From positions 1-64,000 of the forward strand of contig JAFVHU010000110.1 of the NCBI GenBank assembly GCA_017474385.1: DNA of 64,000 nucleotides, given 5' to 3'. Source of the stretch: Afipia sp. (GTDB lineage Bacteria; Pseudomonadota; Alphaproteobacteria; Rhizobiales; Xanthobacteraceae). Shown here in pieces: positions 1 to 64,000 of the stretch (its first letter is position 1; every line of letters begins with the position of its first letter). The notes below the pieces were generated by a model that had not been told where the DNA came from, did not search any database, and saw only the letters and a program-made list of their open reading frames with translations. The translations under genes and the position numbers were made by a program.

Positions 1-52
1 AGCGGCGCATGCCGCGGCGTGACGGCGAGGTTTTCCTGCGTGGAACGGCCAT
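1..52 (-). CDS. rpmF: 50S ribosomal protein L32, N-terminal part (cut by window edge)
   Basis: Reading the minus strand from the ATG at 52 gives MAVPRRKTSPSRRGMRR, the conserved start of bacterial ribosomal protein L32, a small basic protein of the large ribosomal subunit. Only 17 codons lie inside the window; the rest continues beyond position 1. An AGAGGA Shine-Dalgarno-like stretch lies upstream of the ATG. The gene follows mtgA in the same direction. The identification rests on a short but very characteristic stretch. Confidence 0.9.
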   Translation of the reverse strand, partial: MAVPRRKTSPSRRGMRR

Positions 53-192
53 GGGATCGTCGTCCTCTAAATCAAGGCTCACCCGCCGGGCGGGGGCTCT
101 CCAGAATTCGGATTGAGGCCGCGCTTATAGATGAAGGTTGCTGCGAAAGCTAGACCAGAGGGGGCGAGAAAATGGGCCAAAAAGGCCCAAAA

Positions 193-867
193 TCAGCGAT
201 TTCGCTCCCAGCAATCAGAGATTTCGGCCGATTGGGCCCGGACCACATAGGTCCCTGCCATCCGCCGCACGCCCGGCCCCGGATTCCGGGCACTTCTGGT
301 CACCGGATTGGGCAGGATCGACGCCAAAAGGGCCGCTTCGCGGGCTGAAAGCGCCGCTGCCGGGCGGCCAAATGCATAGTTTGCACCGGCCTCCGCACCG
401 AACTGGCCGTCCGGGCCGAGCTCGGCCACGTTCAGATAAAGCTCCAGAATACGCTTTTTCGACAGCACCAGATCGATCCACATCGCCAGCGGGAACTCGA
501 TCACCTTGCGGACCACGCTGCGGCCCGGCCAGAGGAACAGGTTTTTCGCCACCTGCTGCGTAATGGTCGATCCACCACGCGCGACCTCGCCGTCCTGTGC
601 ATCCTCAATAATGTTCCGGACCGAATCCCAGTCGATGCCGTGATGAAAACAGAATTTGGCATCCTCGGCGGCGACCACGGAGCGCGGCAGCGCCTCGGAC
701 ATCTCGTCGAGATCGACCCATTTGCGGGTGACGGTTTCGCCTGTGAGATATCGTCCGATCATCAGCGTGGAGACGGGATGTCCGCTGCTGTAGAATGGGG
801 TCAGCACATAGGGCAAAAGCACCAGCCCCAGCACCACCAGCGCGACCGCACGGATCAAACGTCGCAT
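193..867 (-). CDS. mtgA: Monofunctional biosynthetic peptidoglycan transglycosylase
   Basis: Polymerises lipid II into glycan strands at the outer face of the inner membrane, without a transpeptidase domain. The protein of about 224 residues has one N-terminal membrane anchor (about residues 5-25) and a GT51 domain. The catalytic glutamate sits in VVAAEDAKF (about residue 69), followed by the family motif [13 protein letters not shown] (about 98-110) and a further conserved block [18 protein letters not shown] lies one codon before the ATG at 867; the ATG is preferred, with GAGG just upstream. Length is normal for MtgA. It lies directly upstream of rpmF on the same strand. Confidence 0.93.
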
Positions 868-1025
868 CACACCTCACGCCCGGAGGGCTATTCCAGCGGC
901 CCAGCCAACAGAAACCATGCCTTTCTGTTTTTTCCAATCCCCGGCAAAGCCACGCTTTGCGGAATTGACGCGGGCGATGCCATAACCGATTGTCCGCCGA
1001 AATTTGCGTTCGTTTGGAGCTTTTG

Positions 1026-1952
1026 ATGACCACCGGCACTTCACCACAGGATTTCATGAAACGGCTCGACGCCACGGCGGCCGACACCGAGGCGCTGTTG
1101 ACGCGTCTTTTGTCTGACACGCCGCTGTCAGGCGAAATCGTGCGCCCGCACCGGCTGATGGAGGCGATGCGCTATTCGAGCCTCAATGGCGGCAAGCGGC
1201 TGCGTCCGTTTCTGGTGGTGGAAAGCGCCACAGTGTTCGGTGTGCCGCGCGATGCCGCGCTGATGGCTGGCGCCGCGCTGGAATGCATTCATTGCTACTC
1301 GCTGATCCATGACGATTTGCCGTCAATGGACAACAGCGATCTGCGGCGCGGACGGCCGACCTCGCACAAGAAGTTCGACGATGCCACTGCGATCCTCGCA
1401 GGCGACGGGCTTCTCACCATCGCCTTCGATATCATCACCCGCGACGAGGTTCACAAGGACCCGACGGTGCGTTTGTTGCTGACCCGCGCACTCGCGCGCG
1501 CTGCCGGCATCGGTGGCATGGTGGGCGGACAGATCATGGATCTCGCCGGCGAAGGCCGCTTCGGCGACCCGGAGCCGCCGGATGTCGCCAAGCTGCAGCA
1601 GATGAAGACCGGCGCATTGCTCAAGTATGGCTGCATCGCGGGCGCGCTGCTCGGTCAAGCGCCTAAGGATCAGTACGATGCGCTCGATGCTTACGGTCAC
1701 GCGCTTGGCGAAGCGTTCCAGATCGCCGACGATCTTTTGGACGTCGAAGGCGACGCCGCGGCGCTCGGCAAGCCTGCCGGACAGGACGCGGCAGCCGGCA
1801 AGACCACGTTCGTCACGCTCCTGGGGATTGATGGCGCCAAAGCTCGCGTGCGCGATCTTCGGAAGCACGCCGATGCCGCGCTTGCGCCATTCGGCGCGAA
1901 GGGCGATGTCCTGCGCGCGACCTCGCGTTTCGTCGCCGAGCGGCAGAACTAG
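1026..1952 (+). CDS. ispA: Polyprenyl synthetase, likely farnesyl diphosphate synthase
   Basis: Condenses isopentenyl diphosphate with allylic diphosphates to make farnesyl (or geranylgeranyl) diphosphate for quinones, carotenoids and undecaprenol. The 308-residue protein carries the first aspartate-rich motif in HDDLPSMDNSD (about residues 95-105) with the short two-residue spacing, and the second motif in FQIADDLLDVEG (about 235), plus the early GGKRLRP motif. The frame is open from 990, but the ATG at 1026 gives the usual N-terminus. It begins a tight operon with the DUF1345 gene (11 bases downstream) and an antiporter. The isoprenoid gene ispG is nearby on the other strand. Exact chain-length specificity cannot be fixed by eye. 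Confidence 0.92.
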   Translation: MTTGTSPQDFMKRLDATAADTEALLTRLLSDTPLSGEIVRPHRLMEAMRYSSLNGGKRLRPFLVVESATVFGVPRDAALMAGAALECIHCYSLIHDDLPSMDNSDLRRGRPTSHKKFDDATAILAGDGLLTIAFDIITRDEVHKDPTVRLLLTRALARAAGIGGMVGGQIMDLAGEGRFGDPEPPDVAKLQQMKTGALLKYGCIAGALLGQAPKDQYDALDAYGHALGEAFQIADDLLDVEGDAAALGKPAGQDAAAGKTTFVTLLGIDGAKARVRDLRKHADAALAPFGAKGDVLRATSRFVAERQN

Positions 1953-1963
1953 AAAGGCGCATC

Positions 1964-2641
1964 ATGCCGGGCAAGAAGGACGGCGATCCGTATCTTCTTC
2001 GCCTTAAAGGCATGCCCAAGCCGCTTCGCATTATCTACGGACGCCCGCGCACATTCATCGCGCTGGCGATCGGTCTTGCATCGCTTTTGGTGCTGCCGAT
2101 GTCGTGGCGGCTTGCGAGCCGCCTTCTCGTTGCGTGGGATGTCTTCGTCGCAATCTATATGATCCTTGCCTACGTGACGGTGTTCACTTGCGACACCGCT
2201 CATATCCGGCGGCAGGCGGCGATCCAGGACGACGGGCGCTTCTTTATTCTCGCCATGACGGGCCTTGGCGCCTTTGCGAGCATTGCCGCCATCGTCATGG
2301 AGCTTGCCATCAAACCGCAGGGAACTCCGCAACTCACGCTTGCGGTTGTAACCATCGTGCTGTCATGGGCGATGATCCACACCACATTTGCGCTGCATTA
2401 TGCCCATGATTTTTATCGCAACGCCAAGGCTGGCGGACTTTCGTTTCCAGGCGGAGGCGATCCTGACTACTGGGACTTCGTCTATTTCTCTTTCGTGATC
2501 GGCATGACAGCGCAGGTGTCGGATGTCGGGGTCACCGACAAGATCATCCGCCGGACTGCAACGGTCCACGGTGTCGTATCGTTTGTCTTCAACACCGCGC
2601 TGGTGGCCTTGATGGTCAATATCGCGGCCAGCGCCATATGA
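1964..2641 (+). CDS. DUF1345 family membrane protein
   Basis: A 225-residue integral membrane protein of the DUF1345 family, function unknown. It has about five hydrophobic segments (about 34-52, 57-76, 95-115, 125-145 and 200-222) and the family-typical stretch TFALHYAHDFY followed by a DYWDFVYFSFVIGMTAQVSDV block. It lies 11 bases after ispA and 7 bases before the antiporter gene, so the three are probably co-transcribed, although no functional link is evident. Confidence 0.85.
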   Translation: MPGKKDGDPYLLRLKGMPKPLRIIYGRPRTFIALAIGLASLLVLPMSWRLASRLLVAWDVFVAIYMILAYVTVFTCDTAHIRRQAAIQDDGRFFILAMTGLGAFASIAAIVMELAIKPQGTPQLTLAVVTIVLSWAMIHTTFALHYAHDFYRNAKAGGLSFPGGGDPDYWDFVYFSFVIGMTAQVSDVGVTDKIIRRTATVHGVVSFVFNTALVALMVNIAASAI

Positions 2642-2648
2642 TCCCTCC

Positions 2649-4256
2649 ATGGTAACGACATTCCTGACCTTCCTTCTTGTGCTTACGGCACTCGCGGCTT
2701 CCGCAACGCTCGCGAAGCGGCTTGCGGTCGCGCCGGCCATCGTTTTTCTGATTGTCGGAATCATCCTGGCGTTTCTGCCAGGATTCCCGCGCATCGAGAT
2801 GAAGCCGGAAGGCGTATTGCTACTGGTGCTGCCGCCGCTGATCTATTCGTCCGGCGTGGCGATGAGCTGGCGCGAGTTCAAGGCCAACCTGCGCCCGATC
2901 GGCCTGCTGGCAATCGGCTGCGTGATCTTTACGACGGTGCTGGTCGCCGCAGCCGCGCACTACGCGCTCGGCTTCCCATGGAGTGTAGGCTTCGTCCTCG
3001 GCGCAATCGTATCGCCGCCTGATGTCGTGGCGCCGCTCGCCATCGCCAAACGGTTGAAGCTGCCCCATCGCATTCTTGTCATCCTCGAAGGCGAAGGACT
3101 CGCGAACGATGCCACTGCCCTGATCCTGTACCGGTTCGCGGTGCTTGCCGTCAGCACGGGCGCATTCTCGCTCCCTCCCGCCGCCGGAACATTCGTCGCG
3201 ATCATCGTCGGTGAAATTCTTTTCGGTATTGCGGTGGGCTGGCTCAGCCTCCGTCTGCGCCAATGGGCGCGCGACCCGCGCGTCGAGATTTCATTGTCGC
3301 TGCTGACGCCCTACCTCGCCTTCTGGGTGCCGGAGCATTTTCATGGATCTGGCGTGATCGCCACCGTCGTGACCGGTCTTTATGTGAGCTGGAATGGACC
3401 GCTGCTGATCTCATCGAAAACCCGATTGCAGGGCATCTTCTTCTGGGACTTCGTGATCTGGCTGATCGAGGGGGTGCTGTTCCTGATGATCGGCTTCCAG
3501 TTGCGGCTTTTGATGGAAAAATCGAAAGCGCTTCCGGTGTCCGAGATCCTCGCGGCCATCGCGATCGTCTCCGCCATCGTCGTTATTGCGCGTTTCCTGT
3601 GGGTTTTTCCCGGCACGTACCTGCCGCGTCTCCTTAGCAAGAGGGTCGCCGCGCGGGATGCCAAACCACCGTGGCGATACATTGTCGTTATCGGCTTCAC
3701 CGGCATTCGCGGCGTTGTATCTCTTGCCGTCGCGCTCGCGTTGCCGCTGACGCTGCCGAACGGACAGGACTTCCCGCACCGCGATCTCATCCTGCTCATA
3801 ACCTTCGGCGTCATCATCTTCACGTTGATCGGCATCGGACTGACCCTTCCGATGCTGGTCAGGCTCCTTGGCCTCTCCGATCACGGACGTCTTGAGGCCA
3901 TTCGGGAACGGGAAGCCGAGATCGCAGCGCGACGGGAGATTCTCGAATGGGCGCGCGGTTCGCTCGACCGGATCATCAAGGAACGCAATCTGCCCGAGGG
4001 TCTGGCCAGATTTCTCGAAGCCCGTCACGAAACCCGCATGCGCGCGCTGCCGGAACCTCCGAGGGAAGAAGGCCAGTTCACGCCGGCCACACAGGGCGCC
4101 TCGCTGGTCCGCGAAATCATCACGATCGAGCGGATGTGTCTTCACAGGCTGTTGCGCGAGGGAAAGATCACCGACGAGACAAGGCGGCGCATCGAGCGCG
4201 ACCTCGATCTTGAAGAAGCTGTGGTCGATAATCGCGAGAAGAACGGCCCGCTGTGA
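2649..4256 (+). CDS. Na+/H+ antiporter, CPA1/NhaP type
   Basis: A 535-residue cation/proton antiporter of the monovalent cation:proton antiporter-1 family, acting in the inner membrane in pH and sodium homeostasis. The first ~410 residues are hydrophobic with about 12 segments. The paired Asn-Asp ion-binding residues are in EGLANDATALILY, and the family block TGIRGVVSLAVALALP follows near residue 355. A hydrophilic C-terminal tail of about 120 residues, rich in charged helices, lies in the cytoplasm as in eukaryotic-like NHE/NhaP proteins. Last gene of the ispA operon; it converges on ispG. Confidence 0.9.
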   Translation: MVTTFLTFLLVLTALAASATLAKRLAVAPAIVFLIVGIILAFLPGFPRIEMKPEGVLLLVLPPLIYSSGVAMSWREFKANLRPIGLLAIGCVIFTTVLVAAAAHYALGFPWSVGFVLGAIVSPPDVVAPLAIAKRLKLPHRILVILEGEGLANDATALILYRFAVLAVSTGAFSLPPAAGTFVAIIVGEILFGIAVGWLSLRLRQWARDPRVEISLSLLTPYLAFWVPEHFHGSGVIATVVTGLYVSWNGPLLISSKTRLQGIFFWDFVIWLIEGVLFLMIGFQLRLLMEKSKALPVSEILAAIAIVSAIVVIARFLWVFPGTYLPRLLSKRVAARDAKPPWRYIVVIGFTGIRGVVSLAVALALPLTLPNGQDFPHRDLILLITFGVIIFTLIGIGLTLPMLVRLLGLSDHGRLEAIREREAEIAARREILEWARGSLDRIIKERNLPEGLARFLEARHETRMRALPEPPREEGQFTPATQGASLVREIITIERMCLHRLLREGKITDETRRRIERDLDLEEAVVDNREKNGPL

Positions 4257-4293
4257 CGGCGGGCCGCGGTTCGTCGCGTAGTACGCGCTAAAA

Positions 4294-5583
4294 TTATTCC
4301 GCTGCAGTCACCGCAGGAGCCTTGGCTCCAGTGCCGCCGTAGCGCTGCTCGATATAGTCGATGACCAGCGCCTTGAAGTCGGTCGCAATAGTCGGGCCGC
4401 GCAGCGTGCGGAATTTCTGGCCGTCGACAAACACCGGCGCGGCCGGGGTTTCGCCCGTCCCGGGCAGCGAGATGCCGATGTCGGCATGCTTGGATTCGCC
4501 GGGACCGTTGACGATGCAACCCATCACCGCGACGTTGAGCTGCTCGACGCCGGGATAACGCGTCTTCCAGCTCGGCATTTCATCGCGGATGAAATCCTGA
4601 ATATCGCGCGCCAGTTCCTGGAACACCGTCGAGGTGGTGCGGCCACAGCCCGGGCATGCCGCCACCAGCGGCACGAAGGTGCGGAAGCCCATGGTCTGGA
4701 GAATTTCCTGACCGACTTTCACCTCGACCGTGCGGTCCCCGCCCGGCTCCGGTGTCAGCGAGACGCGGATGGTGTCGCCGATGCCGTCCTGAAGCAGAAT
4801 GCCGAGCGCCGCCGACGACGCGACGATGCCCTTCGAGCCCATGCCGGCTTCGGTCAGTCCGAGGTGGATGGCGTAATCCGAGCGCGCGGCGAGTTCGCGA
4901 TAGACTGCGATCAGATCCTGCACGTTGGACACCTTGGCCGACAGAATCATCCGATTCTTCGGCAGGCCGATTTCCTCGGCGCGCTTCGCAGACAACAGCG
5001 CCGACTGCACCATCGCCTCGCGCGTTACCGCGCGGGCATCGATCGGGTCAGGCGACTTGGCGTTCTCTTCCATCAGCTTGGTCAGTAATTCCTGATCGAG
5101 CGAACCCCAGTTCGCACCGATGCGGATGGTCTTGCCGTGCTTGAGCGCCATTTCGACGATGTCGGTGAACTGCGTGTCACGCTTGTTCTTGAAGCCGACG
5201 TTGCCGGGATTGATGCGGTACTTCGACAGCGCCGCAGCGCAAGCCGGATGATCGGCCAGCAGCTTGTGGCCGATGTAATGGAAGTCGCCGATCAGCGGCA
5301 CGTCGATCCCGAGCTTGTCGAGCTTTTCGCGGATGTGGGGAACGGCGGCCGCCGCTTCATCGCGGTCCACCGTGATGCGAACCATTTCGGAGCCGGCGCG
5401 CGCAAGCGCTGCAACCTGCTTGACGGTGCCCTCGATGTCCGCGGTGTCGGTATTGGTCATCGACTGCACCACGATCGGTGCGCCGCCTCCGACCTTGACG
5501 TTGCCGACTGTCACCTGAACCGTCCGATGGCGCCCCTTGGGGCCGGCCTGGATTTCCTTGGTCCGTTCTTTCAGATCGCTCAC
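4294..5583 (-). CDS. ispG: 4-hydroxy-3-methylbut-2-en-1-yl diphosphate synthase (flavodoxin)
   Basis: Catalyses the penultimate step of the MEP isoprenoid pathway, reducing MEcPP to HMBPP with a [4Fe-4S] cluster. The 429-residue protein has the TIM-barrel start [19 protein letters not shown] and the C-terminal cluster ligands in [14 protein letters not shown] and [17 protein letters not shown]. It starts 18 bases after the upstream DMT-transporter gene and may be read from the zur promoter or its own. Length and motifs are complete. The alphaproteobacterial form often begins with a short extension, so the exact start is less sure than the identity. Confidence 0.96.
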
Positions 5584-5601
5584 GTCAGAATCTCTTTGCG
5601 C

Positions 5602-6555
5602 TCAGGTGTCGTTTTCAGCGGCCGGAAGCAGAGGGTTCCCTGCCGGCTCGCCGGGGCGGTTTACCAGATATAGGCCCGCCATGACCAGAAGGGCAGCCCC
5701 CGCAAAGGCCAATGTCAGGGTGTCGTGCATCACGAAATAGCCCCCAATGACCCCAAACAGAGGCGTCATAAAGGTAAATGACGACAGTTTGCTGGCCGAA
5801 TAGTGCTTTATGAGAAAGACCCAGATCAGGAATGTCGTCCCGACAATCCAGACCGTCTGGTAGATCATCAGCCCCCAGGCAAGGGGTCCCGGCATCTGGG
5901 TGATGCTCTCCCCCGAGACCATCGCCCCAAGCGCCAATATCGGGACCGAGACCGCGACCTGATAGGCCAGCGTCTTTTCGGCAGGCGCCTGCAGCAGCGG
6001 GGATGCCTTCACGATTAGCGTGGTCACGGCCCACAGAATGCCGCCCGCCATCACAAGGAGATCGCCCAGGATGACCTTGGCATCCACCGACGGCTGCGGC
6101 ACGCCGATTGCCAGCGCCACGCCTGCAAAGGACAGCGCCAGACCGCTCCATTGCAAGGGACTCAACTGTTCGCCAAGGAACCGCTTCGAGCCGAGTGCCA
6201 CAACGAACGGCGCGATATAGAGAAACACCACCGCCCGTGACGCCGTGGTGTAGACCAGTCCGCGATAGATCAGAATGAACTCGACCCCGAAGAAAAATCC
6301 GGCGAGCAGGCCCGCCTTGAGCGTGCCGTCACGCCGAAACAGCTGCACGCCACGCAGCCACGCCACCATCAGGATAATGACCAATCCCCCAGCCGAGCGG
6401 ATCGTCGCCTGCAACAGCGGCGGAATCTCGGGAAGCGCCAGTTTGACCGTGATCTGATTGAAGCCCCAGCTCAGGCACAGCATCACCATCAGGGCGATGG
6501 CCGTCGCGCTCAACGGACGCCCCGCTGGCGCGACCTTCAAACTGTCTGATGGCAT
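5602..6555 (-). CDS. DMT family transporter (two EamA domains)
   Basis: A 317-residue inner-membrane protein with about ten transmembrane helices in two EamA repeats. Such proteins export or import small metabolites; the substrate cannot be read from sequence. The first repeat carries LSWGFNQITVKLALPEIPP, the second ends in FMTPLFGVIGGYFVMHDTL, typical for the RhaT/EamA superfamily. It sits between zur (37 bases upstream) and ispG (18 bases downstream) on the same strand, so a metal-linked role is possible, but adjacency is the only hint. Confidence 0.85.
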   Translation of the reverse strand: MPSDSLKVAPAGRPLSATAIALMVMLCLSWGFNQITVKLALPEIPPLLQATIRSAGGLVIILMVAWLRGVQLFRRDGTLKAGLLAGFFFGVEFILIYRGLVYTTASRAVVFLYIAPFVVALGSKRFLGEQLSPLQWSGLALSFAGVALAIGVPQPSVDAKVILGDLLVMAGGILWAVTTLIVKASPLLQAPAEKTLAYQVAVSVPILALGAMVSGESITQMPGPLAWGLMIYQTVWIVGTTFLIWVFLIKHYSASKLSSFTFMTPLFGVIGGYFVMHDTLTLAFAGAALLVMAGLYLVNRPGEPAGNPLLPAAENDT

Positions 6556-6592
6556 GGCACCCCGTGTCCGGCTTCACGCCGTGTTGTTCTGA

Positions 6593-7084
6593 TTATGCAG
6601 TTCGCTGACAATGCGCGCAGGTGCCGGTGATTTCCACCACCGACAATTTCGGCGCGAAGCCCGTGCCGCGCGCGGCTTCGTTGAAACTCTGCGCCAGAGG
6701 CGCGGCCGGAATCTCGCCGACAGATCCGCAGGTCTCGCAAATCAGGAACGCCACCACCGCCGTCTCATCGTGATTATGGGCGCAGGCCAGAAACGCGTTG
6801 CGGCTTTCGATGCGGTGAACGAGGCCGTTCTCCATCAGGAAATCCAGCGCGCGATAGACAGTAATCGGCGCCGGCCGCGGCATGGTCTTGGCGAGTTCGT
6901 CGATCACTTCATACGCGCCGAGCGGCCGATGGCTCGACAACAACGCGCCCAAAACCTGCCGCCGGATCGGCGTGAACTTCTGACCGCGTCCCGTGCAAAC
7001 CTTTTCGGCATGCAAGAACGCATCCTCGGCGCAGCGCCCGTGGTCATGGTTTGGGTCAGGAAAAACCGGCTTCGCTTGTTTCAT
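6593..7084 (-). CDS. zur: Fur family zinc uptake regulator, Zur type
   Basis: A Fur-superfamily repressor that senses zinc. The winged helix (RQKFTPIRRQVLGALLSS-like region, with the recognition element PITVYRALDFLMENGLVHRIES) resembles E. coli Zur more than Fur: VYRALDFL and the VHRIES wing are characteristic. Two CxxC pairs, ICETCG and GTCAHC, form the structural zinc site, and an N-terminal HDHGRC stretch offers further ligands. The ATG at 7084 gives a 163-residue protein of normal size; the open frame extends to 7186 but would run into the palindrome cluster. Probably autoregulated through 7143-7184. No znu genes are in the window. Confidence 0.85.
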   Translation of the reverse strand: MKQAKPVFPDPNHDHGRCAEDAFLHAEKVCTGRGQKFTPIRRQVLGALLSSHRPLGAYEVIDELAKTMPRPAPITVYRALDFLMENGLVHRIESRNAFLACAHNHDETAVVAFLICETCGSVGEIPAAPLAQSFNEAARGTGFAPKLSVVEITGTCAHCQRTA

Positions 7085-7142
7085 TGGCTCAATATGTAGT
7101 GCGGCTAATGTGATTCCGCTCATAATTTCAGCGGCATAAGTT

Positions 7143-7184
7143 GATGCAATGTTTTGCAATGCATCATTTTTATTGCATTGCATC
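7143..7184. promoter_or_regulatory. Palindrome cluster upstream of zur, probable metalloregulator operator
   Basis: Between the divergent zur and patatin genes lie nested inverted repeats. TGCAATGCA at 7155-7163 is matched by its exact reverse complement TGCATTGCA at 7174-7182 across a 10-base spacer. A second pair, GATGCA (7143-7148) with TGCATC (7160-7165), overlaps it, and another TGCATC lies at 7179-7184. The region is AT-richer than its surroundings. Fur-family repressors bind such sites; placing it as a Zur operator is inference. Confidence 0.6.
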
Positions 7185-7280
7185 ATAAAAGCCCCAAATC
7201 ATCGGCATACAAATGAACTCCGCGGGTCTCCAGGGAACCCAATAACCCAATAACTGCATCTTTTCAGAGAGAAAGAGCTC

Positions 7281-8387
7281 ATGGCGACCACTCTCAAGAC
7301 CTATCTCGACAGCCTGACGCCCTGGAACTTCTCCGGTGTGCGCAAGGCAAGCGCCGCCAAGAAGATCAATCTGGCGCTTCAGGGCGGGGGATCTCATGGC
7401 GCCTTCACCTGGGGCGTGCTGGACCATTTCCTTTCCGATGGGCGACTGGAAATCACCGGGATTTCCGGTGCATCGGCCGGTGCCTTGAATGCGGTGATGG
7501 TCGCGGACGGTCTCACCCGCGGAGGCCCGGAAGAAGCACGCAAACGCCTCGCCGAATTCTGGCGTGCGACCAGCACCGGCGGCAATCTTCCTCCGGTCCA
7601 GCGCGCCATGACCGACCGGATGTTTTCATTGATGCCGTTTGCAGCCACGCCGATGCAGAACTGGTTCGAGGCGATGGCGCATTACTTCTCGCCCTACGAA
7701 CTGAATCCGCTCAACATCAATCCGCTCAGTCAGCTCATCGAACGTTTTGTCGATTTCGATGCGCTGCGCGCCAACACAGATCTCGCGCTCTACATCTCGG
7801 CAACCAACGTTCACACGGGCCGGCTGCGCATTTTCGCGAATGAGAAAATCAGCGCGGATGTGGTGATGGCGTCTGCGGCGCTGCCTTTCATGTTTCGCGC
7901 GGTCGAGATTGACGGCGTGCCGTATTGGGATGGCGGCTACATGGGCAATCCCGCGATCTTTCCCTTTTTGCAGGCAACCGATGCGGAAGACGTGCTGGTG
8001 GTGCAGATCAACCCGGTGTCGCGCACCACGACGCCGCGAACCTCCGGCGAGATCATCAACCGGCTGAACGAAATCACCTTCAACTCGGCGCTGATCTCCG
8101 AATTGCGCACCATGGATTTCGTCAATCAGTTGATCGACGACGGCCGATTGCCGCGTGGCACCGGCAAGGACCAGTATCGCCGGCTCAACATCCACCGCAT
8201 CGATCTTGGTGGTCTCGGCACACGCCTCGCCGCCTCCAGCAAGATGAAAACCGACTACGACTTCTTCGAATTGTTGCACCGGGCCGGCATGCGCGCCGCC
8301 AAGAAATTTCTCGACAATCATTTCGACGATATCGGCTGCCGGAGCACAATCGACCTTGCCGCCGAATCCGGCGTCGAATGGGCGTAA
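7281..8387 (+). CDS. Patatin-like phospholipase family protein
   Basis: A 368-residue serine lipid hydrolase of the patatin family. The oxyanion-hole motif LALQGGGSHGAFTWG lies near residue 37, the nucleophile elbow GASAG near residue 61, and the DGG motif of the Ser-Asp dyad in YWDGGYMGNP (about residue 216). No signal peptide is visible, so it is probably cytoplasmic or membrane-associated; related proteins in PHA-producing bacteria act on lipids or granules. The gene stands alone, divergent from zur, with GAGAGAAAGAG before the ATG. Its promoter region overlaps the palindrome cluster, so metal control is conceivable. Confidence 0.88.
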   Translation: MATTLKTYLDSLTPWNFSGVRKASAAKKINLALQGGGSHGAFTWGVLDHFLSDGRLEITGISGASAGALNAVMVADGLTRGGPEEARKRLAEFWRATSTGGNLPPVQRAMTDRMFSLMPFAATPMQNWFEAMAHYFSPYELNPLNINPLSQLIERFVDFDALRANTDLALYISATNVHTGRLRIFANEKISADVVMASAALPFMFRAVEIDGVPYWDGGYMGNPAIFPFLQATDAEDVLVVQINPVSRTTTPRTSGEIINRLNEITFNSALISELRTMDFVNQLIDDGRLPRGTGKDQYRRLNIHRIDLGGLGTRLAASSKMKTDYDFFELLHRAGMRAAKKFLDNHFDDIGCRSTIDLAAESGVEWA

Positions 8388-8473
8388 TTTACCTAATCGA
8401 CTGATAAAAATAACGAATTTCGATCCATGCAACCCGACATGGCTTGCATCCCATTCGTGCGGTTCCCGGAATT

Positions 8474-8505
8474 GATAAGCAAGCTTATTATAGCCAAAGC
8501 TTATC
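8474..8505. promoter_or_regulatory. Inverted repeats upstream of marR, probable MarR operator
   Basis: ATAAGC-AA-GCTTAT at 8475-8488 is a perfect short palindrome, and GATAAGC (8474-8480) is also matched by GCTTATC at 8499-8505. The cluster ends 12 bases before the ATG of the marR gene. MarR repressors usually control their own efflux operon through such sites, so this is the likely operator of marR-emrAB. Confidence 0.6.
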
Positions 8506-8517
8506 GAGGGCGCGCCG

Positions 8518-8991
8518 ATGCCGAAGGGCAATACCGATTTTCTGTTCGTGCTGTTCGAGACCCAGCGCATGCTGCGGCTCTATGCAGACAAGCTGGCGGT
8601 GCGTCACGGTATCACCCGCGCCCAGTGGGCGGTGCTGGCCAAACTTGAGCGCACCGAGGGCCTGAAGCAGTCCGAACTCGCCGAGATGATGGAGATGCAG
8701 CCGATCACGCTGACGCGGCTGATCGATCGCCTCTGCAACAACGACCTCATCGAGCGCCGCGAAGATCCGAAGGATCGCCGCGTCAATCGTCTCTATCTGC
8801 GCCCCGCAGCGCGCCCGATGCTGGCGCGGCTTGCCAAGCTCCGCGCCGAGATCACGCAGACCGCACTCAATCATCTGAACGCTGACGAGGCCGCTGCGCT
8901 GGTCGGTCAACTCGAATCCATCAAGAACAACGTGCGGGACGCGCTCCAGGCCGCCAGCGACGCAAAAACCAAGGAGCCGCGTTATGGCTGA
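8518..8991 (+). CDS. MarR family transcriptional regulator
   Basis: A 157-residue winged-helix repressor. The DNA-binding core runs from about residue 35 to 100 with ITRAQWAVLAKLERTEG, the recognition helix QPITLTRLIDRLCNNDLIERRED and the wing PKDRRVNRLYL, all standard for MarR. It overlaps the following emrA-like gene by 8 bases and heads the efflux operon, so it presumably represses emrAB until a toxic ligand binds. A palindrome cluster in its promoter is the likely binding site. Confidence 0.92.
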   Translation: MPKGNTDFLFVLFETQRMLRLYADKLAVRHGITRAQWAVLAKLERTEGLKQSELAEMMEMQPITLTRLIDRLCNNDLIERREDPKDRRVNRLYLRPAARPMLARLAKLRAEITQTALNHLNADEAAALVGQLESIKNNVRDALQAASDAKTKEPRYG

Positions 8992-10144
8992 TCCGGTCGT
9001 CAAATTTCCCGCCGAGCAAAAGCTGACAGACACACCTCTGCCGTCAACCGAATCTCCACGCAAAAGCTGGGGCCAGCTGGCGCGCGAAAAGCGGCGCACG
9101 CTCTTGCTTGTGGTGGTGCCGGCCATCGCGCTGCTTGGCGGCATTGCGTTCTATCTGTCGGGCGGCCGCTACGCGACCACCGACGACGCCTATGTCGGCG
9201 CGCAAAAGGTTCTGATCACCCCGGATATTTCCGGCAAGATCGAGAAGGTCCTCATCAAAGAGGGCCAGAAGGTCAAGGCCGGCGACGAATTGTTCGAGAT
9301 CGATCCGGTGCCGTTCCGCTTTGCACTTCAGCAGGCGAAAGCCACACTCGAAACTGCCAGAACCAACTACGACAACCTGCGCTCCAATGTGTCGTCCTAT
9401 ACGCAGTTGCTGGAGCTTGCCAGGCAAGGCGTGGACCTGAAGCAGCGCGATGTCGATCGCAAGTCATCGCTGGTCAAGTCGCAGTCCGGCTCGCAGCTCG
9501 ACCTCGACACCAGCGCAACAAATCTCGTCCTCGCGCGCGCGCAACTCGAACTGCTGCAACAGCAACTCGCCAACGCGAAAAACCAATTGCTCGGCAATCC
9601 CGATCTGCCGCTCGAGGAATTCCCGCCCTACTTCCAGGCGAAAGCCGCGCTGGATCAGGCGCAGCGCAATCTCGATCACACCGTGTTGCGCGCACCGATC
9701 GACGGCACCGCGACACAGGTAGACAGCATCCAGTTAGGTCGCTTCGTTGCAGCCGGATCGCCGGTCTTCAGCGTGATCGACAACGCCAATCCGTGGGTTG
9801 ACGCCAATCTGAAGGAATCCGACTTGACCTATGTGGGTGTCGGACAGCCGGTCACGATGTCGATCGACGCGTTCCCCGACCACACCTTTATGGGCAAGGT
9901 CGGCTCGCTCAGCCCCGGCACCGGCGCACAATTCGCGATCCTGCCGCCGCAGAATTCCACCGGCAACTTCGTCAAGGTCGTGCAGCGCGTGCCGGTCCGC
10001 ATCTATTTCGACAAGAACGACCAGGCCGTTCAGAAGCTCAAGGCGGGCATGAGCACCTATGTCTGGGTCGATACCGGACATAAACGCTCGCTCGCAGGCC
10101 TTCTCGGTTTCTCCTCCGCTTCGGCCCAGGAGAAAACCCGGTGA
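8984..10144 (+). CDS. emrA: HlyD/EmrA family membrane fusion protein
   Basis: Periplasmic adaptor of a tripartite MFS efflux pump. The 386-residue protein has a cytoplasmic N-terminus of about 40 residues, one transmembrane helix (about 42-62), the first lipoyl half with TTDDAYVGAQKVLITPDISG, a coiled-coil hairpin (about 110-205, many Gln/Leu repeats) and the second lipoyl half LRAPIDGTATQ followed by a beta-barrel domain. Translational coupling is visible on both sides: 8 bases of overlap with marR and a GTGA overlap with the transporter gene. The substrate of the pump is unknown. Confidence 0.92.
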   Translation: MADPVVKFPAEQKLTDTPLPSTESPRKSWGQLAREKRRTLLLVVVPAIALLGGIAFYLSGGRYATTDDAYVGAQKVLITPDISGKIEKVLIKEGQKVKAGDELFEIDPVPFRFALQQAKATLETARTNYDNLRSNVSSYTQLLELARQGVDLKQRDVDRKSSLVKSQSGSQLDLDTSATNLVLARAQLELLQQQLANAKNQLLGNPDLPLEEFPPYFQAKAALDQAQRNLDHTVLRAPIDGTATQVDSIQLGRFVAAGSPVFSVIDNANPWVDANLKESDLTYVGVGQPVTMSIDAFPDHTFMGKVGSLSPGTGAQFAILPPQNSTGNFVKVVQRVPVRIYFDKNDQAVQKLKAGMSTYVWVDTGHKRSLAGLLGFSSASAQEKTR

Positions 10145-11706
10145 CCGCCGCCGCCCCCGCCTCCACGGCGGCGGTCCCGGGATTTCGCCGCAACATGGTG
10201 ACGATCTGCGCCATGACGGCGACGATCATGCAAGCGCTCGACACCACCATTGCGAACGTCGCGTTGCCCTACATGCAGGGCACGCTGTCGGCCTCGCAGG
10301 ACCAGATCAACTGGGTGCTGACGTCCTACATCGTTGCCGCGGCGATCATGACCGCGCCGGTCGGCTGGATCGCCAACCGGTTCGGGCGCAAGAAAGTTTT
10401 CATTGTCTGTTCAGCGGGCTTCACCATCGCTTCGGTGATGTGCGGCCTCGCGCAGGACATCACGCAGATGGTGCTGTTCCGCCTGCTGCAGGGCGTGTTC
10501 GGCGCGGCACTGGTGCCACTGTCGCAAGCGGTGATGCTCGATTCCTACGCGCTGCATGAGCGCGCCAAGGCAATGTCGATCTGGGGCATGGGCGTGATGC
10601 TGGGTCCGATCATGGGGCCATCGCTCGGCGCGTGGCTGACCGAAACCTATTCGTGGCACCGGGTCTTCTTCGTCAACATCCCGTTCGGCATCGTCACCGT
10701 AGCCGGGCTCATCATCTTCATGGACGAGACCAAGACCGACAGTGAAATGAAGTTCGACTGGTTCGGCTTCGGCGCACTGGCCATCGGTATCGGCGCCATG
10801 CAGGTCGCACTCGATCGCGGCGAGCAACTGGGCTGGCTGGAATCGCCCGAGATCGTCGCGGAAACGATACTCTCGATTGTCGGCTTCTATTACTTTTTCG
10901 CGCACTCCTTCACGACGAAACGGCCATTCATTCAGTTCGAGATCTTCAAGGATCGCAACTTCATCGGCGGCTGCGTCTTCATGGCGGTCATGGGCCTCGT
11001 GCTCTACAGCACGATGGCGCTTGCTTCGCCGTATCTGCAGAACGTCATCGGTTATCCGATCCTGACCGCCGGTTTGCTGCTGGCCACGCGCGGGCTCGGC
11101 ACCTTCGTCGCGATGATGCTGGTCGGGCGCGTCATGAAGTACATCGAGGCCCGCACGCTGATCGCAAGCGGCATGCTGCTGATGTCGGCGTCGCTCTATC
11201 TCATGACCGGATGGACCGACCAGACCGGCGTTCCGACGATCATCATCGTGAGCATCGCACAGGGCTTTGGACTGGGACTGGTATTCGTTCCGCTCAGCAC
11301 GGTTGCGTTCCTGACGCTGCCCAATCATCTGCGCACCGACGGCACCTCGATGCTGACGCTGATGCGCAATGTGGCCAGTTCTGTCGGCATCTCGGTCGTA
11401 ACAGCCAAGCTGACCGAGGGCGGCCGGGAAGCTTATGCGATCATCAACGAGAACGTGACGCCGTTCAACAAACCCATGCAGATGCCGGACGTCGCCGGCA
11501 TCATCAATATGGGCACCGACGCAGGGCGCGCGATGATGGATGTCATGATCAGTGCGCAGGCGCAGATCATCGCCTTCTCGTGGGATTATCAGATGGTGAT
11601 GATCATCACACTGTGCGCGGCGCCGCTCGCTATCATGATAGGATCAAGCAAAGCGGCGCTGCGCAAGCAGTCGCAGGCTTCCGATCATGCTGCGGTGATG
11701 GATTAA
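10141..11706 (+). CDS. emrB: DHA2 family MFS multidrug transporter, EmrB type
   Basis: A 521-residue proton-driven drug exporter with about 14 transmembrane helices. It shows the EmrB/QacA motifs: ALDTTIANVALP in helix 1, WVLTSYIVAAAIMTAP, the loop GWIANRFGRKK, and antiporter motif C as GVMLGPIMGPSLGAW. The start is GTG at 10141, overlapping the stop of emrA (GTGA), which indicates translational coupling. A strong hairpin at 11730-11757 ends the operon. Confidence 0.93.
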   Translation: MTAAAPASTAAVPGFRRNMVTICAMTATIMQALDTTIANVALPYMQGTLSASQDQINWVLTSYIVAAAIMTAPVGWIANRFGRKKVFIVCSAGFTIASVMCGLAQDITQMVLFRLLQGVFGAALVPLSQAVMLDSYALHERAKAMSIWGMGVMLGPIMGPSLGAWLTETYSWHRVFFVNIPFGIVTVAGLIIFMDETKTDSEMKFDWFGFGALAIGIGAMQVALDRGEQLGWLESPEIVAETILSIVGFYYFFAHSFTTKRPFIQFEIFKDRNFIGGCVFMAVMGLVLYSTMALASPYLQNVIGYPILTAGLLLATRGLGTFVAMMLVGRVMKYIEARTLIASGMLLMSASLYLMTGWTDQTGVPTIIIVSIAQGFGLGLVFVPLSTVAFLTLPNHLRTDGTSMLTLMRNVASSVGISVVTAKLTEGGREAYAIINENVTPFNKPMQMPDVAGIINMGTDAGRAMMDVMISAQAQIIAFSWDYQMVMIITLCAAPLAIMIGSSKAALRKQSQASDHAAVMD

Positions 11707-11729
11707 GCAGACTCAGCATTGCGAAAAGC

Positions 11730-11757
11730 AAAACGGGGAGCCCAGGCTCCCCGTTTT
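11730..11757. terminator. Bidirectional intrinsic terminator between emrB and thiolase gene
   Basis: A perfect 13-base inverted repeat, AAAACGGGGAGCC (11730-11742) and GGCTCCCCGTTTT (11745-11757), ends in T-rich tails on both strands. It lies between two convergent genes and should terminate both. Confidence 0.9.
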
Positions 11758-11775
11758 CGTCACGTCCAAAAGAGC

Positions 11776-12984
11776 TCAGTTCAATTTTTCAATGGCCGCC
11801 GCGGCGCCTTGACCGACGCCGACACACATGGTGGCCAGCGCGTACTTGCCGCCGCGCTTTTCAAGGCCATGGACGGCGGTCAGCACCAGCCGCGCACCGC
11901 TCATCCCGAGCGGATGACCAAGCGCAATCGCGCCGCCATGCGGATTCACGAAATCAGCATCCTCCTGAACACCGAGCTGGCGCAGCACCGCGATGCCCTG
12001 CGACGCGAAGGCTTCGTTGAGTTCGATCAAATCGATGTCGCTGATCTTGAGGCCGAGTTTCTCGAGCAGCTTGCGCACTGCCGGCACCGGGCCCATGCCC
12101 ATCACGCGTGGCGCGACACCGGCCGAGGCGTGACCGAGGAGTTTCGCGCGCGGCGTCAGGCCGTGCTTCTTCACGGCTTCTTCCGAAGCGAGGATCAGCG
12201 CAGCCGCACCATCGTTAACGCCCGAGGCGTTTCCGGCGGTCACCGTGCCATCGGGGCGCGTGACCGGCTTCAGCTTCGCAAGCTGCTCAAGCGTGGTTTC
12301 CGGGCGCGGGTGCTCATCCTTGTCCACGATCACAGGCCCGGCCTTGCCGCCCGGAGCGGTAACCGGCGTGATTTCTTCAGCGAAGTAACCCGCGGCAATC
12401 GCCTTGCCTGCGCGCTGCTGCGAGCGGATCGCGAAGGCGTCCTGATCCGCGCGTGAGATCTGATAATCCGTCGCCACGTTCTCGCCGGTTTCCGGCATCG
12501 AATCGACGCCGTACATCTTCTTCATCAGCGGATTGACGAACCGCCAGCCGATTGTGGTGTCATAGGTTTCGACCGCACGCTGATAGGCCTCGTTGGCCTT
12601 GCCGGTGACGAACGGCGCACGGGTCATGGATTCGACGCCGCCCGCGATAGCGAAATCGATCTCGCCTGCGCGGATCGCCCGCGCGATACCGCCGACCGCA
12701 TCGAGGCCCGACGCGCAGAGCCGGTTGACCGTCATGCCCGGCACCGTCTCCGGCAATCCGGCCAGCAACAGCGCCATGCGGGCGACGTTGCGATTGTCTT
12801 CACCGGCCTGATTGGCGCAGCCATATGCAACTTCGTCCAGCGCGCCCCAGTCGGCCTTGGGATTGCGTTCCATCAGCGCCTTGATGGGAGCCGCGGCCAG
12901 ATCGTCCGCACGCACCTTGGCCAGTGATCCGCCGAACCGGCCGATCGGCGTCCGCACCGCATCACAAATGAAAACATCACGCAT
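11776..12984 (-). CDS. pcaF: Acetyl-CoA acyltransferase, 3-oxoadipyl-CoA thiolase type
   Basis: A 402-residue thiolase that cleaves a beta-ketoacyl-CoA. The nucleophilic cysteine is in [13 protein letters not shown] (about residue 90), the catalytic histidine in [11 protein letters not shown] (about 358) and the second cysteine in TMCVGVGQG (about 388). The stretch [25 protein letters not shown] and overall form are typical of PcaF/PaaJ, which converts 3-oxoadipyl-CoA to succinyl-CoA and acetyl-CoA in the beta-ketoadipate pathway. No other pca or paa gene is nearby, so a general fatty-acid thiolase role cannot be excluded. Confidence 0.85.
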
Positions 12985-13025
12985 GGTCGTTCTCCCTGAA
13001 GTTGGTTCGGACGTATAGAGCCCGC

Positions 13026-13101
13026 CCAGTGTCCCGAATCCGAAGTTCGCCGCATTCTACAGCAGGCCCACACGCGAACTTCGGATTCGGAAGGACACTG
13101 G
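13026..13101. repeat. Large inverted repeat I between thiolase gene and mutS
   Basis: The left arm at 13026-13050 begins CCAGTGTCC and ends GAATCCGAAGTTCGC; the right arm at 13074-13101 is its reverse complement with three extra bases. The loop is 23 bases. As RNA or single-stranded DNA this folds into a hairpin of about 24 base pairs. It lies in the 365-base gap 12985-13349, which holds no gene I can support. The left arm recurs at 50676-50698. Confidence 0.85.
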
Positions 13102-13114
13102 CAACAATAGATTC

Positions 13115-13189
13115 TCGTGTGGTTTTAGTTCGCAAGTCCGCAAAAGAACGTGCCGGGAACATGACGCGGACTTGCGAACGACCACACGA
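13115..13189. repeat. Large inverted repeat II between thiolase gene and mutS
   Basis: TCGTGTGG (13115-13122) plus GTTCGCAAGTCCGC (13128-13141) is matched by GCGGACTTGCGAAC (13166-13179) plus CCACACGA (13182-13189). Both arms are exact apart from an internal loop of unequal length (5 versus 2 bases). The apical loop is 24 bases. It directly follows repeat I with a different sequence but the same architecture. Confidence 0.85.
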
Positions 13190-13349
13190 ACTGCCGCGAG
13201 TTTTAGGAAGCACGGCGCGGGGCGTCAAATGATCGATGGCCGGAACAGCCTTATTGCCCGGCAGAGCGGCCATGCACGGACCGTCTCAAGGCGTGGAAAA
13301 CGTCCCGTGCAATTCCACCATGCGAAAGAACTTTGCTAATGTTCGCTCC

Positions 13350-16082
13350 ATGACCATCCATTCCACGCCCCCCGCATCGCCAAACGCCGAAACTGCCTCA
13401 TCTGAGGCTGCCGGACGCGTGACGCCGATGATGGAACAATATCTTGAAATAAAAGCCGCCAATCCGGGGCTGCTGCTGTTCTACCGGATGGGTGACTTTT
13501 ACGAACTGTTCTTCGAGGACGCGGAAATCGCCTCGCGCGCGCTCGGCATCACGCTGACCAAACGCGGCAAGCACATGGGCGAAGACATTCCGATGTGCGG
13601 CGTGCCGGTGGAGCGGTCCGACGACTACCTGCACAGGCTGATCGCACTGGGTCATCGCGTCGCGGTCTGCGAGCAGACGGAGAATCCTGCCGAAGCCAAG
13701 AAGCGCGGCAACAAGAGCGTGGTCCGTCGCGACGTCGTGCGGCTGGTGACGCCGGGCACGCTGACCGAAGACAACCTGCTCGACGCCAAGACCAACAACT
13801 ATCTGCTGGCGATTGCGCGAACGCGCGGGTCCTCATCCGCCAGCGACCGCATTGGACTCGCGTGGATCGACATCTCGACGGCGGAGTTCAGCGTCACTGA
13901 ATGCAGCGCGGGCGAACTCGGCGCGACGCTGGCGCGGATCAATCCCAATGAAGTGATCGTCACAGACGCGCTGTATTCCGATCCAGAATTGTCCGCGCTG
14001 TTTCGCACCTTGGCCGCTGTGACGCCGGTGACGCGCGATGTGTTCGACGCCGTCACCGCCGAGCGGCGGCTGTGCGATTATTTCGCCGTCGCCACCATGG
14101 ACGGCTTCGGCGCGATGTCGCGGCTGGAGGCGACCGCCGCCGCCGCAGCCGTAACATACGTGGACCGCACCCAGGTCGGCCAGCACCTGCCGCTGTCGCC
14201 ACCCGCGCGCGAGGCGGCCGGCACGACGATGGCGATCGATCCCGCCACCCGCGCCAACCTCGAACTGACGCGAACGCTGGCGGGCGAACGGCGCGGGTCG
14301 CTGCTCGACGCCGTCGATTGCACGGTAACCGCAGCCGGCTCGCGGCTGCTGGCACAACGCCTTTCCGCGCCGCTGACTGACAGTGCCACCATCTCGCATC
14401 GGCTCGACGCCGCTGCACTATTCACACACGACAGTGCTGCACGGGAGGATTTGCGCGGCATCCTGCGCGCGGCGCCGGACATTTCACGCGCACTGGCGCG
14501 ATTGTCCGTCGGACGAGGCGGCCCCCGCGATCTCGCCGCCCTGCGCGACGGAATTCTGGCCGCCGACAAAGCCGTCGAGCGGCTCGCGCGGATCGAAAAA
14601 CTTCCGCGCGACATCACGCTAGCAATCGACGCGCTGCGCCGCCCGTCCCGCGATCTCGCACGGGAATTCGCACGTGGGCTCGCCGACGAACTGCCGCTGT
14701 TCAAACGCGACGGCGGCTTCGTCCGCGCAGGCTATGAACCGGCGCTCGATGAAACGCGCAACCTGCGCGACGCTTCGCGGCTGGTGGTTGCCGCGATGCA
14801 GGCGCGTTACGCCGACGACACCGGCATCAAGAGTCTGAAGATCCGCCACAACAACGTGCTCGGCTATTTCGTCGAGGTCACGGCGCAGCACGGCGACAAG
14901 CTGATGGCCGCGCCGCTCAATGCGACCTTCATCCATCGCCAGACGCTGGCGGGACAGGTGCGGTTCACCACGACGGAACTCGGCGAAGTCGAGGCCAAGA
15001 TCGCCAATGCCGGCGACCGCGCCCTCGGGCTTGAACTCGAGATATTCGACAGGCTGTGTGCGATGGCGGTCGCCGCGGGCGACGACTTGCGCGCCGCGGC
15101 GCATGCATTTGCGCTGCTCGACGTGACCTCCGCGCTGGCAAAACTCGCGGTCGACGAGAATTACGCACGCCCCGTGGTCGACAACTCGCTTAAATTCTCC
15201 ATCGAAGGCGGCCGCCATCCTGTGGTCGAACAGGCGCTCAAGCGCGACGGCCAGCCCTTCATCGCCAACGCCTGCGACCTGTCACCCGGACCGTCACAGG
15301 CATCGGGGCAAATCTGGTTGCTGACCGGCCCGAACATGGCGGGTAAATCGACCTTCCTACGACAGAACGCACTGATCGCGCTGATGGCGCAGATCGGCAG
15401 CTTCGTCCCGGCAAAGCTCGCCCATATCGGCATCGTCGACCGGCTGTTCTCCCGCGTCGGCGCCGCCGACGATCTCGCACGTGGCCGCTCAACCTTCATG
15501 GTCGAGATGGTCGAGACGGCTGCGATCCTCAATCAGGCCGGCGAGCGGGCGCTGGTAATCCTCGATGAGATCGGCCGTGGCACCTCGACCTTCGACGGGC
15601 TCTCGATTGCGTGGGCGTCGATCGAACATCTGCATGAGAGCAATCGATGCCGCGCGCTGTTCGCAACGCATTATCATGAACTGACCGCGCTCTCGGCGAA
15701 CCTGCCACGGCTGTTCAACGCCACCGTGCGCGTCAAGGAATGGCAAGGCGACGTGGTGTTCCTGCACGAGGTGTTGCCGGGATCGGCGGATCGCTCTTAC
15801 GGCATCCAGGTGGCCAAGCTCGCTGGCCTTCCCGCCGCAGTGGTCACGCGCGCAAAGTCGGTGCTGGCGAAACTCGAAGCGCAGGATCGCGGCAGCACGG
15901 CGCGCGCGCTGGCTGACGATCTGCCGCTGTTCGCAGTCCCGTCGCGCGCAGCCGCTGAACCGCAACCGCCGAGCGCAGCCGATCAGGTTGCCGAGGCGCT
16001 CAACGCATTGCATCCCGACGAGATGTCGCCGCGCGAGGCGCTGGATACGCTCTATGCGTTGAAGGCGAAACTGCCGAAGTAG
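13350..16082 (+). CDS. mutS: DNA mismatch repair protein MutS
   Basis: Recognises mismatches and starts methyl-independent or MutL-dependent repair. The mismatch-contact motif [11 protein letters not shown] is at about residue 45; the core and clamp domains follow, and the ATPase has Walker [15 protein letters not shown] (about 656), Walker [16 protein letters not shown] and the conserved FATHYHEL. A short C-terminal helix-turn-helix/dimerisation tail ends the protein. The frame is open from 13236, but residues before the ATG at 13350 are not MutS-like; the 910-residue product has normal length. It stands alone behind two large inverted repeats. Confidence 0.96.
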
Positions 16083-16088
16083 CAATCG

Positions 16089-16601
16089 TCAGATGCGATT
16101 GAGCGACACCACCGTCTTCGGGCCGTTCTTGATGGTCTGGTAGACCACGCAATAGCGCTCGGTCAGTTTCAACAGTTGATCGAGCTTGTCCTGCGGCGCG
16201 TCGGTGTCGACATCGAACCGCAGACGAATTTCCGCAAAACCGACCGGGGCTTCCTTGTCGACGCCGAGCGTGCCGCGAAAATCGAGATCGCCTTCGGCGG
16301 TCACGTTGCCGGACTTCAACGGCGCGTCGATGGCGGTCGCAACCGATTTCAGGGTCACGCCGGCACAGGCCACCAGTGCTTCGAGCAGCATGTCGCCCGA
16401 ACAGAGTTCAAGTCCGGAGCCGCCGGTCGCCGGATGCAACCCCGCGATCGCGGCTGCCGCCTTGCCGGTCTCGACCTTGCAGGACAGGCCTTCGCTATCC
16501 AGCGAGCCCTTCGCCTTCAAGGTGATAAACGCGGCCTTGGGATCGGATTTGTAGCGATCCTTGATCGGCGCCTGCATGGCGCGGAGTGCGGTTGAATCCA
16601 T
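16089..16601 (-). CDS. OsmC family protein
   Basis: A protein of about 170 residues of the OsmC/Ohr peroxiredoxin-like family, which reduces organic hydroperoxides with two cysteines. Candidate redox cysteines are in EALVACAGVTLKS and ERYCVVYQTI, the positions expected for the family. The ATG at 16601 is preferred over upstream ATGs because GGAG lies about nine bases before it. It converges on mutS with 6 bases between the stops. Confidence 0.85.
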   Translation of the reverse strand: MDSTALRAMQAPIKDRYKSDPKAAFITLKAKGSLDSEGLSCKVETGKAAAAIAGLHPATGGSGLELCSGDMLLEALVACAGVTLKSVATAIDAPLKSGNVTAEGDLDFRGTLGVDKEAPVGFAEIRLRFDVDTDAPQDKLDQLLKLTERYCVVYQTIKNGPKTVVSLNRI

Positions 16602-16657
16602 TTTCTCGTTCTCCGTTTCCATCGGCATCAACAACGCCGCGTGCAGCTTATTCCGCC

Positions 16658-17440
16658 TTATATCCCCTCGCCGACCATCAGCAAAACATCCGCCGGACGC
16701 ATGGCACGGTTGAGCGAACGATCCAGCGAAGCCAGCACCTGATGCTTGACCACCTCGAAGGCAGACGAATTCCTGTCGCGCGGCCGGGTGAGGTCAACCC
16801 TGATTTCCTCGAACAAACGACCCGGCAGCGGCCGCATCACCATCACGCGATCCGCCAGCACCACCGCTTCATCGACATCGTGGGTGACAAGAGCAAGCGT
16901 CGGTTTGGTGTCGGCCCACAGATCGAGCAGATGATCTTGCAAGTCCGCACGCGTGAATGCATCGAGCGCCGAGAAAGGCTCATCCAGCAGCAGCACCTCC
17001 GGCGACGGCACCAGCGCCCGCGCGATCGCGACACGCTGTGCCTGCCCGCCTGACAGTTCGCGCGGCCATGCATCGGCCTTGTCGGCAAGGCCGACCCGCG
17101 CAAGCGCACGCGCAATCCGCTGTTGCCGCTCTGCGGACGTCAGATGGCTGAGGCCGAAGCCGATGTTCTCGGCGACACTGAGCCACGGCAACAGCCGGGG
17201 CTCCTGAAAGATGATGCCGATCTTTTCATGAGGCGCGGTGATCGAGATGGTATCGAGCGTGACGGACCCGGTCGTCGCGCGGTCAAGCCCGGAAATCGCG
17301 CGCAGCAGCGTGGATTTTCCGCAGCCCGAGCCGCCGATGATGGCGACGATCTCGCCGGGCTTGATGCGCGCGGAAAAATTCTCCAGCGCGTGGACACCGT
17401 TCGGATAGGTCTTGCCGACATGATCGAGAGCAAGCATCAC
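16658..17440 (-). CDS. ABC transporter ATP-binding protein, nitrate/sulfonate/taurine type
   Basis: ATPase of a nutrient importer of the SsuB/TauB/NrtD family. Walker A is GGSGCGKSTLL (about residue 36), Q-loop FQEPRLLPW, signature LSGGQAQRVAIARAL and Walker B LLLDEPFSALD. At 260 residues it is a normal single domain. The start codon overlaps the stop of the permease gene by ATGA, so the two are translationally coupled. The substrate class (sulfonate, nitrate, pyrimidine precursor) cannot be told from the ATPase. Confidence 0.92.
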   Translation of the reverse strand: MMLALDHVGKTYPNGVHALENFSARIKPGEIVAIIGGSGCGKSTLLRAISGLDRATTGSVTLDTISITAPHEKIGIIFQEPRLLPWLSVAENIGFGLSHLTSAERQQRIARALARVGLADKADAWPRELSGGQAQRVAIARALVPSPEVLLLDEPFSALDAFTRADLQDHLLDLWADTKPTLALVTHDVDEAVVLADRVMVMRPLPGRLFEEIRVDLTRPRDRNSSAFEVVKHQVLASLDRSLNRAMRPADVLLMVGEGI

Positions 17441-18288
17441 ACCCCTCCCGCATGCGCGCCAAACGAATCCTGCCAGCGCAGGAATGGCGCCGCGGCCAAC
17501 TGGATCAGCCAGTCAGTGGTCTTGCCGAGGACTGCGAACACGATAATGGCGGCAACGATTTGCGCTGGCTTGCCCAATTGCTGGCCGTCGGTCAGCAGGT
17601 AGCCAAGTCCCTCCGACGCGCCCATGAATTCAGCGGCGACCACGAACATCCAGCCAAGACCGAGACCGGAGCGCAACGACACGACATAGGCCGGCAGCAC
17701 TGCCGGCAGCATGATACGGCGGATCATCGCAAAGCCGCTGAGGCGGAAGATGCGGCCGACCTCAACGATCTTGCGATCGACGGCAAGGATCGCGCCCATC
17801 ACACCGAGATAGATCGGGAAGAAGACGCCGACCGCGATCAGCGCCACCTTGGAGGTTTCGAAGATCCCGAGCCACAGGATAAACAACGGCACCCAGGCAA
17901 TCGACGGGATTGCGCGGAGTGCCTGGAATGTCGGATCGAGCAGTCGCCGCACCAGCGTCCAGTAACCGCAGATCGCGCCAAGAATTGTTCCTGCTGCGAT
18001 GCCAAGTCCGAAACCCGCACCGACGCGGCTCAGCGTCGCGATAATATGCCGGCTCAATTCGCCGCTGGCCGAGAGTTCGACCAGCGTCTGCCAGATGCGG
18101 CTCGGCGGCGGCACCAGCCGTCCATTCGAGTAACCAAAACGCACGGCGAGTTCCCATGCCAGCGCAAGCCCGAGCGGCAACAGCAAGCCAATTGCAGGGC
18201 GCGCGAAGCGGCGCAGGCGGCCGGCGCGACGCGATCCTGCCTCCTCTCCAATGATTTCCGGCGCTGGCGTGTCGAGTGTCATGGTCAT
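17437..18288 (-). CDS. ABC transporter permease, SsuC/TauC type
   Basis: A 283-residue inner-membrane permease of the BPD_transp_1 family with about six helices. The EAA-like cytoplasmic loop is around AILAVDRKIVEVGRIFRLSGF, followed by LPAVLPAYVVSLRSGLGLGWMFVVAAEF, typical of nitrate/sulfonate/taurine permeases. It lies between the substrate-binding and ATPase genes, overlapping the latter by four bases. Confidence 0.92.
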   Translation of the reverse strand: MTMTLDTPAPEIIGEEAGSRRAGRLRRFARPAIGLLLPLGLALAWELAVRFGYSNGRLVPPPSRIWQTLVELSASGELSRHIIATLSRVGAGFGLGIAAGTILGAICGYWTLVRRLLDPTFQALRAIPSIAWVPLFILWLGIFETSKVALIAVGVFFPIYLGVMGAILAVDRKIVEVGRIFRLSGFAMIRRIMLPAVLPAYVVSLRSGLGLGWMFVVAAEFMGASEGLGYLLTDGQQLGKPAQIVAAIIVFAVLGKTTDWLIQLAAAPFLRWQDSFGAHAGGV

Positions 18289-18335
18289 AGCAAAGACCGT
18301 TTATTACAGGCGATTGCAAGAGTGCTCAGAGCGAA

Positions 18336-18362
18336 GGCCCGCAAGCTTGCAGCATGCGGGCC
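18336..18362. terminator. Intercistronic hairpin between binding-protein and permease genes
   Basis: GGCCCGCA (18336-18343) pairs with TGCGGGCC (18355-18362) across an 11-base loop. It directly follows the binding-protein gene in the direction of transcription and has no T tract. Such hairpins usually reduce read-through or protect upstream mRNA, keeping the binding protein more abundant than the membrane parts. Function is inferred. Confidence 0.5.
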
Positions 18363-18389
18363 CTTGAACGCGCCGTTTGCGGCACATCG

Positions 18390-19364
18390 TCAGTTCGTCG
18401 GCAGCGGCACCTGATCGTCGATCAGCGCATCCACCGTCGCTTTCACGTCCACACCCGGCTGGATTACACCGGCCTGCTGAAGCGCAAGGCCCGCGGCCAG
18501 AATCGACTCGCGCTGCGGCGCGCCGATGCGGTTATGCGTTAGTTCAGTGCGCTCCTTGAGTTGCTTGTCGACCACGGTTTCCGGCAGCTTGGTCACCGCG
18601 ATGAAGCCCTTCTTCAGTTCGTCGTAGTTGGCGAGCGAGTACTTGCGCGCCTCCTCGTAGACCGCGAGCACGCGCTGCACGATCTTCGGATTGTCCTTCA
18701 GAAACTGCTCGCGGACATTGAGAATGCCCCAGGTGTTGGCTTCGGGCTTGCGGAAGAACAGCTTAGCGCCGTCCTCGATCTCGGCCTGCGCCATCATCGG
18801 ATCGAGCCCCGCCCACGCATCGACATCGCCGCGGATCAGCGCGGCCTTGCCGTCGGCGTGCTGCAACAGAACCGGCGTGATGTCCTTGTCAGTCAGGCCC
18901 GCGTCGAGCAGCGCACGGACGAGGAAGATATGCGGATCGGTACCGCGCGTGACCGCAACGCGCTTGCCCTTCAGATCAGCGACCTTCGCGATCTTGGAGT
19001 CCTTGCCCGTCACCAGCGCGGTCCATTCGGGACGCGAGTAGACATAGACCGACTTGATTGGATTGCCGTTGATATTTGCGACCAGGGCAGCCGAACCGGC
19101 CGTCGAGCCGAAATCGATCGAACCGGCGTTGAGGAATTCGAGCGCCTTGTTGGAACCAGCCGACTGCACCCAGACGATCTTGATCCCGTCCTTTTCGAAT
19201 TCCTTTTCGAGCAGACCCTTCTCTTTCAGGATGATCGAGACCGGATTGTAGGTCGCCCAGTCGATCGCGATTTGCTTCGGCGCGTCGGCGGCAAGGGCTG
19301 CAGCCGGGGCGAACACAGCGCCTGCGATCAGGGCAGCAACAGCGCGTCGGGTTGGTCGGAACAT
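18390..19364 (-). CDS. ABC transporter substrate-binding protein, SsuA/NrtA-like
   Basis: Periplasmic binding protein of the importer encoded downstream. The 324-residue protein starts with a Sec signal peptide (MFRPTRRAVAALIAGAVFAP, cleavage after ALA near residue 25). The mature part has the NMT1/SsuA fold, with the SIILKEKGLLEKEF and IDFGSTAGSAALVANINGNP blocks. The ATG at 19364 has GGAG 7 bases upstream. The same frame stays open to 20285, but that part is antisense to glnD and not coding. Substrate is probably an alkanesulfonate or similar anion; not proven. Confidence 0.9.
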   Translation of the reverse strand: MFRPTRRAVAALIAGAVFAPAAALAADAPKQIAIDWATYNPVSIILKEKGLLEKEFEKDGIKIVWVQSAGSNKALEFLNAGSIDFGSTAGSAALVANINGNPIKSVYVYSRPEWTALVTGKDSKIAKVADLKGKRVAVTRGTDPHIFLVRALLDAGLTDKDITPVLLQHADGKAALIRGDVDAWAGLDPMMAQAEIEDGAKLFFRKPEANTWGILNVREQFLKDNPKIVQRVLAVYEEARKYSLANYDELKKGFIAVTKLPETVVDKQLKERTELTHNRIGAPQRESILAAGLALQQAGVIQPGVDVKATVDALIDDQVPLPTN

Positions 19365-19610
19365 CGTAGTCTCCATCTGGATCGAATTGCGGGTGATTTG
19401 GGACTTCCAGCGAGGACGACCGCTTGCCCGGTACGAAAAAATCATGTTATTTTTCAATAAGTTAAATGCCATCGTCAATGAGAAAATAACTCCGCAAATG
19501 CAACCCGCAGGAGAACCGCCTTCCCCCAAGGCGAGGAAAATCAGAACGGACGGTTCGTCTTGCCGCAATCCGCTGGTGACACCGTTGCTGCCGTCCGTTA
19601 TCCGAATGGA

Positions 19611-22406
19611 ATGGACAGCGTGACGGCCACACTCCCCCCGGACGACGACGTGATATTCGACAGCGCACGTATCGCAGGCGAAATCGACGTGCTCGCCCAG
19701 AAGCATGCCGGAAAAGACGACCTGCTTCGGGCGGCCATCACACAATTGCTGAAAATCGAACTCGCGCAGGCGCGCGAGGTTGCCCAGGCGGAATTGCTGA
19801 AAGACCGGCATGGGCGGCGATGCGCCGAGCGGCTTTGCTTTGTCCAGGACGAGATCATCCGCATCCTGTTCAACGCCGCGACCAAACATCTCTATCACTC
19901 GCCGACCCCGTCGGATTCCGAACGCATGGCCGTCATCGCCACCGGCGGTTATGGCCGCGGTCTGATGGCGCCTGAGTCCGATATCGATCTGTTGTTCATC
20001 CTTCCCTACAAGCAGACCGCCTGGGGCGAGCAGGTCGCGGAAGCGATTCTCTATTGCCTGTGGGACATGGGACTGAAGGTAGGTCACGCCACCCGCTCCA
20101 TCGACGAATCGATCCGGCAGGCGCGAGCCGACATGACGATCCGCACCTCGGTGCTGGAAACGAGATTCCTCACCGGCGACACCGCGCTCTACGACGAACT
20201 CGTCACACGCTTCGACAAGGAAGTCGTGCAGGGAACGGCTACCGAATTCGTGGCCGCGAAACTCGCGGAACGCGAAGAGCGGCACCGGCGCGCAGGCCAG
20301 TCACGCTATCTGGTTGAGCCCAACGTCAAGGACGGCAAGGGCGGCCTTCGCGATCTGCATACGCTGTTCTGGATCGCCAAATACGTCTACCGCGTCAGCA
20401 ATACCGAAGACCTCGTCCAACGTGGCGTGTTCGATCCGCAGGAATACCGCACGTTCCGCCGCTGCGAGGATTTTCTCTGGTCGGTCCGCTGCAACATGCA
20501 CTTCTTCACCGGCCGTCCCGAAGAGCGGTTGTCGTTCGAGATGCAGCGCGAAATCGCGCAGCGGCTCGGCTACACCTCGCATCCCGGCATGCAGGACGTC
20601 GAGCGCTTCATGAAGCACTACTTCCTGATCGCCAAGGAAGTCGGCGATCTCACCGCCATCCTGTGCGCCAAGCTGGAGGATCAGGAGGCCAAGCCCGCGC
20701 CGGTGCTGAGCCGGATGATGGCGAGGCTCCGGCCCGGCCGCAAACGCGGCCGCGTACCGGGCGGCGAAGATTTCGTCATCGACAACAACCGCATCAATCT
20801 TGCGGCGCCCGACGTGTTCAAGACCGATCCGGTCAACCTGATCCGCATCTTCCGGCTCGCGCAGAAAAACAATCTGGCGTTCCATCCCGATGCTATGCGC
20901 GCGGCGACCCGCTCGCTCGGCTTGATCACGCCGAAGCTTCGCGAAAATCCCGAAGCCAACAAACTTTTCATGGAAATTCTGACCTCGAACGACGCAGAAA
21001 CCGTGCTGCGGCGGATGAACGAGGCCGGCGTGCTTGGCCGCTTTATCCGCGCGTTCGGGCGGATCGTGTCGATGATGCAGTTCAACATGTATCATCACTA
21101 TACGGTCGATGAGCATCTGCTGCGCTGTATCGGTATCCTTCAGGACATCGAGCGCGGAGGGAACGACGAATTCGTCGTCGCCAGCGACCTGATGCGGAAA
21201 ATCCATCCCGAGCACCGCGCCGTGATCTACATGGCGGTGTTCCTGCATGACATCGCCAAGGGCCGCCCGGAGGATCATTCGATCGCGGGAGCCAAGGTCG
21301 CGCGGCGGCTGTGCCCGCGCTTCGGATTTAATGCCGCCGACACCGAGCTGATCGCCTGGCTGATCGAAGAACACCTCACCATGTCCACAGTGGCGCAATC
21401 GCGCGATCTGTCGGACCGCAAAACCATCGAGAATTTCGCGGCGGTGGTTCAGTCGGTCGAGCAGATGAAACTGCTGACCATCCTGACCACGGCCGACATC
21501 CGCGGCGTCGGCCCCGGCGTCTGGAACGGCTGGAAAGCGCAGCTGATCCGCACGCTCTATTACGAAACCGAACCCGTGCTGACCGGCGGCTTCTCCGAGG
21601 TCAATCGCGCCCAGCGCATCGCGGTTGCGCAAGCGGAATTCCGCGCAAACTTCACCGAGTGGCCAGACAGCGAACTCGAAGCCTATATCTCACGGCACTA
21701 TCCCGCGTACTGGCTGAAGGTCGAGCTGCCGCGCAAAATTCGCCACGCGCGCTTCGTCAAGGCCAGCGAGGCCGGCGGCCACAAACTCGCGGTCAATGTC
21801 GGTTTCGATGAGGGACGCGGCGTCACCGAACTGACGATCATGGCGCCCGATCATCCCTGGCTGCTGTCGATCATCGCCGGCGCCTGCGCCTCGGCCGGCG
21901 CCAACATCGTTGACGCGCAGATCTACACCACCACCGACGGCATCGCGCTCGATACCATCGCGATTACCCGCGAGTACGATCGCGACGATGACGAAGGACG
22001 GCGCGCGACCCGCATCGGCGACACCATCGAACAGGTGCTGGAAGGCAAATTGCGCCTGCCGGACATGATGGCGCGCCGCACGGCGTCCAAGACGCGCCTC
22101 AAGCCGTTCAGCGTCGAGCCGGAAGTCAGCATCAACAACCAGTGGTCGGATCGCTACACCGTGATCGAGGTCTCCGGCCTCGATCGTCCGGGTCTGCTGT
22201 TCCAGCTCACCACCGCGATTTCCAAACTGAACCTGAACATCGCATCGGCCCACGTCGCGACCTTCGGCGAGCGCGCCCGCGACGTGTTCTATGTCACGGA
22301 TCTGCTCGGCGCGCAGATCACTGCGCCCACCCGGCAGGCCGCGATCAAGCGGGCATTGATCCATCTGCTCGCCAACGGCGATGCGGCGGAGAAGCCGGCA
22401 GCCTAA
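19611..22406 (+). CDS. glnD: Bifunctional uridylyltransferase/uridylyl-removing enzyme GlnD
   Basis: Senses glutamine and modifies PII proteins (GlnB/GlnK), controlling nitrogen metabolism. The 931-residue protein shows the nucleotidyltransferase motif GGYGRGLMAPESDIDLLF (about residues 112-129), the uridylyl-removing HD domain with HHYTVDEHLL and VFLHDIAKGRPEDHS (about 500-560), and two C-terminal ACT domains (about 725-800 and 840-915) that bind glutamine. The ATG at 19611 is the usual start; the frame extends upstream to 19560. It diverges from the importer operon and overlaps ogt by four bases at the stops. Confidence 0.96.
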   Translation: MDSVTATLPPDDDVIFDSARIAGEIDVLAQKHAGKDDLLRAAITQLLKIELAQAREVAQAELLKDRHGRRCAERLCFVQDEIIRILFNAATKHLYHSPTPSDSERMAVIATGGYGRGLMAPESDIDLLFILPYKQTAWGEQVAEAILYCLWDMGLKVGHATRSIDESIRQARADMTIRTSVLETRFLTGDTALYDELVTRFDKEVVQGTATEFVAAKLAEREERHRRAGQSRYLVEPNVKDGKGGLRDLHTLFWIAKYVYRVSNTEDLVQRGVFDPQEYRTFRRCEDFLWSVRCNMHFFTGRPEERLSFEMQREIAQRLGYTSHPGMQDVERFMKHYFLIAKEVGDLTAILCAKLEDQEAKPAPVLSRMMARLRPGRKRGRVPGGEDFVIDNNRINLAAPDVFKTDPVNLIRIFRLAQKNNLAFHPDAMRAATRSLGLITPKLRENPEANKLFMEILTSNDAETVLRRMNEAGVLGRFIRAFGRIVSMMQFNMYHHYTVDEHLLRCIGILQDIERGGNDEFVVASDLMRKIHPEHRAVIYMAVFLHDIAKGRPEDHSIAGAKVARRLCPRFGFNAADTELIAWLIEEHLTMSTVAQSRDLSDRKTIENFAAVVQSVEQMKLLTILTTADIRGVGPGVWNGWKAQLIRTLYYETEPVLTGGFSEVNRAQRIAVAQAEFRANFTEWPDSELEAYISRHYPAYWLKVELPRKIRHARFVKASEAGGHKLAVNVGFDEGRGVTELTIMAPDHPWLLSIIAGACASAGANIVDAQIYTTTDGIALDTIAITREYDRDDDEGRRATRIGDTIEQVLEGKLRLPDMMARRTASKTRLKPFSVEPEVSINNQWSDRYTVIEVSGLDRPGLLFQLTTAISKLNLNIASAHVATFGERARDVFYVTDLLGAQITAPTRQAAIKRALIHLLANGDAAEKPAA

Positions 22407-22942
22407 CTGCGCGCTCGTTTGCCGAGTGCCGCGCCTTCATGGGCAAGCAGCCATTCCTTGCGCGCGAGCCCGCCGCCATAGCCGGTCAGAGAACCGTCGG
22501 CGCCGATCAGCCGATGACACGGCACGACGACGCTGACCGGATTTGAGCCGTTGGCGAGGCCGACCGCACGGGCAGCATTCGGCACGTTCAAGCGAGCCGC
22601 GAACGCACCATAACTCGATGTTTTACCCGCGCGGATTTTCTGCAGCTCCGTCCATACCTTGCGCTGGAACGCCGTGCCGTTGGTCCGCCATTTGATCTTT
22701 TTCAATTCGCCAAGATCGCCGGCAAAATAACGGGTCAGTGCTGCCGTGATGTTTTTGGGAGCCGACGCACGTTCCAGCACGTAGTCCCCATAGTGCCGCC
22801 GAAGCAGGCGATGCAGCCGTGTCTCGTAGTCGCTCCAGTCGAGCGCGCGCAGGAAGCCCAGATCGTCGGTGACGAGCAAGGCGGTGCCGATCGGCGTTTC
22901 AAGCCGGTCGAGATGAAATCGCTGAAGTTGATTTGAGGTCAT
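22403..22942 (-). CDS. ogt: Methylated-DNA-protein-cysteine methyltransferase
   Basis: Suicide enzyme that removes alkyl groups from O6-alkylguanine. The 179-residue protein has the acceptor cysteine in VVVPCHRLIGADGSLTGYGGGL (about residue 145) and the helix-turn-helix with the arginine finger in NVPNAARAVGLANGSNP. It lacks the Ada DNA-binding domain. The stop codon overlaps that of glnD in convergent orientation. Confidence 0.93.
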   Translation of the reverse strand: MTSNQLQRFHLDRLETPIGTALLVTDDLGFLRALDWSDYETRLHRLLRRHYGDYVLERASAPKNITAALTRYFAGDLGELKKIKWRTNGTAFQRKVWTELQKIRAGKTSSYGAFAARLNVPNAARAVGLANGSNPVSVVVPCHRLIGADGSLTGYGGGLARKEWLLAHEGAALGKRARS

Positions 22943-23079
22943 GTTCGGTTTCCGTCATCACGAGTTTCCGCCATCTTGGCCGCCGTGATGCGGGAAGTCT
23001 TTCCGTTTTCCGACAACATCGGGGTCTCGGCAATTGTCGCGCTTGCTGCTAGGTTCCCGCCCCTACAGGGGGAATTGCC

Positions 23080-23454
23080 ATGAATTTGATTGCCAATGTT
23101 CTCGTCGCACTGGTCGCGGCGCTGCACATCTATTTCCTGGTGCTGGAGATGTTTCTCTGGACCAAGCCAAAGGGCCTCGCGACATTCGGCAACACGATCG
23201 AGAAGGCGCAGGCCTCCGCGGTGCTGGCCGCCAATCAGGGACTTTATAACGGCTTCCTGGCTGCCGGGCTGATCTGGGGTCTGCTCCACCCCAACCTGGC
23301 GTTCGGCTTCCAGATCAAGGTGTTCTTCCTGCTGTGTGTGATCGTGGCCGGACTTTACGGCGGCTATTCGGTCAGCAAGCGGATCATCATGGTGCAGGCG
23401 CTTCCCGCCGCGGTCGCGCTTATCCTGCTCTGGCTGGCACGCGCCGCGACCTGA
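23080..23454 (+). CDS. DUF1304 family membrane protein
   Basis: A 124-residue membrane protein of the DUF1304 family with four predicted helices (about 1-25, 48-67, 72-92 and 97-120). The motifs ALHIYFLVLEMFLW and AANQGLYNGFLAAGL are typical. Function is unknown. AGGGGG lies upstream of the ATG. It converges on the DUF1330 gene. Confidence 0.88.
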   Translation: MNLIANVLVALVAALHIYFLVLEMFLWTKPKGLATFGNTIEKAQASAVLAANQGLYNGFLAAGLIWGLLHPNLAFGFQIKVFFLLCVIVAGLYGGYSVSKRIIMVQALPAAVALILLWLARAAT

Positions 23455-23476
23455 GATCGCGACGCGTAGGTCGTAT

Positions 23477-23908
23477 CTACTCCGGGGTTTCACCGAAGGT
23501 TTTGCCGACCTGCATAGGGGCGGTGCGGATCAGCCGCGAGTCCTCGACCGCGGCCTGACGATGCTTGACCGCTTCGCGGTAAGCCGGATCGCGGATCATT
23601 TCCACGAAAGCGGCGACGCTCGGATACTCGGCGATGAAGCAGTGATCCCAGCGTTCTTCCGACGGGCCGATCAGCATCAGTTCGAACTTGCCCTGCCAGA
23701 CGATCCGGCCGCCGAGCCGGGTGAACACCGGCCCGCTCTCGCGCCCATAACTGGCATAGGCCTCCGCACCGGTGGCCTTGCGCCCGTCGGGATACTTCGC
23801 CTGCGCATGCAGCCGCACCAGATTCAGCATGTGGATCGGACCGGGACGATCGTTGGCGCGGAACGCCGCGAAGACTTCCTTGGTCGGGTCGATATGGCCG
23901 GTCATCAT
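23477..23908 (-). CDS. DUF1330 domain protein
   Basis: A 143-residue protein with a ferredoxin-like DUF1330 domain: PIHMLNLVRLHAQA near the start, a GGRIVWQGKFELMLIGPSEERWD strand pair, and YPSVAAFVEMIRDPAYREAVKHR. Members are small cytoplasmic proteins of unknown function, sometimes next to oxidoreductases. Two adjacent ATGs (23908 and 23905) are both possible starts. Confidence 0.85.
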   Translation of the reverse strand: MMTGHIDPTKEVFAAFRANDRPGPIHMLNLVRLHAQAKYPDGRKATGAEAYASYGRESGPVFTRLGGRIVWQGKFELMLIGPSEERWDHCFIAEYPSVAAFVEMIRDPAYREAVKHRQAAVEDSRLIRTAPMQVGKTFGETPE

Positions 23909-24085
23909 CTTTACCTTTGTGCATGAAATTGACCGGCAGACTCAGTCGATCCGCCAAGCCGGGTCAAGACAACTCCGGGCCGGCATTTCTGCCATGCCCG
24001 CGGCGGAACATCTAATCCCTCGTTAACCTTTGCGTAACGCGCCTTTAAACCGCCATCGCTAGCCTGCACGCCTTGCATTATCAGC

Positions 24086-26389
24086 ATGTCGGCACGGGCT
24101 TGGATGGCGTTGGGGCGTAAAAAGAACAGCGGTCGCAAGGAGCCGAAATTCGACGGCGCCGCATCGCTGGACGGCGTTCGCCTCAATCCATGGGATCGCG
24201 TCGGCGGTCCTGAGGATGACGAAGACATCAAGCCGAAGCGGCGCGCGGCGAAAAGCCGTCCCGTCGATGACGACGAGGACGATGCCCCGCGCGAGCCCCG
24301 TCCGCGCAAGACTCGCGCGGCAGCCCGTAAGGAAAGCAAGACCAAGGCGAAAGGGCGCGCGCGCTCCGGTCTCGGCCGTCTTGTGTATTGGGGTGCCGTG
24401 CTCGGCCTGTGGGCGATCATCGCCGGCGCCGGTGTCATCATCTGGGTCGGTGCGCACCTGCCCGCGATCCAGTCGCTGGAAATTCCCAAGCGACCTCCCA
24501 CCATCCAGATCACCGGCATGGACGGCAGCGTGATCGCTACCCGTGGCGAAATGCCGGGCGCCAATGTGTCGGTGAAGGATCTGCCGCCCTATCTGCCGAA
24601 GGCATTCATCGCCATCGAGGACCGCCGCTTCTACTCGCATTTCGGCGTCGACCCGACCGGCATCATGCGCGCGGCCGTCACCAATCTCCTGCATCGCGGC
24701 GTCTCGCAGGGTGGTTCGACCCTGAGCCAGCAGCTCGCCAAGAACCTGTTCCTGACGCAGGAGCGCACGTTCCAGCGCAAGCTGCAGGAAGTCGAACTCG
24801 CGCTCTGGCTGGAGCGGAAGTATTCGAAGAACGAAATTCTGGAACTGTATCTCAACCGCGTTTATTTCGGCTCCGGCGCTTACGGCGTCGAAGCGGCGGC
24901 GCAGAAGTATTTCGGCAAGTCAGCGAAGAACGTCTCGCTCTCCGAAGCTGCGATGCTCGCAGGTCTCGTCAAGTCGCCGTCGCGGCTGGCGCCCAACCGC
25001 AACCCTGAAGGCGCCGAGAAGCGCGCGCAAATCGTCCTGAGCGCGATGGCCGATGTGAGCTTCATCACCGATGCGCAGGCCAAGGCCGCAATCGAAAAGC
25101 CATCCTATGCCGTCAAACCGGTTGGCGCCGGCACCATCAATTACGTCGCCGACTGGATCGGCGAGGTACTCGACGATCTCGTCGGCCAGATCGACCAGAA
25201 CATCGTGGTGGAAACCTCGATCGATCCGAAGCTGCAAAGCGTCGCCGAAGCCGCGATCATCGATGAGCTCGCCACCAAAAGCGTGAAGTTCAACGTCACC
25301 CAGGGCGCGCTGGTGGCGATGACGCCGAGCGGCGCGGTGCGCGCCATGGTCGGCGGACGCAACTACGCCGAAAGCCAGTTCAACCGCGCGGTCACTGCGA
25401 AACGCCAGCCCGGCTCGGCGTTCAAGCCGTTCGTCTATCTCACCGCCGTCGAAGGCGGCATGACACCGGATACGGTGCGTCAGGATGCGCCGCTCGACGT
25501 CAAGGGCTGGCGGCCGGAGAACTACAGCCGCGAATATTTCGGCCCGGTGACGCTGACGCAGGCGCTGTCGATGTCGCTGAACACCGTTGCCGTCCGGCTT
25601 GGCCTTGAAGTCGGTCCAGCCAATGTCGTGCGGACCGCGCATCGTCTCGGCATCGCCTCAAAGCTCGAGCCTAACGCGACGATCTCGCTCGGCACATCGG
25701 AGGTTTCGCTCAACGAACTGGTGGGCGCCTACGCGCCATTCGCCAATGGCGGATTCAGCGCCTCGCCGCATGTGGTGAACAGGATTCGCACCCCCGAGGG
25801 CAAAGTGCTCTACGCACGCCGCAACGATCCCCCGACGCGGGTGATCGATGCCAACGCGGTGGGCATGATGAATGTCATGATGCACGAGACGCTGGTCACC
25901 GGCACCGCAAAGAAGGCCGACATTCCGGGCTGGTCGGCGGCGGGCAAAACCGGGACCAGTCAGGATTTCCGTGACGCCTGGTTCATCGGCTACACCGCGA
26001 ACCTTGTCACCGGCGTCTGGCTCGGCAACGACGACAACTCGCCGACCAAGAAGGCGACCGGCGGCGGGTTGCCGGTCGAGGTCTGGACCCGGTTCATGAA
26101 GGCCGCGCACCAGAACGTCGCGGCTGCGCCATTGCCGGGCTCAACGCAGTCGCCCGGCGGCTTCCTCTCGAATCTGTTTCCCGGAAATTCGCGGACGCCT
26201 GCGCGCGAGCCCTACCCTGCGCAATCCTATCCACAGCAGTCGAATAATCAGGATTATCCGAATGCGCCTGCGCCCTATCCGCCGCAGCAGCAAAGCCGTC
26301 CGCCCGTCACGCAGACATCTGCGCGTCCGGAAGCGGCAGCGGGTCTCGATGGCTGGCTGATCGATCGGGTTTTCGGCGGACGGCGCTGA
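24086..26389 (+). CDS. Class A penicillin-binding protein 1A
   Basis: Bifunctional peptidoglycan synthase in the inner membrane. The 767-residue protein has a long basic and acidic cytoplasmic N-terminus (1-90), one transmembrane helix (about 100-125), a GT51 transglycosylase (catalytic Glu in AIEDRRFYSHFG; GGSTLSQQLAKN) and a transpeptidase with SxxK in RQPGSAFKPF, SLN in MSMSLNTV and KTG in AGKTGTSQDFRDAW. The C-terminus (about 700-745) is Pro/Gln-rich and low complexity. An alternative ATG at 24104 would shorten it by six residues. Confidence 0.94.
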   Translation: MSARAWMALGRKKNSGRKEPKFDGAASLDGVRLNPWDRVGGPEDDEDIKPKRRAAKSRPVDDDEDDAPREPRPRKTRAAARKESKTKAKGRARSGLGRLVYWGAVLGLWAIIAGAGVIIWVGAHLPAIQSLEIPKRPPTIQITGMDGSVIATRGEMPGANVSVKDLPPYLPKAFIAIEDRRFYSHFGVDPTGIMRAAVTNLLHRGVSQGGSTLSQQLAKNLFLTQERTFQRKLQEVELALWLERKYSKNEILELYLNRVYFGSGAYGVEAAAQKYFGKSAKNVSLSEAAMLAGLVKSPSRLAPNRNPEGAEKRAQIVLSAMADVSFITDAQAKAAIEKPSYAVKPVGAGTINYVADWIGEVLDDLVGQIDQNIVVETSIDPKLQSVAEAAIIDELATKSVKFNVTQGALVAMTPSGAVRAMVGGRNYAESQFNRAVTAKRQPGSAFKPFVYLTAVEGGMTPDTVRQDAPLDVKGWRPENYSREYFGPVTLTQALSMSLNTVAVRLGLEVGPANVVRTAHRLGIASKLEPNATISLGTSEVSLNELVGAYAPFANGGFSASPHVVNRIRTPEGKVLYARRNDPPTRVIDANAVGMMNVMMHETLVTGTAKKADIPGWSAAGKTGTSQDFRDAWFIGYTANLVTGVWLGNDDNSPTKKATGGGLPVEVWTRFMKAAHQNVAAAPLPGSTQSPGGFLSNLFPGNSRTPAREPYPAQSYPQQSNNQDYPNAPAPYPPQQQSRPPVTQTSARPEAAAGLDGWLIDRVFGGRR

Positions 26390-26402
26390 TCGCGCAAACT
26401 GA

Positions 26403-26431
26403 AGTGTGATTCAGCTTTACTGAATCACACT
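26403..26431. terminator. Perfect hairpin between convergent PBP and YgjP-type genes
   Basis: AGTGTGATTCAG (26403-26414) and CTGAATCACACT (26420-26431) form a perfect 12-base-pair stem with a five-base loop CTTTA. There is no long T tract on either side, so it may be a weak or factor-assisted bidirectional terminator. Its AT-richer composition differs from the flanks. Confidence 0.7.
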
Positions 26432-26455
26432 CGCCTCGCGTCTACCGATAAGATG

Positions 26456-27211
26456 CTATTCTTCGATGCCATAGCGATGAAGATCATTGCCGTGAGTGTC
26501 GAGCCATCGCTTGGCGCGTTCGGTCGCCGGACAAATCTTTGCTACGACCTTCCAGAACCGCGGCGAGTGATTCATCTCGACGAGATGCGCGACCTCATGC
26601 GCCGCAAGGTAATCCAGCACGTAGGGCGGCGCGAGAATAAGCCGCCAAGAGAACGACAATGCGCCCGCGGAGGTGCATGATCCCCAACGACTCGACTGAT
26701 CGCGGATCGTGATCCGCTTCACCTTGACGCCAAGCTCCTCGGCATAACGATGCGAGGCTTCTGTCAGTGCGCGGCGAGCTTCGCGCTTCAGAAAGTCGTG
26801 GACGCGGCGATCGATGAATTCAGAATCACCCGCGACACACAGAATCTTGTCGCCGCTGTCGCGCATCTCCGGCCACACGGTTCCACGCACACCCGCGCGA
26901 TGCACGATTCGATGCGGAACACCGCGCAAGGGTACCGAAGTGCCGGGTGAGAATGGCGCGGCTTTCGGCAAACCACCGAGACGCGCGGCGATCCAGGCGC
27001 CGTGACGCTGCGCGAAGTCTTTGGCTTCATACAGATTTCCGCGCGGAGGCATGGTGAGAATGGCTTCACGCCTGCTCGGATGAATGCGCAGCGTGTATCG
27101 CCGCGCGCGCCGATGACGTCGCAACTGAATCGTGTAGATCGATGAGCCAATTTTGACCGCGAGCGTACGCGGTTCGGTCGGGCGGCGATAAAGGAGAGCG
27201 CGAAAGGCCAT
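26456..27211 (-). CDS. YgjP-type (DUF45, M48-like) metallopeptidase
   Basis: A protein of about 251 residues of the YgjP/WLM family with a zinc-protease motif HEVAH in YLAAHEVAHLVEMNHSPRFW. The preceding stretch RITIRDQSSRWGSCTSAGALSFSWRLILAP is the family hallmark. The substrate is unknown. The frame is open to 27295, but the ATG at 27211 gives the usual N-terminus; its ribosome-binding site is weak, so the start is uncertain. Confidence 0.85.
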   Translation of the reverse strand: MAFRALLYRRPTEPRTLAVKIGSSIYTIQLRRHRRARRYTLRIHPSRREAILTMPPRGNLYEAKDFAQRHGAWIAARLGGLPKAAPFSPGTSVPLRGVPHRIVHRAGVRGTVWPEMRDSGDKILCVAGDSEFIDRRVHDFLKREARRALTEASHRYAEELGVKVKRITIRDQSSRWGSCTSAGALSFSWRLILAPPYVLDYLAAHEVAHLVEMNHSPRFWKVVAKICPATERAKRWLDTHGNDLHRYGIEE

Positions 27212-27352
27212 GTCAGCAGGTCCGGACAGCAGGAATTCGCCGGGATTCTGCCATATCCGCCGCCAGTGAAATTCATCGGCGCAAAAACAAATCATTTGCC
27301 CAATATATCGTAGTTTTAGGGACTTAGCCTCCTACATCCGGGGGGATGAAAC

Positions 27353-27460
27353 ATGAAGTCACGATTCATTTCTAAGCCAAAACCGCAGCCGGAAACCGCT
27401 CGCAAAATTCACTCCGCTGCCTCAATTGGAGCGGGCCAAATCAGGTGTGAATTCAGATAG
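27353..27460 (+). CDS. Possible small protein of 35 residues
   Basis: An ATG at 27353 follows a strong GGGGGG tract by seven bases and opens a frame of 35 codons ending in TAG at 27458-27460; it begins MKSRFISKPKPQPETAR. The product is basic with no recognised domain. It lies alone in the 336-base gap between the YgjP-type gene (minus strand, start 27211) and phaZ (stop 27548). The good ribosome-binding site is the only support. Confidence 0.3.
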   Translation: MKSRFISKPKPQPETARKIHSAASIGAGQIRCEFR

Positions 27461-27516
27461 TTATCGAGAATGCCGCGGACTCAGGGGCGCAAAGCTCCGG
27501 AATCCCGCATAAAACG

Positions 27517-27548
27517 GGCTTTTTCGACCTCAGGAACCCGAAAAAGCC
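27517..27548 (-). terminator. Hairpin at the end of phaZ, probable terminator
   Basis: CGAAAAAGCC (27539-27548) and GGCTTTTTCG (27517-27526) form a perfect 10-base-pair stem with a 12-base loop. In the phaZ direction it begins at the stop codon and is followed by CGTTTTAT. Probably an intrinsic terminator. Confidence 0.7.
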
Positions 27549-28873
27549 TATTCGGCAGCCGCCAGAGCCCGCTTGGTATGGGCTGACGAGTGCATGAAAT
27601 CGGAGATCCGGGGCACGATTTCCGACCTGAAGCGGGAGCCGTTGAACACGCCGTAATGACCGACGCCCTTCTGTACATAATGTACCCGCCGCGCGTCCGG
27701 AATCGAACTGCACAGCCCGTGGCTGGCTTCAGTCTGACCCAAACCTGAGATGTCGTCGTTCTCGCCCTCCACCGTCATCAGCGCAACGCGCCGAATCTTC
27801 GACGGATCGACCGGTTTTCCGCGATGCTTCATCTCGCCTTTCGGCAAAGCGTGCTTCACGAACACCACATCGACGGTCTGCAAATAGAATTCGGCCGTGA
27901 GATCCATCACCGCCAGATACTCGTCGTAAAATTCGACATGCTTGTCGACGAGATCGCCGTCGCCTTTGACGAGATTGGCGAACAGCCGCTTGTGCGCATC
28001 GACATGGCGGTCGAGGTTCATGCTCACAAAGCCGGTGAGTTGAAGAAAGCCCGGATAGACATCGCGCATGAAACCCGGTTGCGGGAACGGCACCTTGGTG
28101 ATGACGTTGTTGCGGAACCAGTCGATTCCTTTTTGCTCGGCCAGATCGTTCACGCCGGTCGGATTGCGGCGGGTGTCGATCGGCCCGCCCATCAGCGTCA
28201 TCGATGTCGGGAAGTAGGGATCATTCTCGGCTTCCATAATGGACACCGCAGCCAGGACAGGCACGGACGGCTGGCACACGGCAACAACATGCACGTCGCC
28301 CTTCAGCGCGTGGATCATCTCGATGACATAATCGACATAGTCATCAAGATCGAAGCGGCCCTGCGCCATCGGCACCATGCGGGCGTCGGCCCAGTCGGTG
28401 ATGTAGACGTCATGCCCCGGCAGAAAGGCTTCGACTGTCCCGCGCAACAGTGTCGCGTAGTGTCCTGACATCGGCGCCACGATCAGCACACGCGGATGCG
28501 GTGCGCGCAGCGGCTGCGTAAGCTTGCGCTCGAAATGCAGCAACCGGCAGAACGGCTTTTCCCAGACCGTCTTGATCTCGACCGGAACCCGCATACCGTT
28601 GACTTCGGTATCGTGCAGACCCCATTCGGGCTTGCCGTAACGGCGCGTGGTGCGCTCGAACAGTTCGCAGCCGGCGGCGATGGATTTTCCGAATTCGGTG
28701 CTGGACCATGGATTGAAGGGGTTCTCGAACCACAGCTTCATCATGTCGGTCATCGCCCGCGCCGGATTGAGCGAGGCCTGGCCCATTTCGTACATCCAGT
28801 ACATGGGCGTGGTCAGCGCAGGGCTGACCTCGGACGGCAAGCCAGGCGGCCTGCCAAATTCGCCAATCGGCAT
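27548..28873 (-). CDS. phaZ: Intracellular polyhydroxyalkanoate depolymerase
   Basis: Degrades stored poly(3-hydroxybutyrate). The product of about 441 residues matches the intracellular depolymerase family: MYWMYEMGQASLNPARAMTD near the start, VLIVAPMSGHYATLLRGTVE, the VYITDWADARMVP block, VAVCQPSVPVLAAVS, where the nucleophile is a cysteine or serine in a lipase-box-like turn, and LMTVEGENDDISGLGQTEA and YVQKGVGHYGVFNGSRF near the end. The ATG at 28873 gives the usual MPIGEFG start; the frame is open to 28927. No phaC or phasin is nearby in the window. Confidence 0.92.
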   Translation of the reverse strand: MPIGEFGRPPGLPSEVSPALTTPMYWMYEMGQASLNPARAMTDMMKLWFENPFNPWSSTEFGKSIAAGCELFERTTRRYGKPEWGLHDTEVNGMRVPVEIKTVWEKPFCRLLHFERKLTQPLRAPHPRVLIVAPMSGHYATLLRGTVEAFLPGHDVYITDWADARMVPMAQGRFDLDDYVDYVIEMIHALKGDVHVVAVCQPSVPVLAAVSIMEAENDPYFPTSMTLMGGPIDTRRNPTGVNDLAEQKGIDWFRNNVITKVPFPQPGFMRDVYPGFLQLTGFVSMNLDRHVDAHKRLFANLVKGDGDLVDKHVEFYDEYLAVMDLTAEFYLQTVDVVFVKHALPKGEMKHRGKPVDPSKIRRVALMTVEGENDDISGLGQTEASHGLCSSIPDARRVHYVQKGVGHYGVFNGSRFRSEIVPRISDFMHSSAHTKRALAAAE

Positions 28874-28990
28874 AATAAATACTCGCTCCCGGTTTCGCGG
28901 CGCAACATACTGTCGGGCCTGCGACAAAGCGTCAATCCGCCCATTTTACAGATCAGGTGATTAATTAACGGGCGGAGGCCGCCAGCAGGG

Positions 28991-29821
28991 TTATTCACCG
29001 CTCTGGACCAACGATCCGTTGTTTCGGGCGCTTTTCAGCAGCAGCAAAAAGGCAACAGTCGATACAGCAAATAAAGCAACATTGATCGCCAGCGCCTGAA
29101 TCATCAGATCGGCCCGAAAAACATGATCAATCAGCAGCGCCCGCATCCCCTCAAACACATAAGTCGGCGGCAGCATCCACGCCACCACCTGAAGCCAATC
29201 CGGCAGCACCGAGACCGGATAGTACACGCATGACAGCGGCAACAGCGCGAACATCAGCGTCCACGCCAGTCCCTCCGCGCCCATGCCGTTGCGCAGCACC
29301 AGCCCCGACGAGATCAGGCCGAACGACCAGCTCGTGAAGATCAGGTTGCAGAAGAACGCCACCAGCGCGAGGCCGAATCCGAACAGGTTGAAACCGAAAA
29401 ATGCGATGGCGAGGATCGTCATCGGAATGACTCCGACAGCCAGCCGCACCACGCTCATCACCATCAGCGAGATCAGGTACTCGCTGACCTTGAGCGGGCT
29501 CATCAGCAGGTTGCCGAGATTCTTCGACCACATCTCTTCGAGGAACGACATCGAGAAGCCGAGCTGTCCGCGGAACAGAATATCCCACAGGATCACCGCG
29601 CCGATGAAAGTACCGCCGGCCTTGGCGAAGAATCCGGCGTTCTGCGAGATGTAAGCTTGCGAAAATCCCCACGTGATCAATTGCAGCACCGGCCAGTAAA
29701 TGAGTTCGAGCAGCCGCGGCCACGATGACGTGAGGAGATACCAGTGGCGCAGGATCATCGCGCCGATGCGATGCGGAGCGATCATATGCGGATTGCCGCG
29801 GCGAAACTCTATGCTGCTCAT
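28991..29821 (-). CDS. ABC-2 type transporter permease
   Basis: A 276-residue membrane protein with about six helices of the ABC-2 exporter family. It starts with a cytoplasmic stretch containing RIGAMILRHWYLLTSSWPRLLELIYWP, typical of ABC-2 permeases. The ATG overlaps the stop of the upstream ATPase gene (ATGA), so the two form one exporter. The substrate is unknown; the arrangement resembles NodIJ-like and drug exporters. Confidence 0.88.
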   Translation of the reverse strand: MSSIEFRRGNPHMIAPHRIGAMILRHWYLLTSSWPRLLELIYWPVLQLITWGFSQAYISQNAGFFAKAGGTFIGAVILWDILFRGQLGFSMSFLEEMWSKNLGNLLMSPLKVSEYLISLMVMSVVRLAVGVIPMTILAIAFFGFNLFGFGLALVAFFCNLIFTSWSFGLISSGLVLRNGMGAEGLAWTLMFALLPLSCVYYPVSVLPDWLQVVAWMLPPTYVFEGMRALLIDHVFRADLMIQALAINVALFAVSTVAFLLLLKSARNNGSLVQSGE

Positions 29822-30615
29822 GACGCAGCCTGCTGCACGCGGCCGCGCGCCACATCGAGAAACACTTCTTCCAGCGTGGTGCGGTTGTAGCGCGCCAGAA
29901 TGGCGGACGGGCTGTCATCGTCCTCGATCCGCCCGCGCTTCATGATGATAACCCGGTCGCATAGCCGTTCGACTTCGAGCATGTTGTGCGAGGCGAGCAG
30001 GATCGTGGCTCCGCGCTCCTTGCGATAGGTTTCGAGATGGCTGCGGATCCAGTCCGCGGTGTCCGGATCGAGCGACGCGGTCGGCTCGTCCAGCAGCAGA
30101 AGTTCCGGCTCGTTGATCAGGGCCTTCGCCAGTGCCACGCGCGTTTTCTGGCCCGCGGAGAGCTTCCCGCTCGGGCGGTCGAGAAACTCGCCGAGATCGA
30201 GATCGGCGGCGAGCGAAAGGATCCGGTCCTTCAGATGCGTCACACCGTAGAGCCGGCCGAACACCGTGAGATTCTGCCGCACCGTGAGACGGCCCGGCAT
30301 ATCGACGTACGGGCTCTCGAAATTCATCCGGCCGAGCACCTCGGCGCTTTGCTCGGGTATGGCGCAGCCGAGCACGCTAACGCGGCCCGAGGTCGGCGAC
30401 ACCAGCCCCATGATCATGGAAATGGTCGTGGTCTTGCCGGCACCATTGCCGCCGAGCAGCCCGGTCACCGAACCGCGCGAAATCGTGAACGAGATATCAT
30501 CCACGGCGCGCGTGGTCTTGTAGACCTTTACCAGCCGATCGAGCTCAATCGCCGCGTCGGGCGATGCCGGACCGGAATGCGACGTGGCACGGGAGGGCGA
30601 GATCTGCACGGTCAT
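29818..30615 (-). CDS. ABC transporter ATP-binding protein (exporter)
   Basis: A 265-residue ATPase with Walker A GGNGAGKTTT, signature LSAGQKTRVALAKAL (Ala in place of the first Gly), and Walker B LLLDEPTASLDPDTA, followed by the H-loop SHNMLEVERLCDRV. The DrrA/CcmA-like type pairs with ABC-2 permeases. It diverges from regB with 93 bases between the starts. Confidence 0.9.
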   Translation of the reverse strand: MTVQISPSRATSHSGPASPDAAIELDRLVKVYKTTRAVDDISFTISRGSVTGLLGGNGAGKTTTISMIMGLVSPTSGRVSVLGCAIPEQSAEVLGRMNFESPYVDMPGRLTVRQNLTVFGRLYGVTHLKDRILSLAADLDLGEFLDRPSGKLSAGQKTRVALAKALINEPELLLLDEPTASLDPDTADWIRSHLETYRKERGATILLASHNMLEVERLCDRVIIMKRGRIEDDDSPSAILARYNRTTLEEVFLDVARGRVQQAAS

Positions 30616-30708
30616 AATATGCGTTCATAGCCAACAGGGCGCTATCCGCAAGAGCCGGATACGCAGGGCCGGTTTGTGATCGGCGTTGCCGGACGCTAAA
30701 GATACGGC

Positions 30709-32040
30709 ATGAGCGACATCACGACCTCCGATTTCCGCCACCCACGCCGTTATGTGCGCCTCGACACCATCCTTCGGCTGCGCTGGCTGGCCGCGCTCGG
30801 GCAGTTGGCGACAATTTTCATCGTCTCGGAGGGACTCGATTTCGAAGTCCCGGTGATCCCCTGCGTGGTCATCATCGGGCTGTCGTCGCTCCTCAATCTG
30901 GTGCTGCAGATCCGGTTTAACCCCGTGCACCGCTTGGCGCCCCGTTACGCCGCGGCCCTTCTCGCCATCAACATCGCGGAGCTTGCCGCCCTGCTGTTCC
31001 TGACCGGCGGTTTACAGAATCCGTTTTCATTTCTTTTCCTTGCGCCGGTCCTGATCTCGGCAACCGCGCTGCCGACACGGATCACGCTCGCGCTCGGCAT
31101 CTTCGCAGCTGCCTGCGCCACGGCCCTCGGGTTTTTCCATCTGCCGCTGCCGTGGAACGGCGAAGAACCTCTTGTGCTGCCGCGCACTTATATGATCGCC
31201 GTCTGGATTTCGATCGTACTGGCGATCGGTGTCACCAGCCTCTACGCGTTTCAAGTCACGGAGGAAGCCCGCAAGCTCTCCGACGCGCTGGCCGCCACCG
31301 AACTCGTGCTGACGCGGGAGCAGCATCTGACGCAAATCGACGGCCTCGCCGCAGCCGCTGCGCATGAACTGGGAACGCCGCTCTCCACCATCTTCCTGAT
31401 TTCACGCGAGCTGGAGCAGGCGATTCAGACCAACGGTCTCGACGAGCATGCCCGCGGCGATTTGAAGACGCTGCGCGAGCAGGCGCAGCGCTGCCGCGAA
31501 ATTCTCGCCAAGATCACACAGCTGTCGTCGCAGGGCGCGCCGTTCGACCGGATGCCGCTGTCAACGCTGATCGAGGAGACAGTTGCTCCGCATCGCGACT
31601 TCGGCATCGCCATCAAGGTTCGTATTGCACTGGCGCAGGACGCCGAGCCGGTCGGTATGCGCAATCCGGCAATCCTCTATGGCGTCGGCAACATTCTGGA
31701 GAACGCCGTCGATTTCGCACGCGAGCGCGTCGAGGTGAATGCGTGGTGGAACGCGAACACGGTTGAGATCGTGGTGTCCGACGACGGACCCGGCATCCCG
31801 CCGGATATTCTCAAGCGGATCGGCGAACCCTACCTGACTCGGCGGCGCGCTGGTGACACCGGAGGCGAGCGAAGCGGGCTCGGCCTTGGTGTTTTCATCG
31901 CGCGAACCCTGCTGGAACGGACCGGGGCGCGGGTGTCTTTCACCAACCGCACATTCCCCGACCACGGCGCGGTCGTGACCATCGTCTGGCCCCGCAGCAG
32001 CTTCGAGACCTCGGAAGTTCCGTCAGCGACACTGACTTAA
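30709..32040 (+). CDS. regB: Redox-sensing histidine kinase RegB (RegS/PrrB/ActS)
   Basis: Membrane kinase that reads the ubiquinone pool and redox state and phosphorylates RegA. The 443-residue protein has about six N-terminal helices (30-180), with the universally conserved quinone-site heptapeptide GGLQNPF near residue 102. The dimerisation box AAAAHELGTPLSTIFL holds the phospho-histidine (about 222), the redox cysteine lies in EQAQRCREIL, and the ATPase boxes NILENAVDFA and SDDGPGIP follow. regA lies 143 bases downstream. In relatives it controls respiration, CO2 and nitrogen fixation. Confidence 0.94.
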   Translation: MSDITTSDFRHPRRYVRLDTILRLRWLAALGQLATIFIVSEGLDFEVPVIPCVVIIGLSSLLNLVLQIRFNPVHRLAPRYAAALLAINIAELAALLFLTGGLQNPFSFLFLAPVLISATALPTRITLALGIFAAACATALGFFHLPLPWNGEEPLVLPRTYMIAVWISIVLAIGVTSLYAFQVTEEARKLSDALAATELVLTREQHLTQIDGLAAAAAHELGTPLSTIFLISRELEQAIQTNGLDEHARGDLKTLREQAQRCREILAKITQLSSQGAPFDRMPLSTLIEETVAPHRDFGIAIKVRIALAQDAEPVGMRNPAILYGVGNILENAVDFARERVEVNAWWNANTVEIVVSDDGPGIPPDILKRIGEPYLTRRRAGDTGGERSGLGLGVFIARTLLERTGARVSFTNRTFPDHGAVVTIVWPRSSFETSEVPSATLT

Positions 32041-32183
32041 TGCGGCTGCACGCGCGACGCGTTTGATCGCGGTTTGATATGGTTAAGCCCGCGCCGGCCT
32101 TGGCATCGCCCGATTGACGCGCCATATCTATAAGACACATTATCATTATGAATCATTATGAAGTACCCAGGAGGCGCAAAACC

Positions 32184-32738
32184 GTGACCGCAACTGTCGA
32201 TTTGACCGAGATTGCCGACCGTTCCTTGCTGATTGTCGAGGATGACAAGGCATTCCTCGAGCGGTTGGCGCGCGCCATGGAGACTCGCGGTTTCGCTGTG
32301 AGCACCTGCGACAATGTGTCCGACGGCCTCCATCACATCGATCAGACACCGCCGGCTTTCGCGGTGGTCGATCTGCGGCTTGGCGATGGCAACGGTCTTG
32401 ACGTGGTGTCGGCGCTGAAGCGGCAGCGGCCTGATGCACGCGCCATCGTGCTGACCGGCTACGGCAATATCGCGACCGCAGTCACCGCGGTGAAGATGGG
32501 CGCGGTCGACTATCTCTCGAAGCCCGCCGATGCCGACGACGTGGTCGCCGCGCTGCTCGCGAGCGGCAATGACAAGTCGCAGCTTCCGCAGAATCCGATG
32601 TCCGCCGACCGCGTCCGCTGGGAGCACATCCAGCGCATCTATGAGATGTGCAACCGCAACGTTTCCGAGACGGCGCGGCGTCTGAACATGCACCGCCGGA
32701 CCCTGCAGCGCATCCTGGCCAAACGCGCCCCGCGCTAA
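32184..32738 (+). CDS. regA: Response regulator RegA (RegR/PrrA/ActR)
   Basis: Partner of RegB and global redox regulator. The receiver domain has the phospho-acceptor Asp in FAVVDLRLGDGNGLD, acidic pair VEDD and Lys in YLSKPADAD. The C-terminal Fis-type helix-turn-helix reads NVSETARRLNMHRRTLQRIL and is nearly invariant in the family. The frame opens at ATG 32148, but AGGAGG at 32169-32174 followed by GTG at 32184 fits the normal 184-residue length, so GTG is chosen. A terminator follows at 32744. Confidence 0.94.
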   Translation: MTATVDLTEIADRSLLIVEDDKAFLERLARAMETRGFAVSTCDNVSDGLHHIDQTPPAFAVVDLRLGDGNGLDVVSALKRQRPDARAIVLTGYGNIATAVTAVKMGAVDYLSKPADADDVVAALLASGNDKSQLPQNPMSADRVRWEHIQRIYEMCNRNVSETARRLNMHRRTLQRILAKRAPR

Positions 32739-32743
32739 GCGGC

Positions 32744-32764
32744 GGTTCCGCCGCGGAACCTTTT
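32744..32764 (+). terminator. Intrinsic terminator after regA
   Basis: GGTTCC (32744-32749), loop GCCGC, GGAACC (32755-32760), then TTTT. Short GC-rich stem plus T run, directly after the regA stop, separating regBA from the heme-oxygenase-like gene. Confidence 0.75.
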
Positions 32765-32804
32765 CGGACGCGGCTGCGTTATCTGCCCAGGAGGCGAAAC
32801 CGCC

Positions 32805-33392
32805 ATGGGCGCCGCAATTTGGGACATGATCCGCGAAGCGACACGGACATCACACAGCCGTCTCGACATCGCGCTGTCCCGGCTCGATATCGCGATCCCC
32901 ATTTATTACGAGGCTTTTCTGCGAAGCCAGGCTGAGGCGCTGTTTCCGATCGAAGCCGCGCTGGACGCGGGCGGAATTGAAAATCTCATTCCCGACTGGA
33001 CGCTGCGCGTGCGCACACCCGCACTTGCACGCGACCTTGCAACATTGGGAATCGTCAGCAAGCCGCTGCCCGCACCCGATTTCAAATCCGCCGCGGAAAT
33101 GCTTGGCGCGGTCTACGTCCTTGAGGCGTCACGGATGAGCGAACGGGTGATGCTGGCACGTCTGGCAGAGAATCCTGACTCCGATGCGATGAATGCGACG
33201 GCCTATCTTCGTCATGGCTTCGGCAAGCGGTTCTGGCCGAGCTTTCTCACGCTGCTCGAAAATCATCCCGCGGCGCTGGCCGATCCGGCAGGCGTCGTGC
33301 GCGGCGCGGAGACTGCGTTTGCAATGTTTGAGGATGCCCTGCTTCCGGTCACCAGCGTCGCCGCGACCTCATTCACACAGGCAAATCTCTAA
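32805..33392 (+). CDS. Heme-oxygenase-like protein (biliverdin-producing family)
   Basis: A 195-residue all-helical protein of the bacterial heme oxygenase family, which opens heme to biliverdin. The likely proximal histidine is H17 in REATRTSHSRLD, and YVLEASRMSERVM occupies the place of the distal helix. That helix normally has a glycine-rich motif; here the glycines are Ala, Ser and Glu, so heme binding or activity may be altered. A strong AGGAGG at 32789-32794 precedes the ATG. No bacteriophytochrome is nearby, the usual partner of such genes. It converges on mmcB with four bases of overlap. Confidence 0.75.
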   Translation: MGAAIWDMIREATRTSHSRLDIALSRLDIAIPIYYEAFLRSQAEALFPIEAALDAGGIENLIPDWTLRVRTPALARDLATLGIVSKPLPAPDFKSAAEMLGAVYVLEASRMSERVMLARLAENPDSDAMNATAYLRHGFGKRFWPSFLTLLENHPAALADPAGVVRGAETAFAMFEDALLPVTSVAATSFTQANL

Positions 33393-33883
33393 CCCTCGTC
33401 GATGTTCGCATGTCCCTGCGGATCGATGAGTCGGCTGATGCGCTGCGCCGCCAGCAATCCGAAACTCACGATCATCGATTTGCGCGTCGCCGCCGGCAGC
33501 CTGTGTTCAGGCGCATCGCAATGCAGATGCGCGCCGTAAGCGTCGGCAACGATCAAGCCCGTATCAGCCGGAAACAGTTCACACGGCATCTCCTGCGTGA
33601 AGGCAAAGAACAGCCGGTCGCAATGCATCCGGTAGTCCTGCCATTTTTGATCGGCGCGCAGATCCTCGACCGACGATTTGATTTCGACAATCCAGATGTC
33701 ACCGCGCGCATTCATCGCCACCAGATCGGCGCGGCGGCCTGACGGCAGGGTCAATTCGCTCACGCAGGAAAATCCCAGCGATTTCAAAAACCTGGAAGTG
33801 CCACGCGCAATCGCCAGCGCTGTGTCGGACTGGCGGCGATCCGGCGGCAAACTCGGCTCGATATGGCGAAACGGTGAATGCAT
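33389..33883 (-). CDS. mmcB: MmcB family DNA repair protein
   Basis: A protein of about 164 residues with a PD-(D/E)XK nuclease-like core: the ELTLPSGRRADLVAMNARGDIWIVEIKSS stretch holds the Asp and E-x-K motif. MmcB is a conserved alphaproteobacterial protein involved in DNA damage tolerance with ImuB-DnaE2 type mutagenesis in Caulobacter. The frame is open to 33928, but the ATG at 33883 gives the standard start. It diverges from the vWA gene. Confidence 0.88.
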   Translation of the reverse strand: MHSPFRHIEPSLPPDRRQSDTALAIARGTSRFLKSLGFSCVSELTLPSGRRADLVAMNARGDIWIVEIKSSVEDLRADQKWQDYRMHCDRLFFAFTQEMPCELFPADTGLIVADAYGAHLHCDAPEHRLPAATRKSMIVSFGLLAAQRISRLIDPQGHANIDEG

Positions 33884-34031
33884 GATTCCGGCAAGCGTAG
33901 CAGAAAAGCAAAGTCCCCTCAGCCTCAAAAGCGTACGCGCCCCGACACAATTCGGACCCCGAGCGGTCGCGAAGCACGGGAACCATCGGTTCCGCTGGGA
34001 GCGAACGTGGTTTCAGCCCTTGGAGGGGGAA

Positions 34032-35174
34032 ATGGTCTCGCGCATCACCGACAGATTCAAATTCGGCGGCACTGCATTCGCACTTGCCGTTCTCTCGTTG
34101 CCAATCACATCAACATTTTCGCAAGCCGTTGCCAAGCCGACCGTCGAAGTCGCGTTCGTTCTCGATACAACAGGATCGATGGGCGGCTTGCTCGAAGGCG
34201 CCAAGCGAAAAATCTGGTCGATCGCGACCAGTGTTGTCGACACCAACCCCGACGCCGACATCCGGATCGGTCTTGTCGCCTATCGCGACATCGGCGACGA
34301 ATACGTCACCAAGACTTTCGATCTCACCACCGACATTCAGGATATCTACGCCAACCTGCTCGAACTGAAAGCGCGCGGCGGCGGGGACTGGCCCGAGAGC
34401 GTCAACGAAGCGCTCGATGTGGCGGTCAACAAGCTGCAGTGGACCAAAGGCAGCGATGCGAAGCGCATCGTGTTTCTTGTCGGCGACGCCCCGCCGCACA
34501 TGGACTACGCGCAGGACACCAAATATCCGAAGACGCTTGCGGTCGCCAAACAGCGTGACATCGTGGTCAACGCGGTGCTGGCCGGAAATGCTCGGGATAC
34601 CGAACGGGTCTGGCAGGACATCGCGCAGCTCGGCGACGGCCGCTTCATTCCGATCCCGCAGGACGGCGGCGAGGTCGTGGTGATCGAAACACCTTACGAT
34701 GACGAGATCATCATCCTGCAGAAGGAAATCAACGGCACCGTCATTCCATATGGTCCGCAGAAAATGCAGAAGCGTGTCGAGGAAAAGACCCGTCAGCTCT
34801 CGCAGGTCGCAGCCGCAGCGCCGGCATCCGCTTCCGACATGGCGAGCTATCTCAACAAGCGCTCGAAATTTTCTTCAGAGGCGGTTACCGGCGACGGCGA
34901 TCTGGTCAGCGCCGTTGCGTCGGGTCGCACCAAAGTCGAGGTCATCAAGGACGATGAATTGCCCGACGAGTTGCGCAAGCTCTCGCCCGAGCAGCGTAAG
35001 GCCGAGATCGACAAGAAAACTGCAACGCGCAAAAACCTGAACGAAAAGCTCGCAACCCTGGTGCAGAAGCGCGACGCCTTCGTCGCCGAAAAACGGCGCA
35101 CAGCCGCGCCTGCCAAGGCCTCGTCATTCGACCAGGTGGTTGCAGACACGCTGAAAGCCCAGACCAGGCGATAA
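34032..35174 (+). CDS. Secreted von Willebrand factor type A domain protein
   Basis: A protein of about 380 residues with a signal peptide (hydrophobic 13-30, likely cleavage after SQA) and a vWA domain at about 38-220. The metal-site motif is FVLDTTGSMGG, with further ligands in LVGDAPPHMDY. The C-terminal third is charged and helical, with LSPEQRKAEIDKKTATRKN, probably coiled coil. Such periplasmic proteins bind partner proteins through a metal ion. GGAGGGGG lies just before the ATG at 34032; the upstream open frame to 33678 is antisense to mmcB. No partner gene is recognisable. Confidence 0.82.
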   Translation: MVSRITDRFKFGGTAFALAVLSLPITSTFSQAVAKPTVEVAFVLDTTGSMGGLLEGAKRKIWSIATSVVDTNPDADIRIGLVAYRDIGDEYVTKTFDLTTDIQDIYANLLELKARGGGDWPESVNEALDVAVNKLQWTKGSDAKRIVFLVGDAPPHMDYAQDTKYPKTLAVAKQRDIVVNAVLAGNARDTERVWQDIAQLGDGRFIPIPQDGGEVVVIETPYDDEIIILQKEINGTVIPYGPQKMQKRVEEKTRQLSQVAAAAPASASDMASYLNKRSKFSSEAVTGDGDLVSAVASGRTKVEVIKDDELPDELRKLSPEQRKAEIDKKTATRKNLNEKLATLVQKRDAFVAEKRRTAAPAKASSFDQVVADTLKAQTRR

Positions 35175-35515
35175 TTCAGTCGTTCCGCGCGCCGCGGCGA
35201 TCCGGCGCAACGCCGCCTCAACTGGCCGGTCCAGCATGGGACTGGCCAGTCTTAGATCCGGAAGAGCCTGTTCTGATTGGGCTTCTTGCTGTCGGCATAA
35301 AATTACCTGCAAACCTTATCTGATCGTTTACCCGCGATTCACGCAACTCTCCAGTTGTGCAACCGGGAGGCGCAACATTGGCGCGCCTTTAATCAGATGC
35401 CGCCAATGTCGGATGCGCATTGAGGGCGGTCCAAAGGCAGTCCGGTTGCGACTGGTAATGGGAATTTGAAGCAGGGATTTCGCGTCGAACAGCAGGCAGG
35501 GGGCGTACGCGTCCG
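35175..35515. other. Intergenic region with one strong hairpin
   Basis: The 341-base gap between the vWA and GGDEF-EAL genes holds no supported gene. ACTGGCCGGTCC (35221-35232) pairs with GGACTGGCCAGT (35239-35250) over a six-base loop, with one G-U pair, and may end the vWA transcript. The rest probably holds the promoter of the downstream gene; I see no clear -35/-10 pair. Confidence 0.6.
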
Positions 35516-37951
35516 ATGAAGCTCAATCTTGTGTCCGTGAATATGCGCCTGCTGCGGCTGGTCTCGCCTTTCATCGCCATTGTCTTGCTGCAAGCTTTTC
35601 TTGCCGGAATGAGCCTGACGATCCTGTCGTCGGTCCGCGCCTATGTCGGCGGCGAAAGCCTGTGGTCGAAAGGCCAGAAGGACGCCATCCATTATCTCTA
35701 TCTCTATGGCGAAACCGGCGAAGAACGGCTCTATGAGCAATTCCGGGACGCAGCCGCGGTGCCGTTTGGCGATCGCGACGCACGCCGTGCGCTCGAACTG
35801 AAAAAGCCCGACCTCGCGGCTGCCCGCGCCGGCTTTCTGCAAGGCGGCATCCATCCCGACGACGTCGACGGGCTGATCTGGCTCTATCACTATTTCCGGC
35901 ACTTGCCGCCTTTCAGGAAAGCCATCGCCCACTGGATCAACACCGATCCGATGCTCGATGAACTCGCCGATCTCGCACAGACGGTCCGCATCGGAAATGT
36001 CGACGGCCCGGTTTCGCGAAAGCAGATCGAAGAGCTGCGCAGCCAGATCAGCGAATTCAATACGCGCTTCGCGCCCGAGGCGATGGCGTTCGCCGAAAGC
36101 CTCGGCAGCGGCTCGCGGCAGGTCAAGTTCGTGCTCATGATCGCCAACCTGTTCACCGCCGGATTGCTGGGACTGCTGCTGCTGACGATGACGCGTTACT
36201 TCCTGGCGCAGCGCCGCAGATTCGTGCACGCGCTGCAAGCCGAGAAAGAACGCGCACAGATTACCCTGGCGTCGATCGGTGATGCCGTGATCAGCACCGA
36301 CGCGCAAGGCCGTGTGGATTACATAAATCCGGCCGCAGAAAAGCTGGTCGCCTGCCGGGCTCCGGCAGCCAAGGGGCTGCCGCTGACGTCGCTGTTCCGG
36401 ATTCTGGACGAGGAAAGCGGTCAGCCGCGCGAGGGCCAGGTCGAGCAGATCCTGAACGGACGTGATCTTGCCGCCAACACCCGCCCTCAACTGCTGCAAC
36501 GGCCCGACTCCACATCGGTGGCGATCTCCATGGTCGGCACGCCGGTCTACAAAGGCGGCGCCGTCGCCGGGGCCGTGCTGGTGCTGCACGACATGACCAG
36601 CGAAAAGAAATACATCGCCCGCCTGTCGTGGCAAGCGTCGCACGACAGCCTGACCAAGCTGGCCAACCGCCGCGAGTTCGAACACCGGCTGGAAAAGGCG
36701 TTGCAGCGGATGGACCGCGACCAGGACGGCCCGCATGCGCTGATGTTCCTCGACCTCGACCAGTTCAAGATCATCAACGATACCTGCGGTCACGCCGCCG
36801 GCGACAAGCTGCTCTGCGAAGTCTCGGACTCGCTGCAGCAGCATCTGCGCGTGGACGATTTGCTGGCGCGGCTCGGAGGCGATGAATTCGCGATCCTGCT
36901 CGAAAACGGCGGTCTTGAACGGGCTGCGATCGTTGCTGAACGATTGCGGCAGGCGGTGCACGACCTGAATTTCGTCTGGAACGGACGCCCGTTCACGATC
37001 ACGACAAGCATCGGTCTGGTGCAGATCCGCGGCGGTGCGACCAAGGACGAAACCCTGCGCACGGCCGATCTCGCCTGCTATCTCGCCAAGGAGAAGGGGC
37101 GCAACCGCATCCAGATTCACAATCCAAGCGACAGCGAATTGCTGCACCGGTTTGGCGAAATGGCTTGGGTGCAGCGGATTCACGATGCATTGGACGAACA
37201 TCGTTTCTGCCTGTATGCGCAAAAAATCGCCTCATTGCAGGGTCAGAGCCAGAGCGGCGCGCATATCGAGCTTCTGCTGCGGCTGCGCGACAAGGACGGC
37301 AATCTCGTGCCTCCGGGCGATTTCATTCCCGCCGCCGAGCGTTACGGCCTGATGCCGCTGATCGATCGCTGGGTGGTGCGTCACGCCTTTGAGACCATTG
37401 CGACGCGCCTCGGCCGCGCTGCATCGGCAACCATCGCCACCTGCGCGATCAACCTGTCCGGCGCGACCTTCAGCGACGAGGGATTCATCGACTACGTTCG
37501 CGAACAACTCGAGCTTCACAACATTCCGCCGGCGATGATCTGCTTCGAGATCACCGAGACCAGCGCGATCGGCAATCTCGACAACGCCGCCCGCTTCATC
37601 AAAGTGCTGCAACGGCTGGGCTGCCGGTTCTCGCTCGACGATTTCGGCAGCGGCATGTCGTCGTTCGGCTATCTGAAGAATCTTCCGGTGAACTACCTCA
37701 AGATCGACGGCGGGTTCGTCAAGGACATGCTCGACGATCCGATCGACCGCGCCATGGTCGAGATGATCTGCCGCATCGGCAAGGTCATGGGCAAACAGAC
37801 GATCGCCGAATTTGTCGAAAACGACGCCACCATAGAGGCGCTGCGCGAAATCGGCGTCGATTATGCGCAAGGATACGGCGTCGGCCGGCCGGAACCATTC
37901 GAGATTGCGAGCCCTGCCATCGCTGGCCAGCCCAACCTCCGGGTCGCCTGA
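35516..37951 (+). CDS. Membrane PAS-GGDEF-EAL cyclic-di-GMP enzyme
   Basis: An 811-residue bifunctional c-di-GMP protein. Helices at about 12-37 and 205-227 enclose a periplasmic sensor domain; then a PAS domain (about 245-360), GGDEF (about 375-535) and EAL (about 545-800). The cyclase motif is intact as RLGGDEFAI, with an RxxD inhibitory site (RVDD) five residues upstream. The EAL domain keeps its catalytic residues: ELLLRL, NLSGATF, EITETS, DDFGSG, LKIDGGF and VEND. Both activities are therefore possible; which one dominates cannot be predicted. Confidence 0.92.
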
Positions 37952-38048
37952 CCGCAGAGCGAAATTCGCCCGCGGCATGCAGCCCTCCTCCTCCGGAACA
38001 TCGGCGGAATCCGCTTGGCGCGGCGCAAAAAATCAGCATTGTGGCCGC

Positions 38049-38735
38049 ATGACAGATAAAGCCCAGAATGCATCCGCCCAGGAACCAGCGAAGGCTGGCG
38101 CCTTGATCGTCCCGGTCTCCCCGTTTCAGCAGAATTGCACGCTGCTGTGGAACGAAGCGACCAAGCACGGGGTCGTGATCGATCCTGGCGGGGACGTTCC
38201 GGATATCCTTGCCGGGATCAAGCAGGCCGGCATCACGGTCGACGAAATCTGGATCACGCACGGCCACATCGACCATGTCGGCGGCGCGGCGGAATTGCGC
38301 GACGAACTGAAAGTGCCGATCATCGGCCCGCACATTGCCGACAAGTATCTGCTCGACAACGTGGTCGCGAGCGGCGCGAATTTCGGCATGACCGGCGTGC
38401 GCAACTTCGCACCGGACCGCTGGCTGAATGAAGGCGATCAGCTCAAGATCGGAGATCTTGTGTTCGACATTTATCACGCCCCCGGACACTCACCGGGCAG
38501 CGTGGTGTTCTTCAACAAGGACATGCGCTTTGCGATCGTCGGCGACGTGCTGTTCAACGGCTCGGTGGGGCGCACCGATCTGCCCGGCGGCGATCATGCC
38601 ACCCTGATCCGCTCCATCAACGACAAGCTGCTGCCGCTCGGCGATGACATCGGCTTCATCTGCGGCCATGGCCCCGGCTCGAACTTCGGCCACGAACGCG
38701 CAACTAACCCGTTCCTCAATGGTGGCTTAGGCTGA
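38049..38735 (+). CDS. Metallo-beta-lactamase fold hydrolase (glyoxalase II-like)
   Basis: A 228-residue hydrolase with the dinuclear metal motif THGHIDHVGG and further ligands in YHAPGHSPGS, IVGDVLFNGSVGRTDLPGG and ICGHGPGSNFGHER. The type is the YcbL-like, single-domain relative of hydroxyacylglutathione hydrolase. It is cytoplasmic, without signal peptide. The ATG at 38049 is preferred; the frame is open upstream into the end of the GGDEF-EAL gene. Confidence 0.9.
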   Translation: MTDKAQNASAQEPAKAGALIVPVSPFQQNCTLLWNEATKHGVVIDPGGDVPDILAGIKQAGITVDEIWITHGHIDHVGGAAELRDELKVPIIGPHIADKYLLDNVVASGANFGMTGVRNFAPDRWLNEGDQLKIGDLVFDIYHAPGHSPGSVVFFNKDMRFAIVGDVLFNGSVGRTDLPGGDHATLIRSINDKLLPLGDDIGFICGHGPGSNFGHERATNPFLNGGLG

Positions 38736-38827
38736 CGAGAAAGCCGCCGGCCACATCGGTCCAGCGCCGGATAGGCTCACATCAATGTGTGAGCCCTACG
38801 CTGAACCAAAGCCTGTAAGGTTCATCC

Positions 38828-39055
38828 ATGCAGCTTCAATCGACCATAACATGCCCGGACTGCGGACATCGCGCGCTGGAAACGATGCCCACCGACGCTT
38901 GCCAGTTTTTCTACGACTGCAAAGAGTGCGGCACCCGGCTGAAGCCGAAGACCCGGGACTGCTGCGTGTTTTGCTCCTACGGCTCGTTGCCATGTCCGCC
39001 TATTCAGGCGCAACGCAGCGGCGACCGGGACGCAAAACCATGCTGCCCCGACTAG
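38828..39055 (+). CDS. Small cysteine-rich GDCCVFCSYG-type protein
   Basis: A 75-residue protein with three cysteine clusters: TCPDCGH, DCKECGTRL and RDCCVFCSYGSLPCPPIQ. This pattern is a known conserved small protein, often near heavy-metal genes in proteobacteria, with no established function. It probably binds zinc or another metal as a double zinc ribbon. Here no metal resistance gene is adjacent. It is followed by 184 bases without a gene. Confidence 0.8.
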   Translation: MQLQSTITCPDCGHRALETMPTDACQFFYDCKECGTRLKPKTRDCCVFCSYGSLPCPPIQAQRSGDRDAKPCCPD

Positions 39056-39239
39056 ATTGGTTTCACACGGTCTTGAAATCTTCCGGTGTCAGCTCGATCG
39101 GCTGGCCATGCGGCGTGCGATCCGCGGCATGGTCCCAGGCGCCGCGATCGTGTCCGCTCATGAGACAAAGATAGTCCTGTCCGCCTCGGCGTGTCGAGAG
39201 CGGGATGGTCGCGGCAGTAGGATGTGATGGGAGGACGCC

Positions 39240-39443
39240 TCAGTCCTTGAGAATGAATGTCACCTTCAGGTTGACGCGGTATTCCGCGATCTTGCCATTC
39301 TTGATGACGCATTTCTGGTTGGCGACCCAGACGCCTTCGACATTCTTCAATGTCTTGATAGCGCGTTTGACGCCATTCTGAACGGCGTCTTCAAAACTTT
39401 TCGGGGAAGCGGCAATAAGCTCGGTGACGCGTGCAACTGACAT
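39240..39443 (-). CDS. Dodecin family flavin-binding protein
   Basis: A 67-residue protein: MSVARVTELIAASPKSFEDA at the start and INGKIAEYRVNLKVTF-like end, the classic dodecin pattern. Dodecins form dodecameric hollow spheres that store flavins. AGGAGA precedes the ATG at 39443; the frame is open further upstream but not coding. Confidence 0.93.
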   Translation of the reverse strand: MSVARVTELIAASPKSFEDAVQNGVKRAIKTLKNVEGVWVANQKCVIKNGKIAEYRVNLKVTFILKD

Positions 39444-39614
39444 GATCTTCTCCTGACAAGGAAAGACATAAATCGATTTGGCACTTGAGCGCGGGCAGCT
39501 TAGGTGCGCAGCCGAGGGCGTCAAGTTGACAGACGCGCGCCTGTGCAGGCGCAGCATCCCAATCCGCCTGCCATGGCAGCGCACAAACTCACAGACAGCA
39601 TTTGTGACAGGAGA

Positions 39615-41567
39615 CTAGTTCGCGATCGCCGCGGTGACAGCCTGCATCAACTCCTGCTGGCGAAATGGCTTGCCAAGCTTCGGCAGGTTGGCATCCACGC
39701 CCGGCGGCAGCTCCGCATAGCCTGTCGCAAGAATGACCGGAAGGCCCGGCCGTTCGGCCTTGATCGCAGCGGCGAGTTGGGCGCCTGTCATGCGCGGCAT
39801 GGCGTGGTCGGTGATGACGAGATCGACCGACGGCTCGCGCCGCAGGATCTCCAGCGCCTGGTTGCCTGACGTCGCCTCGAACACCGTGTGTCCCATGTCC
39901 TGCAGCATCACTGCGGTGTTCATCAGCACGAGACCGTCGTCGTCGACGGCAAGCACCACCAGCGGGCGGGTGCCGGTCATGCCGTCCTGGATGAAACGCC
40001 CGCCCTGCGCGGGCCGGGTCGCTTTGGCGGCGGGAAGCCAGATTTCGGCTGTCGTGCCCTCGCCTTTTTGGCTCTTCAGGAAAAAACGCCCGCCGGACTG
40101 TTCGGTCATGCCGTGGACCATCGACAATCCGAGGCCAGTGCCGCGGCCGACACCTTTCGTGGTGAAGAACGGCTCCATGGCGCGCCTCAGCGTCGCCTTG
40201 TCCATGCCCTCGCCGGTGTCCTTCACCGAAAGACGCACATAACGACCGGCTTTCAGCTTGCTCCGCGAGCGCGGCTTGACGATTTCCTCGCGCGCCGCGA
40301 CGATAATACTGCCGCCGTCCGGCATCGCATCGCGCGCATTCACCGCCAGATTCAGCAGGGCCATTTCAAGCTGATTGGCGTCGGCGTGGACGAGGTCGAG
40401 CTTGAGCGGAAAGTGCGTCTCGATCCGCACCGACGGTCCCAGCGAACTCTGCAACAGATCGGTCATGCCGCGCACAAGAGCAGGGACATCGATCGGCTTG
40501 AGATCGAGATCCTGCCGCCGCGCGAAAGCCAGCATGCGCTGGGTCAGCGCCGCGCCGCGCTGCGCGGCCTGCGCCGCATTGGAAATCAGCGTCGTGACCC
40601 GCGCATCGTCCGGCAGCCGCTTGCCTGCCAGCTCGAGGCTGCCGAGAATGACCATCAGCAGATTGTTGAAGTCGTGCGCGATGCCGCCGGTCAGTTGTCC
40701 GATGGCATCCATTTTCTGCGAATGAGCCAGCGCTTCGCGCGCCTGATCGAGAGCCTTTTGCGTGTCCCTGCGTTCGGTGATGTCGCGCGTGATCTTGGCG
40801 AAACCGATGATGGCGCCGCTCACATTGCGGATCGGATCGATGATAACGTTGGCCCAGAACTGCGTGCCGTCCTTGCGCACGCGCCAACCCTCTTTCTCGA
40901 AACGTCCATCGCGCCGCGCGGTAGCGAGCGCATTCTGCGGCTCGCCCTTCTGCCGGTCGCCCTCGGTATAGAATTTCGAGAAATGCTGACCGATGATTTC
41001 CTCGGCACGGTATTGCTTGATGCGTTCCGCGCCCTGATTCCAACTGCTGACATAGCCGTCCGCGTCGATCATATAGAGGGCGTAGTCGGTCACGCTCTGC
41101 ACCAGCAGCCGGAACTGTTCTTCCTTCTGCCGCAGACGATCTTCGGCCGCCTTGCGCTCGGTGAGGTCGCGCGTGATCTTGGCAAAGCCGACGAGCCGGC
41201 CGTCAGGCGAACGGATCGGATCGATCACCACATGAGCCCAGAACCGGCTGCCGTCCTTGCGGATACGCCAGCCTTCGTTCTCGAACTTGCCTTCGCGGGC
41301 CGAGATTTCAAGCGCGCGCGCCGGAAGCCCGGCCTTGCGATCCTCCTCGCCATAGAACTGCGAGAAATGACGTCCGATGATCTCGTCGTGCGTGTAGCCC
41401 TTGAAGCGCTGCGCGCCCGGATTCCAGCTCGTCACCCGTCCTTCCGGGTCGAGCATGTAAATGGCGTAGTCGGTAACCGCTTCCACCAGAAGCCGGTAAC
41501 GCCCGTCCGGGGTCAGGGAGGCATCGAACCGGTTCGATGTCTGCAAAGCGGTATTTTCAAAGGCCAT
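39615..41567 (-). CDS. Hybrid sensor histidine kinase, two PAS domains and receiver
   Basis: A soluble 650-residue hybrid kinase. Two PAS-PAC modules (about 20-140 and 145-265) are very similar to each other: TDYAIYMLDPEG / TDYALYMIDADG and GFAKITRDLTERK / GFAKITRDITERR. The HisKA box is MDAIGQLTGGIAHDFNNLL (about 285-305), followed by HATPase motifs NLAVNARDAMPDGG and GTGLGLSMVHGM, and a C-terminal receiver with Asp in LVITDHAMPRMTG. No membrane segment is visible. Its partner is unknown. Confidence 0.93.
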   Translation of the reverse strand: MAFENTALQTSNRFDASLTPDGRYRLLVEAVTDYAIYMLDPEGRVTSWNPGAQRFKGYTHDEIIGRHFSQFYGEEDRKAGLPARALEISAREGKFENEGWRIRKDGSRFWAHVVIDPIRSPDGRLVGFAKITRDLTERKAAEDRLRQKEEQFRLLVQSVTDYALYMIDADGYVSSWNQGAERIKQYRAEEIIGQHFSKFYTEGDRQKGEPQNALATARRDGRFEKEGWRVRKDGTQFWANVIIDPIRNVSGAIIGFAKITRDITERRDTQKALDQAREALAHSQKMDAIGQLTGGIAHDFNNLLMVILGSLELAGKRLPDDARVTTLISNAAQAAQRGAALTQRMLAFARRQDLDLKPIDVPALVRGMTDLLQSSLGPSVRIETHFPLKLDLVHADANQLEMALLNLAVNARDAMPDGGSIIVAAREEIVKPRSRSKLKAGRYVRLSVKDTGEGMDKATLRRAMEPFFTTKGVGRGTGLGLSMVHGMTEQSGGRFFLKSQKGEGTTAEIWLPAAKATRPAQGGRFIQDGMTGTRPLVVLAVDDDGLVLMNTAVMLQDMGHTVFEATSGNQALEILRREPSVDLVITDHAMPRMTGAQLAAAIKAERPGLPVILATGYAELPPGVDANLPKLGKPFRQQELMQAVTAAIAN

Positions 41568-41670
41568 TCAATATAACCCTGTGCCAACAGGGCCAAACGC
41601 CGCCGTTTCGGTAAAGTTCCATTTAATGGGAGGACTTAGCCTAAAGTCGAAGGAGGGCTCGGGAGGCCGT

Positions 41671-41937
41671 CTATTTCTGCTTCTCATAGGCGGCCAGCAT
41701 GTCCTCGACCTTGATCCCGTTGATGGTCATTCCCTCGATCCGGCAGTCCGTGAGGCAGGCCCCGGCCATATTCGCGTTGTTAACGTGCAGGCCGGACAGA
41801 TTGGTGTAATCGATCCGGAGCCCACTGAGATTGATGTCGTGCATGGTGCAGCCCGACATGTTGACGTCCTCGAAGGTCGAACCCGAAACGTCCGACCCCT
41901 TCACATCGAGGCGCTGTTTTTGTCCATGGATTTCCAT
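41671..41937 (-). CDS. Small pentapeptide-repeat-like protein
   Basis: An 88-residue protein whose middle repeats a five-residue pattern (STFEDVNMSG, TMHDINLSG, RIDYTNLSG, HVNNANMAG), typical of a right-handed pentapeptide-repeat helix. The ATG at 41937 has GGGAGGGAG upstream. It lies 38 bases after the outer-membrane-like gene on the same strand. Function unknown. Confidence 0.8.
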   Translation of the reverse strand: MEIHGQKQRLDVKGSDVSGSTFEDVNMSGCTMHDINLSGLRIDYTNLSGLHVNNANMAGACLTDCRIEGMTINGIKVEDMLAAYEKQK

Positions 41938-41975
41938 GTTCGCTCCCTCCCTGATCCCTTGCTCACGACCGACAC

Positions 41976-42809
41976 TCAATTCCGGATCGCATAAAGCGGT
42001 GTCCGCAACGTGAATTGGACCAGCGGCTCGGGTGTCCATGCGACCTCGACCGAGGCGCCGAACAGCCGGTTATCGTTGTCATCCATCCGCTCCAGATCGA
42101 ACCTGAGCAACGGCTGGGTGAACGCCTTGGCCCTGATGATGCCAGCGCCGATCTGAGCGCCGCCGAATGTCTGAACGCCCATCCGCGCGGACACCTTCCA
42201 GTTGTTCGGCCACTGATAATAGCCGCCGAGATATCCGGCGAACGCCGGCTCGACTTTCGCAAGACCCGAATCCACCCAGACGGCGGTCAATCGCGTCCCG
42301 AACAGCAGACCCCTGGTCTGATCTTCATCGAGTCCGTAATCGAGTTCGACCACCGTCTGGTTCGATGTCGAGGCCAGCCCCGGGGCGCTGGTGATCGACC
42401 GCGTGAGAGTCGAAATCACCGTCACCGTCTTGCTGTCCTGCTGAATGACGTCGGCGTTGAAACCGATGTTCCAGCTGTCGAGCGTCATCGACGACCATGA
42501 CGTGACATCGCTGCGCGACGTGCTGGCGCTGACGCCGCCATACAGCGAGAACCGGTCGGTGATATCCACCGTCAGCGGCGCGTTCAGCGTCACGACCTGC
42601 GCCGCTGCCGGAATCGGAGAAACGAAATTCCTGAACCCGATGGCGAGCGTGTTCGGCGGCACGCTCGTGTATTGCGTGTTGTAACCCAGATAGATGTTCG
42701 GCTGCTTTGAGCCTGCCTTGGTTGGCTCTTCGTCATCGTCGTCGCTGGCGCGGGCGAGATCGAAGGCGCCAAGAACAACGAGCAAGCCGAGCGAGACACT
42801 GCGAAGCAT
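41976..42809 (-). CDS. Secreted beta-strand-rich protein, probable outer membrane protein
   Basis: A 277-residue protein with a signal peptide (MLRSVSLGLLVVLGAFDLARA) followed by a short acidic stretch and about ten amphipathic strands (for example NIYLGYNTQYTSVPPNT and RFSLYGGVSASTSRSDV). The final strand ends in LYAIRN rather than in an aromatic residue. I do not recognise a family. The frame is open to 42917; the ATG at 42809 gives the signal peptide. Confidence 0.7.
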   Translation of the reverse strand: MLRSVSLGLLVVLGAFDLARASDDDDEEPTKAGSKQPNIYLGYNTQYTSVPPNTLAIGFRNFVSPIPAAAQVVTLNAPLTVDITDRFSLYGGVSASTSRSDVTSWSSMTLDSWNIGFNADVIQQDSKTVTVISTLTRSITSAPGLASTSNQTVVELDYGLDEDQTRGLLFGTRLTAVWVDSGLAKVEPAFAGYLGGYYQWPNNWKVSARMGVQTFGGAQIGAGIIRAKAFTQPLLRFDLERMDDNDNRLFGASVEVAWTPEPLVQFTLRTPLYAIRN

Positions 42810-42991
42810 CCGGCCACCACGATCATCCCTGCAATCGATCGTCCTCAAAACACCGTCCGCCAATATGAAACACCACAAAAGTCCGACGATGGTGCAGCTT
42901 TCCGCAGGTCTTTTCAATGTCCGGAAATATGAACCGCGACCTGATTTAGTTCAGTGTGGCAATCGCAGAACCCGCCGACCGGCGCGTTCGC

Positions 42992-45661
42992 TTACCAGAT
43001 CGCGCGGAAGCCGCCCGTGCCTTTATAGCTGGAATTATCTCCGCCATTGGCGAGGCTCGCGTTGTAGGAAATCTCGCCAAAGATTGTATAGCGGCCGTTG
43101 CCCCAGCTATAGGTGCCGCCACCGCCGATGCTCCCCCATAGCCGATCTTGAGCGCTTGCGAAGCCGGTGCCAGCCACATCGACGCTCGTGCCGTTGAGAA
43201 ATTCGTAATGCAAATTCGCGATGCCGTAGACGTCTGAGCGCACGATGCCCGAGCTATCACTCCAGGTCTTCTGATGGTTGAGCGCCATGCCGAGCCGGCC
43301 ATTCAGGCTGTCGCTGCGGCCCAGCGTCACCTGCGCACCGAAGTTGTCGCGGAAGTCTGAACCGACCGCCGAATAGACAAGCTGCGCCTGCGGCGTCAGC
43401 GACCATGGCCCGGTGACACCGAACCGCTTGCCGGTTTCCACGCTCATCGCGTAACCGAAACCGCCGATCCCGTTCGCCATCTCGCGGCCGACCAGATCGG
43501 ATCGCAGGTTGCTGTTGAAGAAGGTGGCTTGCGTCTGGCCGTCGACATAGAAACCGCTCTCGCCATACCAGGTCAGCGTGCCGCCGAAGCCGGTGCCGGT
43601 GGTGCTGATGCGGCCGTCGCCGTATTTGGAGCGCACGTCCGCGATAGCGGTGCCGAAATGTGCGGTAACGCCGCCGATCAGCGTGCCGTCCTGGTTGGCG
43701 TAAAGCAGGCCATCGAGTCCGGTGCGCGCTTTCCATTGTCCGATGTTGGCGCCGCTTACGGTGGTCGAACCGTCCGGTTTGAAGCTGCCATAGGAGCCTT
43801 CGGTCCGGCCCCAGAATACGTTCGGTTCCGTCGTGGTCTCACTACCGGACGGGGCCGTTGCGGTGCCGACGGCATTGATATCGCGATAACGATTGCCGAC
43901 ACGCTGCTGCAAGGTCGGCAGGGTGTTCAGCGCGAGCAGTACCTGCGGAAACGCCTCATAGAGCGGCACGCCGGGCTGATAGATCGGGCCCGCCGGCACG
44001 ACGGGCGGCGGATTGATCAGACTGGAACGCAGATACCAGTCGCCGTCGCCGGGCGTCGCGATCCCGTTCTTCTGAAGCGTATATGCAAAGGCGCCGCCGA
44101 TCACGGCTTGCTGACCGTGGAAGACGTAATCGCCTTGCAACGCGAATATGCCGTTCGAAGCGCCGACAACGTCAACGATCTTGATGCCTTCGACGGTCTG
44201 CGCGCCACCGCCGCCGACATTGGTGACCTGCAAGGTTGAGCTGCCTGACGTGTTGCCCTGGACCACGAGCCTGTCAGTCGCCGACGCGTCGCCGCCGAGC
44301 GCGGCGTTCAGGTTCACAACGCCGCCGCTGCCGATGTAATTGCCAGCCACGGTCAGCGTCGTCCCCGGAGCGCCGCCGAGATTGACGGTGCCCGCGTTAT
44401 CCAACGAAGCGATGGTTTGATTGAAGCCGTTGAGATTGAGCGTGCCACCGGCGAGCGTCGCATAAGCCGACGCAGCGCTGAATGCTCCTGCCGCACCGGC
44501 CTGCAACGTGCCGCCGTTCACAGTCGTCGCGCCGGTGTAATTATTGGCGCCTGACAGCGTCTGCGTCCCGCCGCTGACCGTCAGCCCGCCGGTGCCGCCG
44601 ATGATGCCCGCGAACATATCGTTCGCATTGGTGATCGTCAGATTCTTTGCGCCCAGCACGACGGCACCGCTTCCCGCCAGGCTCTGGATGTTTGTACCGG
44701 CCGCAGTGATACCGGAAATGTTGAAGGTTCCGTTTGCTACCACCCGGCTTGACGCGGCAATCGAGCCACTACTGGCAAGCGAAAGCGTGCCTGTCTGGAT
44801 CACGGTCTCGCCGGTGTAAGTATTGAGAGCCCGGAGATTGAGGGTACCGGCGCCGATCTTGGTCAATCCGCCGACGCCGCTAAAACCGGAACTCGCGCCC
44901 ACGGTGAAAGCCTGGGTGTCAACGGTCAGGCCGCCCGCAGCAATATTGAGAGTGCCTGGCGAAAATCCGCCGACGAAGCCAATGGCGTTATTTGTCCTGG
45001 CTCGCAGAATGGCATTATCGAAATTGACCTGGCCGGTTGAACCAGCGCCGTGTCCGAGGCTGTTGGTCTCGAGCGTGCTGCCACCGTTGATGTTGAGCGT
45101 GCCCGTGCCGCCCGCGAGGGTCCCGACAACGACCCCTCCTTGGGCGATAACTTGAGCGCCGTTCTGAATGTTCAGCGCACCATTGCCGCTGACGCCGACC
45201 CTGAGCTGGGAGCCGGATGTAATCCACTGCGACCCGGCTCCGGTCACCGTGACTGTGCCGTTGCTCCCGGGATCGGCGCCGATCTGAAAGAAGCCGGCGC
45301 TGGTGCTTGTCAGCGTGCTGCCGTTCTGAATTGTCAGATTACCAAACGATCCAGTCGTATTGCCGACGATCATTTGACCTGTCGTGCCAACAGCGGGACC
45401 ACCCACGCCGAGGACAGTCGGGTTGGGCGAAGTCGTATTAATAACGACCGTGTTGCCGGCGACGGGCGCCACGCCACCTAACCAGTTGGTCCCAACCGTC
45501 CAGTCGTTGTTCGTGGTTCCGGTCCATGCGACCTGGGCCGCGGCCGATCCGGCGGAGAGAGCCGTTAAGGCCACTCCCGATACGCTCATCAGGAGCAGAC
45601 GAAGGAAACGGCTGTTGCGGACGGGCGATCGCCGAGCCTGATTCGGACTCTCGCGCTGCAT
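42992..45661 (-). CDS. Autotransporter with beta-barrel domain (type V secretion)
   Basis: An 889-residue autotransporter: a long signal peptide (about 20-43, cleavage after AAA), a Gly/Thr/Asn-rich passenger with repeated TxTGxT units and passenger-associated repeats (GALNIQNGAQV, NTYTGETVIQTGTLSLASSG, NNYTGATTVNGGTLQAGAAG), and a C-terminal barrel of about 270 residues ending in GGFRAIW. It probably forms a beta-helix displayed on the surface. Exact adhesin or other function is unknown. The ATG at 45661 is chosen because the upstream open codons do not fit a signal peptide. The 291 bases upstream to 45952 hold no gene. Confidence 0.88.
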   Translation of the reverse strand: MQRESPNQARRSPVRNSRFLRLLLMSVSGVALTALSAGSAAAQVAWTGTTNNDWTVGTNWLGGVAPVAGNTVVINTTSPNPTVLGVGGPAVGTTGQMIVGNTTGSFGNLTIQNGSTLTSTSAGFFQIGADPGSNGTVTVTGAGSQWITSGSQLRVGVSGNGALNIQNGAQVIAQGGVVVGTLAGGTGTLNINGGSTLETNSLGHGAGSTGQVNFDNAILRARTNNAIGFVGGFSPGTLNIAAGGLTVDTQAFTVGASSGFSGVGGLTKIGAGTLNLRALNTYTGETVIQTGTLSLASSGSIAASSRVVANGTFNISGITAAGTNIQSLAGSGAVVLGAKNLTITNANDMFAGIIGGTGGLTVSGGTQTLSGANNYTGATTVNGGTLQAGAAGAFSAASAYATLAGGTLNLNGFNQTIASLDNAGTVNLGGAPGTTLTVAGNYIGSGGVVNLNAALGGDASATDRLVVQGNTSGSSTLQVTNVGGGGAQTVEGIKIVDVVGASNGIFALQGDYVFHGQQAVIGGAFAYTLQKNGIATPGDGDWYLRSSLINPPPVVPAGPIYQPGVPLYEAFPQVLLALNTLPTLQQRVGNRYRDINAVGTATAPSGSETTTEPNVFWGRTEGSYGSFKPDGSTTVSGANIGQWKARTGLDGLLYANQDGTLIGGVTAHFGTAIADVRSKYGDGRISTTGTGFGGTLTWYGESGFYVDGQTQATFFNSNLRSDLVGREMANGIGGFGYAMSVETGKRFGVTGPWSLTPQAQLVYSAVGSDFRDNFGAQVTLGRSDSLNGRLGMALNHQKTWSDSSGIVRSDVYGIANLHYEFLNGTSVDVAGTGFASAQDRLWGSIGGGGTYSWGNGRYTIFGEISYNASLANGGDNSSYKGTGGFRAIW

Positions 45662-45952
45662 GTCATCTAGTTGTCGCCGGATCGTTACAGCTCCGATGCA
45701 TTGGCGCATGGACGCTTGCTCCAGTCTTATTCAGGACCGCCCCGATCGACGCAGCCCACTCACATGCAGCGTATGAAGCTGCGCGGCACGTTAGATGAGT
45801 CCATTCAAGCGAGCAATTGCAGGCTCTCGTTCAATCAAACAAACATGCACCAGTGTGTCGCTTGCGCAACGAGAGACGGTTAACAAAACCTTCCGAGATG
45901 CGGCCTGGCCTCGTGCAAGCGCACCATCGCATTCGATCGATGAGGATGTGCG

Positions 45953-47134
45953 CTAGTTCAGTGTGGCTTTGAGAGCAGTGGCAGCGGACGCGTAACCGCC
46001 CCGCGCGCCATCGACGAAATGAAAATGGTCCGGACGTGACGCCGACAGCGTGAAGCATGTCATCATCGCCGCATCCTGACGGTGCAGGCCGTAACGCGCG
46101 ATGCCGGCGGCAGCGGCGGCGGCAAGACGGCTTTCCAGCGCATCGGCCAGTTCAGGCTTGCAATCGAGCACCATGCGCAGGCCGTCGTCATACTTCCGGA
46201 AATCCGAATTTTCGACCACCTGCTGCATGTAGATCTGCGGCACAAAGCCGCCAGCCGAAATATCGAGGCGAAACAGCAGATAGGCGAACAGCGTCCAGGC
46301 ATGAACGCTGAGCCGCCGGACGAACAGCGGCCCGCCACGCTGCGCCAGCGCCTCGAAATCCGCGCCCGGTGTCGGCCAGCGCATGCGCGGACCTGATGAC
46401 GGCACCGGCCGTCCCGCACCGGGACTTCGCTCGACCAGTGTCACCACGTCTTCGATCAGGCGGCGGAACGCCGCGCTGTCCGTAGATGCAGGCACGATCA
46501 GCATCGACAGAATGAGGCCACGCTCCGCCGGCATTTCGGAAAAGCGGCACGAGAGTCCGGTCAGATCGGGATGCGCACCCGGCGAGGCCATCGGTATGGT
46601 GAACTCGCCGCGCTTCATCGCGGCTTCCGTCCACGCCAGTCCGCCCCCGGAAAACATCGCGTAGGACACGTGCGGCGACGCCGCATAGCGCGCCACGCGC
46701 ACATCGAGACCCTGCGCGCGAATGGCCTCGATCGGCACCAGTGCGACACGCAGCGACAGATCGAGATCTTCCTTCACCCAGGTTGCGGTCGCCGCCAGCG
46801 CTTCGCGCGCCATGTCGATGTCCCGCGGCGATATCGCGAAGCTCGCGCCATCGCCGCCGAAGGCAAACGGAAAATCGCGGCCGTCGAGTGCATTGGTCAC
46901 CGATGCGATCACCGCCGCACCAGCCATGTTCACCGCCTTGTAGCGATTGTCCGCGATCGCCTTGGTGGATTGCACGATGTCGGCGACGCCGATCAGCCAG
47001 CCATTCGGCACCGGCCGGTACAGCGACGGGTCCATCAAATTAGCGAAGCCGCGAAACACCGGCATGGCGCTGTAGAAATCGTCCCGGCCGCCAATGTCCG
47101 CTGCACTCTGCTCTTGCGATACGTTCATAACCAT
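45953..47134 (-). CDS. DUF3095 protein, adenylate-cyclase-like
   Basis: A protein of about 393 residues of the DUF3095 family. It resembles the catalytic fold of class III nucleotidyl cyclases: VADIVQSTKAIADNRYKAVN carries a metal-type Asp and FAFGGDGASFAIS resembles the second conserved loop. No signal peptide or membrane helix. Activity has, to my knowledge, not been demonstrated for this family. ATGs at 47134 and 47128 are both possible starts. Confidence 0.8.
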   Translation of the reverse strand: MVMNVSQEQSAADIGGRDDFYSAMPVFRGFANLMDPSLYRPVPNGWLIGVADIVQSTKAIADNRYKAVNMAGAAVIASVTNALDGRDFPFAFGGDGASFAISPRDIDMAREALAATATWVKEDLDLSLRVALVPIEAIRAQGLDVRVARYAASPHVSYAMFSGGGLAWTEAAMKRGEFTIPMASPGAHPDLTGLSCRFSEMPAERGLILSMLIVPASTDSAAFRRLIEDVVTLVERSPGAGRPVPSSGPRMRWPTPGADFEALAQRGGPLFVRRLSVHAWTLFAYLLFRLDISAGGFVPQIYMQQVVENSDFRKYDDGLRMVLDCKPELADALESRLAAAAAAGIARYGLHRQDAAMMTCFTLSASRPDHFHFVDGARGGYASAATALKATLN

Positions 47135-47228
47135 GGCGTTGCCGTTTGCTCGGGCGTGACTTGTATCAGGCCAGCGTTCCAAAAATACGAGCCATCAGCA
47201 AGACGGGTTCATGCTTGCCGCAAACAAA

Positions 47229-47253
47229 ATCGGCGCGGGAACACCGCGCCGAT
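47229..47253 (-). terminator. Intrinsic terminator after the DUF3551 gene
   Basis: ATCGGCGCGG (47229-47238) and CCGCGCCGAT (47244-47253) form a perfect 10-base-pair stem with a five-base loop. On the minus strand it is followed by TTTTGTTTG, right for a terminator of the DUF3551 gene that ends at 47288. Confidence 0.85.
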
Positions 47254-47287
47254 CGCCAGGGTGACTGAGCCGGTCGCCGGACCAGCG

Positions 47288-47578
47288 TCAGCGATGATGC
47301 TTGTGCTTGGGTTTGCGATAGCGGCGCGGAGCGGGATCATAATACTGGCGAGGCTGATACCATGCATTCACATGGCACGACCCGCCAACACCGCTGGTGG
47401 CGGCCTGGCATTGTTCGTAGGTGTAATAGTCGCACACCCTGCCCAGTCCGGTGCGCCCGTAATTTTCCGAGCAGAACGGCGCATCCCCTCGCCAGGCGTG
47501 AGCTGGCGAGCTGGGTATGATCACCAGTGCCGCAACCGCGGCTATGGCGAGACCGGCCGCCAAATTGATTTTCAGCAT
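47288..47578 (-). CDS. DUF3551 family small secreted protein
   Basis: A 96-residue protein with a signal peptide (MLKINLAAGLAIAAVAALVI, cleavage after AHA), four or five cysteines in APFCSENYG, VCDYYTYEQCQAA and GGSCHVN, and a basic His/Lys/Arg tail. This is the DUF3551 pattern, common in Bradyrhizobium relatives, usually in many copies; function unknown. It is a taxonomic hint. Confidence 0.85.
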   Translation of the reverse strand: MLKINLAAGLAIAAVAALVIIPSSPAHAWRGDAPFCSENYGRTGLGRVCDYYTYEQCQAATSGVGGSCHVNAWYQPRQYYDPAPRRYRKPKHKHHR

Positions 47579-47715
47579 TTCGAATCTCCTTGGTGTCCCT
47601 CTATACGGGCATCGCAACCGGATTGGCTATCTCCAACGTGTCACACGTTGTTTTCCAGCCACGTCGCCGGGAAAGTGCTACGCTGGATCAAATCCGTGCC
47701 AACGCAGGAGTTCCG

Positions 47716-48120
47716 ATGTCGCCTGTCTCCTTTATGCTCAATGTTCTGTGGGTCGTGCTCGGCGGTTTCTGGATGGCGCTCGGCTGGGCCGTCGCCGCCG
47801 TCATTATGGCGATTACCATCATCGGCATTCCATGGGCGCGCGGCGCCTGGAATATCGCCATCTACACGCTGTTTCCGTTCGGCCAGAAGGCCGTCTCGCG
47901 CGAGATCTATATCGGCGAGCGTGACTTCGGCACCGGCATTTTCGGGTTTATCGGCAATCTGATCTGGCTCATCCTGGCCGGATGGTGGCTGGCGCTCGGC
48001 CATCTCTTCACGGCGCTCCTGCTGGCCATTACGATCATCGGGATTCCGTTCGCCTGGGCGCATTTGAAGCTCGGCGCCATCGCGCTGTGGCCGATTGGAA
48101 AGACCATCGTGCCCGCATGA
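47716..48120 (+). CDS. YccF domain membrane protein
   Basis: A 134-residue membrane protein with two similar YccF repeats: ITIIGIPWARGAWNIAIYTLFPFG and ITIIGIPFAWAHLKLGAIALWPIG, each preceded by a hydrophobic helix. CAGGAG precedes the ATG at 47716. Function is unknown. The frame is open from 47590 but that part overlaps the promoter of the DUF3551 gene. Confidence 0.88.
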   Translation: MSPVSFMLNVLWVVLGGFWMALGWAVAAVIMAITIIGIPWARGAWNIAIYTLFPFGQKAVSREIYIGERDFGTGIFGFIGNLIWLILAGWWLALGHLFTALLLAITIIGIPFAWAHLKLGAIALWPIGKTIVPA

Positions 48121-48276
48121 TGTTGCAGGGCACAGATTTCTGTGCGCCAAGCCGCTGTCTGTTGGCCGGTTCGCCAATATTACAACATCCCGCATTTGCA
48201 ATATGACTGGATGGACCACTTCCACCGGTGCGGAGAAGCTGTAAATTTGACGCGAGCTGGTTCTGGACAGACATCG

Positions 48277-49179
48277 ATGATGGTCGGCCCCCAAGCTGAG
48301 CCAAATGACCATTCGCTGCGCGATGTCGCGGATGACACCCTCGCTATGGCGCGGGCTGCGCAAGAAAAGCTCGACAGCGAGGAAACCAGCACAACCATTC
48401 ATGAGTTACGCGTCGCGCTCAAGCGCTGGAAAGCCTTGTTGCGGTTGATCGAGGACTCGATTGGCGAGGAGACCGTGGTTCTGCGCCACGAGGCAAGCCA
48501 CCTCGCCCGCGAGTTCGGCCGTAGCCGCGACGCCCAGACCGCTCTCGATGCACTGGCCGACGTCACAATGCCGAAAGATGCCGAGACGCCGCCGCTCTCG
48601 GAAAGAACCAAGGCCACCCTCACCCAGCGGCTTGAAGATGCGCGAAAGACCCTGGAGGCCGAGCAGCTTCATCCGGAAGCCATTCAACACCTGCGCGCCG
48701 GCCTTGCCCGGGCGTCTACCTGTGCAGCAAACTGGCCGCTTGAGCGAATCCACTTCGACGACATCGTGACCGCGCTCGCAAAATCCTATCGCCGTGCCCG
48801 CCGGCGGCGCCCGCACGAATGGGACATTGCCAATCCGGAGGAGGTTCATGATTTCCGCAAGGCCGTTGTGGCTTTCCGCTATCAGCTCGACCTCATTGCG
48901 CCGCTGTGGCCGAAGATGTGGAACACCTTCATCGACGAAGTACAGAAGCTACGTACGCAGCTTGGCAGGAGTAACGATCTCGTCGCTTTCCGCGGGTTGA
49001 TACAACCGAGACAGCCGCTGGCGCACTGGCGCTCACGCCTGACGCCGCAGATCGACAACCGGCAACAGTTTCACCTCGGCCGCGCGCGGTCGCTGGCCGG
49101 GCGGGTGTTTGCGGAATCGCCGCGATCATTCCGCAAACGCATCGAGGCGCTGGCGAAAGCGGCAGCGGATTCCACTTAA
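48277..49179 (+). CDS. CHAD domain protein
   Basis: A CHAD-domain protein of about 300 residues: the helical, histidine-containing domain with TIHELRVALKRWKALLRLIED, EASHLAREFGRSRDAQTALDAL and VHDFRKAVVAFRYQLDL is thought to bind polyphosphate. It lacks the CYTH domain found in many relatives. The frame is open from 48142; ATG 48277 (or 48208) is the likely start, but no strong ribosome-binding site decides. Related proteins locate to polyphosphate granules. Confidence 0.8.
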   Translation: MMVGPQAEPNDHSLRDVADDTLAMARAAQEKLDSEETSTTIHELRVALKRWKALLRLIEDSIGEETVVLRHEASHLAREFGRSRDAQTALDALADVTMPKDAETPPLSERTKATLTQRLEDARKTLEAEQLHPEAIQHLRAGLARASTCAANWPLERIHFDDIVTALAKSYRRARRRRPHEWDIANPEEVHDFRKAVVAFRYQLDLIAPLWPKMWNTFIDEVQKLRTQLGRSNDLVAFRGLIQPRQPLAHWRSRLTPQIDNRQQFHLGRARSLAGRVFAESPRSFRKRIEALAKAAADST

Positions 49180-49307
49180 TCCATCGGCATTTCCGGCTTA
49201 AAGGTTCAATGCACCGCAGCATCACAACTGTCGCATCCAGCTCCGATCGGAGTTGTCGGCATCCGCCAACTCGGCGATAATTCCGGCAGCCACTCCGGGG
49301 AAACGCC

Positions 49308-50684
49308 ATGTCGATGCAAAGCCTGACATCACCGGCCGCGGTCAAGCCGCCTGTCATGGTGGACCGCAGCAAGCTTGCTCACATTCCCGGCGACGAAGGC
49401 TGGCCGCTCGTCGGGCGAACGCTCAACGTCCTCGCCGATCCGAAAGGCGAAGTCGATGCGATGGCGCGCAAGTATGGCCTCGTCTATCGCTCGCGGGTTC
49501 TCGGCGAAACCAGCGTCTCACTGCTCGGCCCCGAGGCCAACGAATTCATGCTGCTCGACCAGACCAAGCTGTTTTCATCGACCAACGGATGGGAAACGAT
49601 CCTCGGGCGGCTGTTTCCGCGCGGGCTGATGCTGCTCGATTTCGAGGAGCACCGGTTGCATCGCCGCGCCATGTCGGTCGCGTTCAAGTCGGGACCGATG
49701 AAGAACTATCTCGCGCAACTCGACGACGGAATCGCGTCGCGGGTCAGCGAGTGGCGCGCAGCGCCCGGCCCTATGCTGTTCTATCCGGCCATGAAGCAAC
49801 TGACGCTCGATCTCGCCGCCACGTCGTTTCTCGGCACCCATATCGGCCCTGATGTCGAGGAGGTTACGCGTTCCTTTGTCGACATGATCGCTGCTTCTGT
49901 CGCAGTTGTGCGCCAGCCATGGCCCGGCACCCAGATGGCGCGCGGCGTCAAGGGGCGCCAGCGCATCGTCGCCTATTTCTCGCAGCAGATTCCCCTGCGG
50001 CGCAAAAACGGCGGCGACGACCTGTTTTCGCAGCTCTGCCACGCGACCCACGAAGACGGCGCGCTGCTGTCGACGCAGGATATCGTCGACCACATGAGTT
50101 TTCTGATCATGGCGGCGCACGACACGCTCACATCATCACTGACATCGTTCGTCGCGATGCTGGCGGCGCATCCAGAGTGGCAAATGAGATTGCGCGACGA
50201 AATCTCGTCGCTCGGGATCGAGCCCGGCGCGCCGCTGCCGTTCGAGAAACTCGACGCCATGCCGCTCACCGAAATGGCGTTCAAGGAAGCGATGCGGATG
50301 AAGCCGCCGGTGCCGTCGATCCCGCGCCGCGCGACGCGGGACTTCAGCTTCAAGGGCTACGATATTCCAGCCGGCACGCTGGTCAGCATGAATCCGCTGT
50401 TCACCCACCACATGAGCGAGCACTGGTCCGATCCCGAAACATTCGATCCGCTGCGCTTCACCGACGAAGCGCAGCGCGCGCGCCATCGCTTCGCTTACAT
50501 TCCGTTCAGCGGCGGCGCGCACATGTGCATCGGGCTACACTTCGCCTACATGCAGGCCAAATGTTTCGCGTTTCATTTCCTGCAGAATCTCAAGGTCACC
50601 CTGGAGCCGGGCTATGTGCCGTCGTGGCAAATGTGGCCGATCCCGAAACCCAAGGACGGATTGCGCGTGACGCTCGTGTCCTGA
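49308..50684 (+). CDS. Cytochrome P450
   Basis: A soluble 458-residue P450 mono-oxygenase. The heme-ligand loop is FSGGAHMCIGLHF (Cys about residue 407), the ExxR motif is KEAMRMKPPVP and the oxygen-binding I-helix is AAHDTLTSSL. The protein resembles the CYP120/CYP26-like branch that oxidises lipids or terpenoids, but the substrate is unknown. No ferredoxin or reductase gene is near, so electron partners lie elsewhere. The 3' end of the gene (last codons and stop) lies inside a copy of the intergenic repeat at 13029-13051. Confidence 0.9.
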   Translation: MSMQSLTSPAAVKPPVMVDRSKLAHIPGDEGWPLVGRTLNVLADPKGEVDAMARKYGLVYRSRVLGETSVSLLGPEANEFMLLDQTKLFSSTNGWETILGRLFPRGLMLLDFEEHRLHRRAMSVAFKSGPMKNYLAQLDDGIASRVSEWRAAPGPMLFYPAMKQLTLDLAATSFLGTHIGPDVEEVTRSFVDMIAASVAVVRQPWPGTQMARGVKGRQRIVAYFSQQIPLRRKNGGDDLFSQLCHATHEDGALLSTQDIVDHMSFLIMAAHDTLTSSLTSFVAMLAAHPEWQMRLRDEISSLGIEPGAPLPFEKLDAMPLTEMAFKEAMRMKPPVPSIPRRATRDFSFKGYDIPAGTLVSMNPLFTHHMSEHWSDPETFDPLRFTDEAQRARHRFAYIPFSGGAHMCIGLHFAYMQAKCFAFHFLQNLKVTLEPGYVPSWQMWPIPKPKDGLRVTLVS

Positions 50685-50698
50685 ATCCGAAGTTCGCC
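50676..50698. repeat. Half copy of the pre-mutS inverted repeat at the end of the P450 gene
   Basis: GTGTCCTGAATCCGAAGTTCGCC (50676-50698, given in parts: GTGTCC, TGAATCC, GAAGTTCGCC) matches 13029-13051 at 22 of 23 positions. The one difference, C to T, creates the TGA stop of the P450 gene. The matching right arm is absent downstream. Confidence 0.8.
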
Positions 50699-50740
50699 TC
50701 TGTTTGCGGCGAGCCAGCATTTTCAACCAGTAACCCTCAG

Positions 50741-52312
50741 TCAGGATTTTCCCGATCTCGCATCCGGCTGCGGCTCGATCTGGACTGACCAGAGATCTCG
50801 GTCGTCGACGTCCTTCAGCGTGACGGTCATGATCCGGGAGTCTCCGTCAATATCGACACGGCCGAAAAATTGCAGCCCGTAACAGGGTGCCAGGTTTTCA
50901 CCCTGCTCCGCGCTGCAGCCCTTTTGAAACACCGCTGCCGGGCCGAACGTGTTGTCGAGCGGTGCCGGCCCCCACGTCCCAGCATGAAGCGGACCGGATA
51001 CAAACTCCCAGAACGCCTCGAATTCCTGAAACACCGCCCGGTTAGGATCATAATAGTGCGCAGCCGTATAGTGCATGTCGGCCGTCAGCCAGACCGTGTT
51101 CCTGACACCGGCATGCTTGATAAAAGACAGCAGATCGGCGATCTCGCTTTCGCGTCGCTCGGGCGGCCCGTCGCCTAAGGCAATGGCGTCCTCACTGACC
51201 AACCCGATCGGCATATCCGCGGCAATGACTTTCCATGTCGCGTTTGAACCGGCGAGGGATCGCTTGAGCCATGCCATTTGAGCCGCTCCGAGCAGGCATG
51301 CATCGCTCCGATCGTCGCGTTTGTTCCATGTCGAATCGCGATAGCTGCGCATATCGATCAGAAAGACATCCAGCAGCGGCCCGTAAGCCACCTTGCGATA
51401 GACCCGGTCGGGTTGCGCCGAGAGTTGCCGGATCGGCATGTACTCGTGAAACGCACGGCAGGCGCGCGCCACCAGCCGTGACGCTCCGTCCTTCGAATAC
51501 CCCGCGGCGTCCACCGTGCCATCCGGCGACCAATCATTGGTGACTTCATGATCGTCCCACTGCGCGAGAATGGGAATCTCCGCGTTGAACGCGCGCACAT
51601 TTTCATCCAGCAGATTGTATTTATAGTTTCCGCGAAATTGCGCCAGCGTTTGCGCGACGGCGGACTTCTCCTCGGTCACGACGTTGCGCCAGATCCCGCC
51701 ATCTGACAGCTTCAGCTCCCTCTCGATCGGACAATCGGCATAGATGCTGTCGCCGGAATGAATGAAAAAGTCCGGTCGATTGTCGAGCATCGTCTTGTAG
51801 GTACGCATGCCGCCACGGGATGGATCGATACCCCAACCTTGACCCGCTGTATCGCCAGACCAGACGAACGATACCGAGCGTCGGTCAACAGGCGCCGTCC
51901 GGAAATGACCGGCCTGCGTTTCTCCGGATATCGCCGGCTCCTGAATGTCATGAAATTGAACGCGATAGAAAATGTCCTGTCCCGCCGGCAGATCTTCGAT
52001 CAGCAGCTTCGCCGTGAAATCATCGTCTGGCAGCGCATCGATCGACATCGCGTGAAAGATCGTCTTGAAACTCTCGACCGTTGAGAAATCCACCTGCATC
52101 CGCGCCGGCCTGTTTGCGCGGGCCCAGACCACGGCGGAATCGGCCGAAACATCGCCCGACTGAAGCCCGCATGCAATTTGGGGGCGATCGGCGGCGCGGC
52201 TAAGATAAGGTCTGGCGATGCCGCCGAGTCCCGCCAGTGCGACCGTCGATGCCGACCGCGTGAGGAACTGACGCCGCGTCGAACTCCTGCTGTCGCGAAC
52301 CGTCACCGCCAT
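50741..52312 (-). CDS. phoD: PhoD-type alkaline phosphatase/phosphodiesterase
   Basis: A 523-residue secreted enzyme with a Tat signal (STRRQFLTRSASTVALAG). The Fe/Ca metal-site motifs are SGDTAGQGWG and IHSGDSIYADCP, with WDDHEVTND holding the typical PhoD block, and LTADMHYTAAHYYDP near the end. It releases phosphate from monoesters and diesters in the periplasm. It diverges from the acyl-CoA ligase gene; no Pho box was recognised. Confidence 0.9.
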   Translation of the reverse strand: MAVTVRDSRSSTRRQFLTRSASTVALAGLGGIARPYLSRAADRPQIACGLQSGDVSADSAVVWARANRPARMQVDFSTVESFKTIFHAMSIDALPDDDFTAKLLIEDLPAGQDIFYRVQFHDIQEPAISGETQAGHFRTAPVDRRSVSFVWSGDTAGQGWGIDPSRGGMRTYKTMLDNRPDFFIHSGDSIYADCPIERELKLSDGGIWRNVVTEEKSAVAQTLAQFRGNYKYNLLDENVRAFNAEIPILAQWDDHEVTNDWSPDGTVDAAGYSKDGASRLVARACRAFHEYMPIRQLSAQPDRVYRKVAYGPLLDVFLIDMRSYRDSTWNKRDDRSDACLLGAAQMAWLKRSLAGSNATWKVIAADMPIGLVSEDAIALGDGPPERRESEIADLLSFIKHAGVRNTVWLTADMHYTAAHYYDPNRAVFQEFEAFWEFVSGPLHAGTWGPAPLDNTFGPAAVFQKGCSAEQGENLAPCYGLQFFGRVDIDGDSRIMTVTLKDVDDRDLWSVQIEPQPDARSGKS

Positions 52313-52483
52313 CGTTCATCCTTCGCCGAATCACGACGAAGAGTGCCCGCGCAAATTGACTGTGAGCCGAAGGATTTGCGACAAGTTCACGACGCGGCAG
52401 CGGATGCCAAACAGTTGACTCCGCTCACCCCGCCATTCAAGCCATAGGCAACCCGCAACGGAAAAGCGGGACCGGGAGAAAAC

Positions 52484-54085
52484 ATGCCTAAGACTGATCA
52501 CGCACCTCACCAGTTCTTGCCGGGTCATGTCGGCCCCTTCGCCGGACTGGATGTGCCGTGGCTGTTGCGACTGCGCGCCGAGACGCGGCGCGACCATCCG
52601 TTTCTGATCTGGGCGCCGTTCGACGCGCCGTCGCGTCCCTGGACCTACGGCGAGTTCCACGACCGCGCCGGCGCGCTGGCTGCGGGTCTCGCGAAACGCG
52701 GCATCAAGCCCGGCGAATGCGTTCTGATCCATCTCGACAACTGCATCGAGATGCTGCTGGCGTGGTTCGCCTGCGTCGAACTCGGCGCCATCGCCGTCAC
52801 CACCAACACCCGCTCCGCCCCTAGCGAGATGGAGTATTTCGCGGGTCACTGCGGCGCAGTCGCGGCCATCACCCAACCGGCCTATGCCGAATTGATTGCA
52901 GCAAACTGCCGCAACCTGCGGTGGCTCGCCGTGACGTCTCACGACGCGGGCGCAGCGCCTGCGCAAGGATACAAGCCGCCGAAGAGCGAGAGCTTCGAAG
53001 CGCTGTTCGCAAACAGCGCGGGCCGGCCGCGCCGTCCCGCCGATCCTTACGCGCCATGCAGCGTGCAATACACCTCCGGCACCACATCGCGGCCGAAGGC
53101 GGTGTTGTGGACCCACGCTAACGCGCTGTGGGGCGCGAAGATCAACGCCGTGCATCAGGACTTGCGGCCCGAGGACATTCACCATATCTATCTGCCGCTG
53201 TTTCACACCAATGCGCTGGCCTATTCCATGCTGTCGACACTGTGGGTCGGCGGTACCGCCGTGATCCAGCCGCGCTTCTCGGCCAGCCGGTTCTGGACGA
53301 CCGCGCTGGAGCACCGCTGCACCTGGACATCTCTGGTGCCGTTCTGTGTCAAGGCGCTGATGGAGCACGATGCGCCCAAAGCGCATCACTTCCGGTTGTG
53401 GGGCAGCGCGGTCTGCGAACCACCGACCGATGCGATCTTCGGCGTCAAGACCATCGGCTGGTGGGGCATGACCGAAACCATCACCCACGGCATTGTTGGC
53501 GAACCCAACCAGCCCAACATTCCGCTCGCCATCGGCCGCGCCGCGCCGGAATACGACATCCGCGTTGTCGACGAGAACGGCGCACCGACGCAAGTTGGCG
53601 GCACTGGCGATCTTCTGATCCGCGGCGTTCCCGGTCTCTCGCTGTTCAAGGAATATCTGCACAACGAGAAGGCCACGCGCGCGAGCTTCGACGAGCACGG
53701 CTATTTCATCACCGGCGACCGCGTGAAGCTGCTGGAAAACGGTTTCCTGCGGTTCGGCGACCGCGCCAAGGACATGCTGAAGGTCGGCGGTGAGAATGTT
53801 GCCGCCTCCGAGATCGAACAGGTCGTCATGACGGTCGCGGGTGTGCGCGAGGCGGCAGTGGTTGCCAAGAAGCATCCGATGCTGGATGAGGTGCCGGTGG
53901 TGTTCGTCATTCCAACCAGCGGCCTCAAAACTGCACCGCCCACGCTGCAGGATGATATTCTGAGCGCCTGCAAGAACGCGCTGGCCGACTTCAAGGTGCC
54001 GCGCGAGGTCCATCTGGTCGAAGACATGCCGCGTTCGACGCTTGAAAAGGTGGCAAAGGCGGAACTGAGGAAATTGCTGGCGTAA
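52484..54085 (+). CDS. ATP-dependent acyl-CoA ligase (AMP-binding)
   Basis: A 533-residue acyl-CoA synthetase of the ANL superfamily. The P-loop is YTSGTTSRPKAVLWTHAN, motif A5 is GWWGMTETITHG, then YFITGDRVKL, RFGDRAKDMLKVGGENV and a C-terminal Lys in STLEKVAKAELRKLL. It resembles the crotonobetaine/carnitine-CoA ligase-like (CaiC-type) group. The substrate is unknown. The saccharopine-dehydrogenase-like gene follows after 37 bases, so the two may act together on one lipid-like acid. Confidence 0.9.
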   Translation: MPKTDHAPHQFLPGHVGPFAGLDVPWLLRLRAETRRDHPFLIWAPFDAPSRPWTYGEFHDRAGALAAGLAKRGIKPGECVLIHLDNCIEMLLAWFACVELGAIAVTTNTRSAPSEMEYFAGHCGAVAAITQPAYAELIAANCRNLRWLAVTSHDAGAAPAQGYKPPKSESFEALFANSAGRPRRPADPYAPCSVQYTSGTTSRPKAVLWTHANALWGAKINAVHQDLRPEDIHHIYLPLFHTNALAYSMLSTLWVGGTAVIQPRFSASRFWTTALEHRCTWTSLVPFCVKALMEHDAPKAHHFRLWGSAVCEPPTDAIFGVKTIGWWGMTETITHGIVGEPNQPNIPLAIGRAAPEYDIRVVDENGAPTQVGGTGDLLIRGVPGLSLFKEYLHNEKATRASFDEHGYFITGDRVKLLENGFLRFGDRAKDMLKVGGENVAASEIEQVVMTVAGVREAAVVAKKHPMLDEVPVVFVIPTSGLKTAPPTLQDDILSACKNALADFKVPREVHLVEDMPRSTLEKVAKAELRKLLA

Positions 54086-54122
54086 GCGGGACACGCCCGA
54101 GACACGAGAAGAGGATATCGCG

Positions 54123-55301
54123 ATGACCCAACCGAAATTCGATGTCGTGGTTTATGGCGCAAGCGGTTTTACCGGCCGGCTCGTCGCGGAATATCTCGCC
54201 GCGCACTATGGCCCCGGAAGCAATCTCAAATGGGCGATGGCAGGCCGCAGCCGCGACAAGCTCGCGGCGGTTCGCGACGAGATCGGCGCACCGAAGGACA
54301 CGCCGCTGATCGAAGCCGACGCGAGCGATCCCGCGTCGCTCAAGGCGCTTGTCGGCCAGACCAAGGCGGTTCTCACAACCGTCGGCCCCTATCAGCTTTA
54401 CGGGTCCGAGCTGGTCGCGGCCTGCGCCGCATCCGGCACCGACTATCTCGATCTCTGCGGCGAGCCGGCATGGATGCGCCAGATGATCGACGCCCATCAC
54501 GCAAAGGCGCAATCCACCGGCGCCCGCATCCTGTTCTCGTGTGGGTTCGATTCGATCCCGTTCGAACTCGGCGTGCTCTTCCTGCAAAACGCGGCGAAGA
54601 AAAAATTTGGGGCGACCGTGCACCGGGTGAAGGGCCGCGTGCGCAGGATGAAGGGCACATTCTCCGGCGGCACGGCGGCAAGCCTGAAAGCCACTTACGC
54701 GGCCGCAGCCAAGGATCTCAGCATCGTGCCGCTGCTCAAGAATCCGTTCGCGCTGACACCGGGCTTCGAGGGCCCGAAACAGCCGCCAGGCAACAAGCCG
54801 CTCCTCGACGATGAGCTCGACATGTGGGTCGCGCCGTTCGTGATGGCGACGATCAACACCCGCAACGTGCACCGCTCGAATCTCCTGATGGGCTTCCCGT
54901 ATGGCAAGGACTTCGTCTACGACGAGATGATGCTGGCCGGTCCCGGCGAGAAGGGCGAAGCCACCGCCAGGGCCATCGTCGCTGCCAACGCCGCGATGGG
55001 CGGACCCGGCGGACCGAAGCCCGGCGAAGGCCCCTCAAAGGAAGAGCGCGAGACGGGCCTGTACGATATCCTGTTCGTCGGCGTGTCGCTGGACGGCCGG
55101 CAGGTCCACGCTTCGGTCAAGGGCGACCGCGATCCTGGCTACGGATCGACCTCCAAGATGATCGCCGAGTGCGCCGTCTGTCTGGTGCGCGACGCACAGG
55201 ATGTGGCGGGCGGCATCTGGACGCCGGGCGCGGCATTGGGCGATCGCCTGATCAAGCGGCTGGAGGACAATGCCGGGCTTCAGTTCAGGGTTGAGGGCTG
55301 A
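54123..55301 (+). CDS. Saccharopine dehydrogenase-like oxidoreductase (trans-acting enoyl reductase type)
   Basis: A 392-residue protein with an N-terminal Rossmann fold ([19 protein letters not shown]) and the conserved [19 protein letters not shown] and [13 protein letters not shown] motifs. This branch resembles the mycobacterial trans-acting enoyl reductase involved in lipid synthesis rather than lysine breakdown. Co-transcription with the acyl-CoA ligase upstream supports a role in fatty-acyl modification. Confidence 0.85.
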
Positions 55302-55408
55302 AGGGCCGGATACCTGCGGCAGACCCGCCTAGTGTGCTCCAAACCGGGGCTTTCAATCTCATGCCAGCCGTTGCCCGCACGGGACCAATCGGCTAAATGG
55401 AATGCGCC

Positions 55409-55485
55409 GCACCCGTAGCTCAGCTGGATAGAGCGTTGCCCTCCGAAGGCAAAGGTCACACGTTCGAATCGTGTCGGGTGCGCCA
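55409..55485 (+). tRNA. tRNA-Arg, anticodon CCG
   Basis: A complete 77-base cloverleaf. Acceptor arms GCACCCG (55409-55415) and CGGGTGC (55475-55481) pair perfectly; the D arm is GCTC-AGCTGGATA-GAGC, the anticodon stem TTGCC/GGCAA (55436-55440, 55448-55452) holds the loop CTCCGAA with anticodon CCG, and the T arm is ACACG-TTCGAAT-CGTGT. CCA is encoded at 55483-55485. The 3' part is overlapped on the other strand by the recombinase frame. Confidence 0.95.
55456..55485. other. Putative left attachment region inside tRNA-Arg
   Basis: The last 30 bases of the tRNA gene are also the last nine codons and stop of the recombinase. A crossover in or near this stretch is the simplest explanation. The exact core cannot be found without the right end of the element or an empty site. 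Confidence 0.45.
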
Positions 55486-57132
55486 TTCCGGTCCCAAACC
55501 ACGAACGTTTTGGAGGGGGCTGGATTTGCCGAGAATGGCCGCTCTGACGGCTTCCCGACTGCCGACGATTTTCACCGATTTGTCGCCGACAATGATAGCG
55601 CCGACGACCGTCCGCAGATACGCCTTGCGCGCGGGCGTTTCGCCATTATCGAGCAGGTCTCTCATAAGTTTGCTGAACGCAGCGATCCTTTCCGGGTCGA
55701 TGCTGGCCGATGGCAGCACTTGCGACGCTGCGTGGTCATAGGCCGCCTGGGCCTTCTCGCGGTCGGCTTTGAGTTCAACGATTCGCTCGCGAAGAAGATC
55801 GTCGAGTTCGACGATGCCTTCCTCGATCCCCCGATAGAGACGCTTGAGGCGATCTTCGGCATCGACGACCTGAGATTTTAGCGTAGCAAGGCGGCGGTCA
55901 ACGGCGGCGGTGCGTTCCTGACGCCGGGCGGCAATCGCGGAAAGCAACTCGGCCAGACGCTCGGGCGTGAACATGTTCTCCCTGAGCGCCCTCAGAACCA
56001 GATCATCCAGGAACGCCATCCGGATCGTGTTCCCCCGGCAGGCCGTCGGTCCCTTCTGCGCACGGCTGGCGCAGGTGTAATAGGCATAAATCCGCCCTGT
56101 GCTGGAGGTCCCGGTCCGCTGCGTCATCCCACCGCCGCAATGCGCACATTTGGCAAGTCCGGTCAGAAGGATCGGACCAGTGACCACGCGCGGGGCCGTG
56201 ACCTTGGGGTTATTGGCCACAAGCTGGGCCTGGACGCGGTCGAACAGATCCTGCTCGACAATGGCGGGAGTTGCGATCTCAACGATTTCCGAGGCGGGTT
56301 TGCGTTCGCCGGTCCTGGCGGAGCGAACATTGTAACGCCAGCGGCCAACATAGACGGTGTTAGTCAGGATATGGTGCGCCGGACCGACGCCAAAGGTCCC
56401 GCCGGCCTTGGTCCGGTAACCACGTCCGTTGAGCCACTTGACCAGTTGCTTGATGCCGAGCGGTGGCGTGCCGGTCCCGGTGTCACCTTCCGCATAGAGG
56501 CGAAAAATGAGCCGGACGGTCTCGGCCTCGACGGGCTCGACAGCGAGGTGCTTCTTGATCTTCTGCCCCCGCCGTTCGGCTTCGACAATGGTGTAACCGA
56601 GCGGAGGCGAGGCACCGTTCCAGAACCCTTGTTTGGCATTCTCCTTCATCGCCCTGGTCACGTTCTTGCCGTTTTCCTTCGAGGTATATTCGTCGAAGAT
56701 GCCGATGATCTGGCGCATCATTTCCTGGGACGGATCGGTGCCGGTGGGCTGCGTCATTGAGACGACCTCGACGCCGTGACGGCGAAGCTTGCGGATCGTC
56801 AACTCCATCGTGGCGCCGTCGCGGAAAAACCGCGAAAAGGAGTGCACGACGATGACGTCATAGGGGTGATCTGCATCGCAGGCCCGTTCCAGCATCGCCT
56901 GAAACACCGGCCGCCGATCGTCGGTCGCGCTGGCGCCGGGCTCGACATACTCATCGACGACAGTCCAGCCGTTCGACAGACAATGACGCGTGGTCAAGTC
57001 GCGCTGCGAGGGAATTGACACCTCGCCCTCTGCCTGCCGTCCGGTCGAGACTCGCAGATAAACAGCGGCTCTCAACGGCTCCGGACAGTCCGTTGCAGCA
57101 AGACTTGTTCTTGTTTGCAAATTCCGGGTCAT
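55456..57132 (-). CDS. Large serine recombinase (integrase of the element)
   Basis: A 558-residue serine recombinase that integrates and excises the element. The catalytic domain (1-150) has the nucleophile serine in [14 protein letters not shown] and the arginine-rich [12 protein letters not shown]; a Recombinase domain follows ([17 protein letters not shown]), then a zinc ribbon CAHCGGGM...[14 protein letters not shown] (about 335-370) and a coiled coil (about 400-470). The last nine residues, WRTRHDSNV, and the stop TGA are encoded antisense to the tRNA 3' half. The tRNA CCA end forms the Trp codon. Large serine integrases in tRNA genes are less usual than tyrosine ones. Confidence 0.93.
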
Positions 57133-57198
57133 TGACGAATCTCTACAGCCTCGCGTGATCGCGCTGTCTCCATCTTACTATTGATGCGGGCGGGGACG

Positions 57199-57546
57199 TC
57201 ACGCCGCCATCATGTCGAACTCGACATGAACGCGGTCATAGGGAAATTCCACGCCCCCACTTTCGGTCCGCTCCAAAATCCCCACGCCCAGCAGCAGCGT
57301 CACGTCGGAGTGGACCCCCTTGAAGTCTCGGTCGACCCGACGCGCGACTTCCCGGATCGTCAGCGGGCCGGCTCCGGTCATGACGCGCACGATCTCCATG
57401 CGCTTGGGTGCCAGCACCCGCCAAAGGTCGCTGACGCTCTCGAATGAAATTCGGTCGTCGCCAGCCTTACGCTGCCCGTGTGCAGTCGCCAGGATGCGGC
57501 GCGTTAGGTCGATTTGTGTCTCGACGCCCAGGATAACCGTCCGCAT
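57199..57546 (-). CDS. Putative antitoxin, TumA/HVO_A0114-like DNA-binding protein
   Basis: A 115-residue winged-helix protein: APKRMEIVRVMTGAGPLTIREVARRVDRDFKGVHSDV gives helix-turn-helix and wing of the MarR-like HVO_A0114 type. It follows the toxin gene after three bases, toxin first and antitoxin second, as in several type II pairs. It probably binds the toxin and represses the common promoter at 57838-57877. The name is by family resemblance only. Confidence 0.75.
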   Translation of the reverse strand: MRTVILGVETQIDLTRRILATAHGQRKAGDDRISFESVSDLWRVLAPKRMEIVRVMTGAGPLTIREVARRVDRDFKGVHSDVTLLLGVGILERTESGGVEFPYDRVHVEFDMMAA

Positions 57547-57549
57547 GCT

Positions 57550-57828
57550 CTATCTCCGCTTATTCACGTCGCGCCAAAAATCCGCCAGCAGCCGCTCCAG
57601 CCCACGAAACGTATAAGAGCTTTCCTTGCCATCCAGGTGGCGATGATCGCCCTTGCCGCGCTCGTTATCGTAACGCACGCGGCAGACGCCGTTCACCACA
57701 TAGGCGAGCCGGTATTTGTAGTTGTGCTGACTGCCCGAGACGGGCTCGGGAACCTCCCACACAACCAGCTCCGCAAAGCCGGGGCCGACGACAAGGCGGG
57801 TTCGCGTAATCTTACGTGCCTTGGCCAT
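57550..57828 (-). CDS. Putative toxin, TumE (DUF6516) family
   Basis: A 92-residue protein with the DUF6516/TumE pattern: YKYRLAYVVNGVCRVRYDNE, GKGDHRHLDGKE and TFRGLERLLADFWRDV. TumE-type toxins pair with MarR-like antitoxins. It starts with ATG at 57828 only a few bases after the predicted transcription start, with no Shine-Dalgarno sequence, so translation is probably leaderless. Confidence 0.78.
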   Translation of the reverse strand: MAKARKITRTRLVVGPGFAELVVWEVPEPVSGSQHNYKYRLAYVVNGVCRVRYDNERGKGDHRHLDGKESSYTFRGLERLLADFWRDVNKRR

Positions 57829-57837
57829 TGATGGAAT

Positions 57838-57877
57838 TTAATACATCAGTGTGACCATGATGTCAACGAATACATCA
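57838..57877 (-). promoter_or_regulatory. Near-consensus promoter and operator of the toxin-antitoxin pair
   Basis: On the minus strand TTGACA (57866-57861) and TATTAA (57843-57838) are separated by exactly 17 bases. Direct copies of AATACATCA lie at 57840-57848 and 57869-57877, with the reverse half TGATGT at 57858-57863 between them. These three half-sites straddle the -10 and -35 boxes and are likely bound by the antitoxin. Confidence 0.75.
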
Positions 57878-57965
57878 ACACCGTGCAATTCCGCCGGATT
57901 TCTTTGTTTTCTGCGAGAGTGCAAATGTCGTCGCCCTTGGTCATGCTGACCATCAAGCATCATGC

Positions 57966-58211
57966 TCACTTCCGCTTGGGGATCTTCATCGCTTCATCCG
58001 GTGCAGCGGCGCCGTTTCGTGGTAAGTCAGCACCCCCAAACAGCGCATCGAGCTGTCTGCCGAGCCAGGTTTCCAGTACCTGCACCTCGGCGTCGGAAAC
58101 GCGAAGAGAGCGGTCGATATCGAATTCAACCGACCAGCCGGCCTCCTTGCCCAGATTTCCTCTTGTCGCCGACCGCCGCGAGGTGCGCGCCGCTCTCCGC
58201 TCAGCGGCCAT
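57966..58211 (-). CDS. 81-residue protein translationally coupled to the relaxase
   Basis: The ATG at 58211 lies inside the last codons of the relaxase gene in another frame; the overlap is 11 bases. The product has a basic start (MAAERRAARTSRRSATRG) and a conserved-looking core VEFDIDRSLRVSDAEVQVLE and LGRQLDALFGG. I recognise it as the kind of small hypothetical protein that follows MobF relaxases in rhizobial elements; no function is known. The longer frame to 58613 is a shadow of the relaxase. Confidence 0.7.
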   Translation of the reverse strand: MAAERRAARTSRRSATRGNLGKEAGWSVEFDIDRSLRVSDAEVQVLETWLGRQLDALFGGADLPRNGAAAPDEAMKIPKRK

Positions 58212-60963
58212 AGTCCAACCCGCGGTCATGCGTGCGCCCACTGGATGGCGGAGCGGGGCGGACGGCCTCTTGCGCCGCAGGCGGCTTGGTAGGTGGCCGC
58301 ATTGCCATATCCGCCGATTGCCGGCTGTGATGCCGATCGGCCTGTTTCGCCGGCGGAGTGGCCTGTTCGATGACGGCGATCGTCGATGTCTTGGCGTGTC
58401 CGTTGGACAGTCGTCCGGCGAGTAGTGCGCGCCGCTCTTCGGCGGATGCTGCTTCGGCCTGCTGCGCGCGATCCAGCGGCAGACCGGAGGAAAGCAGCGC
58501 GTTGATCTGGGAGCGATCGACGACAAGGCGGGTTTCGTCGCGGGCGCGGCTCGCTGCGACATGTACGGCATGGCGATCGAACCGGGGATCGAGCAGCACG
58601 ACGGCGCGATCAACTGTCATGCCCTGTGATCCGTGCACGGTGCTGGCATAGGCCCAGCCGAGCCGAGTTCGTCCGCGTTCGTCGGCGATGTCGGCGGGAG
58701 CGAAGCTGATGCGGCGCGTGGCGATGACCGCTTCAATACGGATGTTGCAGGGCGTATTCTGGTCTTTCGACGGATCAGCGTGGATGGCGGTCACAGTCGC
58801 AACCGTGCCGTTGACGACGCCGAGCTGATCGTTGCGAAGCTGGAAGCGGATTTTGTCGCCGGCCGCGATTTCAAGACGGGTTGACCGGCCCGATGGCGTA
58901 ACCGCTTCAACGCTGGCCTCTGCGCCGTGAATGACACCCTCGCGTTTGAGTTCGGCGCGAACCGCCCGTGAGACATCCGCGACCTGTTTGTTGGTCCGGG
59001 CGATCAGGAGGGTAGAACTGTCGGGATGCTCGACGCTTGCATGGTTCCAGAGTTCGACGATCCGCTGCAGCGTAGCCCGGTAGGAGGGAGCTTCTTCGAA
59101 GCAGCCGTGCGCCTGGAATGCGTCAAGCGCTTCCTCGGCCCGACCCGCGCCGAAATCCGTTACGGCCTGGCGCGCCCAGGCGTCACGCTGGCGCACAATG
59201 GTGTCAACGCGCGTGGCCTCGACGCTGCGAACGACGAGATCGAGTCCCGGGCCCGCGCCGATCGCCTGCAATTGCCGGCGATCGCCGACCAGGATCACCC
59301 TGGCTTGTGCCCGCTCGACTTCCGATAGCAGTGCATGGGTTTCTCGTGAAGACAGGAGACCCGCCTCGTCCACGATCAGAACCGACTTCTCGTCAAGGAA
59401 GCGCTCACCGGTCCTAAGGCGTTCGACCCAGGACGCGGTTGCTCGCGCTTCGATGTTCAGATCCTGTTGGAGCGCACGGGCGACACGCCATGCGGTGGCC
59501 GTGCCGATAACGCGATGACCGGCCGCCTGCCAGGCTTCCACGATCGGCGCGAGTGTCGTGGTCTTGCCCGAGCCCGGAGCGCCTTCGATGACGACGATGG
59601 CATTTGGACCCGTTGCGGCCTCGGCGGCAAAGGCCTGTTCAGCGCTCAACCCACGCGCGGCGCTTCGCGCCATGATGTCGGCGCGTTCAATCCCCGCCCC
59701 GCGCCGTTCAGCCAGCCTTGAGGTGGTCGCAACCAGGTCGCGCTCGATCGCGATCATCTCTGGCGTCGAGTAACGCGCCTGGCCTATGGCATCGCGGCCG
59801 ATTTCGACGAATGTCCCGGAGGTGACAAGCTGATCGACCTCCTGGTCAACTCGCGACAGTGGCAGGCCGAGCCCGACACTTGCCGCGTGGACGGAGCGAA
59901 CCAACTCGCGGCGGTCGATGACGCTTTCATGCTGCGTCAATTCTGCCGGCAGCGTCGCCAGCCGGTCGGCGAAGATGTGCCCGGCATCCCCGGCGATAAA
60001 TTCCCGAGCCGATCGCTTCTGAAGCGCCGCGCGGATGTCACCGTCAAGACCGGTCGATTGTGCCGCCTCCCGCCAGATCGTTTTGCGTTCGGCATCCAGT
60101 TCTTTCGCGTGGCGCGTCGATTTGGCGACAGCTGAGGCCAGCGCAGCCGAGGAACCGCTGCTCGTGCCCGCCTCGGCCAGCTCCCTTTCAATTTCCTGCC
60201 GGCGCGCGGAGAAATAGGTTATGGCTTTGTCGCTTATACCGGCCAGCTCGAACGTGCCGTTCTGCCCGAGGCGATTGATATCGAAGCCGAGTTCGGCCAT
60301 CTCGTTTGCGAGGGCCGCATGATAGACGGCACCCGCCGCCATCTTCCAGTCGCGCAGGACGGTGGAATGCAGCGCTCCCACCGTGCCATCGGCGCGCGTC
60401 GCCATGTTGAGGACGACGGCATGGGTGTGAAGGTTCGGATCACCGAAGACCCGACCGTCGGCATGCTCCGCCGGGCGACTTTCGCCATGCTGGAACAACG
60501 CGGCCGTCAGCGCGACCTTTTCGACGCGTGCGCCATCTTTGCCGCGGCGTGCGTATATCGCTTCGCGTTCAATCGTGACCAGGGTGGCGCGGACGGCGCG
60601 CTCCTGTGCAGCTTCGAGGTTGCGACGCAGATTTTCATCCCCGAAGGCCCACGCCAGCGACACCGAGCGCGGCGCGGAAAACGTCAGGTCGAAGGCCGGA
60701 ACACGCCGGTCCACCGTGCTGCCCGCGTTGGTGAGAAGCGACTGCCCGTTCTCGCCGAGCCCTTCATAGAGGCGGGCGAAATCTTTCGGCTGGACCGTTG
60801 CTGCATCGCGTCGGCCGAGATCGCCACGCGGCGCATACCAGACGCCCTCCGGCTCCCTGCTGCCAAGATAATATTCGGCGCCGCGCGCATAATAAGCGCT
60901 GGACGCCGCCACATTCCACGTCGCAACCACCGCAATGGTCTCCGAACTTAAGACCATTGACAT
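58201..60963 (-). CDS. MobF family relaxase with helicase domain (TraA/TrwC-like)
   Basis: A 920-residue conjugative relaxase. The N-terminal domain has candidate catalytic tyrosines in AYYARGAEYYLG (Y24/Y25, Y31/Y32) and the metal-binding HTH motif in DPNLHTHAVVLN (H179, H181). A SF1 helicase domain follows with Walker A GAPGSGKTTT (461-470) and motif II VLIVDEAGLLSSRE. It nicks oriT, binds the 5' end and unwinds the strand. The C-terminus is Pro/Arg-rich. Slightly shorter than TrwC. Confidence 0.93.
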   Translation of the reverse strand: MSMVLSSETIAVVATWNVAASSAYYARGAEYYLGSREPEGVWYAPRGDLGRRDAATVQPKDFARLYEGLGENGQSLLTNAGSTVDRRVPAFDLTFSAPRSVSLAWAFGDENLRRNLEAAQERAVRATLVTIEREAIYARRGKDGARVEKVALTAALFQHGESRPAEHADGRVFGDPNLHTHAVVLNMATRADGTVGALHSTVLRDWKMAAGAVYHAALANEMAELGFDINRLGQNGTFELAGISDKAITYFSARRQEIERELAEAGTSSGSSAALASAVAKSTRHAKELDAERKTIWREAAQSTGLDGDIRAALQKRSAREFIAGDAGHIFADRLATLPAELTQHESVIDRRELVRSVHAASVGLGLPLSRVDQEVDQLVTSGTFVEIGRDAIGQARYSTPEMIAIERDLVATTSRLAERRGAGIERADIMARSAARGLSAEQAFAAEAATGPNAIVVIEGAPGSGKTTTLAPIVEAWQAAGHRVIGTATAWRVARALQQDLNIEARATASWVERLRTGERFLDEKSVLIVDEAGLLSSRETHALLSEVERAQARVILVGDRRQLQAIGAGPGLDLVVRSVEATRVDTIVRQRDAWARQAVTDFGAGRAEEALDAFQAHGCFEEAPSYRATLQRIVELWNHASVEHPDSSTLLIARTNKQVADVSRAVRAELKREGVIHGAEASVEAVTPSGRSTRLEIAAGDKIRFQLRNDQLGVVNGTVATVTAIHADPSKDQNTPCNIRIEAVIATRRISFAPADIADERGRTRLGWAYASTVHGSQGMTVDRAVVLLDPRFDRHAVHVAASRARDETRLVVDRSQINALLSSGLPLDRAQQAEAASAEERRALLAGRLSNGHAKTSTIAVIEQATPPAKQADRHHSRQSADMAMRPPTKPPAAQEAVRPAPPSSGRTHDRGLDYGR

Positions 60964-61662
60964 GCAGTGCTTTCAGGGGAGAGAGCTGGATTCTGGCCCC
61001 ACGATATGCGTTTCTACTTAGAATCCACGAATGCGCGGAAAAGCAGCGCCGCGATACGGGCGGTGAAAGCGCCCATTCCGCCCGAGCTACGCCGCAGACG
61101 GTTCAAGGCGCCAGACGCGCTGATCGCTTCGCCCTTGGAGGACGCATCGCCTATCTGCGGCGTGACGATCGTCGGACAGCCAGCCGTCACGACAAATATC
61201 TTGGATCCGATCCCACGCGGCGACAGCACGATGCCGTCTTCGTGAGCGATCGAGCCTTTCCTTTGGTCCGGGTTCGGCGGGTCAAGCCACCGCGCCTGGA
61301 CCTCTGGATCGCGCCACTGCTGCTGCTATGGCGTCGCGGTCGCGGGGCGGCGGAGTGCCTTTGAGCCGTTGCGCTCCTGTCAGGCCGCTTAGGCCCGGCG
61401 TCCATACCTGCCTTTTTGCTGGCCGATCACACGCCACAATACGCTCGCTGCGCTCGCCGACCTCAACCCGCAATGGCTAGTTCGCGATCTTCTTCCCCTG
61501 CCGCCAAGCGGCGGCATTCCTCGCGAGTCAACAAGATCGCTCAGCCCGCCATCCTCCGCTAACGCTGCGGGCCAAAGGCTGCGGGTCGGTCGTTGCGGCG
61601 CTCACAGATCGCCATCAAGGCCGCGATGGTCGCGGGCTTGGAAACAGCAACAGGAGATCACC
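60964..61662. other. Long gene-free region between relaxase and DUF736 genes; candidate oriT region
   Basis: About 700 bases with no gene I can support: small frames on both strands at 60967-61245 and 61014-61229 lack recognised motifs and good ribosome-binding sites. The region separates divergent relaxase and DUF736 genes, a common position for oriT. One exact hairpin, TGCCGCC (61499-61505) with GGCGGCA (61510-61516), is present. I cannot identify a nick site. Confidence 0.4.
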
Positions 61663-61959
61663 ATGGCTCAGATTGGCACCTTCACCCGCGCCGAAGACGG
61701 CTCGTACACCGGCACCATCAAGACGCTTTCGCTCAACGTCAAGGCGCGCTTGCTCCCGGTCGACCCCTCGCAGAGCGAGAAGGCTCCGAACCTGCGCGTG
61801 ATGGCCGGCACGATCGAGATCGGCGCCGCGTGGCAGCGGACCTCGAAGGAGAACACCATCTATCACTCGGTGAAGCTCGATGATCCATCCTTCGCGGCGC
61901 CGATCTACGCCAACCTCGTCGCGGTCGATGACGCCTACGCGCTGGTCTGGTCGCGCTGA
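61663..61959 (+). CDS. DUF736 family protein
   Basis: A 98-residue protein of the DUF736 family, almost always found on conjugative plasmids and elements of Rhizobiales and related groups. MAQIGTFTRAEDGSYTGTIK, GAAWQRTSKENTIYHSVKLD and the end YANLVAVDDAYALVWSR are the family motifs. Probably single-stranded-DNA or transfer related, but no function is proven. CAGGAGATCACC precedes the ATG. Confidence 0.92.
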   Translation: MAQIGTFTRAEDGSYTGTIKTLSLNVKARLLPVDPSQSEKAPNLRVMAGTIEIGAAWQRTSKENTIYHSVKLDDPSFAAPIYANLVAVDDAYALVWSR

Positions 61960-62305
61960 TCACCTTGCGGCGCCTCGCACCGGCGCGAGGCGCCGCCGCT
62001 CCTCTCTGCCGGATTTGCAGAGTGCCGAGGCCAGACGGCGCTGCAAACCCAGAACTCAAGCCAAAGCGCTACGCACAATGCTCAGCCCCGCATAATCCGC
62101 CCGACCCACAATGCCGGGGCCGGACAAAGCTCCTCGGCGTTTGCCCCGTGCCGAAAACTTCCCGCTGGTCCGCACGCGGACCGGCGAACACGGTGCAGCG
62201 CAAAAGAGCCGCTCGCTGGGCTCCGCCCGGCTCGAAAAGCACGGCTGCTAAAGCATCACTGAGAGCGCCGCATCATGCGGGGCTCTCTTGATCATTCGTT
62301 CTTGC
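61960..62305. other. Gene-free stretch between convergent genes with GC-rich hairpin
   Basis: GCGGCGCCTCGC (61967-61978) and GCGAGGCGCCGC (61985-61996) form a 12-base-pair stem with a six-base loop, eight bases after the DUF736 stop; no T tract follows. It probably acts as terminator. The remaining 300 bases to the coupling-protein stop hold nothing I can support. Confidence 0.6.
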
Positions 62306-64000
62306 TCACGCGCCGGTCTTCGCCCACGCGGCGTCCCTGTAGGCTTCGCGCCGCTTTCGCCAATGTGTGAACGGAGTTTCGACGACGGCAGGATTGCCGA
62401 GACCGAAAACAAGAGCGCGAACGGCAAGGACACCGTCAACGATGCGCACGCCAAGCTCGTTGTCCAGGTAATTTGGCGCGATCACGTCGATTTCATTCTC
62501 TTGCCGGATTTTCTCAGGCTTGTCCCTGCTGGCGGCAACCCACGTTTCGATTGTGCGGCGACCTGCATATTTGCATACCACGCGTTCGCGTGTTTCGGAA
62601 ATGCCGAGTTTGCACACGACTTTGATCTTGAAGCGCGCTTCAAGCGTCGCCGCGTCGTGCTGCTGATAGAGCTTGAGGATTTGCTCCCAGTCCTGGGTCG
62701 CTACGATGGCGGCTGCTCCTTTTTCCCGGCCGACATTGAGCAGTTTCGGAAACTGTTCAAGACGCCCCAGAACGGGCAGCTCATCCAGGATCAGGTGCAG
62801 CCACGGACGATCCCGTTTCGGCATGGAGGGGCTGAGCAACTTGCCGCAGACGACATCCACAAGCAGGCCGCTGATCGCCGTCGAGAGAAGGGGATACTCC
62901 GCATTATGCTGGAGAACGATCGTCCGTGGCAGACCGGACTGCTCGGAAAGCCAGTCGCCGACGCTGAAGCGGCGCTCGTTGCTGGAGGCTTCCGCCTGCG
63001 CCAGCGGGCGGATCGTCGTCAAGGCCGCGACCCACAGCGTCAGCATCAGGCTTAGCGTGGTTCTGTTGGCCGCGCCGTCGTCGTCGAGTTCGATGAGATG
63101 GGCACTCGGCGCACGCGCGACCTCAAGAGCCGCGCGTAGCTCTTTCGGGCTTTTGAACACGAACTTAAACAGGTCGGCCCATCCCCAATCGGTTTTGCGC
63201 TCACGTTGCAACGCCTCGATGGTTCCCGACAGGATGGCCTTCGCGCCATTGGACCACATCGATTCCAGTTCTGGGCCCGACGGCACGAGCTTTTCCGCAA
63301 CCTCGCGAGCGCCTTGCGCATTGGTGACGTCGCGGCCGATATCCCAAGTCCATCCTCTTGCGTCATGAGGCGCCACCAGAAGAATCCGGTCAATCGGCGC
63401 GCAGGAGAGAACGTCGCCCTTGGCGTCGTGAATGATCGATCGCCCCCCACGCACCAGAATCTGTTCAGCCCAACCACGGATCATCGCGCTCTTGCCCGAA
63501 CCTTGGTCGCCGACGACAAGAATATTGGAAGCCTCTGCGACGGGCGTAAGCTGAACGTAGGGCGCAAGCCAGAGCGAATCCGGCTGCGCCGCTCCGGTCA
63601 CGGCAATGGCGTTGCGCAGTGAGATTCGGCCCTGCGCCCCAAATATCGGCCACGGACCCCGGATCGTGCGGACCGTCTCCTTCGGCGAAGTATGCTTCCA
63701 GCTCCAGATCGCCGCAAGAAATGCCGCGATCATCGAGCAGCCAAGAAAAAGGTAGAGCCGGACATAGAACGGCGGCCAAGCCAACCACGCCCGGAGATTG
63801 GCTGTGCGGCAATCGAGATTGAAGACCTGCAACGGCCCCGGTCCGCAGTAGCGTTGGAAACCGTCATCCCAGACCGTTCTCCAGAAATAAGCCGGGGTGA
63901 TGTTCGGACTGGCAAATGGAGCAAGAAGGGCGATGATGAAGAAGCTAAAGATCATGACGCCACATGCCGCAAGTAGCGCGGCTGCCAATGCGGGGCCGGT
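62306..64000 (-). CDS. Type IV coupling protein, TraD/VirD4-type (start beyond window)
   Basis: Inner-membrane ATPase that links the relaxosome to a type IV secretion channel. Two N-terminal helices (AACGVMIFSFFIIALLAPFA and YVRLYLFLGCSMIAAFLAA) precede Walker A VVGDQGSGKSAMIRG and Walker B HLILDELPVLGRLE, then QDWEQILKLY. The frame is open to the window edge, so the true start probably lies outside; at least 564 residues are present. It converges on the DUF736 gene. Confidence 0.9.
   Translation of the reverse strand, partial: TGPALAAALLAACGVMIFSFFIIALLAPFASPNITPAYFWRTVWDDGFQRYCGPGPLQVFNLDCRTANLRAWLAWPPFYVRLYLFLGCSMIAAFLAAIWSWKHTSPKETVRTIRGPWPIFGAQGRISLRNAIAVTGAAQPDSLWLAPYVQLTPVAEASNILVVGDQGSGKSAMIRGWAEQILVRGGRSIIHDAKGDVLSCAPIDRILLVAPHDARGWTWDIGRDVTNAQGAREVAEKLVPSGPELESMWSNGAKAILSGTIEALQRERKTDWGWADLFKFVFKSPKELRAALEVARAPSAHLIELDDDGAANRTTLSLMLTLWVAALTTIRPLAQAEASSNERRFSVGDWLSEQSGLPRTIVLQHNAEYPLLSTAISGLLVDVVCGKLLSPSMPKRDRPWLHLILDELPVLGRLEQFPKLLNVGREKGAAAIVATQDWEQILKLYQQHDAATLEARFKIKVVCKLGISETRERVVCKYAGRRTIETWVAASRDKPEKIRQENEIDVIAPNYLDNELGVRIVDGVLAVRALVFGLGNPAVVETPFTHWRKRREAYRDAAWAKTGA

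Follow-up and report, generated by a model that had tools for sequence, protein, structure and literature searches.

The window, meaning the whole stretch of 64,000 nucleotides analysed here, belongs to an Afipia sp. contig (C22) and contains an intact tRNA gene into whose 3' end an integrase gene runs antisense, with genes for a toxin, a relaxase and a coupling protein on the integrase strand. The features are as follows.

55409..55485, plus strand: tRNA-Arg(CCG), intact host gene whose 3' end is the attB target (ARAGORN)
55456..55485, minus strand: end of the integrase frame, nine codons WRTRHDSNV and a TGA stop, on the complement of the tRNA T arm and acceptor end
55456..57132, minus strand: large serine integrase reading frame, 558 amino acids in the integrated form
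55480..55485, plus strand: core GCGCCA, tRNA positions 71-76, crossover site predicted by analogy with relatives
55486..55506, minus strand: left attP arm within the integrase coding sequence, plus strand TTCCGGTCCCAAACCACGAAC
57199..57546, minus strand: HVO_A0114-type HTH protein, by inference a likely antitoxin (Pfam PF25212)
57550..57828, minus strand: TumE-family toxin (Pfam PF20126)
58201..60963, minus strand: TrwC-type relaxase with helicase (Pfam PF08751, PF13604)
62306..63988, minus strand: TrwB/TraD-type coupling protein (Pfam PF10412)

The integrase matches the Pfam models Resolvase (PF00239), Recombinase (PF07508) and Zn_ribbon_recom (PF13408), all above cut-off, and because these three domains are present the reading frame is assigned to the large serine recombinases, as an initial annotation of this DNA had proposed; the recognised domains are over by residue 384 of 558. 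The top NCBIfam score for the protein comes from the CcrB model NF047343, and since the 155.6 bits obtained are far under the cut-off of 900 the integrase is not a member of that family. The W-R-T-R-H-D-S-N-V codons occupy exactly positions 55459-55485 and the TGA stop is the complement of 55456-55458; ARAGORN places the encoded CCA of the tRNA at 55483-55485, where the TGG of the integrase falls, and on the integrase strand the core GCGCCA reads TGGCGC, that is, Trp-Arg. The tRNA prediction and the reading-frame coordinates bear out the initial claims that the integrase ends antisense in tRNA-Arg(CCG), with nine codons and the stop on the tRNA complement, and that the encoded CCA supplies the Trp codon. 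The same 77-nucleotide tRNA-Arg(CCG) is found with different flanks in relatives, for example G012, G013 and G203. Of the ICE gene set, the integrase, TrwC and TrwB are present in the window. Genes for TumE/DUF6516 and an HTH protein lie directly before the integrase both in the window (57199-57828) and in two plasmid copies (L218, 5226-5974; L220, 2226-2974).

Relatives of the integrase were sought in six frames in 151 genomes, 98 of which gave matches at an E value of 0.001, distant serine recombinases among them; full-length relatives are mostly 42-59% identical to the window protein, with one at 35%, among the matches listed. At 21 of 28 loci, the window counted (the 30 best-scoring loci of this search minus two left out), a complete tRNA gene is overlapped antisense by the integrase end. 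A scan of named genomes (Bradyrhizobium, Sphingomonas, Methylocystis, Methylobacterium, Rhodopila, Nitrobacter and others) used the best 80 of 560 relatives and accepted in-frame TGG only, which left 79 scorable loci and one without a scorable Trp codon. At 60 of these 79 the CCA of a complete tRNA gene coincides exactly with an in-frame TGG, the tRNA types being Arg (CCG 19, ACG 13, TCT 4, CCT 1), Ser (CGA 8, GGA 7, TGA 5) and Glu (3). Inspection by eye of the other 19 found 12 with a tRNA T-loop just past the TGG, one that joins another element, and six with neither, one of these cut by a contig end. The recurrence of the antisense overlap across relatives (21 of 28 and 60 of 79) indicates that it is not due to chance. 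Integrated tails at the 60 full tRNA genes, again among the best 80 of 560 relatives, range from 4 to 148 residues, their length varying because the tRNA and the host flank set the position of the stop. The initial remark that serine integrases are unusual in tRNA genes agrees with the available text of PMC4701971, in which all 29 streptococcal serine-integrase ICEs lie in protein genes, but it does not extend to the present family, for which tRNA genes are routine targets.

Two plasmid copies, in Brevundimonas pBH3a and Enterobacter hormaechei pKPC_CAV1176, have short and unrelated integrase tails, and no tRNA was found in the stretch holding either integrase. In two further genomes, G006 (L074, about 670) and G021 (L078), no tRNA gene was found at the integrase end, and the family integrase appears by eye to sit at a lone tRNA 3' half, a possible remnant of a tyrosine-integrase island. 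If these sites are indeed lone tRNA 3' halves, attB would need only the 3' part of a tRNA.

Serine integrases recombine at a very short core that is common to attL and attR, and their attP has inverted arms. Both features are present in relatives of the window element, the short core TGGCGC in S. meliloti ml21 and inverted arms there and in others. Element-free sites are available at three places, namely the window locus (in G012), the site of a related element (in G203) and S. meliloti pSymB, where ml59 (CP140948.1) has an empty site and ml21 (CP140937.1) carries the element. The flanks of the S. meliloti pair agree at 99.96% identity over 5229 bp and at 100% over 624 bp. Read on the integrase strand, attB of ml59 is GAAAGAC-TGGCGC-ACCCGACAGG, attL of ml21 is GTAAG-TGGCGC-ACCCGACAGG and attR of ml21 is GAAAGAC-TGGCGC-GCCCGAGAGG, so that only TGGCGC, the tRNA 3' end, is common to attL and attR. 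According to the coordinates 38,553 bp separate the two TGGCGC copies, and by eye the inverted arms of ml21 are 14 bp long (GGAGTGCCCAGTTT/AAACTGGGCACTCC). G203 is the empty site for the element of G112, having tRNA-Arg(CCG) followed directly by the right-flank sequence of G112 with 385 of 400 positions identical past the CCA. Position 70 of the tRNA is T in attL and C in attR of G112, which places the crossover 3' of that position; only 13 of 60 positions upstream of the tRNA are identical between G112 and G203, which counts against a simple reading of this pair. In G012 the tRNA is followed directly by the 2.4-kb segment that in the genome of the window lies behind a right arm on contig C118.

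By analogy with these relatives the window crossover is placed in GCGCCA, since ml21 attL and attR share only this core, since G112 and G203 put the crossover 3' of position 70, and since the arms on C118 contain GCGCCA too. The junction, which according to the initial annotation would have refuted it by lying far from the tRNA, falls within the last six bases of the tRNA, and the comparison with element-free sites at three places identifies the tRNA as host DNA. Judged from these alignments, the tRNA at the integrated site is the host's own, unchanged and not restored by the element. In the usual arrangement for islands in tRNA genes, as described in the available text of PMC4383910, the element would instead carry and restore the 3' part of the tRNA, leaving a long repeat at attR and an unchanged integrase end. 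Such an arrangement is hardly credible here: attR at G112, at ml21 and on C118 contains only the short core, the ml59/ml21 pair contradicts it directly, and no second copy of the 25-base tRNA 3' end was found with up to 3 mismatches in the window's own genome, an assembly that is 84% complete.

In the integrated form the ml21 integrase ends, on translation, in WRTRQDSNL-stop, and this host tRNA-derived tail is also the one in its annotated coding sequence. When the frame is followed onward from the right-end TGGCGC, as it would run in the predicted circle, it gives WRAREDETGHSYVIVAPIHF-stop. Because the tail differs between the integrated form and the predicted circle, the C-terminus and stop of the integrase depend on the joint between element and host, as had been claimed initially for the window.

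The left arm of the window resembles the CCA-adjoining left arms of relatives. Inverted counterparts of these arms occur at right ends, and in several related elements the counterpart found at the far end terminates in TGGCGCGCCA or a similar sequence. A 47-base right-end pattern was found in 130 of 391 genomes of the family, and a search for the right arm by itself was positive in 21 of 397 genomes taken from the order; a reversed control pattern gave none among the matches listed. In the integrase frame the right ends encode one short peptide with the consensus WRAxQNKTANSYVIEIxx-stop or, with close variants, W-R-A-x-Q-N-K-T-A-N-[S/T]-Y-V-I-E-I-x-x-stop. In a first set of right ends, found with a search pattern that extends into codon 16, short of the stop, the encoded peptide is 18 or 19 residues long in 32 of 37. 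A second set, partly overlapping the first, was picked by the arm only (codons 1-10) and comprises 29 sequences (31 rows minus two backwards-read left arms); the stop comes after exactly 18 residues in 24 and after 17, 21, 22, 30 and 34 residues in the other five. Over all 79 distinct arms, a few of which are left arms read backwards, 60 stop at 18 or 19 residues. Among the 24 tails of 18 residues, four have no initial Trp, Tyr12 is present in all (TAT in 22, TAC in 2), position 15 is Glu or Asp and position 16 is Ile or Val, and the stop codons are TAA (21), TGA (2) and TAG (1). Over codons 11-18 of these tails pN/pS is 0.52 in frame compared with 0.98 and 1.53 in the other frames, and a value this low arose in 2 of 100 column shuffles, the sequences being related to each other. 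Mean pairwise identity of the 29 sequences is 0.64 over the last 24 bases up to and including the stop, compared with 0.25 over the 24 bases beyond.

Conservation of the right ends might have a non-coding cause, the DNA serving as a longer attP or as the site of a directionality factor, and some of the observations fit such a cause: the right arm is conserved DNA anyway, as the inverted counterpart of the left arm, some right arms keep the tail in arrays whose segments show no integrase, and conserved DNA yields shared stops in other frames as well, such as a TGA that 26 of 29 have at base offset 41, so that a fixed stop alone is no proof of coding. We nevertheless regard a purely non-coding cause as very unlikely, since codons 12-19 lie outside the inverted arms and differ synonymously there, three stop codons are used at one position and the conserved block ends at the stop, and the S. 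meliloti tail, with different arms, keeps S-Y-V-I. The overlap might also be neutral, attP having settled for compactness in a dispensable gene end whose tail has no role in either state. The gene tolerates integrated tails of 4 to 148 residues (best 80 of 560 relatives) and the recognised domains of the window protein end well before its tail, as neutrality would predict; the residues and stop position of the circle-only tail are kept across genera, and conservation ceases at its stop codon, which makes neutrality unlikely.

An integrase reading frame joined to a right arm is intact in one of the 79 arms and shortened in another. The intact case is a tandem junction in G104 (L104; Rhodoplanes MAG, L223), where the integrase frame continues without interruption into the right arm of the adjacent element and terminates in WRASPNKTANTYVIEIALCSQ-stop. 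The family tail was absent from the viral-contig loci (35 of 40 loci read), the exact right-arm core pattern had 0 matches in viral contigs, and no free circle of the element was seen in the plasmid and phage collections.

No right arm is recognisable on the window contig C22 up to its end at 101,329; four arm sequences matched it at best at 20 of 30-31 positions, which is chance-like. Past the window (L031, L032) it encodes several multicopper oxidases, an outer membrane efflux protein, a thiolase and a porin, which are either cargo or host chromosome. A long tRNA repeat was considered as the right end, and in the own genome (162 contigs) only the tRNA itself matched. A 16-base arm with 3 mismatches gave 57 hits there against 50 in the control, a chance level, so only near-exact matches were followed, and the tRNA flank of G013 had no match in this genome. 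The sequence that follows the tRNA in G012, by contrast with that flank, matches contig C118 at 90.7% over 2.4 kb, and the matching segment is preceded by a right arm at C118:15438-15467; about 9.4 kb beyond, at 24807-24857, a second right arm is joined to a left arm. These arms together with the G012 match suggest that the window site probably holds an array, and either C118 arm could be the right end of the window element. The tails of both candidates are damaged, one by an early stop (WRAIQNNTAN-stop), the other reading WRGIQNKTANS and then other residues, with what appears by eye to be an 8-base duplication in the arm; for this reason the circle of the window element is described by analogy with relatives.

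Arrays of successive right arms, spaced 1.4-9.4 kb, are seen at L174 (G418; 9192-18348), L176 (G017; 3771-14529), L177 (G445; 12827-17406) and on C118 itself (about 13000-24857). Each segment of the G418 array has one long reading frame, encoding an NAD-glutamate dehydrogenase, an LTXXQ protein and a protein without a Pfam match, and the C118 segments contain an nfeD-slipin pair and genes for nitrate/nitrite reductase. At the search cut-offs used the array stretches gave no integrase match, and the segments look like cassettes moved in trans. At several places a right arm is followed by an inverted arm 44-45 bp on, start to start (L174, 14798/14843 and 16984/17028; L176, 3771/3816 and 10237/10282; L180, 13958/14003), which may represent the left end of a type of element that has no integrase. 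At L178 (G440; 14997-15046) two right arms lie head to head with a common palindrome TGGCGCGCCA, as inverted recombination at a palindromic core would give.

From the sequence comparisons above it is probable that attP lies in the 3' end of the integrase gene and that integration swaps an element-encoded tail for a tRNA-antisense one. In the proposed mechanism attP would span the Trp-Arg codons near the 3' end of the gene, which in the circle would continue across attP into the other end of the element and so acquire the conserved native tail. The integrase would recombine attP with the last tRNA bases (positions 71-76, GCGCCA or a close variant), leaving the tRNA whole and host-derived with the element joined directly after the CCA. 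The native tail, made up of the 16-18 codons that follow the core, would be cut from the gene and left at the far end of the element, in attR, and the integrase frame would be joined antisense to the host tRNA and end in tRNA-coded residues, WRTRHDSNV-stop in the window. The DNA sequences document the anatomy of the integrated gene, the element-free sites, the core and, at the right end, the conserved tail with its stop, and the circle form is read from the two element ends. The native-tail form made from a newly entered circle would then be the form selected for integration, and loss of the tail may lower or change activity and so help to hold the element in place.

With the tail lost, excision would depend on the tRNA-tailed enzyme assisted by a helper factor, or on an intact integrase supplied by a second copy. 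The transfer genes in the window speak for an element able to leave; accumulation of elements is suggested by the arrays and by the presence of several right arms in a genome. One account of the tail, which we put forward tentatively, is that it acts as a directionality switch: the native tail would serve integration, and the tRNA-derived tail would bar re-integration and be set for excision with or without a helper. The element would in this way sense its own state through the reading frame across the junction, and in tandem arrays the right arm of a newcomer would give a native tail to the next integrase in line. Alternatively, integration may be self-silencing, the native tail being required and the tRNA-tailed form dead, with exit only by way of an incoming or tandem intact integrase. 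More than one right arm is often present in a genome, sometimes closely arrayed, as would be expected of accumulating elements, and at L104 the integrase next in line owes a tail of native type to the right arm of its neighbour; an archaeal precedent for such suicidal integration exists in the SSV type (available text of PMC8371274). The window element, however, with its relaxase and coupling-protein genes, would need excision for transfer, and 22 of the 30 best-scoring integrase loci are full length without a stop, which counts against a useless integrated form but with the reservation that best-scoring loci favour intact genes. Self-silencing integration is on balance possible but doubtful.

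Serine integrases are in wide use as tools, and a central question is how they distinguish integration from excision; here a natural family would rewrite its own C-terminus at each reaction, and its two natural forms are directly comparable. Sequences deposited in databases from integrated copies have tails derived from the host tRNA and are without the conserved last residues, which is relevant to cloning. The tRNA genes, moreover, are targeted at the very CCA end by an element without a longer piece of the tRNA.

The present family belongs to a known kind, C-terminal exchange on integration, for which the streptococcal rumA ICEs and the Myxococcus phage Mx8 are precedents. In the rumA ICEs the serine integrase gene has its 3' part exchanged on integration, which alters the C-terminus of the enzyme (Ambroset et al., 2016, PMC4701971, available text); like the present elements they have a single serine integrase and an att site inside its gene, but their target is a protein gene that is itself altered, whereas the present family targets several tRNA types and leaves them unchanged. 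The present family differs also in its antisense-tRNA tail, its occurrence in alphaproteobacteria and its conserved circle-only tail, and the account of the rumA ICEs in the available text of PMC4701971 reports no test of tail conservation. In Mx8 (Magrini et al., 1999, as cited in the available text of PMC4701971) attP likewise lies inside the integrase gene and integration replaces the C-terminal 112 residues by 13, the altered integrase being less active; unlike the present integrases, that of Mx8 is a tyrosine integrase and the lost segment is much larger. The features of this kind, attP in the integrase and two alternative 3' ends, are present in ml21; for the window element the integrated 3' end alone is certain.

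Archaeal SSV-type integrases also have the recombination site in the integrase gene, and integration separates the gene parts, but these are tyrosine recombinases split into two large parts, whereas in the present family about 16-18 codons are exchanged and the catalytic part stays whole (available text of PMC8371274, a review that calls self-disrupting recombinases exclusively archaeal). An SSV-type suicidal integrase was rejected for the window, whose integrated frame is that of a serine recombinase with all three domains. In mycobacteriophage BPs attP again lies in a coding sequence, and the protein acquires another C-terminus on integration and thereby another state, but the gene is the repressor and not the integrase, and its longer form is unstable through an ssrA-like tag (available text of PMC4557955). 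In the open-licence literature searched, no description was found of a serine integrase that is directed to tRNA genes and has its tail exchanged. Compared with these systems, what is new here is the tRNA 3' end as a target that is left unaltered, the antisense-tRNA tail, the breadth of the family in Alphaproteobacteria and the conserved circle-only tail.
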